Part shown: piece by piece, positions 1 to 38,062 of the stretch
Layout: each line of letters starts with the position of its first letter
Numbering within the stretch: position 1 is the first letter of the stretch
Source: an uncultured Bacteroidales bacterium
Lineage (GTDB): Bacteria > Bacteroidota > Bacteroidia > Bacteroidales > UBA932
Assembly: GCA_900318955.1 (NCBI GenBank)
Contig: ONMJ01000020.1
Coordinates: forward strand, 1-38,062
Length of the DNA: 38,062 nucleotides
Direction of reading: 5' to 3'
Position numbers and translations under genes: made by a program
The notes under the pieces: generated by a model
Told to the model about the DNA's origin: nothing
Database searches by the model: none
The model's input: only the letters and a program-made list of their open reading frames with translations

Positions 1-34
1 CAGCATCATTGTAACGTCTTGGTTGTGTCTCCAT
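1..34 (-). CDS. Possible 5' end of a minus-strand gene (partial)
   Basis: On the minus strand an ATG at 34-32 opens a frame reading METQPRRYNDA that runs off the left edge of the window. Only 11 codons are visible, so no family can be assigned. The start is preceded by an A-rich stretch, which is common at Bacteroidota starts. It could equally be a chance frame. Confidence 0.3.
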   Translation of the reverse strand, partial: METQPRRYNDA

Positions 35-51
35 TTTTAGTCCTAAATTAA

Positions 52-81
52 GTTTACATTACCGACTCACAGACTGTAAAC
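52..81. repeat. Inverted repeat GTTTACA/TGTAAAC
   Basis: GTTTACA (52-58) and TGTAAAC (75-81) are perfect 7-bp inverted arms separated by 16 bases. They lie just upstream of the possible minus-strand gene start at 34. This could be an operator, a hairpin or the edge of the repeat mosaic that follows. There is no U-tract, so it is not a convincing terminator. Confidence 0.35.
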
Positions 82-108
82 CTATGTCAGGACAAGTCAA
101 ACCCAATT

Positions 109-720
109 TCATCCATGCACCCCCCCCCTTTTTTTCCATGGACGGAACCACCATCTCCGTTGCACGGAATGGCGCAGGTGCGAAAAAATGCAGAGGACCT
201 GCACCAGGGAAAATTACTAACAAACTGAGTATCAGAAATATATCATTTTATAGCGGCGCAGGTAGCTACGAAAAAACCGCACCTGCGCCATGCAGGCAGT
301 CCACCTGCGCCACCCTGACAGTCCACCTGCGCCGCCCTGGCACAATCTCATCCATACAAACCGGCCCTTTTCGTGGACGAACTGGCAAAAACGCAATCTC
401 ATCCATGAAAACCCCGCCTTTTTCGTGGACGAAATGGCAAAATCACGATCTTATCCATGAAAACCGGGCATTTTCATGGACGAAACCACCATCTCCGTTG
501 CACGGAATGGCGCAGGTGCGAAAAAATGCAGAGGACCTGCACCGGGGGAAATTACTAACAAGCTGAGTATCAGAAATATATCATTTTATAGCGGCGCAGG
601 TAGCCACGAAAAAACCGCACCTGCGCCATCCTGGCACACAGGGAAGGGCATTTGGTGTACGTGAAGTGGCAGAAGATGTTGCTTGTACACAGGGAAGGGC
701 GTTTGGTGTACGTAGAGGGG
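109..720. repeat. REP-like palindromic repeat mosaic, with a 154-bp direct repeat
   Basis: This stretch holds no convincing gene. Bases 138-291 and 476-629 are direct copies of equal length with about five mismatches. Each copy carries GGCGCAGGT twice and ends in ACCTGCGCC, giving hairpins at 255-289 and 593-627. Extra ACCTGCGCC words occur at 303-311 and 325-333. A second family is an imperfect palindrome of the form ATCCATGAAAA...TTTTCRTGGACGAA, seen near 109-146, 348-380, 398-433 and 449-485. A third, GTACAC...GTGTAC around AGGGAAGGGC, occurs near 635-662 and 685-712. Open frames across it (84-566, 476-664) are repeat-derived and are not called. The structure is typical of REP/BIME-type intergenic elements. 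Confidence 0.75.
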
Positions 721-749
721 TTTGGTGTGTGGGGTAGCGGAGAATTTAT

Positions 750-757
750 TATATTTG
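750..757 (+). promoter_or_regulatory. Probable -7 element (TATATTTG)
   Basis: TATATTTG matches the Bacteroidota TAnnTTTG consensus and lies 25 bases before the ATG at 782. No clean TTG is seen at the expected -33 distance, where repeat-derived sequence lies. Confidence 0.5.
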
Positions 758-781
758 TGGTAGAGAATAATTGTTGTGTCT

Positions 782-1744
782 ATGAATATAAGGTTTCTTT
801 CACTTGTTCTTGCAGGGGTGTTTTTCGTTGGTTGCAGTGCTGACAACATTGAGCAAAAACAGCCTCAGGACCAACCGACTCCCGCTCCGGAAACACCTAA
901 AACATGGGAAGATAAGTCGCTCCCGAATGCCACATTGATTTCAAACGGCAAAGTCCAGATAGGGGTCGATCTCACCCGCGGAGGAGGCATTTGTCATTTC
1001 TCCGAGGCCGGAACTAAAAGGAACCTTCTCAACCATTACGATACGGGACGGTTCGTACAGCAGTCCTATTATGGAGATTCGGACGGAAGTGACTGGAATG
1101 GTACACCATGGCGATATAATCCCGTCCAAGGAGGCGACTGGAAGAAGACCCCCGGTAGAATTATCTCGTCGGAAATAACTGATTCAAAGATAATTGTTGA
1201 GACAGAGCCCAGAAACTGGGGAGGTTGCACCGCCCTTCCGGAATGCAGGATGAAAGAAGAGATCGAGCTGGTGGACAACTACGCAAAAATTACATTCAAG
1301 TTCACCTATACCGGAGGTAAAAGCCATGCCGCCCGCCATCAGGAGATGCCGGCCATGTTCGTAGATTGGGCATTCAATCATCTTGTGTATTATGCCGGGT
1401 CCAAGCCTTGGACCGGCGATGCTGTCAAAAACCTTACGGTCGAGGCCCAGAGTCTCAGCGGAATAAAGAATTATTATCTTGGCACCGGCACCCCTCTGAA
1501 AGAGCCGTGGTACGCTTGGACTGACGACTCCGGTTGGGGAATAGGCATCTATACCCCTGGGACAACTATGTGCACATATTACAGGGTAGGAGCCGGTCCT
1601 GGCGGTCCCGGTGCCGTTTCGTGCTCATATGTCGCTCCCATTCGCGCCCTGGCTCTTCCGACCAACTTTACCTACACTGTCTATCTGACGACAGGTACCG
1701 TCGATCAAATTCGCGCGACAATCAACAAGATAAGGAGCAAATAA
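782..1744 (+). CDS. Exported lipoprotein of unknown function
   Basis: About 320 residues. The frame is open from a GTG at 776, but ATG at 782 is preferred because it starts a clean lipoprotein signal peptide (MNIRFLSLVLAGVFFVGC) with the lipobox cysteine at about residue 18. The mature part is rich in beta-strand patterns, Gly and Trp. It contains NHYDTGRFVQQSYYG, then a Trp/Tyr-rich segment (SDWNGTPWRYNP), a central RHQEMPAMFVD segment and YYLGTGTPLKEPWYAW. Such conserved aromatic and acidic patches suggest a carbohydrate-active or sugar-binding beta-sandwich, perhaps galactose-mutarotase-like, but I do not recognise a named family. It stands alone, converging on trmB with only two bases between the stop codons and no terminator hairpin between them. 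Confidence 0.8.
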   Translation: MNIRFLSLVLAGVFFVGCSADNIEQKQPQDQPTPAPETPKTWEDKSLPNATLISNGKVQIGVDLTRGGGICHFSEAGTKRNLLNHYDTGRFVQQSYYGDSDGSDWNGTPWRYNPVQGGDWKKTPGRIISSEITDSKIIVETEPRNWGGCTALPECRMKEEIELVDNYAKITFKFTYTGGKSHAARHQEMPAMFVDWAFNHLVYYAGSKPWTGDAVKNLTVEAQSLSGIKNYYLGTGTPLKEPWYAWTDDSGWGIGIYTPGTTMCTYYRVGAGPGGPGAVSCSYVAPIRALALPTNFTYTVYLTTGTVDQIRATINKIRSK

Positions 1745-1746
1745 CG

Positions 1747-2598
1747 CTATTTCTCCTTGGCGGGATTATGTGAAAAAGACCTTCGAGGCCCCTCTGCGGC
1801 CTTCCAGAAGGCGGCATCGAACTCCGGATAGGAGTAGGGTCCCTCGTGGTCTATCACGAAGGCCATATATGTTATAGGAATCCCCATTTTGAGAAACATG
1901 GACTCATAGAAAGTCTGCACCTGATACAAGGCTTCAATATCCCGTAGCGCCGAAGAGGGATGTGCCTCCAAAGCAGAACCAGCCTCCAAAGCAATATCTT
2001 CAGGAGCAGTCGCGTAGAGGTCCTTGGTCGAAGCAAGCAGTCGGAGCGAATTGGCGGCGACTACAGCCATGGTATATTCATGGAGGAACCTGCTGTCTGT
2101 CTTTAAATGGACAATCCCGCCGGGGACCATTATAGAGCGATACCTCTCGAGAAAAAGAGGGGAGGAGAGACGGCTATTCTCGCTTTTCATCTGCGGATCC
2201 GAGAAAGTCAGCCATATCTCGGAAACCTCGTCTGCGGCGAAAAGGGCGGGGAGGAACTCGATTCTCGTACGGAGAAAAGCCACGTTCGGGAGCGAGTTGA
2301 CAGTAGCATATTTCGCCCCTTTCCAAAGACGGGCGCCCTTGATATCGATGCCAATGTAGTTATTCTCGGGATGCCTCTCGGCAAGTGCTATCGTGTATTC
2401 CCCCTTCCCGCATCCGAGCTCGACAATGATAGGATGGCCATTTCCGAACATCTCCTCTCCCCATCGGCCTTTGATGGGATGGTCCTTAAGAAGCAGCTCA
2501 CCATTCTCACCATGGAACATTATCTCCTTCGCATCCGGCTGCAACAGGCAGCGGAAAGTCTCGTTCTCTGCAAATTTCCGTAGCTTATCGTGTCCCAT
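1747..2598 (-). CDS. trmB: tRNA (guanine-N7-)-methyltransferase
   Basis: This 283-residue protein matches TrmB, which uses S-adenosylmethionine to form m7G46 in the variable loop of tRNAs. The SAM-binding motif is ELGCGKGEY at residues 60-68, followed by YIGIDIKGARLWKGAK and EIWLTFSDPQMK near residues 127-138. The C-terminal part has HLKTDSRFLHEYT and ends with an unstructured basic tail. The family normally has FPDP where this protein has FSDP, a small departure. An AAGGGAGA sequence sits directly upstream of ATG 2598, a good ribosome site. The start overlaps the end of the upstream lipoprotein gene by 14 bases, so the two are co-transcribed and probably translationally coupled. Confidence 0.93.
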   Translation of the reverse strand: MGHDKLRKFAENETFRCLLQPDAKEIMFHGENGELLLKDHPIKGRWGEEMFGNGHPIIVELGCGKGEYTIALAERHPENNYIGIDIKGARLWKGAKYATVNSLPNVAFLRTRIEFLPALFAADEVSEIWLTFSDPQMKSENSRLSSPLFLERYRSIMVPGGIVHLKTDSRFLHEYTMAVVAANSLRLLASTKDLYATAPEDIALEAGSALEAHPSSALRDIEALYQVQTFYESMFLKMGIPITYMAFVIDHEGPYSYPEFDAAFWKAAEGPRRSFSHNPAKEK

Positions 2599-3025
2599 TC
2601 TCCCTTGTTTTTCCTGTTATGAGTCCGAGCCCTCTCATCCCTTTAACATGCTCGGGGACAACTACTTCCATCTCCCATTTTCCCCATTCAAGAGGTGCGA
2701 CCCCTTTTCGATAGGGAGCGGTAATCTGACTTGAATAGAAAGTCCCTGAGGAATCGATGAGAGGCATGAATACGGTTTCCCCGAAAAGACTGTCAGAGGG
2801 AGATTTCCATAGGACTGTCATCTTTATTTCTTCGGGAGCGTCAACCCCGAAGAAACCTCCGTCAATCCTGGTATAGAAAGTAAAATCGTAGACGGAGGTA
2901 CTGTCGGACATGTCCACATCGAACCGATAGGGACCTTCCCCTTTTTGGAAAGTCTCTTTGGACATCGGCTCCACACACGCTGCTGCAAGCAACAGGACAG
3001 CCGCCAGATAAAGGATTTTTTTCAT
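2585..3025 (-). CDS. Small lipoprotein, GldH-like
   Basis: 146 residues with a lipoprotein signal peptide (MKKILYLAAVLLLAAAC, lipobox LAAAC, cysteine 17). The mature protein looks like one beta-sandwich domain: YDFTFYTRIDGG, a middle segment DSLFGETVFMPLIDSSG, and a C-terminal WEMEVVVPEHVKGMRGLGL. The order 'small lipoprotein, beta-rich, ending in a G(M/I)xxxGL strand' resembles GldH, a gliding/type IX secretion-associated lipoprotein common as a single copy in Bacteroidota. The resemblance is only at the level of overall pattern, so this is tentative. It is the first gene of an operon with trmB. Confidence 0.75.
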   Translation of the reverse strand: MKKILYLAAVLLLAAACVEPMSKETFQKGEGPYRFDVDMSDSTSVYDFTFYTRIDGGFFGVDAPEEIKMTVLWKSPSDSLFGETVFMPLIDSSGTFYSSQITAPYRKGVAPLEWGKWEMEVVVPEHVKGMRGLGLITGKTRENGTR

Positions 3026-3032
3026 ATAAAGA

Positions 3033-3064
3033 CAAAGTTAGATGTTTCGGCTGAGGAAAACAAA
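3033..3064 (-). promoter_or_regulatory. Promoter of the lipoprotein-trmB operon
   Basis: Read on the minus strand, TAACTTTG (3040-3033) fits TAnnTTTG and TTTG (3064-3061) fits the -33 element, with 20 bases between. The -7 box ends only 7 bases before the ATG at 3025, so the mRNA leader must be extremely short or absent. Confidence 0.6.
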
Positions 3065-3087
3065 TTTACCATTTGCCTCTATTTTGC

Positions 3088-3095
3088 TATATTTG
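3088..3095 (+). promoter_or_regulatory. Probable -7 element of the amino-sugar operon (TATATTTG)
   Basis: TATATTTG matches TAnnTTTG. It lies 17 bases before ATG 3113 and 8 bases before the alternative GTG 3104, so the leader is short. It forms a divergent pair with the minus-strand promoter at 3033-3064. Confidence 0.55.
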
Positions 3096-3112
3096 CATAA
3101 AATGTGACCATC

Positions 3113-4375
3113 ATGATTGAGAAACACCGGCCTTCCACCCAGAATAGCGGGATGGTTCTCCTTGGAGCCCTCTTCTTCGTTTTCGGCCTGGTATCTTGGG
3201 TCAATTCGATTTTAGTCCCATATTTCAAGGTGGCCTGCGACCTCCAAAGCGAAGTGCAGGGCTACCTGGCCCAGTTTGCCTTCTATATTGCATATCTCGT
3301 GATGACAATCCCGGCTTCGGCTCTGCTGAGCCGGACCGGGTATAAGAAAGGAGCCCTGATAGGACTATGGATCCTTGCACTCGGTGCTTTTCTATTCATC
3401 CCTGCCGCCTTGACTCGGGTCTACAACATGTTTCTCGTGGCCCTTTTCACTATGGGAACAGCTCTTGCGATTCTTCAGACCGTCGCCAATCCTTTCGTTA
3501 CTATTATAGGGCCGATAGAGAGCGCTGCGAAGCGAATAAGTATTGTCGGCATCTGCAACAAACTGGCCGGAATACTTGCGCCATTGGTCTTCTCCGCCAT
3601 AGTCATTGCACCGCAGAAAGAGCGAATGGCCGCTATCCAATCCGGAGCTCTTTCCGGCGCCGCGCGCGATGAGGCTCTTTCCTCTCTTCTTCATGGTGTT
3701 ATCGCCCCATATGCGGTCCTTGGGGTGCTGCTGGTCATTTTTGGAGTTATTTTCTATCGATCCTCAATCCAGGACATCAATCCTTCCAAAAATGAAAAGA
3801 CCGACTGGGAGGGCCGCTCTTCCATACTGTCTTACCCTTATCTGGTGCTTGGAGTGGTGGCCCTGTTCTGCCACCTCGGGACACAGGCCCTGAGCGTCAA
3901 TACTATCATCGGCTTTGCAGGCGAGGCGGGCTTCAGTTCTACTGCCGTTTTCCCCTCGCTGACCCTTACATGTACATTAATGGGATATTTCATAGGAGTC
4001 TTCCTGATTCCGCGATACATCAGCCAGCAGGACATGCTCAAAGTGGTGACATCCATCATACTTGTCCTCTCTGTATTGGTCCTTATCCTGCCTCCGAGGG
4101 TAGCCATATGGTGCCTCGTACTCATGGGCATTCCCAACTCGGTGGTCTATGCCAGCATTTGGCCTCTGGCCATTCATGACCTCGGGAAATGGACCAATCT
4201 CGGTTCGGCCATTCTTGTGATGGCTCTCTGCGGCAGTGCGATCTTCCCCCTTGTCTATGCCTCTATCGCAGATGGGGGTGCGTCCCTTCATACTGCCTAC
4301 TGGATTCTGATTCCCGCCGCACTATATATGGTATTCTACGCTTTTATGGGATATAAAATCAATCATTGGAAATAA
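3113..4375 (+). CDS. MFS sugar permease, FucP/NagP type (probable GlcNAc importer)
   Basis: A 420-residue integral membrane protein with about twelve hydrophobic helices. The N-terminal segment MVLLGALFFVFGLVSWVNSI and the later LQTVANPFVTIIGP are characteristic of the FucP branch of the major facilitator superfamily (sugar:H+ symporters for fucose, glucose/galactose and GlcNAc). The frame opens at GTG 3104, but ATG 3113 is the more likely start. The stop TAA overlaps the ATG of nagA (TAATG), so the genes are coupled. That context, with nagA and nagB following, points to N-acetylglucosamine or a related amino sugar as substrate. This import route delivers unphosphorylated sugar, so a kinase encoded elsewhere would be needed. 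Confidence 0.88.
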   Translation: MIEKHRPSTQNSGMVLLGALFFVFGLVSWVNSILVPYFKVACDLQSEVQGYLAQFAFYIAYLVMTIPASALLSRTGYKKGALIGLWILALGAFLFIPAALTRVYNMFLVALFTMGTALAILQTVANPFVTIIGPIESAAKRISIVGICNKLAGILAPLVFSAIVIAPQKERMAAIQSGALSGAARDEALSSLLHGVIAPYAVLGVLLVIFGVIFYRSSIQDINPSKNEKTDWEGRSSILSYPYLVLGVVALFCHLGTQALSVNTIIGFAGEAGFSSTAVFPSLTLTCTLMGYFIGVFLIPRYISQQDMLKVVTSIILVLSVLVLILPPRVAIWCLVLMGIPNSVVYASIWPLAIHDLGKWTNLGSAILVMALCGSAIFPLVYASIADGGASLHTAYWILIPAALYMVFYAFMGYKINHWK

Positions 4376-5580
4376 TGAATACACTGATTCAAAACGGTTT
4401 GCTGGTTCTTCCTGAGGGCATTCGACCCGGTTGGATTCTACTCCGGGAGGGGCAAATCCTAGATATGGGCACAGATTCTCCGGTCCCGCCAGAGGACGGG
4501 CTCGGCCTTGATCCGGAAGAGACGGAAATAGTTGATGCCAAGGGACTTTACGTTGCTCCAGGATTCATTGATCTCCATACCCACGGGGCCGGCGGGGCGG
4601 ACTTCATGGATGGGACGGTTGAAGCCTATCTGACGGCTGCCCGTATGCACGCCCGGCACGGAACAACACTTCTTTTCCCTACGACTCTTACTAGTACTAA
4701 CGAACTCCTCTTTGCGAGCTTTGACACTTATGCCGAGGCGCTTCCGCTCAGCGGACGCGACGGGGCGGCTTTTGGCGGAATGCATCTTGAAGGCCCTTAT
4801 TTCTCTCCCTCAATGGCCGGAGCACAGGACCCCCGCTATCTTCGCGACCCGAAGCCGGAGGAATACCTTGACATTATCTCACGCACGCCCCATATCGCCA
4901 GATGGAGCTTTGCCCCTGAGAGACCGGGTGCTCCGGCATTTGCTGCCGAGCTCCGCGCTCACGGCATCGTTCCGTCTATTGCCCATACAAATGCGACATT
5001 CGCTGATTGCGACGCGGCTTTTAAGGCGGGCTGCAGCCTGATGACCCATTTCTACTCTTGCATGAGCACTATAACACGCCGGAACGCCTTCCGGATTGCA
5101 GGGACGGTCGAGTACGGGTACTATCAGGATGGAATGGACATTGAGATCATTGGTGACGGTATTCATGTCTGTGCCGACCTTCTCAAGCTGGTGGTCAAGA
5201 TTAAAGGTCCTGAACATATTGTCTTGGTCACAGATTCCATGAGGGCGGCTGGTATGCCTGAGGGACCGAGCATTCTCGGAGGCCTCTCGGACGGACAGAA
5301 GGTGATTGTCGAGGACGGCGTTGCGAAACTGCCCGACCGCTCGGCCTTTGCCGGGAGTGTTGCGACTGCGGACAGGCTTGTGAGGACCATGGTTCGCGAG
5401 GGAGGAGTTTCCCTTGAAACGGCGGTGGGAATGGCCACGGCGAATCCGGCGCGTATCATGGGCTTGGAAGGAAGAAAAGGTGCGCTTCGGAAGGGCTTTG
5501 ACGCCGATGTGGTAATATTTGACAAGGATATCCGGATCAGCCGGACAATAGTGAAAGGAAAAACTGTTTATTCATGCTAA
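4375..5580 (+). CDS. nagA: N-acetylglucosamine-6-phosphate deacetylase
   Basis: About 400 residues of the amidohydrolase superfamily. It removes acetate from GlcNAc-6-P to give glucosamine-6-P. Visible family marks are the metal-binding APGFIDLHTHGAGG near residue 60, GMHLEGPYFSP with the metal-ligand glutamate, the histidines in SIAHTNATF and MTHFYSCM, IGDGIHV, and the catalytic aspartate in VLVTDSMRAAGMPEG. The C-terminal ALRKGFDADVVIFD strand is also typical. The frame can be extended to TTG 4366, but ATG 4375, overlapping the permease stop, is the better start. Its last bases overlap the start of nagB. Confidence 0.95.
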   Translation: MNTLIQNGLLVLPEGIRPGWILLREGQILDMGTDSPVPPEDGLGLDPEETEIVDAKGLYVAPGFIDLHTHGAGGADFMDGTVEAYLTAARMHARHGTTLLFPTTLTSTNELLFASFDTYAEALPLSGRDGAAFGGMHLEGPYFSPSMAGAQDPRYLRDPKPEEYLDIISRTPHIARWSFAPERPGAPAFAAELRAHGIVPSIAHTNATFADCDAAFKAGCSLMTHFYSCMSTITRRNAFRIAGTVEYGYYQDGMDIEIIGDGIHVCADLLKLVVKIKGPEHIVLVTDSMRAAGMPEGPSILGGLSDGQKVIVEDGVAKLPDRSAFAGSVATADRLVRTMVREGGVSLETAVGMATANPARIMGLEGRKGALRKGFDADVVIFDKDIRISRTIVKGKTVYSC

Positions 5581-6338
5581 TAAAAGAATTCAAGGCGGAT
5601 GCCTTGCAGGTCAAGGTGTACGATACCAGGCAGAGCCTCGGTGAAGCTGCTGCAGCTGAAGCGGCAGAGTATCTAATGGAATTGTTGGATGAAAAAGAAG
5701 AGGTCTGCGCCGTGTTTGCAGCGGCCCCTTCGCAAAATGAATTTCTCGCTTCGCTGGCGGCCTCACCAGGTATCGACTGGGGCCGTGTCCATGCCCTTCA
5801 TATGGACGAATATGTAGGTCTTTCGGAGGCTGCTCCCCAGAGTTTTGGGAATTTCCTTCGCCGCGCCATTTTCGACCTTGTGCCCTTCGGGAAGGTGGAT
5901 TATATAGGACCTGTCGATGATCCTGAAGCGGCAATGGCCCGCTATGACAGGATACTCTCCGAGAACCCGGTAGATGTGGTCTTCATGGGTATTGGCGAGA
6001 ATGGTCATATTGCCTTCAACGACCCTCATGTGGCAGATTTCCATGATCCTCTCAGGATTAAACGCGTGGATCTCGATCAAGTCTGCCGGATGCAGCAGGT
6101 TCATGACGGCTGTTTCCCTACTTTGGAAGAGGTGCCTGAATATGCTCTGACCCTTACTGTTCCGGCACTTGCTGAGGCGGGACGACTTTTCTGCATGGTC
6201 CCTGCTTCGACCAAAGCTGACGCCGTAAAGGCGACTGTACTCGGTCCGGTCTCTGAAAGAGTTCCTGCAACGGTGATGCGTCTTCATCCGGCAGCGACTC
6301 TTTACGTTGATGCCGACAGCGGCAAATATATACTATAA
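5574..6338 (+). CDS. nagB: Glucosamine-6-phosphate deaminase
   Basis: 254 residues. It converts glucosamine-6-P to fructose-6-P and ammonia, the last step from GlcNAc to glycolysis. Diagnostic segments are FAAAPSQNEFL (phosphate loop), HALHMDEYVGL with the catalytic Asp, and VFMGIGENGHIAFNDP. VPASTKADAV and a C-terminal ATLYVDADSG follow. The length matches the family. The start codon lies within the last codons of nagA (ATGCTAA overlap), so nagA and nagB are translationally coupled. Confidence 0.95.
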   Translation: MLIKEFKADALQVKVYDTRQSLGEAAAAEAAEYLMELLDEKEEVCAVFAAAPSQNEFLASLAASPGIDWGRVHALHMDEYVGLSEAAPQSFGNFLRRAIFDLVPFGKVDYIGPVDDPEAAMARYDRILSENPVDVVFMGIGENGHIAFNDPHVADFHDPLRIKRVDLDQVCRMQQVHDGCFPTLEEVPEYALTLTVPALAEAGRLFCMVPASTKADAVKATVLGPVSERVPATVMRLHPAATLYVDADSGKYIL

Positions 6339-6342
6339 GAAA

Positions 6343-7293
6343 ATGAACTTAAAGAAACTTGGAATTCTTATCCTTTCTATGGTCGCCCTCTTCTCATGTG
6401 CGGGAGAGGACCCGCAGCCTCAGAAAGAGACACCTTCTTCTTCCTCGTCTATTCGTTTTATGACTTTCAATATTCGCGTAGGCGGCAAGGCGGACGGCTC
6501 CACTGACGAACCCGGCCATGAGTGGGAGACAGTTCGAAAACCGGCTGTTCTAGCGATGTTCGCAGAGATCAATCCTGATATCGCCGTCCTACAGGAGTGC
6601 CGCCAGGAGCAGCTTGCCGATCTGGAGGCAGCCCTTCCAGGCTATGTCTACTATCGCTACGCCAATGACGGCGTCCTCAAGTCGGGAGCTTCTGAATCAT
6701 GTGTATTCAATATCTTCAAGAATAGCGGGGCGCGAAACGTCACCATGGTACGGAAAGGCAAGTATTCGATGGAGGACTGGGGCCGCTTTTGGCTAAGTGA
6801 TACCCCGGATGTCGTATCCACCTTTCCAGAGACCCAATCCAAGAAAGTGACACTCTGGCTCCGACTGAAGGAGAAAACTTCGGACCGTGAGTTCTACGTT
6901 TTCAACACCCACTTTGTCACTCCCGGCAAGGGTGACTGCCTTGCTAAGTGCGCCTCCTGCACTGTGTCTCTAATTCGTGAGATTACAGGGAACTCCTCCG
7001 CCGATGCCACAGGCAAGACCGTTTTTCTCGCCGGCGATTTCAACGCCATCGACACGGATAGCCGAATCTCAGCAGTGACTTCTTATATGCATAACGCCAG
7101 AATGGATTCTCCGGTCAGTGATCCGTCTATGACTTATAACCATTTCAGCTCTTCATCTTCGGATTGGAAAAGGCTCGATCATATTTTCTATCATGGAGCC
7201 GTTCCGTTGAAGCATAAAGTCGTCAACGAGGCTAAGTACGGTACGGAGTTCATCTCTGACCATTGGCCGGTCTATGTGGATTTCAATCTATGA
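6343..7293 (+). CDS. Secreted endonuclease/exonuclease/phosphatase-family lipoprotein
   Basis: About 316 residues. The frame is open from ATG 6307 inside nagB, but ATG 6343, four bases after the nagB stop, begins a normal lipoprotein signal (MNLKKLGILILSMVALFSC). The mature part is an EEP-fold metal-dependent phosphodiesterase. It shows FMTFNIRVGG (metal Asn), AVLQECR (metal Glu), FNTHFVTPG (His), FLAGDFNAIDTD (Asp/Asn), RLDHIFY and ISDHWPVY (catalytic His). All core residues are present. The family includes DNases, sphingomyelinase-like and sugar-phosphate phosphodiesterases, so the substrate cannot be read. Operon position after nagB suggests a role in releasing a phosphorylated or nucleic-acid nutrient outside the inner membrane. 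Confidence 0.88.
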   Translation: MNLKKLGILILSMVALFSCAGEDPQPQKETPSSSSSIRFMTFNIRVGGKADGSTDEPGHEWETVRKPAVLAMFAEINPDIAVLQECRQEQLADLEAALPGYVYYRYANDGVLKSGASESCVFNIFKNSGARNVTMVRKGKYSMEDWGRFWLSDTPDVVSTFPETQSKKVTLWLRLKEKTSDREFYVFNTHFVTPGKGDCLAKCASCTVSLIREITGNSSADATGKTVFLAGDFNAIDTDSRISAVTSYMHNARMDSPVSDPSMTYNHFSSSSSDWKRLDHIFYHGAVPLKHKVVNEAKYGTEFISDHWPVYVDFNL

Positions 7294-7441
7294 TAAAACG
7301 CCAGTCATTGACGGTCTACTCGGCTATCATATCCACACGGGGAAGCATGCCATTACAAGGTACGACTGGCTTCAGTACATCCGTTTTGCGGACACTTACT
7401 TGAAAAATGGCAATTCGGGGCAAGGAAATAGCGATTTCTAG
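7292..7441 (+). pseudogene. 3' remnant of a CE15-like esterase gene
   Basis: Frame 2 from 7292 to the TAG at 7439-7441 encodes DKTPVIDGLLGYHIHTGKHA and then ITRYDWLQYIRFADTYLK plus a short tail. It has no start codon of its own. It aligns residue for residue with the last 34 residues of the intact CE15-like esterase at 32220-33473 (PVSAGRSAYHLRHGRHDIVL, then YDWIQYLNFADQFLK). The rest of that gene, about 380 codons, is missing. The junction falls at or just before the stop codon of the EEP gene, so a deletion has probably fused the two ends. It is a relic, not a working gene. Confidence 0.75.
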
Positions 7442-7462
7442 TAAAAAGTTTTCGGCAAGGCC

Positions 7463-7492
7463 TTGAAAATCAAAAAAATAATCGTATCTTTG
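7463..7492 (+). promoter_or_regulatory. Promoter of the ribosomal protein operon
   Basis: TTG (7463-7465), 19 bases, then TATCTTTG (7485-7492) is an excellent Bacteroidota promoter. The leader of about 55 bases holds a short hairpin, GTCCGC (7495-7500) with GCGGAC (7510-7515), near the transcription start, then an A/T-rich stretch to ATG 7554. This shows that transcription of this ribosomal cluster begins immediately before L3. Confidence 0.78.
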
Positions 7493-7553
7493 CGGTCCGC
7501 AAAAACTATGCGGACATAGATAAATTATTAATTAACAATTAGTTACCAAACCA

Positions 7554-8180
7554 ATGCCTGGATTAATTGGAAAGAAAGTCGGAATGATTTCCGTCTTCGG
7601 TGCTGATGGAAAAAATATTCCATGCACCGTCGTTGAGGCTGGTCCATGTGTTGTCACGCAGGTTCGTACGGTAGAAAAAGATGGTTATGCCGCCGTTCAG
7701 CTTGCCTATGACGAAAAGAAAGAGAAACACACCAGCGCGGCTCTTAAGGGCCATTTCGAAAAGGCAGGAACCACTCCCAAGAAGAAGCTCGTCGAGTTTG
7801 AGGCGGACTTTGCGGGAGAGCTTAAGCTGGGCGATGTCCTCACTGTTGCTGATGTCTTCACAGAGTCAGTTAAGTTTGTAGACGTCGTCGGTACTTCTAA
7901 AGGTAAGGGTTTCCAGGGTGTTGTCAAGCGCCACGGTTTCGCCGGTGTAGGCGGTACCACTCACGGCCAGCACAACCGTCTGCGTCACCCCGGTTCCATG
8001 GGTGCGTCTTCATGGCCTTCACGCGTATTCCCCGGAATGCGTATGGCAGGTCACATGGGTAACGAGAGGGTGAAAGTATTCAACCTCGAGGTTATCAAGA
8101 CCATCCCCGAGAACAATCTTATCGTTGTAAAGGGTTCCGTTCCCGGAGCCAAAGGTTCTTATTTAATTCTGGAGGCTTAA
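7554..8180 (+). CDS. rplC: 50S ribosomal protein L3
   Basis: 208 residues. L3 is a primary 23S rRNA binding protein near the peptidyl transferase centre. It starts [15 protein letters not shown] and has the conserved [19 protein letters not shown] and [20 protein letters not shown] segments around the glutamine/glycine-rich loop. The length is normal. It is the first gene of the operon here, whereas many genomes place rpsJ (S10) just before it. Confidence 0.98.
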
Positions 8181-8182
8181 TT

Positions 8183-8809
8183 ATGGAATTGTCAGTATAT
8201 AAAATTGACGGAACCGAATCCGGAAAGAAGGTCGTTCTCGATGAGAAAGTGTTCGGAATCGAACCTAACGATCACGCTATTTATCTTGATGTAGTCCAGT
8301 ATCTCGCAAATCAGCGTCAGGGTACTGCAAGGGCAAAGGAAAGAAGCGAAGTCGCTTATTCAACAAAGAAGCTCGGTCGCCAGAAAGGCGGTGGCGGTGC
8401 ACGTCACGGATCGCTCAAGGCCGGTATCTTCGTAGGTGGTGGAAAGATCCACGGACCGAAGCCCCGCGAGTACAACTCCAAGCTCAATAAGAAAGTCAAG
8501 CAGCTTGCTCGTCTGTCAGCTCTCTCTTACAAGGCAGCTGAAGGCAAGATCACCCTTGTGGAGCCGTTCGCTATGGAGGCCCCCAAGACGAAGGAATTCA
8601 AGAACATCCTCTCTGCTATCAAGGCAGGCGACCGTAAGGTCCTCTTCGTTCTCCCTTCGAATTCGGACAATATCTATCTTTCATCACGTAATCTTCCTGA
8701 GGTGAAGGTCATAACTGTTGACGAAATCAACACTTATGTCGTCATGAACGCACATTCACTCGTGCTTGTTGACGGTGTACAGGACATCCTCTCTTCAAGG
8801 GTAAAGTAA
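8183..8809 (+). CDS. rplD: 50S ribosomal protein L4
   Basis: 208 residues starting two bases after the rplC stop. It has the L4 signature KLGRQKGGGGARHGSLKA and GGKIHGPKPREY in the extended loop that lines the exit tunnel, with the globular C-terminal half ending VDGVQDILSSRVK. In many bacteria L4 also regulates its own operon. No recognisable L4 leader target can be confirmed here beyond the short hairpin in the leader. Confidence 0.97.
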   Translation: MELSVYKIDGTESGKKVVLDEKVFGIEPNDHAIYLDVVQYLANQRQGTARAKERSEVAYSTKKLGRQKGGGGARHGSLKAGIFVGGGKIHGPKPREYNSKLNKKVKQLARLSALSYKAAEGKITLVEPFAMEAPKTKEFKNILSAIKAGDRKVLFVLPSNSDNIYLSSRNLPEVKVITVDEINTYVVMNAHSLVLVDGVQDILSSRVK

Positions 8810-8822
8810 AGGAGAACGCGAA

Positions 8823-9113
8823 ATGGGAATTTTAATCAAGCCAATCGTTACTGAAAAAGTGACCGCACAGGGCGAGAAGCTCAATCGTTACGGCTTCATC
8901 GTCGATCGCAAGGCCAACAAACTTCAGATAAAGGACGCTGTCGAGAAGATGTACAATGTTACCGTCGCAGACGTCAATACTCTCAACTACCACGGAAAGA
9001 GGAAATCCCGCTATACAAAGGCTGGACTTCTCACAGGCCGTACCAACCACTTCAAGAAAGCGTATGTTACTCTTGCCGGCGACGACAAGATCGACTTCTA
9101 TGCAAATATCTAA
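8823..9113 (+). CDS. rplW: 50S ribosomal protein L23
   Basis: 96 residues. L23 sits at the exit tunnel mouth and forms the docking site for trigger factor and SRP. It shows IKPIVTEKVTAQGEKLNRY at the N-terminus and the KMYNVTVADVNTLNYHGK segment. AAGGAGAACGCGAA precedes the ATG, a clear ribosome site. Confidence 0.97.
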   Translation: MGILIKPIVTEKVTAQGEKLNRYGFIVDRKANKLQIKDAVEKMYNVTVADVNTLNYHGKRKSRYTKAGLLTGRTNHFKKAYVTLAGDDKIDFYANI

Positions 9114-9126
9114 GGAGGACTGAATC

Positions 9127-9951
9127 ATGGCAATCAAGAAATACAAACCGGTTACCCCTGGCCAGCGCAATAAGGCCATCAGCTCCTTCGAAGAGCTTAC
9201 GACTAACAAGCCGTATAAAAAACTCCTTGCTCCTCTCAAATCTACCGGCGGTCGCAATAACACCGGTCAGATGACTGTCCGCTATCGTGGCGGCGGCCAC
9301 AAGAGGATGTACCGTATCATTGACTTCCTCCGTAATAAGGACGGCGTCAAGGCTACCGTACAGACTATCGAATACGATCCGAACCGCAGCGCTCGTATCG
9401 CTCTCGTCCAGTATGAGGACGGTGAGAAGAGATACATCCTCGCTCCTAACGGAATCAAGGTCGGTCAGATTATCGAATCCGGCGATTCTGTAGCTCCCGA
9501 TCTCGGTAACACCCTCCCTCTTGGCAATATTCCGGTCGGAACACTTGTTCATGCAATCGAGCTCCGTCCCGGTCAGGGCGCCGCAATGGCCCGCTCAGCC
9601 GGAACATATGCACAGCTCGCAGCCCGCGAAGGCAAGTACGCCATCCTTCGTCTCCCTTCGGGTGAGACCCGTATGGTTCCCGTTACCTGCCGCGCAACTG
9701 TCGGAACTGTTTCCAACCCTGATCACAACCTCGAATCCTTTGGTAAGGCAGGCCGCAGCCGCTGGCTCGGTCGCAGGCCTCACAACAGAGGTGTTGTCAT
9801 GAACCCTCACGATCACCCGATGGGCGGTGGTGAAGGACGTGCTTCCGGTGGACATCCTAGGTCTCGCAAGGGTCTCCCTGCAAAGGGTTACAAGACTCGC
9901 AATCCTAAGGCTGTCTCCAACAAGTTCATCATTGAAAGAAGAAAGAAATAA
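9127..9951 (+). CDS. rplB: 50S ribosomal protein L2
   Basis: 274 residues, full length. L2 is needed for subunit association and peptidyl transferase assembly. Visible marks are [20 protein letters not shown], the C-terminal [20 protein letters not shown] with the conserved histidine, and a basic C-terminus [23 protein letters not shown] precedes the ATG, one of the strongest ribosome sites in the window. Confidence 0.98.
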
Positions 9952-9973
9952 ACGGAATAAAACTTAAGAGATT

Positions 9974-10246
9974 ATGAGTCGTTCACTTAAAAAAGGACCG
10001 TACATTCAGGAAGCCCTGGAAAACAGGATTCTTGCAATGAATGACGGCAGCAAGAAGAAAGAGGTTGTCAAGACCTGGTCCCGCGCCAGCATGATTTCCC
10101 CTGATTTCGTCGGCCATACGATCGCAGTTCATAATGGAAACAAGTTCATTCCGGTTTATGTAACTGAGAACATGGTCGGTCACAAGCTTGGCGAGTTCGC
10201 TCCCACCAGGACCTTCAGAGGCCACTCCGGCAATAATAAGAAGTAA
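9974..10246 (+). CDS. rpsS: 30S ribosomal protein S19
   Basis: 90 residues. S19 forms a complex with S13 in the small-subunit head. [12 protein letters not shown] and the [20 protein letters not shown] and [12 protein letters not shown] segments are typical and the length is normal. Confidence 0.97.
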
Positions 10247-10267
10247 TGTTTAAAGAGAATTGACATT

Positions 10268-10687
10268 ATGGGAAAGAGAAAAAGACTTATGGCCGAGAGG
10301 CAGAAAGAGGCTAAGAAGCAGACCGCTATAACCAAACTCAATAATGTTCCTACATCCCCCCGTAAGATGCGCCTTGTCGCTGATACCGTAAGGGGAGAGG
10401 AAGTAAATCACGCACTTGATCTTCTCAAGTTCTCCAAGAGGGAAGCTTCAATCCGTCTTGAGAAAGCTCTCCGCAGCGCGGTAGCAGCATGGGAAGCCAA
10501 GAATCCCGAGCAGACATCCGAGCTCGAGCAGGGTAATGTCTTCGTTAAGACCATCATGGTCGGAGAAGGCCGCACCCTCAAGCGCATCCGTCCTTGCCCT
10601 CAGGGCCGCGCCGGACGTATCCGCAAGCGCTCGAATCACGTCACTATCATTCTCGATGTAAAGAAACCAGCAACAGTGGAGGAATAA
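10268..10687 (+). CDS. rplV: 50S ribosomal protein L22
   Basis: 139 residues, including a basic N-terminal extension ([16 protein letters not shown]) ahead of the L22 core [18 protein letters not shown]. The hairpin that lines the exit tunnel is seen as [21 protein letters not shown]-terminal extensions of this kind occur in Bacteroidota. Confidence 0.96.
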
Positions 10688-10691
10688 TATT

Positions 10692-11462
10692 ATGGGACAG
10701 AAAACTAACCCTATAAGCAACAGAATCGGTATCACCCGTGGTTGGGACTCCAATTGGTGTGGTGGCAATTATCCTGAGAAGATCGCTGAGGATTACGAGA
10801 TTCGCAAGTATTTGCAGAACCGCCTTGCCAAGGCCAGCCTCTCCAGGATTATCATCGAGAGAACCCTTAAGCTCATCACTGTGACTATTCATGCAGCCCG
10901 TCCGGGTGTTATCATCGGAAAGGGTGGCCAGGAGGTCGACAAACTCAAGGAAGAGCTCAAGAAGGTTACTAAGAAGGACGTTCAGATCAATATCTTCGAG
11001 GTCAAGAGGCCTGAGGTCGACGCTACAATCGTAGCTGACAGCATCGCCCGTCAGATTGAAGGTCGTGTCTCCTACAGACGCGCCATCAAGATGGCCATCG
11101 CAACTGCGATGAGGGTAGGTGCAGAGGGCATCAAGGTTCAGATCAGCGGCCGCGTCGGCGGAGCTGAAATGGCTCGCAGTGAGATGTTCAAAGAGGGTCG
11201 TACCCCTCTCCATACCTTCCGTGCAGACATCGACTATGCACTTGCAGTAGCAAATACCAAGGTCGGAACTCTCGGAATCAAGGTTTGGATCTGCAACGGT
11301 GAAAAGTACGGCAAGCAGGATCTTTCTCCTAACGCCGGTTTCGCTTCATCACAGGCTCCTTCACAGGGCCGTAGTGGACGCGGAGGCGAGCGTCGCGGAG
11401 GCCGCGGAGGCCGTGGTGGCCGTGAACGCGGAGAGCGCGCAGAGCGTAGCGAGCGCAGGTAA
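10692..11462 (+). CDS. rpsC: 30S ribosomal protein S3 with an Arg/Gly-rich tail
   Basis: 256 residues. S3 lines the mRNA entry channel. It begins [18 protein letters not shown], has a KH domain with the [12 protein letters not shown] loop, and the C-terminal domain with [13 protein letters not shown]. From about residue 218 it carries a low-complexity tail of repeated Arg, Gly and Glu, as often found in Bacteroidota S3. It is the last gene before a strong terminator. Normally rplP (L16), rpmC and rpsQ follow directly. Confidence 0.97.
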
Positions 11463-11479
11463 TTTGGTCCTGAATACTG

Positions 11480-11515
11480 AAAAAGGGCAGCCAATTTGTT
11501 TGGCTGCCTTTTTTT
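11480..11515 (+). terminator. Rho-independent terminator after rpsC
   Basis: GGCAGCCAA (11486-11494) pairs perfectly with TTGGCTGCC (11500-11508) around a five-base loop and is followed by seven Ts. The A-run before it allows extra pairing. It ends the ribosomal operon 18 bases after the rpsC stop. Confidence 0.9.
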
Positions 11516-11526
11516 CATTATCTTTG
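11495..11526 (+). promoter_or_regulatory. Promoter of the structured RNA
   Basis: TTTG (11495-11498), 20 bases, then TATCTTTG (11519-11526). The -33 element is embedded in the loop of the preceding terminator. Transcription should start near 11532. Confidence 0.65.
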
Positions 11527-11531
11527 TCCTA

Positions 11532-11706
11532 CCGATAAGAGAAATAAATCCTGTTACGCACGGCGACCGGAACTCAACGTTGCATCACACAGGTAACAGA
11601 AGGATCCCATATTCTGGGATTCCTTCTCTGTGTGATTCCGGTCGCCGTGCAGGAGGAATTCTGGATAGGGTCTGGCAGTCCACAAGGATTGCCGGACCCT
11701 TTTTTT
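11532..11706 (+). ncRNA. Highly structured RNA of about 175 nt, own promoter and terminator
   Basis: Bases 11558-11572 pair perfectly with 11636-11650 (15 bp, GC-rich). Inside this, TCACACAG (11585-11592) pairs with CTGTGTGA (11628-11635), and GAAGGA-TCCCA (11599-11609) pairs with TGGGA-T-TCCTTC (11615-11626) around loop TATTC. A 12-base one-sided bulge (11573-11584) contains the palindrome CAACGTTG. A separate 14-bp hairpin follows (11668-11681 with 11686-11699) and then seven Ts. A TAnnTTTG promoter precedes it. Size and the long rod with a one-sided bulge recall 6S RNA or the Bacteroidales-1 motif, but I cannot verify this from the sequence. It may instead be a leader that controls the HTH gene starting ten bases later. 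Confidence 0.75.
11668..11706 (+). terminator. Rho-independent terminator of the structured RNA
   Basis: GGGTCTGGCAGTCC (11668-11681) pairs with GGATTGCCGGACCC (11686-11699) with two G-T pairs and an ACAA tetraloop, followed by T11700-T11706. It lies nine bases before ATG 11716, so expression of the downstream gene needs read-through or a promoter hidden in the terminator. Confidence 0.88.
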
Positions 11707-11715
11707 AATACTAAG

Positions 11716-12207
11716 ATGACCCCTTCAGAAGTACAGGTATTGAAAAAACTAATGGCCTCTTCATTGAAACGTTACACTAAGGCTATCTTCTTTTTACTGG
11801 ATTATTGTGAAACTGGATCTGATTATCGCAGGATGAAAAAGCAAGGTCAGACCAGGGAGGATCTGTTTGAGTCAATGAAAAGATTTATGCGCAAGGTTAA
11901 AAGCGATAAGACTTGGCTGGAAGATTTGGAAGCAGCTTTAAATTTAATGGGTGGCGGTATTATCGATAGATTCAAGGAGGATTTCACGGGAAATATCGAT
12001 GTTGGCGAACATATGGACGAGCTTGATTTTATCATTGTCCCTATGGTATTTGCCGGTGTTCATACGAGACTTATTTCTTATTATACAGGTCTTAGCAAGG
12101 AAGCAATCAGGATGAGAAAGAGCCGATATCACCAGAAGTTCAGAAATCTCGATAATGAAAACTCTGCTGATTATCTCGATGCCTTGGACGACAAAATAAA
12201 GAGATAA
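11716..12207 (+). CDS. Small protein with a probable C-terminal helix-turn-helix
   Basis: 163 residues from ATG 11716. The frame is open from 11632, but that would translate through the RNA terminator. It is mainly helical and charged, without a signal peptide. Near residues 112-140 the segment AGVHTRLISYYTGLSKEAIRMRKSRYHQKF resembles the HTH of LuxR/sigma-region-4 type regulators in Bacteroidota, where 'GLS...IRMRKSR' would be the recognition helix. No receiver, sensor or sigma-2 domain is present. Base composition is AT-richer than in neighbouring genes and the ribosome site is poor. I do not recognise the family; a DNA-binding regulator is plausible. Confidence 0.7.
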   Translation: MTPSEVQVLKKLMASSLKRYTKAIFFLLDYCETGSDYRRMKKQGQTREDLFESMKRFMRKVKSDKTWLEDLEAALNLMGGGIIDRFKEDFTGNIDVGEHMDELDFIIVPMVFAGVHTRLISYYTGLSKEAIRMRKSRYHQKFRNLDNENSADYLDALDDKIKR

Positions 12208-12327
12208 TTGGCATTTTCTGTCTGTTTGAAGGGCATTGTTACGATTTGAAACTGTAAAAAAGGGCATTTCAACGCTTTAAAATCGCAATTGTTACGCTTT
12301 TAATTTTTCTATCATTAGAGAGTTCTC

Positions 12328-12335
12328 TAACTTTG
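12328..12335 (+). promoter_or_regulatory. Possible -7 element (TAACTTTG)
   Basis: TAACTTTG fits TAnnTTTG. It overlaps a short inverted repeat TTAGAG...CTCTAA (about 12315-12330) that could be a protein site. The -33 TTG is not evident. Confidence 0.45.
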
Positions 12336-12341
12336 TGTCTT

Positions 12342-12445
12342 GCAAAAGGCCTCTCGGACATCTCTGGCCAAGATGTCTTAAAGAGGAACTATGATTAACT
12401 TCGTATCGGAGCAGTGTAAGTAAGCGCCGCTCCGTTCTCTTTTCA
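12342..12445 (+). ncRNA. Candidate structured leader or small RNA
   Basis: GACATCT (12357-12363) pairs with AGATGTC (12371-12377), extended by CCTCT (12350-12354) with AGAGG (12382-12386) across an internal loop. A second hairpin, CGGAGC (12407-12412) with GCTCCG (12429-12434), is followed by a T-rich stretch and could be a weak terminator. Together with the TAACTTTG element this may be a short RNA of about 100 nt or an attenuator-like leader. Confidence 0.45.
12391..12423 (+). CDS. Possible 10-residue leader peptide
   Basis: ATG at 12391 opens MINFVSEQCK followed by TAA. AGAGG lies four bases upstream as a Shine-Dalgarno, unusual in this window, and that same AGAGG is paired with CCTCT in the first hairpin. 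The stop codon falls inside the loop of the second hairpin. This arrangement recalls leader-peptide regulation, but chance cannot be excluded for so short a frame. Confidence 0.3.
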   Translation: MINFVSEQCK

Positions 12446-12450
12446 ATTAT

Positions 12451-12493
12451 TTCCGTGTACGTGCACGGAATTCCCTATTTTTTTATATCTTTG
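12451..12493 (+). promoter_or_regulatory. Pectin operator and promoter of the GH28 operon
   Basis: TTCCGTGTACGTGCACGGAA (12451-12470) is a palindrome with a single mismatch, centred at 12460.5 and having a central CG as LacI-family operators do. TATCTTTG (12486-12493) is the -7 element, 25.5 bases from the operator centre. The operator covers the -33 region, so bound protein should block RNA polymerase. ATG 12519 follows after a leader of roughly 20 bases. Confidence 0.75.
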
Positions 12494-12518
12494 CAAACTG
12501 ACACATAATATCTATAAC

Positions 12519-14078
12519 ATGAAAAGAATCTCTAAAGACTTGATAATCGCCTTTCTGGGGGCGAGTATGGCCGTTTTTGCCCTTTCTGGATGCAAAGGAG
12601 AGTCGTCAACTGTAGACAATGCTTATCTATCGAAGCTCTGCTCCGCGGCACCTTTCGATATGGAAGCTGTAACTCTTCCGTCCATTCCGGACAGGACGGT
12701 CAACCTCAAAGATTTCGGTGCGATTGGAGATGGAATTACCCTTTGCACAGATGCTTTTGCGGAGGCTGTAAAGTCCCTTTCAGACAAAGGAGGCGGACAT
12801 CTTTTGGTTCCTCCCGGCATCTGGTTTACCGGCCCTATAGAGCTTAAGAGCAACATCGATCTTCACCTTGATGAGAATGCTGTGATTCTTTTCTCTTCAG
12901 ACAGGAATCTTTATCCGATTATCAATACTGTTTTCGAAGGCTTGGATTGCCGTAGGTGTGAGTCTCCTATCCATGCGGAAGGAGCCAAGAATGTGTCAAT
13001 TACAGGAGGAGGAGTTATCGATGGCAATGGAGGCGACTGGAGAAGTGTAAAAAAATCGAAGATGAACGAGGCGCAGTGGAAGGCAAAGGTTGCAAGCGGA
13101 GGGATACTGAATGAAAAAGGGGACCGCTGGTATCCTGACGAAGGGTTTATCGAGGCGGAGAAGAACGCTGATATGAATGTCCCTACCGGGATTGAAACAG
13201 AGGAGCAGTGGGAGAGGATCAAGAGCTTCCTTCGCCCTGTAATGATCAGTTTCCGCGAGTGCAAGAATGTCCACTTGGAAGGAGTCACTTTCCAGAACTC
13301 TCCTTGCTGGAATATCCATCCTCTTATGTGTAAGAATGTAGTTATCAATAATATAACAGTCCGTAATCCGGAGTATTCCCAAAACGGAGACGGAATTGAT
13401 ATCGAATCCTGCGAGAATACGGTGCTGCTGAATTCGTCTTTCGACTGCGGAGATGACGGAATATGCATAAAATCAGGAAAGGACGAGGACGGAAGGAGAA
13501 GGGCAGCACCGTGCAAGAACCTTATTGTCAAGAATTGTACGGTGTTTCATGGGCACGGAGGTTTCGTTGTAGGTAGTGAGATGTCCGGCGGAGTAGAGAA
13601 TATGCAGGTAGAAGATTGCCGATTCCTCGGGACCGACGTCGGCCTTCGATTCAAAAGTAAAAGAGGCCGCGGCGGAGTAGTGAAGAATATCTATATCAAT
13701 AATATATACATGACAGACATTGCTACGGAGACCGTCCTTTTCGATCTGTTCTACGGCGGCGTTTCGGCTCTTGAGGCAATGGAAAAAGGTGGAGAGGCCG
13801 TTGTCGAGGCGATGCCTGTAGACGAGACGACTCCTCAGTTCAGGGACATCCATATCAGCAACGTTGTATGCAATGGAGCTGCCCGTGCAATGTATTTCAA
13901 TGGACTGCCGGAAAAGCCGGTAAGTAACGTGACCATCTCGGACTGCGTTATTAAGTCAAAGAAGGGTATAGTGATTTCCTATAGCGAAAATGTGACTCTT
14001 GATAACGTCAAGGTTCATCCTTCCGAAGGCGAAGAGCCGCTTACGGTGATTAATTCTGAAAATGTAGTGAGTAAATGA
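12519..14078 (+). CDS. GH28 polygalacturonase-type lipoprotein
   Basis: 519 residues. Signal peptide with lipobox (LSGC, cysteine about 25). The mature protein is a right-handed beta-helix pectinase that hydrolyses alpha-1,4 galacturonan links. It begins VNLKDFGAIGDGITLCTDAF. The family catalytic residues are visible: QNGDGIDIES (first Asp, near residue 293), CGDDGICIKSGKDEDG (Asp pair near 311), FHGHGGFVVGSE (His near 344) and VGLRFKSKRGRGG (Arg/Lys near 376). Bacteroidota members of this subgroup often act as exo-enzymes or on rhamnogalacturonan oligomers. It is the first gene of the four-gene unit, overlapping the next by ATGA. Confidence 0.93.
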   Translation: MKRISKDLIIAFLGASMAVFALSGCKGESSTVDNAYLSKLCSAAPFDMEAVTLPSIPDRTVNLKDFGAIGDGITLCTDAFAEAVKSLSDKGGGHLLVPPGIWFTGPIELKSNIDLHLDENAVILFSSDRNLYPIINTVFEGLDCRRCESPIHAEGAKNVSITGGGVIDGNGGDWRSVKKSKMNEAQWKAKVASGGILNEKGDRWYPDEGFIEAEKNADMNVPTGIETEEQWERIKSFLRPVMISFRECKNVHLEGVTFQNSPCWNIHPLMCKNVVINNITVRNPEYSQNGDGIDIESCENTVLLNSSFDCGDDGICIKSGKDEDGRRRAAPCKNLIVKNCTVFHGHGGFVVGSEMSGGVENMQVEDCRFLGTDVGLRFKSKRGRGGVVKNIYINNIYMTDIATETVLFDLFYGGVSALEAMEKGGEAVVEAMPVDETTPQFRDIHISNVVCNGAARAMYFNGLPEKPVSNVTISDCVIKSKKGIVISYSENVTLDNVKVHPSEGEEPLTVINSENVVSK

Positions 14079-15739
14079 GAAGGTTAGCTTTAATAGCAGC
14101 TTTTGCTGCGCTTTCGACTGTCCTGAGTTCTTTTACAATCCACCTTACAGGGGATTCCACTATGGCCGACAAGGACATAAAGGGCGGAACCAATCCGGAG
14201 AGAGGTTGGGGTATGATGTTCCCCAATTTCCTTGACGAAGGAGTAGATGTCGTCAATTATGCAAAAAACGGCCGAAGCACCAAATCTTTTATCGACGAGG
14301 GGCTCTGGGACAAGGTTCTGGGTAACCTCAAAGAAGGCGACTATGTCTTCATACAGTTCGGCCACAATGACTCAAAGCAGTCGGACTCAGTTCGTTATGC
14401 CGCTCCATGGGGCGCATATAAGGCCAATCTCGAGAAGTTCGTCCTTCAGACAAGGGAGAAAGGGGGAAAGCCGGTCCTTCTGACCCCGGTGGCCAGGAGA
14501 TGGTTCAAGGAGGGTGGCCTCGACCGCAATTGCCATGGGGACTATCCCATTGTAATGAAAAAGGTCGCCGAGGAGCTCAATGTCCCTCTTCTCGATATGA
14601 CGAGTGTGACTCTTGACTGGCTGGAAGGACTTGGAGACGAGGGCTCAAGGCCTTATTATATGATCTCGACAGGGAAGAGCGACAATACTCATACTGTTGC
14701 ACGCGGAGCGAGAAAACTTGCCGAGATGACCTGCACCGAGATAAGGAAGTCTCTTCCCGAGATTGCGGAGCATCTTATTCATTACGACATTGTGGTCGAT
14801 AAGAATGGATTCGGGGATTACTTCACCATCCAAGAGGCAATCAATGCCGTTCCGGACTATAGCCACGAGAAGATAACGACCATTCTCGTTCGCGAAGGAA
14901 TCTATAAGGAGATGGTTACGATTCCCCATAACAAATTCAGAATCAAGATTTCAGGTCAGGGTGCTGACAAGACTGTCTTGACTTACGACAAGTATGCAGA
15001 GAAGCTTTGGCCCGACTCGGATTTCAAGATGGGTACATCCGGAAGCGCAACCATTTACATGCATTCGAGCTATGTCACCATCGAGGATATGACTATTGAA
15101 AACAGCGCCGGAGAGGGAAAAGAAATAGGGCAGGCAGTAGCGGTTTTCACTGACGGCGACTTTATTTTCTTCCACCGTTGCCGCCTCATCGGCAATCAGG
15201 ACACCCTCTATACTTATGGACGTTACGGCAAGGATGGAGGTATCAAACGCAACTATTTCCTGGACTGCTATATTGAGGGTACAACCGATTTCATTTTCGG
15301 CCCAAGCATCGCCTATTTTGAGAATTGCACGCTCCATTCGAAGAAAAACAGCTATGTGACAGCGGCTTCCACTCTTAAAGGAGAAAAATATGGCTATGTG
15401 TTCAAAAAATGCCGTCTTACCGCAGCCGAAGGGATAGATAAATGCTACCTCGGTCGTCCCTGGGGCGCTTATGCAAAGACAGTTTTTATAGAGTGTGAGC
15501 TCGGTAACCATATTCTCCCGGAAGGATGGCACGATTGGGAGAAGCCGGGAAAGCCTGACACGAAGAAGAATTCCTATTATGCCGAGTACAAGAACTTCGG
15601 CCCCGGGGCTGCAGGAAAGAAGGAAAGGGTGAAATGGTCACGCCAACTAACGGCAAAACAGGCTGCAGAGTACACGTTTGAAAAAGTAATGTATCAGAAA
15701 AATGACGGTATCGTCTGGGATCCATTCAATAATAAATAG
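14075..15739 (+). CDS. Fusion of CE12 acetylesterase and CE8 pectin methylesterase
   Basis: 554 residues with an N-terminal signal peptide. Residues of about 22-225 are an SGNH hydrolase like rhamnogalacturonan acetylesterase (CE12): LTGDSTMADKD with the nucleophile Ser, YAKNGRSTKSF, FIQFGHNDSKQ, and the catalytic DNTH. From about residue 235 to the end is a CE8 beta-helix. It begins DKNGFGDYFTIQEAINAVPD and has GQAVAVFTDGDFIFFHRCRL, GNQDTLYTYG, TDFIFGPSIAYFENC and LGRPWGAYAKTVF, covering the family's Gln, Asp, Asp and Arg. One polypeptide should remove both acetyl and methyl esters, exposing polygalacturonate to GH28 and PL1. It overlaps the GH28 stop by four bases. Confidence 0.93.
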   Translation: MRRLALIAAFAALSTVLSSFTIHLTGDSTMADKDIKGGTNPERGWGMMFPNFLDEGVDVVNYAKNGRSTKSFIDEGLWDKVLGNLKEGDYVFIQFGHNDSKQSDSVRYAAPWGAYKANLEKFVLQTREKGGKPVLLTPVARRWFKEGGLDRNCHGDYPIVMKKVAEELNVPLLDMTSVTLDWLEGLGDEGSRPYYMISTGKSDNTHTVARGARKLAEMTCTEIRKSLPEIAEHLIHYDIVVDKNGFGDYFTIQEAINAVPDYSHEKITTILVREGIYKEMVTIPHNKFRIKISGQGADKTVLTYDKYAEKLWPDSDFKMGTSGSATIYMHSSYVTIEDMTIENSAGEGKEIGQAVAVFTDGDFIFFHRCRLIGNQDTLYTYGRYGKDGGIKRNYFLDCYIEGTTDFIFGPSIAYFENCTLHSKKNSYVTAASTLKGEKYGYVFKKCRLTAAEGIDKCYLGRPWGAYAKTVFIECELGNHILPEGWHDWEKPGKPDTKKNSYYAEYKNFGPGAAGKKERVKWSRQLTAKQAAEYTFEKVMYQKNDGIVWDPFNNK

Positions 15740-15740
15740 G

Positions 15741-16931
15741 ATGAAAAGAATACTGATAATAGCTCTAATTGCCCTTTCCGCCTGTACCCGGATCAATGAT
15801 TACCAGATGGTTCTTTCGGAGATTCAAAGGAACCCTGAAGCGACCTATCTGGACGGGATGGAGGGTAAGATGAAATGGAACTATACTACCGGACTCGAGC
15901 TATATGCTTTCCTGGACACGTATGCTTTCATGGCTCCTTATCTTGTTTCGAAACAAGATTCGACGATTCTTGATTATGTTGATGCCTGGTATGATGAAGT
16001 AATTGATTCTGAGGGACATATCGGAGCCAATTATAAGAAATCCAATTATAATCTCGACCATATTTGCCCGGCTCGTACTCTCTTTCTCCTCCAGGCGTAT
16101 CGTCCAAAGGAAAAATACGCGCTTGCGATTGAGGAGATCGCTTCCCAGTTGAAGACTCAGCCGAGGACGAAAGCCGGCGCATTTTGGCACAAAAAGGCCT
16201 ATCCCTATCAGGTCTGGCTCGACGGACTCTATATGGCAGAGCCTTTCTATGCCATGTGGGCGTCAACGCAGCCGGAACCGCAGAGAGATAGCCTTTTCTC
16301 CGACATTGCTCTCCAGTTCAAGGTTGCTGCAGAAAAAACCTACGATCCTTCAACGGGTCTTTATCGTCATGCATGGGATGAATCCCGGGAGATGTTCTGG
16401 TGCGATAAGGAGACTGGCCAGTCCGCCCATAGTTGGGGACGCGCTATGGGATGGTATGCAATGGCTCTCGTGGATGTTCTCGACTATTTTCCCGAGAATC
16501 ATCCTGAGAGGGCGGAACTACTTGATATTCTGAGGCATATACTCGAAACTCTTCCTAAATATGCAGATCCTGATACAGGAATGTGGTACCAGGTACTCGA
16601 CAGTCCGGGAAGGGAAGGAAATTACACGGAAGCGACTTGTTCGGCAATGTTCTCATATGTGTATCTCAAATCGGTGAGAAAAAGGTATTTTTCAGATAAA
16701 GAGTTTGCTTTAAAAACTTATGAAAACCTCTGCAAGACTTTTATCCGGGTTGAAAAAGGAGGGATGCTGACTCTTACCCGCTGTTGTGCTGTAGCCGGTC
16801 TCGGTGGCAAGGACAATCGCAGCGGCGACTATGATTATTATATTAACGAAAAAATCACAGATAATGACCCGAAGGGAATCGGCCCATTCATTTGGGCGGC
16901 CCGGCAATATGGTCTCCTTAATATGAAATGA
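15741..16931 (+). CDS. GH105 unsaturated galacturonyl/rhamnogalacturonyl hydrolase
   Basis: About 396 residues from ATG 15741; the longer frame from 15702 reads through the previous gene and is not used. Lipobox signal (MKRILIIALIALSAC). An (alpha/alpha)6 barrel that removes the unsaturated uronic acid left by pectate lyase. Family marks are NLDHICPARTLFLLQ, AYPYQVWLDGLYMAEPFYA with the catalytic Asp, HAWDESREMFW, SAHSWGRAMGWYAMALVD and EGNYTEATCSAMF. The product, 5-keto-4-deoxyuronate, is the substrate of KduI encoded downstream. It overlaps the next start by ATGA. Confidence 0.93.
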   Translation: MKRILIIALIALSACTRINDYQMVLSEIQRNPEATYLDGMEGKMKWNYTTGLELYAFLDTYAFMAPYLVSKQDSTILDYVDAWYDEVIDSEGHIGANYKKSNYNLDHICPARTLFLLQAYRPKEKYALAIEEIASQLKTQPRTKAGAFWHKKAYPYQVWLDGLYMAEPFYAMWASTQPEPQRDSLFSDIALQFKVAAEKTYDPSTGLYRHAWDESREMFWCDKETGQSAHSWGRAMGWYAMALVDVLDYFPENHPERAELLDILRHILETLPKYADPDTGMWYQVLDSPGREGNYTEATCSAMFSYVYLKSVRKRYFSDKEFALKTYENLCKTFIRVEKGGMLTLTRCCAVAGLGGKDNRSGDYDYYINEKITDNDPKGIGPFIWAARQYGLLNMK

Positions 16932-18802
16932 TGAAAAGGAATTTATTGACGATCCCCGTATTGAGCCTTGTTTTCGGTCTTTTCCTGTCGTGTTCCGAAG
17001 ATAAGCCCGACAATACCCCGACAGCCCTTTCCGCTCCTTCCGGAGTCGTTCTCCACGGTAGCGGCGAGTCTTCATTTACCTTCCAGTGGTCGCCGGTTAC
17101 TGGAGCTACTTCTTATGAATGGCAGCTTCTGGACGCTTCAAATGCGGTTTTCCAGAAAGGTTCCGTCACCTCGAGGAATGTTACTGTCTCACCTGTTGAG
17201 GCAGGAGTGAAGTATTCCTTCAAGGTCAGGGCGGTATCTGCGGAATCAACCTCCGACTGGAGTTCTCCTATTGAAGCTTATATTGAGAAAAAGCCGGATC
17301 CGGGGCCGGATCCTACAGTGGATTATACGAAATATTACAGTGAGTTTGCGATACCTTCGAATGAGGAAGATGGCCTCGCGAGGGCCTTTCCAGGTGCTGA
17401 AGGAGGCGGAATGTATGCTACCGGAGGAAGGGGAGGAAAAGTTCTCCATGTCACTACACTTGAAGATACAGGAAGCGAAGGTTCTCTTCGCTGGGCATGT
17501 ACCCAGAATTATCCCAGGATAATTGTCTTCGATGTCGCCGGGGTCATCGCTCTGAAGAGTCAGCTTCAAGTCAATAAGCCCGATTGTACGATTGCCGGCC
17601 AGACTGCTCCCGGAGACGGAATTTGCCTTAAGAATTATACTTTCAGGATTTCCGCGAGCAATGTAATTGTCCGCTTCATCCGCTGCCGAATGGGCGACGA
17701 AACCAAGACAGAGGATGACGCGATGCAGGTAATGGATCACACTGATGACAAGTACAGCAACATTATTATAGACCACTGCTCGATCAGTTGGAGCACCGAC
17801 GAGTGCGCTTCCTTCTATGGGATGAAAGACTTTACATTCTCCTGGAACATTGTCTCCGAGAGTCTGAGGAATTCTGTCCATGGAAAGGGTTCTCATGGTT
17901 ACGGAGGCATCTGGGGCGGTAACAATGCAACCTATCACCACAATCTTCTCGCCCACCATGACAGCCGCAATCCCCGTATCGATCATGATTATGTCTCAAC
18001 TCAAAAGGGGCCTGTCACTATTGCAAATAATGTGGTTTACAATTGGAGGGGAAATACTTGTTATGGAGGAGAAAGCGCAAACAGCACGGGAGAGTTCAGA
18101 AAGTATAATTTCGTAGGGAACTATTACAAGCCAGGCCCTGTGACCCCGTCAAACAAGAGATGGCTGATCGACCCTACAACTTCCTGCAGCTACTGCACCT
18201 CGGCAATGGGCGTAAGCACCATTGTCCCCGGTCATTTCTACATGGCTGGAAATATTATGGACGGGAGCAGCAGTGTCAATACAGATAACTGGACTGGTAC
18301 TACAGCTTCGGCGAGCCTGATTCCTACCATCAGGAGCGAGTCTCCTTTTGCAGACGGTACTTTCATGACCCTTCATAGCGCTGCTGATGCTTTTACCAAG
18401 GTCCTTGAAGGCGCCGGAGCAAGTTTTGCCCGTGACAGGATCGATGCCCGTATAGCGTCAGAGACCCGGGAGGGGAAATATACGTATAATGGAAGCAATG
18501 GTTCGACAAACGGACTTATAGATACCCAGACAGATGTGGCCGAGGATTGGTGGAAAAACGGATTCCCGGTCTACGGCGCCACTCCTTCTCAGATCGAGGC
18601 GGTCAAGGACACAGACGGCGACGGAATGTCAAATGAGTTCGAGGATAAATTCTCCCTTGATAAATTCGATGCTTCCGATGCGCAGAGAATCGATCTTGAC
18701 AAGAACGGGAGATACACAAATCTCGAAATGTACCTCCATTATCTGGTTCGCGAGATGATTTCCGCATCAAATGCGGGAGGAACTTATACGAATATGAAAT
18801 AA
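16928..18802 (+). CDS. PL1-type pectate lyase with fibronectin III domain
   Basis: 624 residues. Lipobox (LFLSC). Residues of about 36-122 form a fibronectin type III domain (APSGVVLHGSGESSFTFQWS). After a Pro-rich linker the beta-helix lyase starts at FPGAEGGGMYATGGRGGKVL. It has IIIDHCSISWSTDECASFYG and LLAHHDSRNPRIDHDY, the latter containing the catalytic-type Arg, plus calcium-ligand Asp pairs such as TEDDAMQVMDH. Near the C-terminus DTDGDGMSNEFED and DLDKNGRYTNLEM are EF-hand-like calcium loops. It cleaves polygalacturonate by beta-elimination, probably at the cell surface. The start may be at 16928 or the second ATG at 16931. The stop codon lies one base before the next operator. Confidence 0.93.
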   Translation: MMKRNLLTIPVLSLVFGLFLSCSEDKPDNTPTALSAPSGVVLHGSGESSFTFQWSPVTGATSYEWQLLDASNAVFQKGSVTSRNVTVSPVEAGVKYSFKVRAVSAESTSDWSSPIEAYIEKKPDPGPDPTVDYTKYYSEFAIPSNEEDGLARAFPGAEGGGMYATGGRGGKVLHVTTLEDTGSEGSLRWACTQNYPRIIVFDVAGVIALKSQLQVNKPDCTIAGQTAPGDGICLKNYTFRISASNVIVRFIRCRMGDETKTEDDAMQVMDHTDDKYSNIIIDHCSISWSTDECASFYGMKDFTFSWNIVSESLRNSVHGKGSHGYGGIWGGNNATYHHNLLAHHDSRNPRIDHDYVSTQKGPVTIANNVVYNWRGNTCYGGESANSTGEFRKYNFVGNYYKPGPVTPSNKRWLIDPTTSCSYCTSAMGVSTIVPGHFYMAGNIMDGSSSVNTDNWTGTTASASLIPTIRSESPFADGTFMTLHSAADAFTKVLEGAGASFARDRIDARIASETREGKYTYNGSNGSTNGLIDTQTDVAEDWWKNGFPVYGATPSQIEAVKDTDGDGMSNEFEDKFSLDKFDASDAQRIDLDKNGRYTNLEMYLHYLVREMISASNAGGTYTNMK

Positions 18803-18803
18803 T

Positions 18804-18849
18804 TTTTCCGTGCACGTGCACGGAAAATGAAAAATTATTCCTATCTTTG
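18804..18849 (+). promoter_or_regulatory. Pectin operator and promoter of the susC operon
   Basis: Bases 18804-18827 are a perfect 24-bp palindrome with core TTCCGTGCACGTGCACGGAA, centred at 18815.5. TATCTTTG (18842-18849) is the -7 element, 26.5 bases from the operator centre, and the -33 region lies within the operator. The leader is about 35 bases to ATG 18891. Confidence 0.82.
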
Positions 18850-18890
18850 GCCCACTACTAAACAGATAATTATATTAACAACCAATTTCC

Positions 18891-21800
18891 ATGAAAAGAT
18901 TCACTCAGAAAATCCTTCTTGTGTTGCTTTCTCTTGGGATGACGATAGCTCTTTCTGCACAGAATAAGGTTACCGGAGTAGTCACTGACGAAAACGGTGA
19001 ACCTCTTATGGGTGCAGGCGTCTTTGTCGAGGGAACGACTGTCGGAGTCGTTACAGGCCTTGACGGAGATTATGAAATCGTTCTTCCTGAAGGAGCGGCA
19101 AACTTGGTGTTCTCTTTTATCGGCATGGCTGACCAGACGATTCCCATTGGCGGACGCTCTGTCATTGATGTTCAGATGGGAGAAGACACTACCTTCCTCG
19201 ACGAAGTAGTTGTCGTGGGATATGCAACTGTTAAACGCCGCGACCTTCTCGGCTCTGTCGCTTCCGTCGGAAGCGAAAAGCTCGTAGAGCAGCCGGTAAC
19301 GACTGTAAGCCAGGCTCTTGCCGGTAAGATGGCCGGAGTCTCAGTCGTCACTACCGAAGGCGACCCTGATGCGGATATCAAGATCCGTGTCCGTGGCGGC
19401 GGTTCCATCACCCAGGACAGCTCTCCTCTTTACATTGTGGATGGCTTCCCGGTAGAATCAATCAACGATATTCCTTCATCCGAGATTCAGTCAATCGACG
19501 TCCTCAAGGATGCTTTCTCTACCGCCATCTACGGATCCAGAGGAGCGAACGGTGTTGTCATCGTGACCACTAAGAGCGCAGAAAAAGGCCAGAAAATTTC
19601 CGTTAAGTTCAATACTTATTACGGTCTCAAGACCATGGCCAACAAGAATGCTCTCGTCGCAATGGATCCCGACAACTTTGTCAAGTTCCAGTATGAGCTA
19701 GCTTCAATCCGTGGAAATGTCGACAGTAATTATGTTCCCTATTTCGGGACCTTCAATGATATCGACCTCTACAAGAATATCCCGATGAATGATTGGGTGG
19801 ATGCTGTTTTCGGAAGGACCGGCTCTACTTTCAATGCTGATTTCTCTATCTCTGGAAGCGGGGACACCCATAGCTGGACTTTCGGTTACGCCCATATGGG
19901 AGATGAGGCTATCATGGTGGGTTCCAATTATTTCCGTGACAACCTAAGCTTCAAGGGCAACTTCAAGTTGTCGGACAATACCAGTATTGATGCCAACATC
20001 CGTTATTCTCGTACCAATGTGCGCGGATCCGGTGCCAACGGTATCAATGATTCCGGTTCCAATGCCGGTAACGGACGTCTCAAGCACGCTATCTCATATG
20101 CTCCGATCCCGGTAACTCCCACTATTCAGGGCCTCGATGAAGAGCAGGATTTCGGAGACAATGCTCCGCCGCTCCTTTCTGTTGCCGACAATGATTCCCG
20201 CAGGTTACGCAGTTCATGGAACGCCAACGCTGCATTCAACTGGAAGATAGCTGACTTCGTCCGCCTCAAGATCGAAGGCGGTTTCGAGGATTTCCGCCAG
20301 ATGGATGATAGATTCTATGGAATCACTACTTATTATTCTCATCAGAATGCATATAAGGATGAGATTGTCAATTACCGGGATATGCCGGCCAATCAGCACA
20401 AAGAGCAGTTCCGTACGCGCTACCGCAATACGAATACTCTCAATTTCGATTTTGCCAATCTTATCCATAACGAAGATCATGCTGTTACTGCCCTTCTCGG
20501 AGAGGAAATGACTATTACCCAGACCAATCTCTATACAACGATGACTGACGGTTTCCCGACATTCTTCGATGCTCAGAAGGCTTGGTATTTCATGAGTTCC
20601 GGTGCATATGTCAACCAGAAGTCCAACTATTACAGCCCGGATGACAAGCTCCTTTCATTCTTCGGAAGAGTTAATTACGATTATCTCCACAGGTATTCGC
20701 TCGGTTTCACCCTCCGCGCCGATGGATCTTCCAAGTTCGCCAGAGGTCACCGCTGGGGATTCTTCCCTTCAGCCGCTGCGTCCTGGACCATATCGAACGA
20801 GCCTTGGATGAGGGGGGTAAACAATGTTGACCAGCTCAAACTCCGCTATAGCTTCGGTACCGCCGGTAACAACAATATCCCTCCGGGCCAGATTTTCAAG
20901 GATTACACAGGTTCTTCTGCTGCATGGCTCTCCATGGGCGGAACATACTATACCACCGGAGAAGACCTCAACAATCCCAACCTCACCTGGGAGACCACAT
21001 ACACTCATAATATCGGTGTAGACTTCAGCTTCTTCCAGACACGCCTCAGCGGTAGCCTCGAAGTCTATCAGAACGATATAAAGAACCTCCTCATCCACTT
21101 CCCGATCACCGGATCAGGATATAAGTACCAGTATCAGAATGTAGGTTCGACCCGTAACCGTGGTATCGAGCTCACTCTCAACCTCCCTTTGATCCAGAAA
21201 AAGGACTTCTCCCTCAATTTTGGCGGCAACATCGCCTACAATATCAACAGGGTTACCGACCTGGGAGGTCTTGAGTACATTACCCAGCAGTCCTATTGGG
21301 CTTCAACAGAAATCGGCGACGACTATATCGTACAGGTCGGCCAGCCTCTCGGAAACATGTACGGCTTTGTAAGCGACGGCTTCTACACAGTCGATGACTT
21401 CACATGGGATGGAACAAAGTGGAACCTCAATGATGGAGTGGCAGATTGCTCTTCTATCATCGGAACCGGTTATCTGCGTCCGGGAGCAATGAAACTCAAG
21501 AATGTTGACGGCTCCGCTGACAACAAAGTTACTCTTTCCGACCGTACAGTCATAGGCAATGCCTCTCCTGATTTCACCGGAGGATTCAACCTTAGTGCCT
21601 ATTTCAAGGGTTTCGACCTCAGCGCCAACTTCAACTATATGATTGGCAATCAGGTCTACAATGCCAATAAGATTGAGTTCACTTCTTCAAGAAAGTACTA
21701 CAACCGCAACCTCTTGAATATGATGAACGTTTCCGATCGCTGGACAAACATAGACTGGACTACCGGTGAGCTTATCAACGATCCCGACGCTCTCCGTTCC

Positions 21801-22604
21801 CTCAATTCGGGTGTCACCATGTGGTCTCCCGCTATAGGAAACGCCGTTTTCACAGACTGGGCTGTTGAGGATGCTTCTTTCCTCCGCCTCCAGAGCGCTA
21901 CTCTCGGTTATACTCTTCCCGAGTCGCTTACCGAAAAAGTCAATCTCACCCGCGTGCGCGCATATATAACAGGTACCAATCTCTTCTGCCTGACAAAATA
22001 TTCAGGCTATGATCCTGAGGTTGATACCCGCCGTGCAACTCCTCTTACACCGGGCGTCGATTATTCAGCTTATCCGAAATCTATCGGATTCGTCGTAGGT
22101 CTTAACATAGCCTTCGGCCGCCGCAGCTCAACTACAGCAGCCCCTGCCGCTACAAAGGCTGTAGCTGCTTCTGTTCCTTCTCTTGCTCCCGAGGTCCGCG
22201 AAGTGATCAAGGAAGTCGTCAAGGAAAAGGTTGTCGAGAAAGAAGTTGTCAAGGAAGTAAAGGTTCCTGCAGGAACTCTTGACGGTACTTATGAAGACGA
22301 TCTTCTCTTCCTCAAGGGTAAGTCTGAACTTCGTCCTGAAGAGGCCTTCAAGCTTGGTAGAATCGCTCAGATCCTGAAGGACAACCCCAGTGCCAAGATT
22401 ACCGTCACCGGTTATGCTGACTCCGGCACCGGTACCGCGGATGGCAATAAGACCCTCTCTGAGCAGCGTGCTGCAACTGTCGTCAGTATGCTGAAGAAAG
22501 CGGGCATTGCCGCTTCACGCATCTCTTCTGCTGCAACCGGTTCTGACAAGGATGTTTCCGCATCTCCTGAATCCAACCGCGTAGCCGTATGTATTGTTAA
22601 GTAA
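18891..22604 (+). CDS. SusC-like TonB-dependent transporter with a fused C-terminal OmpA domain
   Basis: 1237 residues. Signal peptide to about residue 23, then a carboxypeptidase-regulatory-like domain (VTGVVTDENGEPLMGAGVFV, about 25-100), the TonB-box/plug region (FLDEVVVVGYATVKRRDLLG; VDGFPVESINDIPSSEIQSI; YGSRGANGVVIVTTK), then the 22-strand barrel. The barrel ends normally at SIGFVVGLNIAF (Phe1075). It is then followed by about 160 extra residues: an Ala/Ser linker, a Val/Lys/Glu repeat (EVREVIKEVVKEKVVEKEVV) and an OmpA-type peptidoglycan-binding domain. That domain has ITVTGYAD (Asp1177) and NKTLSEQRAATVV (Arg1193), the two residues that bind diaminopimelate in OmpA, and ends SNRVAVCIVK. 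Import of pectin oligomers is inferred from its neighbours. The extra domain would anchor the transporter to the cell wall. Confidence 0.95.
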   Translation: MKRFTQKILLVLLSLGMTIALSAQNKVTGVVTDENGEPLMGAGVFVEGTTVGVVTGLDGDYEIVLPEGAANLVFSFIGMADQTIPIGGRSVIDVQMGEDTTFLDEVVVVGYATVKRRDLLGSVASVGSEKLVEQPVTTVSQALAGKMAGVSVVTTEGDPDADIKIRVRGGGSITQDSSPLYIVDGFPVESINDIPSSEIQSIDVLKDAFSTAIYGSRGANGVVIVTTKSAEKGQKISVKFNTYYGLKTMANKNALVAMDPDNFVKFQYELASIRGNVDSNYVPYFGTFNDIDLYKNIPMNDWVDAVFGRTGSTFNADFSISGSGDTHSWTFGYAHMGDEAIMVGSNYFRDNLSFKGNFKLSDNTSIDANIRYSRTNVRGSGANGINDSGSNAGNGRLKHAISYAPIPVTPTIQGLDEEQDFGDNAPPLLSVADNDSRRLRSSWNANAAFNWKIADFVRLKIEGGFEDFRQMDDRFYGITTYYSHQNAYKDEIVNYRDMPANQHKEQFRTRYRNTNTLNFDFANLIHNEDHAVTALLGEEMTITQTNLYTTMTDGFPTFFDAQKAWYFMSSGAYVNQKSNYYSPDDKLLSFFGRVNYDYLHRYSLGFTLRADGSSKFARGHRWGFFPSAAASWTISNEPWMRGVNNVDQLKLRYSFGTAGNNNIPPGQIFKDYTGSSAAWLSMGGTYYTTGEDLNNPNLTWETTYTHNIGVDFSFFQTRLSGSLEVYQNDIKNLLIHFPITGSGYKYQYQNVGSTRNRGIELTLNLPLIQKKDFSLNFGGNIAYNINRVTDLGGLEYITQQSYWASTEIGDDYIVQVGQPLGNMYGFVSDGFYTVDDFTWDGTKWNLNDGVADCSSIIGTGYLRPGAMKLKNVDGSADNKVTLSDRTVIGNASPDFTGGFNLSAYFKGFDLSANFNYMIGNQVYNANKIEFTSSRKYYNRNLLNMMNVSDRWTNIDWTTGELINDPDALRSLNSGVTMWSPAIGNAVFTDWAVEDASFLRLQSATLGYTLPESLTEKVNLTRVRAYITGTNLFCLTKYSGYDPEVDTRRATPLTPGVDYSAYPKSIGFVVGLNIAFGRRSSTTAAPAATKAVAASVPSLAPEVREVIKEVVKEKVVEKEVVKEVKVPAGTLDGTYEDDLLFLKGKSELRPEEAFKLGRIAQILKDNPSAKITVTGYADSGTGTADGNKTLSEQRAATVVSMLKKAGIAASRISSAATGSDKDVSASPESNRVAVCIVK

Positions 22605-22633
22605 TGTAGGACAACGAGAAAGAAAGAAACAAT

Positions 22634-24484
22634 ATGAAAAAGATATTGAAATATACGATTGCTGTTGTACTGATGGCGTTCTCAGCTGCTTCCTGCGAAA
22701 GTTTCCTGGATGTGGATTCAAAGTCCGCGTTCGACCCTAATGATGTTTTTTCAAGTTATGACCTTGCCGAGGGTTCGGTTTTAGGTATTGCGGAAGTTTT
22801 TGCCGAGACCAACTCATATAGGGGCCGTTTCCTTTCATGGTCAGGTCTGAACAGTGACATCGAATGGTACAACACATATAAGCCGACTGACGAGAAATAC
22901 CAGATTGCCGGCTACTCCCTGCTGCCGAATAACGGCCAGCTCAATCTCAGTAACGGGCCTTTCCCCAGCATGTACACGGGTATCGAGAGGGCAAATCTCA
23001 TTATTGAAAACCTCCGTAACCTTGAGGGGCTCAAGGATAAAGCCGACATGGCTTATCTTCTTGGAGAGGCTCTTACTCTCAGGGCGCTCCTCTATTATGA
23101 TGTCACTAAGACTTGGGGGGACGTTCCTGCCAGGTTCTCTTCAGTAGACGGCTCGACAATCTATGTGGCTAAATCGAGCCGCGACGTGATTTTCAAGCAG
23201 ATTCTCGCCGATCTCGACGAAGCTATCCCTTATCTTCCTTATCCGGGCGCTACGGCTTTGACCTCGCGTACGGACAGGATCAACAAGGTCTTTGCTGAAG
23301 GTCTTTATGCACGAATCGCTCTTCTTGCTTCCGGTTATGCAATCCGCCCTGACGACGGAATGATAGGAACCGGAGACCTCGGCACTGTTCGCCTCTCAAA
23401 CGATCCTGATCTTCAGAAAAGTGTCCTCTATCCCAAGGCTCTGGAGTATCTTCGCGATGCCATTCGCTCAAAGAGTGCTTCTCTTGAGGATTTCGAGACG
23501 ATGTGGAGAAATCAGAGCAATCTGAATAACCTTACTGCTGGCCCTGGATATGAGTCTCTCTATGTTATTCCGTTCTCTGCAGGCCGCGGCCGCTGGAATT
23601 ACACATTTGCAGTCCGTTCCGAGAAATCAAGTTACGCCGGTGGCGCAGCTGTCACCCGTGGCGGAGATGCCGGCCCGGTACCTACAATGTGGTTCAATTA
23701 TGACCCTGCCGACACCCGTCGAGACATTACCTGTGTCAACTGGAGATGGAACGCTGATGACGAGCAGGAGCTCGCAGGTATCCAGCGCTGGTACTTCGGT
23801 AAGTACCGTTTCGAATGGATGCTCGGAAATAACAAGTATGTCGGAGGTAACGATGATGGCGTCAAGCCGGTCGTGATGCGCTACGCCGATGTCCTTCTGA
23901 TGGCGGCAGAGATTGCCAATGAACTTGGCTACCTCACCGAGGCCAAGGAGTATTTCCTCCCCGTCCGCGAGAGAGCATTCAAGGGTAATGAAGAAATGGC
24001 CCAGGAGTATGTTGCCGCAATCACCGGCAAGGACGAAATGTTCAATGCCATTGTAGATGAGCGTGCCTTCGAATTCTGCGGCGAGATGCTTCGTAAGACC
24101 GACCTTATCCGCTGGAACCTCCTGAAGACCAAGATGGATGAGGCGATTGCCGATATGAAGGCACTGAGGAGCCTTTCCGGCAAGTATGCCAATGTAAACG
24201 GTCTTGATGGCGACGTCTATGTCCAGATGGACAATGACAAGGTCGTCGTCTACGGATTCTCCGGCGAGAATACTACTCCTAAGGGTGATTGGACCAAGAA
24301 GGCCGGTTACTTTACAAAGGTTCAGGACAGCAAGGGTGCAGACACCGGTCTTTATGATGACCTTGTGGAGCATGGCCTTTACAACGCAGATCCTATCCAG
24401 CACATGTTTTGGCCCATGTTTATTGACACTATGACTAACAGCCAGGGTGCCATCAAGAATGACTACGGCTACGACAGCATTTAA
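22634..24484 (+). CDS. SusD/RagB-family surface glycan-binding lipoprotein
   Basis: 616 residues. Lipobox signal (MAFSAASC, cysteine about 21) followed by ESFLDVDSKSAFDPNDVFSS, a typical SusD N-terminus. TPR-like helices include GIERANLIIENLRNLEG and LLGEALTLRALLYYDVTKTWGDVP. The C-terminal KPVVMRYADVLLMAAEIANE is the conserved SusD segment. It forms the lid of the SusC transporter encoded just upstream (29 bases between genes). The ligand is presumed to be pectic oligosaccharide. Confidence 0.95.
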   Translation: MKKILKYTIAVVLMAFSAASCESFLDVDSKSAFDPNDVFSSYDLAEGSVLGIAEVFAETNSYRGRFLSWSGLNSDIEWYNTYKPTDEKYQIAGYSLLPNNGQLNLSNGPFPSMYTGIERANLIIENLRNLEGLKDKADMAYLLGEALTLRALLYYDVTKTWGDVPARFSSVDGSTIYVAKSSRDVIFKQILADLDEAIPYLPYPGATALTSRTDRINKVFAEGLYARIALLASGYAIRPDDGMIGTGDLGTVRLSNDPDLQKSVLYPKALEYLRDAIRSKSASLEDFETMWRNQSNLNNLTAGPGYESLYVIPFSAGRGRWNYTFAVRSEKSSYAGGAAVTRGGDAGPVPTMWFNYDPADTRRDITCVNWRWNADDEQELAGIQRWYFGKYRFEWMLGNNKYVGGNDDGVKPVVMRYADVLLMAAEIANELGYLTEAKEYFLPVRERAFKGNEEMAQEYVAAITGKDEMFNAIVDERAFEFCGEMLRKTDLIRWNLLKTKMDEAIADMKALRSLSGKYANVNGLDGDVYVQMDNDKVVVYGFSGENTTPKGDWTKKAGYFTKVQDSKGADTGLYDDLVEHGLYNADPIQHMFWPMFIDTMTNSQGAIKNDYGYDSI

Positions 24485-24497
24485 TATCTGAAGAATT

Positions 24498-27400
24498 ATG
24501 AAATACAACAATATCATCAAATCGGTTCTCTTTGCAGTTCTCTCCGTAGGAGTCGCTGCAGGTTGCGCCAGGGAGGCGTTCGACGAGGTTACCGAAATGG
24601 ATCTTGCCCGCTGTCTGGAGCCCCAGAACCTCAATGTGAGGGTAAGTCCCGTTACCGGTGATGACGTCACCTTCCTATGGGATGTCAACAAAGATGCTGA
24701 CAGCTACAACCTTGTAGTCTACTCTGACGAGGCAATGACCAAGGAAGTACTCAATACTATCATCCCTACCGCAGAGGTCCCTTATACAGTCAAGATGAAG
24801 GCGGACCAGAAATACTGGTTCAAGGTCCAGGCTCTCTCAGAGAAGAGAGACGGCTCCCATTGGGCTACCTTTGGCGATTCATTCAAGACCTATGCGGTCA
24901 AGGACAACCTCTATCTCGAGGCTGTAAATCGCACAGATTCGTCAATCTCACTCACATGGGATACTTCAGTTTCCGACTACAAGGATGTAACCCATATTGA
25001 TTTTGTCCCTGTTGCAGGGGGAGATACGGTCACTTATACTCTTACCGACTCCGACATTTCCTCCGGTGCGGCGACTGTCCCCGGCCTTTCGGCTTCTACC
25101 GAATACCAGGTGACTCTCTTCTATATGAGCGCATCTCGCGGCAGTGTTGATGTATGGACTCGTGCCGCTCAGGGCAGCGCAACCCGTGTAAGCACTTCCG
25201 AGGCTCTTGCAGCTCTTATGGCCGCCGGTGATGAGATCTATCTTACCCTCGAAGGGTCTCCGTATTCAATCGGAAGCGTCAAGCCTGCAGGAAGCGTACG
25301 TCTTCTCGGCGAGATCGGTCCTGATGGAACAATGCCTGTAGTGACTACCAAGATAGAGCTTACCGATGCTCTTCCGGAGAATGCATCAATTTATGCTGAA
25401 GGCATTCTCTTTGACGGCGGCGGTGCTCAGTCCCGTATCGTCGAGCATACAGGAGGCGCTCTGAACCTTGCAAGCGTGAAGTTTGTCAACTGCGAGATTA
25501 CAAATTACGCGGCCGGATTCTTCTATGACAACATCGATGCTCTCATAAAGCTCGGAGAGTTGACCTTCGATTCCTGCAATATCCACGATATCCTCGGCAC
25601 CGGAGGTGACGCTGTCGATATCCGCAAGGCTACCGAAATCGGAGCAATCAAGTTTGTCAATAATACCATTGCAAACGGTATTCGTACATTCTTCCGTATC
25701 GATGCTTCTGACGCTATCAAGATCCAGTCAATTACTTTCGACAACAACACGGTCAAGAATATCGCTACTGTCAACGACGGCAACAACCGCGGTGTCTTTG
25801 CAATCCGCGTCGCTACGGAAATGAGCCTCAAGAAGAATCTCTTCCTCTATGAGGACGGTGGCAATGCAGCAACCCCGGACAAGGCTCAGCTCTTCCAGGA
25901 GAACAACAATACTGTCGTTCCTTCCCTGAGTGTTTCCGATAACTACAGCTTCGCACAGGGCTCTGCCTTCTTCAGCAAAGTCAGTGCAGCGGAAGCCGGT
26001 TTCAAGATCCTCGCAGACGATCCTTGCTACAACTCCAAGGGTAATTTCTTCCAGCTTGAGAATCAGGACCTCGTCTCAAAGAAGGTCGGTGCTTCACAGT
26101 GGTGGATTGCCTTCGTCGAAAAAGAGGAGGATCTGACCCAGAATGTCGTTCCCGCTCCTCATACATGGAATCTTCAGAATGCTACTCTCTTCGCAGGTGA
26201 TGTGAAGAAAGCAAAGGTTCGCGACGAAATCCTCTTTACCGCATCCGAGACTACTCCCATGAATGCCGACGGCGGTATCAACTTCCTATCGGCTTCTCCT
26301 CTTACCAAGAGGGGAGTCCCGACCGACGGGTATATCTCTTTCAAGGTCGCTTCTGCCGGATCAGTGGATATGGAAGTATCTGATCCTGAAGGGAAAGGCA
26401 GCAGTGTAGTGGTTGCTCTTATCGATGACAACGGATTTTCTGTAAAGGGCGGAGCAGTCGCTTCTGCAAGCACGCCGGGCGTCCAGAAAGTCGTGGTCAG
26501 CCCCGTTGCCGGAGAAGGTACTGTAATACTTTATAGCACCGGCCCTATCTCGATTGTCAAGCTTGCTTGGAGCGAAGATACAATCGGCGGTAACAAGGTT
26601 CTTGCTTCTCCGAAGCCGGTAGTCGAGCCTGTCACTCTTACTGAAGGTGATGAGACGGCTGTCACTGTGACATGGAATGCTATTCCCAATGCCGCAAGCT
26701 ATGTGGTTACATTCAATAAGAGGGTTGCCGATCCTCAGACAGAACTTAGCTACACTGTCGACGCCGAGACAATCGCCGGTCTTGATGCAGGCCTTTACAA
26801 TTTCACGGTCCATGCTCTTCCCGCAGACACCGATATCTATTACACGAAGTCTGAAATCGGAACTGCAGCGGTGGCTATCCAGCCTAAGGGTGGAGAAGAG
26901 GGAGAGGTTGTCAAGGTTGAATATACCTGGGACTTCTCTGATGCCGACTGGCAGGCTGAACTTGCTTCCAAGGGTGCAAAGAACGCAGATATTACCAATT
27001 GGGTATCAGAGCTGAACGGACTGACCTTTACCTCTACGGCAAAGAGTAAGTGGAATACAGCGACGATAAACGACGTTGTTTACTATTACATCCAGGCCGG
27101 AGGCAAGGGGAACAATGCTGACGGAACTCTTGACCGCACATTCACTTTCACAACCCCTGTCAAGGGAATCGTCAAGATAACCGCTTCCAATACCGGTGGC
27201 AGTGCAGCTACGGACGCCCGCCGTGTTGCTGTTCTAGGCAGTGACGGAACTACCCAGTACGGAGATACCCCGGCTCCGCCGTCCAACGCTCCTATAGTTT
27301 ATGAATTTGAGGTTCCTGCAGGTCTTGTGACCATTTATCCGGACACCAACGGTCTCAGATTCTATAAGATCGAGTTCTCCGGCGAAGGCGCTGTCACTCC

Positions 27401-27881
27401 TGTCAAGGAAGACTTCGTCTGGGATTTCTCCGATGCCGATTGGCAGGCTGAATTAGCGGCCAAGGGAGCAAAGAACGCCGACATCACCAATTGGGTATCA
27501 GAGCTGAACGGACTGACCTTCACCTCTACGGCAAAGAGCAAGTGGAACACCGCCACAATCAATGAAGTCGTATATTACTTCATTCAGGCCGGCGGAAAGG
27601 GCAATAACTCGGATGGTACACTCGACCGTACCTTCACTTTCACTACGACAACCTCCGGAACGGTCAGCATCACAGCGTCCAATACCGGCGGAAGTGCGGC
27701 GACGGATAACCGCCGTGTCGCAGTGCTTGGCAGCGACGGAGTTACCCAGTATGGAGATACCCCCGCGCCGCCTTCCACAGAGCCGAAAACTTATGAATTC
27801 GAAGTTCCTGCAGGTCTTGTGACAATTTATCCCGATACCAACGGTCTTCGTTTCTACAAAATAGAGTATCATAGTAAGTAA
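24498..27881 (+). CDS. Large surface lipoprotein with FnIII, beta-helix and duplicated C-terminal domains
   Basis: 1127 residues. Lipobox cysteine at 23. Two fibronectin-type III segments (about 38-225), a right-handed beta-helix-like region (about 235-480) with ladders such as VKFVNCEITNYAAGFFYDN, an unassigned beta-rich middle and a third FnIII (about 705-800). Two near-identical domains follow at about 811-961 and 975-1125, each starting WDFSDADWQAELA and ending GLRFYKIE. The FnIII plus helix layout resembles DUF4957/DUF5123 proteins that follow SusD in Bacteroidota pectin loci. The paired C-terminal domains may be carbohydrate-binding modules. No catalytic motif is recognised; a surface pectin-binding protein or an atypical lyase are the options. 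Confidence 0.88.
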   Translation: MKYNNIIKSVLFAVLSVGVAAGCAREAFDEVTEMDLARCLEPQNLNVRVSPVTGDDVTFLWDVNKDADSYNLVVYSDEAMTKEVLNTIIPTAEVPYTVKMKADQKYWFKVQALSEKRDGSHWATFGDSFKTYAVKDNLYLEAVNRTDSSISLTWDTSVSDYKDVTHIDFVPVAGGDTVTYTLTDSDISSGAATVPGLSASTEYQVTLFYMSASRGSVDVWTRAAQGSATRVSTSEALAALMAAGDEIYLTLEGSPYSIGSVKPAGSVRLLGEIGPDGTMPVVTTKIELTDALPENASIYAEGILFDGGGAQSRIVEHTGGALNLASVKFVNCEITNYAAGFFYDNIDALIKLGELTFDSCNIHDILGTGGDAVDIRKATEIGAIKFVNNTIANGIRTFFRIDASDAIKIQSITFDNNTVKNIATVNDGNNRGVFAIRVATEMSLKKNLFLYEDGGNAATPDKAQLFQENNNTVVPSLSVSDNYSFAQGSAFFSKVSAAEAGFKILADDPCYNSKGNFFQLENQDLVSKKVGASQWWIAFVEKEEDLTQNVVPAPHTWNLQNATLFAGDVKKAKVRDEILFTASETTPMNADGGINFLSASPLTKRGVPTDGYISFKVASAGSVDMEVSDPEGKGSSVVVALIDDNGFSVKGGAVASASTPGVQKVVVSPVAGEGTVILYSTGPISIVKLAWSEDTIGGNKVLASPKPVVEPVTLTEGDETAVTVTWNAIPNAASYVVTFNKRVADPQTELSYTVDAETIAGLDAGLYNFTVHALPADTDIYYTKSEIGTAAVAIQPKGGEEGEVVKVEYTWDFSDADWQAELASKGAKNADITNWVSELNGLTFTSTAKSKWNTATINDVVYYYIQAGGKGNNADGTLDRTFTFTTPVKGIVKITASNTGGSAATDARRVAVLGSDGTTQYGDTPAPPSNAPIVYEFEVPAGLVTIYPDTNGLRFYKIEFSGEGAVTPVKEDFVWDFSDADWQAELAAKGAKNADITNWVSELNGLTFTSTAKSKWNTATINEVVYYFIQAGGKGNNSDGTLDRTFTFTTTTSGTVSITASNTGGSAATDNRRVAVLGSDGVTQYGDTPAPPSTEPKTYEFEVPAGLVTIYPDTNGLRFYKIEYHSK

Positions 27882-27883
27882 TT

Positions 27884-28687
27884 ATGGCAAATCTTTTTTC
27901 TCTTGAAGGAAAGAACGCCTGGATCACTGGCGCATCTTACGGAATTGGTTTCAACATTGCGAAAGCATTTGTTGCAGCCGGTATCAAGAACATTATTTTC
28001 AACGACATAAATGAGGCGGCCCTCGAAAGAGGGCTCGCCAATTATGCCGAGGCGGGTATAACCAATGTGAAAGGTTATGTCTGTGACGTTACCGACGAGG
28101 TGGCTGTCAAAGCTCTCGTTGAAAAGATTCATGAGGAGGTCGGTCAGATTGATATCCTTGTGAATAATGCGGGTATAATCAAGCGTATCCCCATGCATGA
28201 AATGGCCCGTAAAGACTTTCAGGCTGTTATCGATGTCGACCTTGTAGCTCCGTATATTGTCTCCTCTGCAGTTCTTCCGGAGATGATGGAGCGCCGCGAA
28301 GGAAAGATTATCAACATCTGCTCGATGATGTCTGAGCTTGGCCGTGAGACCGTTTCGGCTTATGCTGCGGCCAAGGGTGGACTCAAGATGCTGACCCGCA
28401 ATATCTGCTCCGAGTACGGCGAGTACAATATCCAGTGCAACGGTATCGGCCCCGGGTACATCGCAACCCCTCAGACCGCTCCTCTTCGCGAGCGGCAGCC
28501 TGACGGCAGCCGTAATCCTTTCGACAGCTTTATCTGCGCCAAAACGCCGGCTGGCAGATGGCTCGATCCTTCAGAGCTCGGCGGCCCTGCAGTCTTCCTT
28601 GCTTCCCATGCGTCGGATGCAGTGAATGGTCACATACTTTATGTTGATGGCGGTATTCTCGCCTATATTGGAAAACAGCCTAAGTAG
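27884..28687 (+). CDS. kduD: 2-dehydro-3-deoxy-D-gluconate 5-dehydrogenase (SDR family)
   Basis: 267 residues, classical short-chain dehydrogenase: TGASYGIG cofactor loop near residue 16, NNAG, catalytic Ser in NICSMMSELG and YAAAK, then GPGYIATPQT. It reduces 2,5-diketo-3-deoxygluconate to 2-keto-3-deoxygluconate. Proteins of this type are also annotated gluconate 5-dehydrogenase; the kduI neighbour favours KduD. It starts two bases after the preceding stop. Confidence 0.88.
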   Translation: MANLFSLEGKNAWITGASYGIGFNIAKAFVAAGIKNIIFNDINEAALERGLANYAEAGITNVKGYVCDVTDEVAVKALVEKIHEEVGQIDILVNNAGIIKRIPMHEMARKDFQAVIDVDLVAPYIVSSAVLPEMMERREGKIINICSMMSELGRETVSAYAAAKGGLKMLTRNICSEYGEYNIQCNGIGPGYIATPQTAPLRERQPDGSRNPFDSFICAKTPAGRWLDPSELGGPAVFLASHASDAVNGHILYVDGGILAYIGKQPK

Positions 28688-28691
28688 AGTC

Positions 28692-29534
28692 ATGAGAATC
28701 AATTGCGAAGTTCGTTATCCGTCCCATCAGGACGATGCGAAGCATTACGACACCGCGAAGCTTCGTGAGCACTATCTCGTTAAGAATCTGATGGTTCCGG
28801 ACGAGATTAATATGGTCTACTCCATGTTTGACCGTATCATAGCAGGAGGCGCAGTTCCTGTCAAAGAGGAGCTTATCCTGACCCCGCCGGAGATTCTTCG
28901 CTCCGAATATTTCACCCAGCGCCGCGAGATAGGCATAATCAATGTCGGAGGTACTGGAGTTGTCAAAGTCGGAGATGAGGAGTATGAGATTCCTTTCAAA
29001 GAGGCTCTCTACATCGGCCGCGGCGACCGTCATGTATCTTTCCGTAGCCTCGATCCTGCGACCCCGGCCCACTTCTACTTCAATTCCGCTCTCGCCCATC
29101 GCGAGACGGCAGTCAAGCATGTGACCAAGAAAGATGCAGTGGTTATGCACTGCGGCTCCCTCGAAGAAAGTAACGAGCGTACAATCAATCGTTTACTCGT
29201 AAAGGAAGTAGTTCCTTGCTGCCAGCTTCAGATGGGGATGACAGAGCTTGCTCCGGGTAGCACCTGGAATACTATGCCTGCCCATACTCACGACCGCAGG
29301 ATGGAAGTCTACTTCTATTTCGAGCTCCCTGAGGATGCAGCGGTTTGCCATTTCATGGGTCAGCCTCAGGAGACACGTCATATATGGATGCACAATGAAG
29401 AGGCTGTCATTTCTCCTCAGTGGAGTATCCATTCCGCCTGTGCTACCAGAAACTATACTTTCATCTGGGGCATGTGCGGCGAGAATGACGACTATAACGA
29501 CATGGACTGGGTGGCGACAAAAGATCTCAAGTAG
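28692..29534 (+). CDS. kduI: 5-keto-4-deoxyuronate isomerase
   Basis: 280 residues from ATG 28692; the longer frame from 28626 lies inside kduD. A cupin enzyme that isomerises 4-deoxy-L-threo-5-hexosulose uronate, released by GH105, to 2,5-diketo-3-deoxygluconate. It starts MRINCEVRYPSHQDDAKHYD and shows MPAHTHDRRMEVYFYFEL with the zinc ligands His, His and Glu, then SIHSACATRNYTFIWGMCGEN. The length matches the family. It acts directly before KduD. Confidence 0.95.
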   Translation: MRINCEVRYPSHQDDAKHYDTAKLREHYLVKNLMVPDEINMVYSMFDRIIAGGAVPVKEELILTPPEILRSEYFTQRREIGIINVGGTGVVKVGDEEYEIPFKEALYIGRGDRHVSFRSLDPATPAHFYFNSALAHRETAVKHVTKKDAVVMHCGSLEESNERTINRLLVKEVVPCCQLQMGMTELAPGSTWNTMPAHTHDRRMEVYFYFELPEDAAVCHFMGQPQETRHIWMHNEEAVISPQWSIHSACATRNYTFIWGMCGENDDYNDMDWVATKDLK

Positions 29535-29536
29535 AT

Positions 29537-30376
29537 ATGAAGAAAAGGCTTATTTTTATCGTGCTTGCACTGGCTCTTGCAGTCTCCTGCGCCCCTAAAG
29601 AGTTCAGGGTGATGGCCCGCTACGTGCCGGAAAGAGCAGATGATTTCGTCTTTGAAAACAACCTCATTGCCGGACGCTTCTATGGTGAGGCCCTTGAGGG
29701 TAATCCTACCTCTCCTGGCATTGATGTATGGGTAAAGCTTCCAGGAAAGCTCGTTGCCAACGAGTGGTATGAGCATGCTACTTCCGGAGATGGCAATTAT
29801 TATCACCATGATCATGGCGGCAAAGACTGCTACAAAGTGGCAGTCAGTCTCGGTGGTGGTGCTTCGTCTCCGCTTGTCAATGGCAAAATAGCCTATCCTG
29901 CAACAAATTATCGTTCTTGGGAGATACTTTCCGAGAAGCCAGATGAAATAGTATTTGTCCTGAATTATCCCGAGTGGAGCGTAGACAGTCTCAAGGTCGC
30001 GCTCTCTAAGAAGGTAAGAGTAAAGCCGGATACTTATTTCTGCGAGGTTGAGGATACCTATACTTTTAATACTGAAGAGCTTACAGTCGCGGCTGGTCTT
30101 CTTAGGCATGATGTCGCCCAAGAGATTCTCGGAGATGGCGTTGTAGCTCTGTGGGAGCATGCCTCTGACCAGAGTGTGGAACCCGAAGATGGAATGATAG
30201 GTGTTGCCGTTGTCATGCCTGATTCGGATTCCGTCAAGGTAGTTGGAAAGCACGCCGTAGCTCTTAAGACCATAAAGAGCGGGGAGCCTGTCCGATATAA
30301 GTTCGGTTCCTGCTGGAGCAAGGGCGATATCAAAGAGGCTTCCGCTTGGTTTGATACTGTAAATAAGGCAAAATGA
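29537..30376 (+). CDS. DUF4861-type lipoprotein
   Basis: 279 residues with lipobox (LAVSC, cysteine about 19). The mature part is beta-rich and carries FENNLIAGRFYG, SPGIDVWVKL, GDGNYYHHDHGGKDCYKVAVSLGGG and FGSCWSKGDIKEASAWF, matching DUF4861 proteins that occur in Bacteroidota pectin and rhamnogalacturonan loci. Conserved Tyr-Tyr-His-His-Asp and other polar residues suggest an enzyme on unsaturated or acidic sugars, but no reaction is established to my knowledge. It lies between kduI and GH43, overlapping GH43 by ATGA. Confidence 0.82.
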   Translation: MKKRLIFIVLALALAVSCAPKEFRVMARYVPERADDFVFENNLIAGRFYGEALEGNPTSPGIDVWVKLPGKLVANEWYEHATSGDGNYYHHDHGGKDCYKVAVSLGGGASSPLVNGKIAYPATNYRSWEILSEKPDEIVFVLNYPEWSVDSLKVALSKKVRVKPDTYFCEVEDTYTFNTEELTVAAGLLRHDVAQEILGDGVVALWEHASDQSVEPEDGMIGVAVVMPDSDSVKVVGKHAVALKTIKSGEPVRYKFGSCWSKGDIKEASAWFDTVNKAK

Positions 30377-31932
30377 GTCTTTTAGCCCTTTTTGCCGCTC
30401 TTGTCGCCTATACCAATCCGATTCTCTGGTCAGACTATTCTGATCCTGATGTAATCGAAGTGGACGGGACATATTGGATGACTTCTTCATCATTCAACTG
30501 CGTGCCGGGGCTTCAAATTTTGAAATCCAATAATCTGATAGACTGGGAGATAGCAGGGGCAGCCCTTCGCTCTCCCGGTCTTTCGTATGGTCACGGCAAC
30601 GGGGTATGGGCTCCTTCAATCCGATATCATGATGGTTTATTCCATATTTTCTGGGGAGATCCTGACCGCGGTATTTTCGAAGTCCATTCTGAAGATCCTA
30701 CGGGGGAATGGTCTGAGCCTCATCTTGTTATCGAAGGGAAGGGCCTGATTGACCCTTGTCCTCTCTGGGACGATGACGGCAGGGTCTGGCTGGTCCATGG
30801 ATGGGCAGGATCGAGAGCCGGGTTCAAGAGCGTCCTGAGTGTATGCGAACTCGCTCCTGACCTTTCCCGGGCGATTTCCTCCCAGGTGATGGTCTTTGAT
30901 GGGAAAGCAACTGATAATGAGACGGTTGAAGGACCGAAATTCTATAAAAAGGGCTCCTGGTACTATATCTTCGCCCCGGCCGGGGGAGTGCGGACAGGGT
31001 GGCAGCTTGTGCTGCGGTCTAAGTCGGTACTTGGGCCTTATGAATGGAGGAAAGTGCTCCATCAAGGGACAACTTCTATCCACGGACCCCATCAGGGTGC
31101 TTGGGTTGAGGATGCGGCAGGGGCTTCATGGTTTCTCCATTTCGAAGACAGGGGCGCTTTCGGAAGGGTAGTCCATCTACAACCGATGAAATGGTTGAGC
31201 GACGGTTGGTGCGTAATCGGCAGCGATCCTGACGGAGATGGCATTGGCGAACCTGTCAAGAAGGCTTCTTCTCCGACTCCTTTCCTAGTGAAGACTTCCG
31301 ATCCGTCGGGGCATCATATTTCAGCTCTTTCAACTGAGACCGGGTTCTCTTATACGGAAATTCCCCTCAATTGGCAGTGGCATGCGGTGCCGGACCTTTC
31401 ATGGTATATGACAGTTCCTTCACTTAATTCTTTGAGACTCAATTGTATCCGCTCAGAAGAAGGCTGGCGTAACCTATGGGATACTCCGAATCTTCTTCTT
31501 GAAAAAATAGTTGGCCCTTCGATGGAGTTTACGACTTCTTTTGACTATAGAGAAGGCTATGAAGGCGAGCGGGTCGGACTTGTCGTGATGGGAAGAGATT
31601 ACTCTTCAATAGAGCTTGTGCGTACCTCAGACGGCGTTTCTATCCGTCGCGTCCTCTGTCAGGGAGCATCCAAAGGGGCCGAGGAGATTTTCAGCGGAGC
31701 AATTCCTGCCGTTAAAGAGTGGACAGCAGGAGGGAGCGTGAAAGTTTATTTCAGGGTTCAGATATCTAAGGAAGCTCTCTGCTCCTTTAGCTATAGCTAT
31801 GATGGAAAGAGTTTTAAGGCTCTTGGGGAGCCGTTTCAGGCTGTCCCAGGAGAATGGATTGGTGCTAAAATTGGATATTATGCCATATCTTCCATTAAGA
31901 AGAACGACGGAGGTTATGTCCTTGTATCATAA
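30373..31932 (+). CDS. GH43-family glycosidase
   Basis: 519 residues. A short hydrophobic N-terminus may be an export signal. The five-blade propeller shows the catalytic base Asp in SDYSDPDVIEVDGTYWMTSS, the pKa modulator in LIDPCPLWDDDGRVWLVHGW and the acid Glu in NETVEGPKFYKKGSWYY, followed by a C-terminal concanavalin-like beta-sandwich (about 335-519). GH43 enzymes act on arabinosyl or xylosyl linkages; in this setting it probably trims arabinan or xylogalacturonan side chains. The exact subfamily is not determined here. It is the last gene of the 13-kb susC unit; no hairpin terminator follows. Confidence 0.9.
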   Translation: MSLLALFAALVAYTNPILWSDYSDPDVIEVDGTYWMTSSSFNCVPGLQILKSNNLIDWEIAGAALRSPGLSYGHGNGVWAPSIRYHDGLFHIFWGDPDRGIFEVHSEDPTGEWSEPHLVIEGKGLIDPCPLWDDDGRVWLVHGWAGSRAGFKSVLSVCELAPDLSRAISSQVMVFDGKATDNETVEGPKFYKKGSWYYIFAPAGGVRTGWQLVLRSKSVLGPYEWRKVLHQGTTSIHGPHQGAWVEDAAGASWFLHFEDRGAFGRVVHLQPMKWLSDGWCVIGSDPDGDGIGEPVKKASSPTPFLVKTSDPSGHHISALSTETGFSYTEIPLNWQWHAVPDLSWYMTVPSLNSLRLNCIRSEEGWRNLWDTPNLLLEKIVGPSMEFTTSFDYREGYEGERVGLVVMGRDYSSIELVRTSDGVSIRRVLCQGASKGAEEIFSGAIPAVKEWTAGGSVKVYFRVQISKEALCSFSYSYDGKSFKALGEPFQAVPGEWIGAKIGYYAISSIKKNDGGYVLVS

Positions 31933-31944
31933 GGAACAATCATT

Positions 31945-31974
31945 TTGATTTTTGGAGTATTATTCGTAAGTTTG
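31945..31974 (+). promoter_or_regulatory. Promoter of the small membrane protein gene
   Basis: TTG (31945-31947), 19 bases, then TAAGTTTG (31967-31974), an ideal Bacteroidota promoter 32 bases before ATG 32007. No pectin operator is present, so this gene is probably not in the pectin regulon. Confidence 0.65.
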
Positions 31975-32006
31975 GCTTCGTAAGACTTTTTTAAATAAAT
32001 ACTTCT

Positions 32007-32192
32007 ATGAGCTCACTTATTTACATTGTCGGTGTCGTTCTCTCTGTCATCGCAGTCCTCGACATCATCAAAAAGCCTATTTCCCTCGTAGGAAAGATCA
32101 TCTGCTCAGTTCTCGTTCTCTGCACGAGCTGGATCGGCCTTGCCGTCTACTATCTCTACGCCAAGAATCATATTACTGATTGGTTCAAATAG
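32007..32192 (+). CDS. Small two-helix membrane protein
   Basis: 61 residues with two hydrophobic segments (about 4-18 and 30-50) and a charged hinge (DIIKKPISLVGK). The pattern 'ALDIIK...SWIGLAVYYLYAK' resembles the PLDc_N-type small membrane domain. Function is unknown. It has its own promoter and converges on the CE15-like gene. Confidence 0.75.
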   Translation: MSSLIYIVGVVLSVIAVLDIIKKPISLVGKIICSVLVLCTSWIGLAVYYLYAKNHITDWFK

Positions 32193-32219
32193 TCGGACAG
32201 GGACTCGACTTTGCGGCAA

Positions 32220-33473
32220 TTATTTCAAGAATTGATCTGCAAAGTTGAGATACTGAATCCAGTCGTAGAGTACGATGTCGTGCCGTCCGTGGCGGAGGTG
32301 ATAGGCGCTCCTTCCCGCGGAGACAGGAAAGGAGACTCTCGGCTGGTCAGGATCCTTGAGCGCCTCTAAACCATAGAGTTCATATACGGGAGCTGCGCCA
32401 AGCAGCGACAGATACTCTCCCTTAGGGTCAGACCATTTATCTCCGTCAGCACTCGCAACATATAGCGGCCTTGGAGCGACGAGAGCGAGCAACTCATGCT
32501 GATCGACCGGGAGGGTGTTCTCTTTGTCGCTGTATTTCAGGTAGTTCCGGCAGAACCAGTGAGGGAATTTGGATTGTATGACCCCGACAGTCTCTCCTAT
32601 TGCTCTCCTTGATAAAGCGGCTCCTGTGCATCCGCTCTCGTTGGATATGACCATGGAGAAGCGCTCATCCAGCGCACCGGCCCAAAGGGCCGTCTTTCCG
32701 AGGCGGGAGTGTCCGATTACAGCAACTTTCCCAATGGAAGAGTCCGATTCCAGATAGTCCATTGCTCTCATGAGGCCCCATGCCCATGTGGAGATGGTTC
32801 CCCAGGAACTTCCAGTGCGCATTTTCGCTTTATAGATGGTCCCATGGACCCCGTTCGTGAATCCATCGTCATAGTCCGGATCGACATCTCCGCAGTAGAA
32901 GGTAGCGACGGCATATCCTCTTGAGAGAATGTACTCATATGGCCATCTTCTTGCCTGAAATCCTCTCGGCTTCTCTCCATATCCATTTCCATCTGCCGCT
33001 ATCTGGGCCTCTGAAGGGAAAGTCACTTCCGGATCCAGAGTCGTTGTATAATTCCCGAAGAAATTGATTCCAAGAAAGGCAGGAACCGGGCCCTTGGCTT
33101 CCTTTGGAAGATAAAGGAGAAGTACCAGAGAGTCAGTCTCCTCTGCATCGAAATATACTGCTATTTCCTTCCTCAGGGCCTTCCCGTCAAAAGCTTCTCC
33201 GGCGGTAAGCTCCCGAAAATGCACACCCTCCGGCTTTCCAGGAACATATCCGAATACTTCTTCGCTGAAAAGCCTGATCAGTTCGGGACGGCGCTTTTTC
33301 TCCCATTGCCTTACAGATCGTACTTTTCGGCCGCTTTCCATACGGAGTGGATCGGGGAGGGAATAGGGTTTAATCAGTGATTCGTCGTAGTTGGCGGTTT
33401 TCTGCGCTGACGTCCCTAAAGGGAAAAGCATCGCGAGAGCGATGCTTGTGAGTATGATTCTAAGACCTTTCAT
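32220..33473 (-). CDS. CE15-like carbohydrate esterase (alpha/beta hydrolase)
   Basis: 417 residues from the ATG at 33473; an upstream extension of 36 codons reads through the uxaC end and is rejected. Signal peptide MKGLRIILTSIALAMLF. Bacterial CE15 (glucuronoyl esterase) features are VAVIGHSRLGKTALWAGALD with the nucleophile Ser, NESGCTGAALSRRAIGETVG, LPVDQHELLALVAPRPLYV, and the C-terminal YDWIQYLNFADQFLK with preceding His. Such enzymes split esters of uronic acids. With uxaC four bases upstream it probably acts on esterified uronates derived from pectin or linked lignin/xylan. The substrate is inferred, not shown. Confidence 0.87.
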   Translation of the reverse strand: MKGLRIILTSIALAMLFPLGTSAQKTANYDESLIKPYSLPDPLRMESGRKVRSVRQWEKKRRPELIRLFSEEVFGYVPGKPEGVHFRELTAGEAFDGKALRKEIAVYFDAEETDSLVLLLYLPKEAKGPVPAFLGINFFGNYTTTLDPEVTFPSEAQIAADGNGYGEKPRGFQARRWPYEYILSRGYAVATFYCGDVDPDYDDGFTNGVHGTIYKAKMRTGSSWGTISTWAWGLMRAMDYLESDSSIGKVAVIGHSRLGKTALWAGALDERFSMVISNESGCTGAALSRRAIGETVGVIQSKFPHWFCRNYLKYSDKENTLPVDQHELLALVAPRPLYVASADGDKWSDPKGEYLSLLGAAPVYELYGLEALKDPDQPRVSFPVSAGRSAYHLRHGRHDIVLYDWIQYLNFADQFLK

Positions 33474-33477
33474 ATTA

Positions 33478-34881
33478 TCAGAATCCGAAATAACGGTCAG
33501 CGTTGTTGTAGCAGATGTCCTTGACCATCTGATGGAGCTGGGCCATCTCGCTGCGCGGAAGTTTGCCCTGCTCGATATCATCTCCGATAAGGTTGCAGAG
33601 TATGCGGCGGAAATACTCGTGGCGAGGATAGCTTAGGAAGCTGCGTGAGTCGGTCAGCATGCCGACGAAGCGGCTGAGAAGACCGAGGGTCGAGAGAGCA
33701 TTCATCTGCTTCCGCATACCGTCTTCCTGATCGAGGAACCACCAGCCGCTGCCGAGCTGCATCTTGCCGGGAACTGTGCCGTCGTTGAATGTGTAAGCCA
33801 TGGTTGCGAAAACCTCGTTGTCCTTCGGGTTGAGGTTGTAGAGGATAGTCTTTGTGAGTTTATCCTCGCTGGCGAGGCGGTCGAGGAATTTATGTCCTGC
33901 CGCGGCGGTATTGAGGTCGTGGATGGCGTCATAGCCTGTGTCGGGACCGAGGATGGCGAACATCCGGGTGTTGTTGTTTCGAATTGCGCCGATATGGAAT
34001 TGCTGAGCCCAGCCGCTTGCATGGTCCATAACTGCGAACTCATAGAGCATGGCGCTTCTGAATTTTGCTAGTTCGCTCTCATCGGGATAACGGCCTTCCA
34101 TCACCTTCTTGAAGATCGAATCCACCTCGCTCTCTGTGTAATCCTCAGCGTAGAAGTTCTCGAGGCCATGATCGGAGAGCTTGCTTCCCATTGAGGCAAA
34201 GAAATCATGACGTTTCTGAAGGGCGTCGATGAGGTCTGCAAAGCTTCGAATCTCTACTCCGGATACTTCAGAAAGCTTTTCTATGTATGCACGGTAAATT
34301 TTCGGGTTCTCGATGGCCATTGCCTTGTCAGGCCGCCATGCGGGGACAACCTTAGTTCCGAAGGGATTCTCGGCTATCTGTTTATGGACATGAAGATCGT
34401 CTACGGGGTCGTCAGTTGTGCAGACTACCTTGACATTGAATTTGCGGATAAGTCCCTGAGCGCGGAATTCTTCTTTCTGGAGCTTCTCGGTGCATTCGTC
34501 ATAAATTTCGCGGGCGGTCTCCGGTTTGAGGATTTTATGGACATCAAATGCCCTTGCAAGCTCGAGGTGGGTCCAGTGGTAGAGGGGGTTCCTCATGGTG
34601 TAGGGGACGGTAGCGGCCCATTTCTCGAATTTCTCATAAGGAGTGCGGTCGCCGGTGATATATTCCTCAGGAACGCCGTTTCCGCGCATTGCCCTCCATT
34701 TATAATGGTCTCCGCCGAGCCAAATCTCCGTAAGATCCCTGAACTTATAGTTGTCAGCAATCATCTGGGGGATAAGGTGGCAATGATAATCGATAATAGG
34801 CATATTCTCCGCGCTCTCATGGTAGAGTTCGCGTGCCGCATCGCTCTGCAGCATGAAGTCCTTTCCAATGTATTCTTCCAT
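33478..34881 (-). CDS. uxaC: Uronate isomerase (glucuronate/galacturonate isomerase)
   Basis: 467 residues, amidohydrolase superfamily. It converts D-galacturonate to D-tagaturonate and D-glucuronate to D-fructuronate. Typical segments are MPIIDYHCHLIPQMIADN with the metal-binding HxH, DLTEIWLGGDHYKWRAMRGNG, VVCTTDDPVDDL, GWAQQFHIGAIRNNNTRMF and GGWWFLDQEDGMRKQMNAL. Transcribed divergently from uxaB and sharing its operator. Confidence 0.96.
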   Translation of the reverse strand: MEEYIGKDFMLQSDAARELYHESAENMPIIDYHCHLIPQMIADNYKFRDLTEIWLGGDHYKWRAMRGNGVPEEYITGDRTPYEKFEKWAATVPYTMRNPLYHWTHLELARAFDVHKILKPETAREIYDECTEKLQKEEFRAQGLIRKFNVKVVCTTDDPVDDLHVHKQIAENPFGTKVVPAWRPDKAMAIENPKIYRAYIEKLSEVSGVEIRSFADLIDALQKRHDFFASMGSKLSDHGLENFYAEDYTESEVDSIFKKVMEGRYPDESELAKFRSAMLYEFAVMDHASGWAQQFHIGAIRNNNTRMFAILGPDTGYDAIHDLNTAAAGHKFLDRLASEDKLTKTILYNLNPKDNEVFATMAYTFNDGTVPGKMQLGSGWWFLDQEDGMRKQMNALSTLGLLSRFVGMLTDSRSFLSYPRHEYFRRILCNLIGDDIEQGKLPRSEMAQLHQMVKDICYNNADRYFGF

Positions 34882-34921
34882 ATTATTATGATGTGTTAGT
34901 GGTTACAGAAATAATTTTTCT

Positions 34922-34981
34922 CAAAGATAAGCACTTTTTTCAAATTTCCGTGCACGTGCACGGAAAAAATTCTTATATTTG
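34922..34981. promoter_or_regulatory. Shared pectin operator with divergent uxaC and uxaB promoters
   Basis: Bases 34945-34966 are a perfect 22-bp palindrome with core TTCCGTGCACGTGCACGGAA, centred at 34955.5. On the minus strand TATCTTTG (34929-34922) drives uxaC, its start 26.5 bases from the operator centre, the same distance as in front of susC. On the plus strand TATATTTG (34974-34981) drives uxaB, 18.5 bases from the centre. One bound dimer would cover the -33 region of both. Confidence 0.82.
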
Positions 34982-35021
34982 CCGCAGAATAATAAAAGAT
35001 ACACTGAAACAACTCAATAAA

Positions 35022-36461
35022 ATGGAAAGATTGAACCGCACCACTGCTCCTCAGGCGAAGCAGTACACAGAAAAAGTTATCCAGTTCGGAGAGGGCAACT
35101 TCCTCCGCGCTTTCATCGAGTGGATTATCTGGAAGACCAATCAGAAGACCGATTTTAACGCATCAGTAGTCGTTGTTCAGCCAATTGAGAAAGGGATGGT
35201 TGACTCTCTCAACGAGCAGGATGGCCTCTACCACCTCAATCTTCAGGGAATCAATGAAGGTCAGGCAGTCGACAGCGTCGATCTTATCGACGTTATTTCC
35301 AGGGGGATCAATCCCTACAGGGACTTCGAGGACTATATCTCTCTCGCAGAGCAGCCTCAGATGAGATTCATAATCTCCAATACCACTGAGGCGGGAATCG
35401 CTTTCGACCCTTCCTGCAAGTTCGACGACAAGCCGGCTTCGTCATATCCCGGAAAGCTAGTTCAGCTCCTTTACCATCGCTACGAGTACTTCAAGGGCGA
35501 CATGACTAAGGGTTTCATTATCTTCCCTTGCGAGCTGATTTTCGAAAACGGCAAGCATCTCAAGGAGTGCATCAGGCAGTATATCGATCTCTGGAATCTT
35601 GGTGATGGGTTCAAAACTTGGTTTGAGAACGCTTGCGGCGTATACAGCACCCTCGTTGACAGAATCGTCCCCGGATATCCTAGGGACAATGCTCCCGCTC
35701 TTTGCGAGCGTGTAGGTTACCAGGACAACCTTCTCGACAAGGCTGAGATATTCCACCTTTGGGTTATCGAGGCTCCGAAGGAGGTCTCTGTGGAATTCCC
35801 TGCTGACAAGGCCGGGCTCCATGTACTCTTCGTCCCCAGCGAGGCTCCTTATCATGAGAGAAAGGTCACACTTCTTAACGGCCCCCATACCGTTCTTTCT
35901 CCTGTCGGATATCTAAGCGGTCTCAATACAGTCCGCGAGTGCTGCGAGGATGAGCAGATCGGAAAGTTTGTCCGCAAGGTTATGTATGATGAGCTTCTCC
36001 CGACTCTCAATCTCCCGAAAGAGGAACTTGAGAAGTTTGCGGCCGATGTCCTCGACAGATTCGTCAATCCTTATGTAAAGCACTTCGTCACCAGTATCAT
36101 GCTCAATTCCTTCCCGAAGTTCAAGACTCGCGATCTTCCCGGTCTCAAGACCTATCTTGAGAGAAAAGGCGAGCTTCCGAAGGGAATCGTTCTCGGTCTT
36201 GCCGGTATCTGCACCTATTATAAGGGAGGCTTCCGCGGAGAGGATGAGATTGTAGTCAATGACGATGAGGCAATAAAGAATCTCCTCAAGGACCTATGGG
36301 CTACAGGAGATGTTGCAAAGGTGGCAGAAGGTGTTCTTGGCGCCGAGTTCATCTGGGGCGAAAATCTCAATGAGATTCCGGGTCTGAGGCAGATGCTCGA
36401 GGGCGACCTCGCTCTGATCCAGGCAGAAGGAATGAGGGCTGCAGTCCAGTCTATCCTGTAG
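35022..36461 (+). CDS. uxaB: Tagaturonate reductase (altronate oxidoreductase)
   Basis: 479 residues from ATG 35022; the frame extends to 34893 across the operator and promoter, so the longer start is rejected. A mannitol-dehydrogenase-type NAD(P) enzyme: VIQFGEGNFLRAFIEWII at the N-terminal cofactor fold, FIISNTTEAGIAFD, FIIFPCELIFENGKHL and VKHFVTSIMLNSFPKFKTRDLP with the catalytic Lys/His region. It reduces tagaturonate to altronate. It is the first gene of a two-gene unit with uxaA, one base apart. Confidence 0.95.
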   Translation: MERLNRTTAPQAKQYTEKVIQFGEGNFLRAFIEWIIWKTNQKTDFNASVVVVQPIEKGMVDSLNEQDGLYHLNLQGINEGQAVDSVDLIDVISRGINPYRDFEDYISLAEQPQMRFIISNTTEAGIAFDPSCKFDDKPASSYPGKLVQLLYHRYEYFKGDMTKGFIIFPCELIFENGKHLKECIRQYIDLWNLGDGFKTWFENACGVYSTLVDRIVPGYPRDNAPALCERVGYQDNLLDKAEIFHLWVIEAPKEVSVEFPADKAGLHVLFVPSEAPYHERKVTLLNGPHTVLSPVGYLSGLNTVRECCEDEQIGKFVRKVMYDELLPTLNLPKEELEKFAADVLDRFVNPYVKHFVTSIMLNSFPKFKTRDLPGLKTYLERKGELPKGIVLGLAGICTYYKGGFRGEDEIVVNDDEAIKNLLKDLWATGDVAKVAEGVLGAEFIWGENLNEIPGLRQMLEGDLALIQAEGMRAAVQSIL

Positions 36462-36462
36462 T

Positions 36463-37962
36463 ATGGCTAAATATCTTCATATCAATCCGGCGGACAATGT
36501 AGCCGTCGCGCTTGAGGATCTTCAGAAAGGGACGGTGGCGACATTCTCGGATGCCGCTGCCGTGACTCTTCTCGAGGATATACCGAGAGGTCATAAATTC
36601 ACTCTCAGGAGCCTCTCCGAAGGCGAAAATGTCATCAAATACGGCTATCCGATCGGTCATGTCATCAGAGATGCTGCCGCTGGTACCCTCGTAGATCATT
36701 CATCGATTAAGACCAATCTCTCCGGAATTCTGGATTATACATATGAGCCTTCTTTGGTAGAGATACCTCCCGCCAAGGAAAAAAGGACATTCATGGGCTT
36801 TCGCCGCTCGGACGGACAGGTAGGAGTTCGCAACCAGATCTGGGTTGTACCCACTGTAGGCTGCGTCAACGGTATTATCTCTGAACTGGTCAAGAGGTTC
36901 TCCGAGGAAATCACAGGAAAGATGGGGAGTGTCGATGCTGTTGTCGCCTATCCTCATAACTACGGCTGCTCCCAGCTCGGTGACGATCATGAGAATACCA
37001 GGCAAATACTTTCCGATATTGTACATCATCCCAACGCAGGCGGGGTCCTTGTGGTTTCTCTCGGTTGTGAGAATAACCAGCTTTCCTCTTTCAGGGAACT
37101 TGTCGGCGATATCGATCCAGAAAGGGTAAAGATGTTCGAGACCCAGAAGGTGAAAGGCGACGAGGTAGAGTATGGGCTCTCTCTCTTGAGGGAGATATTC
37201 TCAGTCTGCTCAAAGGATGAAAGGGAGGAAGTACCTGTGTCTGAGCTTCGTGTAGGCCTTAAATGCGGAGGGTCCGACGGCCTTTCCGGCATTACCGCCA
37301 ATCCTCTTCTCGGTGTTTTCTCCGACTGGCTCGTCGCCCACGGCGGTACTACAGTGCTCACCGAAGTCCCTGAAATGTTCGGGGCTGAGACAATCCTTAT
37401 GAACCGCTGCCAGGATGAGAAGACATTCGAAGATACTGTCCATTTGATTAACGATTTCAAGGGATATTTCATGCGAAACGGTCAGCCGGTCTACGAGAAC
37501 CCTTCTCCCGGGAACAAGGCCGGAGGTATTTCGACTCTCGAGGAGAAATCTCTCGGGTGCACCCAGAAATGCGGAAAGTCGATAGTAAGAGGCGTGCTCA
37601 AATACGGTCAGCGCTTGAAAGTCAAGGGCTTGAATCTTCTTAGCGCCCCCGGTAACGATCTTGTCGCATCGACGGCGCTCGCATCGGCAGGCTGTCAGAT
37701 GGTTCTCTTCACAACAGGACGCGGCACCCCGTTCGGAACGTTCGTCCCGACCATGAAGATATCTACGAACACACCTCTATATGAGAATAAGCCCAACTGG
37801 ATTGATTTCAATGCCGGAGTGATTGCAGGAGATACCCCGATGGATGAGGCTGCCCGTGCGTTTACAGAATTCGTTCTCCAGGTCGCATCCGGCCGGATGG
37901 TCAATAACGAAAAGAATGGTTACCGGGAGATAGCAATTTTCAAAAGCGGAGTGACGCTCTAG
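36463..37962 (+). CDS. uxaA: Altronate dehydratase
   Basis: 499 residues, full length, with N-terminal SAF domain (about 1-90) and the C-terminal catalytic part. Segments are RRSDGQVGVRNQIWVVPTVG, AYPHNYGCSQLGDDHENT, GLKCGGSDGLSGITANPLLG, SLGCTQKCGKS and FTTGRGTPFGTFVPTMKIST; conserved Cys and acidic residues would bind iron. It dehydrates altronate to 2-keto-3-deoxygluconate, the shared product with the KduI/KduD branch. A strong terminator follows. Confidence 0.96.
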   Translation: MAKYLHINPADNVAVALEDLQKGTVATFSDAAAVTLLEDIPRGHKFTLRSLSEGENVIKYGYPIGHVIRDAAAGTLVDHSSIKTNLSGILDYTYEPSLVEIPPAKEKRTFMGFRRSDGQVGVRNQIWVVPTVGCVNGIISELVKRFSEEITGKMGSVDAVVAYPHNYGCSQLGDDHENTRQILSDIVHHPNAGGVLVVSLGCENNQLSSFRELVGDIDPERVKMFETQKVKGDEVEYGLSLLREIFSVCSKDEREEVPVSELRVGLKCGGSDGLSGITANPLLGVFSDWLVAHGGTTVLTEVPEMFGAETILMNRCQDEKTFEDTVHLINDFKGYFMRNGQPVYENPSPGNKAGGISTLEEKSLGCTQKCGKSIVRGVLKYGQRLKVKGLNLLSAPGNDLVASTALASAGCQMVLFTTGRGTPFGTFVPTMKISTNTPLYENKPNWIDFNAGVIAGDTPMDEAARAFTEFVLQVASGRMVNNEKNGYREIAIFKSGVTL

Positions 37963-37964
37963 TA

Positions 37965-38013
37965 AAAAAGAGGCTGTATTCTAAGACTTTTCCAAGGAAT
38001 ACAGCCTCTTTTT
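37965..38013. terminator. Rho-independent terminator, bidirectional
   Basis: AAAAAGAGGCTGTATTC (37965-37981) pairs perfectly with GAATACAGCCTCTTTTT (37997-38013) around a 15-base loop, with A-tract before and T-tract after. It begins two bases after the uxaA stop and can also serve a gene arriving on the minus strand. Confidence 0.92.
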
Positions 38014-38062
38014 TTATATTTTTTTGAAGAAGGCACCGCCGCCGCAATATACGATATGCGGC
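38014..38062 (-). CDS. Possible 3' end of a minus-strand gene (partial)
   Basis: On the minus strand an open frame reads PHIVYCGGGAFFKKI and then stops with TAA at 38016-38014, right at the foot of the bidirectional terminator. That position suggests a convergent gene ending here. Too little is visible to name it. Confidence 0.4.
   Translation of the reverse strand, partial: PHIVYCGGGAFFKKI

Follow-up and report, generated by a model that had tools for sequence, protein, structure and literature searches.

The window, by which we mean the whole 38,062-nucleotide stretch of DNA analysed here (contig C49, one of the 67 that make up a 98.9% complete draft genome of 2.4 Mb), encodes a complete SusC/RagA importer that is followed, in the same protein, by a linker and a full OmpA-type domain. 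The reading that we prefer, with a probability of roughly two in three, is that this SusC of a pectin locus would be anchored to peptidoglycan by its flexibly linked OmpA domain, and that the tail would be a module of single origin (type 1, see below) moved by recombination. Most likely, tails of this kind anchor a subset of the SusCD importers to peptidoglycan; the binding and its purpose are both deduced, from the evidence described below.

The fused gene (18891..22604, plus strand) is a single uninterrupted ATG-to-TAA frame encoding 1237 amino acids, of which the first ones look, by eye, like a signal peptide. Pfam placed CarbopepD_reg_2 at residues 27-108, Plug at 116-222, the TonB barrel at 419-914 and OmpA (PF00691) at 1139-1228, and TIGR04056 matched residues 26-1075 with 781 bits (curated cut-off 368). 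In having this match, an N-terminal CarbopepD domain, a plug and a TonB-dependent barrel, a SusD gene directly 3' and a place in a carbohydrate locus, the window protein is like other SusC/RagA importers. It departs from them at its end: SusC proteins usually stop at the last barrel strand (this is not a curated criterion), whereas here 162 residues follow Phe1075 (codon 22113-22115). An earlier note, made from the sequence, had described a barrel finishing at Phe1075, some 160 further residues forming a Val/Lys/Glu linker and a complete OmpA-type domain, and the two key residues Asp1177 and Arg1193, and all of these were found on the DNA as described (Table 1). The linker begins with a Ser/Thr/Ala run, which is followed by EVREVIKEVVKEKVVEKEVVKEVKVP, and is of the Val/Lys/Glu type. 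PF00691 scored 60.5 bits (E 2.2e-16, gathering cut-off 27.2) in the full protein and 65.1 bits in the tail alone. The fusion junction is clear, because an unfused relative (L194, core 76% identical to the window SusC) stops where the window frame runs on: L194 ends at ...GFVAGLNLTF with the SusD start 13 nt on, whereas the window protein continues ...GFVVGLNIAF-GRRSS... The domain has in common with the OmpA-C/Pal domains (PF00691; OprF 5u1h, 3td4/3td5, 9uu2) the fold, the Asp, the Arg and the location C-terminal to an outer-membrane barrel. Such domains normally come after an 8-stranded barrel or a lipid anchor, not after a TonB-dependent importer; the small barrel of the OmpA porins is absent from the window protein, whose barrel is that of PF00593/TIGR04056.

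Table 1. Positions of the parts of the fused gene and of the surrounding genes in the window
Feature	Position	Strand	Evidence
GH28 (polygalacturonase-type) enzyme	12519..14078	+	PF00295 5.3e-34
Pectinesterase with N-terminal GDSL esterase domain	14075..15739	+	PF01095 8.9e-66, PF13472 8.1e-15
GH88 enzyme	15702..16931	+	PF07470 2.5e-92
SusC/RagA core (CarbopepD_reg_2, plug, TonB-dependent barrel; ends at Phe1075)	18891..22115	+	Pfam and NCBIfam TIGR04056
Linker, residues 1076-1138 (63 residues before the Pfam domain start)	22116..22304	+	sequence
OmpA-type domain, residues 1139-1237	22305..22601	+	PF00691, AlphaFold2 model, Foldseek
Asp1177 codon GAC, diaminopimelate-binding type Asp	22419..22421	+	invariant alignment column D114, 44 tails
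Arg1193 codon CGT, diaminopimelate-binding type Arg	22467..22469	+	invariant alignment column R130, 44 tails
SusD partner lipoprotein	22634..24484	+	PF07980 2.8e-25, PF14322 4.6e-15
Large locus protein with DUF4957, fn3 and beta-helix matches	24498..27881	+	Pfam
KduI/IolB family protein	28626..29534	+	PF04962 1.2e-26
GH43 enzyme	30373..31932	+	PF04616 8.4e-61
UxaC uronate isomerase	33478..34881	-	PF02614 1.2e-202

The surroundings of the fused SusC gene are a pectin locus (Table 1), in which genes of the mannitol-dehydrogenase and altronate-dehydratase types were also recognized by Pfam. The pectinesterase with the GDSL domain may strip two kinds of ester from pectin. A 624-aa protein encoded at 16928-18802 contains an fn3 domain, and Pfam matched no enzyme to it at E 1e-3; by eye it resembles a pectate-lyase-type protein. 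Ribosomal protein genes (L3, L2 and S3 by Pfam) are located at 7554-12207, immediately upstream of the locus.

Named genomes were scanned with a profile of the type-1 tail, and the best 80 of 100 confirmed places were kept; in all 80 the tail was on a SusC frame, a few of the frames ending at contig ends. Among 233 distinct near-full-length SusC proteins examined, 146 end 0-10 residues past the last strand, in line with the end that the note had called normal, 87 extend by more than 140 residues and none by 11-140; the proportion 87/233 is not usable as a frequency, because the searches enriched the set for fusions. The 87 fusions are distributed over 45 genomes. A ruminant host is stated in the names or titles of 18 of these (RGIG sets, red deer, reindeer), 14 more have RUG names, which we take to denote rumen origin, and the remaining 13 gave no source that was used. 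The tails were divided into type 1 (81 tails, 80 of them with at least 130 bits against the type-1 profile and L314 with 129.9) and type 2 (the remaining six, with coiled-coil-like linkers rich in Ala, Glu and Lys). Calculated as tail minus 104 residues, type-1 linkers are 47-75 residues long and type-2 linkers 49-90. In the window genome an OmpA domain ends three of the 26 SusC genes above the family cut-off; the two other fusions (L067:8943-12695 and L068:8686-12672, both on the minus strand) are of type 2, with coiled-coil-like linkers and a different kind of OmpA domain. The counts for the censused genomes (3/26, 3/18, 3/37, 2/16 and 3/34) indicate that the tail is optional, since just two or three SusC genes are fused in each. 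The matches listed for 41 genomes of the genus included 15 long OmpA-domain frames, in seven genomes; 14 of these frames are SusC fusions and one (L072, 930 aa) is cut by the contig.

That a frameshift or an assembly error had joined two genes, an objection that the window being one contig of a draft genome invites, can practically be dismissed: the same one-frame architecture was found in 45 genomes, and a SusD-like gene, called with an iterated profile built from the window SusD, is next in at least 58 of the 83 fusions with a downstream ORF. This count is a lower bound, because ten of the 83 chosen ORFs lie antisense, and a divergent SusD seems to account for some of the misses.

Among the genomes drawn, SusC with a type-1 tail occurred only in the Bacteroidales family of the window. 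Ten of 299 genomes drawn from this family have the type-1 tail on SusC, and the 17 strong type-1 matches in these ten, belonging to two genera, comprise 16 SusC-length frames and one frame cut by its contig; the weaker matches listed in this draw are in frames that do not exceed 757 aa and for the most part have some 350-500. At E<=1e-28 the type-1 profile matched two of 393 genomes of the order (the window genome and G705, where the frame is an ordinary one of 390 aa) and one of 395 genomes of the phylum (the window genome itself), and no further genome with a type-1 tail on a SusC-length frame was present in these two draws. Both draws probe type-1 tails, and diverged, type-2-like tails on SusC could still exist there. 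The fusion as a general Bacteroidales trait was not supported when 15 genomes of 15 other families were checked: none of the eight listed OmpA-domain frames longer than 900 aa matched a SusC profile. Within the 299 family genomes, the window core had a match at E<=1e-200 in 57, and tail-length frames, of 1241 and 1230 aa, were present in just two of them, the window genome and G328. The frames of the others are 776-1101 aa long, and some share 74-76% identity with the window. A search of 72,556 plasmid records for the tail gave five matches, each below 60% identity and none covering 80% of the tail. Both component families are known, and their combination, a SusC-OmpA fusion, was not found described in the open literature searched (without preprints and most subscription journals). 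The fusion is recurrent within one family and, in the draws made, was not seen outside it, unlike the widespread and already described fusion that, according to the earlier note, would have refuted its observation.

A single origin of the type-1 tail is supported by phylogenetic comparison. When 32 of the 81 type-1 tails were sampled and combined with the six type-2 tails and 51 ordinary OmpA proteins, they formed one side of a branch with an SH-aLRT value of 99, as a clade separate from the ordinary proteins. The deeper order of this tree is unsure, because few columns are available and a number of long branches come together, and a single clade of type-1 and type-2 tails was not rejected (p-AU 0.40). 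The ordinary OmpA proteins of about 360-390 aa (e.g. L172, L173 and L175 of the window family, L192 of another) share the linker and the OmpA domain with the tails, and they are the strongest matches of the type-1 profile after the fusions. One of them, a 386-aa protein of another Bacteroidales family (L192:1498-2658, minus strand), has a similar Val/Glu/Lys linker, which indicates that this style of linker predates or parallels the fusion.

The barrels tell a different story from the tails. On a FastTree phylogeny of the 233 SusC cores the fused/unfused label changes at least 36 times (mean of shuffled labels 70.2, minimum 62), and still 25 times when only forks with support of at least 99 are kept. 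The orthologue group of the window SusC (38 rows, at least 58% identity) contains 10 fused and 28 unfused members intermingled, with type-1 tails, one type-2 tail (L080) and tail-less members side by side. A quick tree of this group has nine label changes, seven of which the starred branches make unavoidable; one clade of fused members was rejected (p-AU 2.5e-5, and 1.2e-7 for type 1 alone), and fusion is no more clustered in the group than expected by chance, as the shuffled mean was 9.1. Identities of core and domain are correlated with a Spearman coefficient of 0.34 over 3240 pairs. That the fused barrels merely kept an old tail is contradicted, because the tails do not follow the barrels.

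Comparison of closely related genes suggested how the tails could have moved. The proteins of L318 and L117 are 94% identical in their cores and 49% in their domains; at the DNA level the last 1200 nt of the core have an identity of.953, the linker.872, the domain.673 and the region that follows.919. A weaker pattern of domain swapping was seen in L316/L158 (.978,.959,.902 and.986 for core end, linker, domain and the region after) and in L084/L112 (.973,.846,.892 and.978). L148/L156, with corresponding values of.958,.873,.835 and.885, is an equivocal case. Tail exchange was not seen in L103/L104, L113/L110 and L149/L142, three of the seven closest fused pairs. The opposite combination was found in L109/L117, where cores of 23% identity carry tails with 92.8% identical DNA, and this points to transfer and not to slow change.

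Fused genes were also compared with unfused sisters. Between L095 and its unfused sister L197 identity is.906 over the core, falls to.802 in the last 400 nt of the core and to.80 in the first 100 nt past the stop, and is back to.96 in SusD. L095 and the fused L087 have an identity of about.82 in the core; it rises to.88 over the last 200 nt, is.84 for the tail and.88 for the 100 nt directly beyond the tail, and is.74-.82 in SusD. A 3' drop like that of L095/L197 was seen in L087/L201, and a clear tract was absent from L108/L202 and L107/L209, two of the four fused/unfused sister pairs. The drop was larger in six fused/unfused pairs than in 25 unfused pairs (p.003), the pairs being few and non-independent. 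Between orthologues the tract extends into the barrel end and the signal region of SusD. Exchange would involve either a tract running from the end of the barrel through the tail into the start of SusD, or one of the OmpA domain and part of the linker. The idea that tail and spacer form one fixed cassette up to the start codon of SusD was dropped, as the spacers differ between barrels. Paralogous tails within a genome were slightly more alike than others (DNA.723 vs.696, one of 500 shuffles being as high); concerted evolution inside genomes was nevertheless given no weight, because shared base composition or relatedness could explain these values.

Because nearly identical cores (94%) can bear domains of 49% identity and cores of 23% identity can bear tails with 93% identical DNA, the linker-plus-OmpA tail appears to be a recombining module, and the sequences support its being shared by numerous SusC genes within a single Bacteroidales family. 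SusC/SusD genes of Bacteroides fragilis are reported to undergo phase variation by a DNA invertase (work cited in PMC11868660). Recombination would alter SusC genes in both cases, but no pair of inverted repeats was found in the window between 18500 and 25000 (seed 11, minimum length 16), and the window genome has no second type-1 tail, its other six tail matches being 28-34% identical and located in frames of 233-1335 aa. With neither repeats nor spare tails, an invertible shufflon or silent tail cassettes were unsupported at the window locus and in its genome, and ordinary homologous recombination is the simplest account. The type-1 tail would have arisen once and then moved onto, off and between many SusC genes by this route.

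The structure predicted for the tail is consistent with a peptidoglycan-binding domain on a flexible tether. Modelled with AlphaFold2 (174 residues, 44 alignment rows), the window tail has a mean pLDDT of 69.5; the linker, with values below 50, is probably unstructured, whereas block means in the domain are about 82-94, with 73 at the C-terminus. The top PDB matches of this model in Foldseek are peptidoglycan-binding domains, among them OprF (5u1h, E 2.3e-9), 9uu2 (target TM 0.90, 1.5 Å) and the A. baumannii OmpA structures with diaminopimelate or peptidoglycan peptide (3td4/3td5). The best sequence match is 9uu2 (E 5.9e-23), with an identical Asp-to-Arg layout. An Asp-Arg spacing of 16, longer by one than that of E. 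coli OmpA, counts against the anchor, although 9uu2 shares this layout. In an alignment of 44 tails, 11 columns are invariant and include both residues, whose positions we take to be those of the diaminopimelate-binding pair of OmpA-type domains. By a motif test 86 of the 87 tails have kept both; in the exception, L080, the Asp is replaced by Thr.

In each of the 137 usable related pairs the OmpA domain had a dN/dS ratio below 1 (median 0.25; 0.1-0.35 in 107 pairs). The core had a median of 0.17, and the value of the domain exceeded that of the core in 106 of the 137 pairs. These ratios support purifying selection on the domain, with a constraint weaker than that on the core, and judged from sequence and model the tail looks functional. 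They also bear on the suggestion that the tail is simply tolerated, being spread by recombination and of little use to the importer. The weaker constraint on the domain would agree with such hitch-hiking, as would the scattered presence of tails in the orthologue group, which is like that of shuffled labels (see above). Yet a ratio below 1 in every pair, the retention of the key residues and the complete lack of partial tails (11-140 residues) among the 233 SusC proteins speak against it, and we consider it improbable.

Wall anchoring is the role that we favour for the tail. In a TonB-dependent barrel the last strand ends on the periplasmic side; the domain could therefore reach the wall on its linker, and from there it would hold the SusCD complex to the cell wall. 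To our knowledge, SusC importers are usually pictured as outer-membrane complexes without a wall anchor of their own. The earlier note had arrived at a wall tether for this one gene. Its reading of a SusC with a peptidoglycan-binding-type domain stands, the fusion being real, and a tether on the periplasmic side is what can best be inferred from topology and fold; the one-gene view was narrower than the finding, in which the tail is a module shared among many SusC genes of the family. Anchoring would benefit the cell by fixing chosen importers on the cell body, against the pull of TonB or against loss in vesicles; the tail may serve to withstand that pull, to keep importers from being shed in vesicles or to fix their position. 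ExbD has been reported, in a review, to be fixed to peptidoglycan (PMC11658791), and if this holds a tailed SusC would be held to the wall at both ends of the TonB machine.

The tail might instead staple the envelope in general, the fused SusC replacing or supplementing OmpA and the carrier importer being irrelevant. This would account for tails on many unrelated SusC types, and for the variety of the genes that follow SusD: of 44 such ORFs, 30 were scanned (the 14 left out being the window's own, antisense ones and near-copies), and they were varied, with four of GH18 type, seven BACON and two DUF4957. The same variety rules against a single substrate as the explanation. SusC proteins can be abundant, which would also suit a staple, but they are usually induced by substrate, a poor basis for a constant one, and the window genome keeps four OmpA-domain frames that are not of SusC length (C23, 445 aa; C64, 233; C19, 433; C36, 477). 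Stapling appears quite unlikely.

Sorting into vesicles is a further alternative, according to which the tail mainly decides whether a SusCD complex is kept on the cell or released in outer-membrane vesicles, and its gain and loss would tune private versus shared digestion. A tail that is optional, rapidly switched and present on some importers per genome would agree with such sorting, and vesicles are described as budding at sites where the outer membrane is no longer linked to peptidoglycan (PMC4604654). One parallel points in the opposite direction: a pectin-cleaving enzyme reported for Fibrobacter succinogenes carries an OmpA domain presumed to fix it to peptidoglycan, and this enzyme is enriched in vesicles (reported in PMC12098361). 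It is, like the window SusC, a rumen protein acting on plant polysaccharides, but an enzyme and not an importer. On balance, sorting as the main function seems unlikely.

We return to wall anchoring with the tail gained and lost by recombination. The fast turnover of tails argues against an essential anchor. The wider proposal, that a wall-anchor module of single origin is added, removed and exchanged by recombination in one Bacteroidales family with many members from ruminant guts, so that which importers are anchored would be an evolutionarily fast choice made locus by locus, is in our estimation an even bet. If true, it would mean that a periplasmic domain acts as a recombining module on importers. 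Orthologous pairs with and without the tail make up a natural set for testing the effect of a tether on TonB-driven uptake, mobility and vesicle sorting. To these the window orthologue with the type-2 tail and Thr in place of the Asp (L080:5954-9796, plus strand) can be added as a natural candidate for a non-binder.
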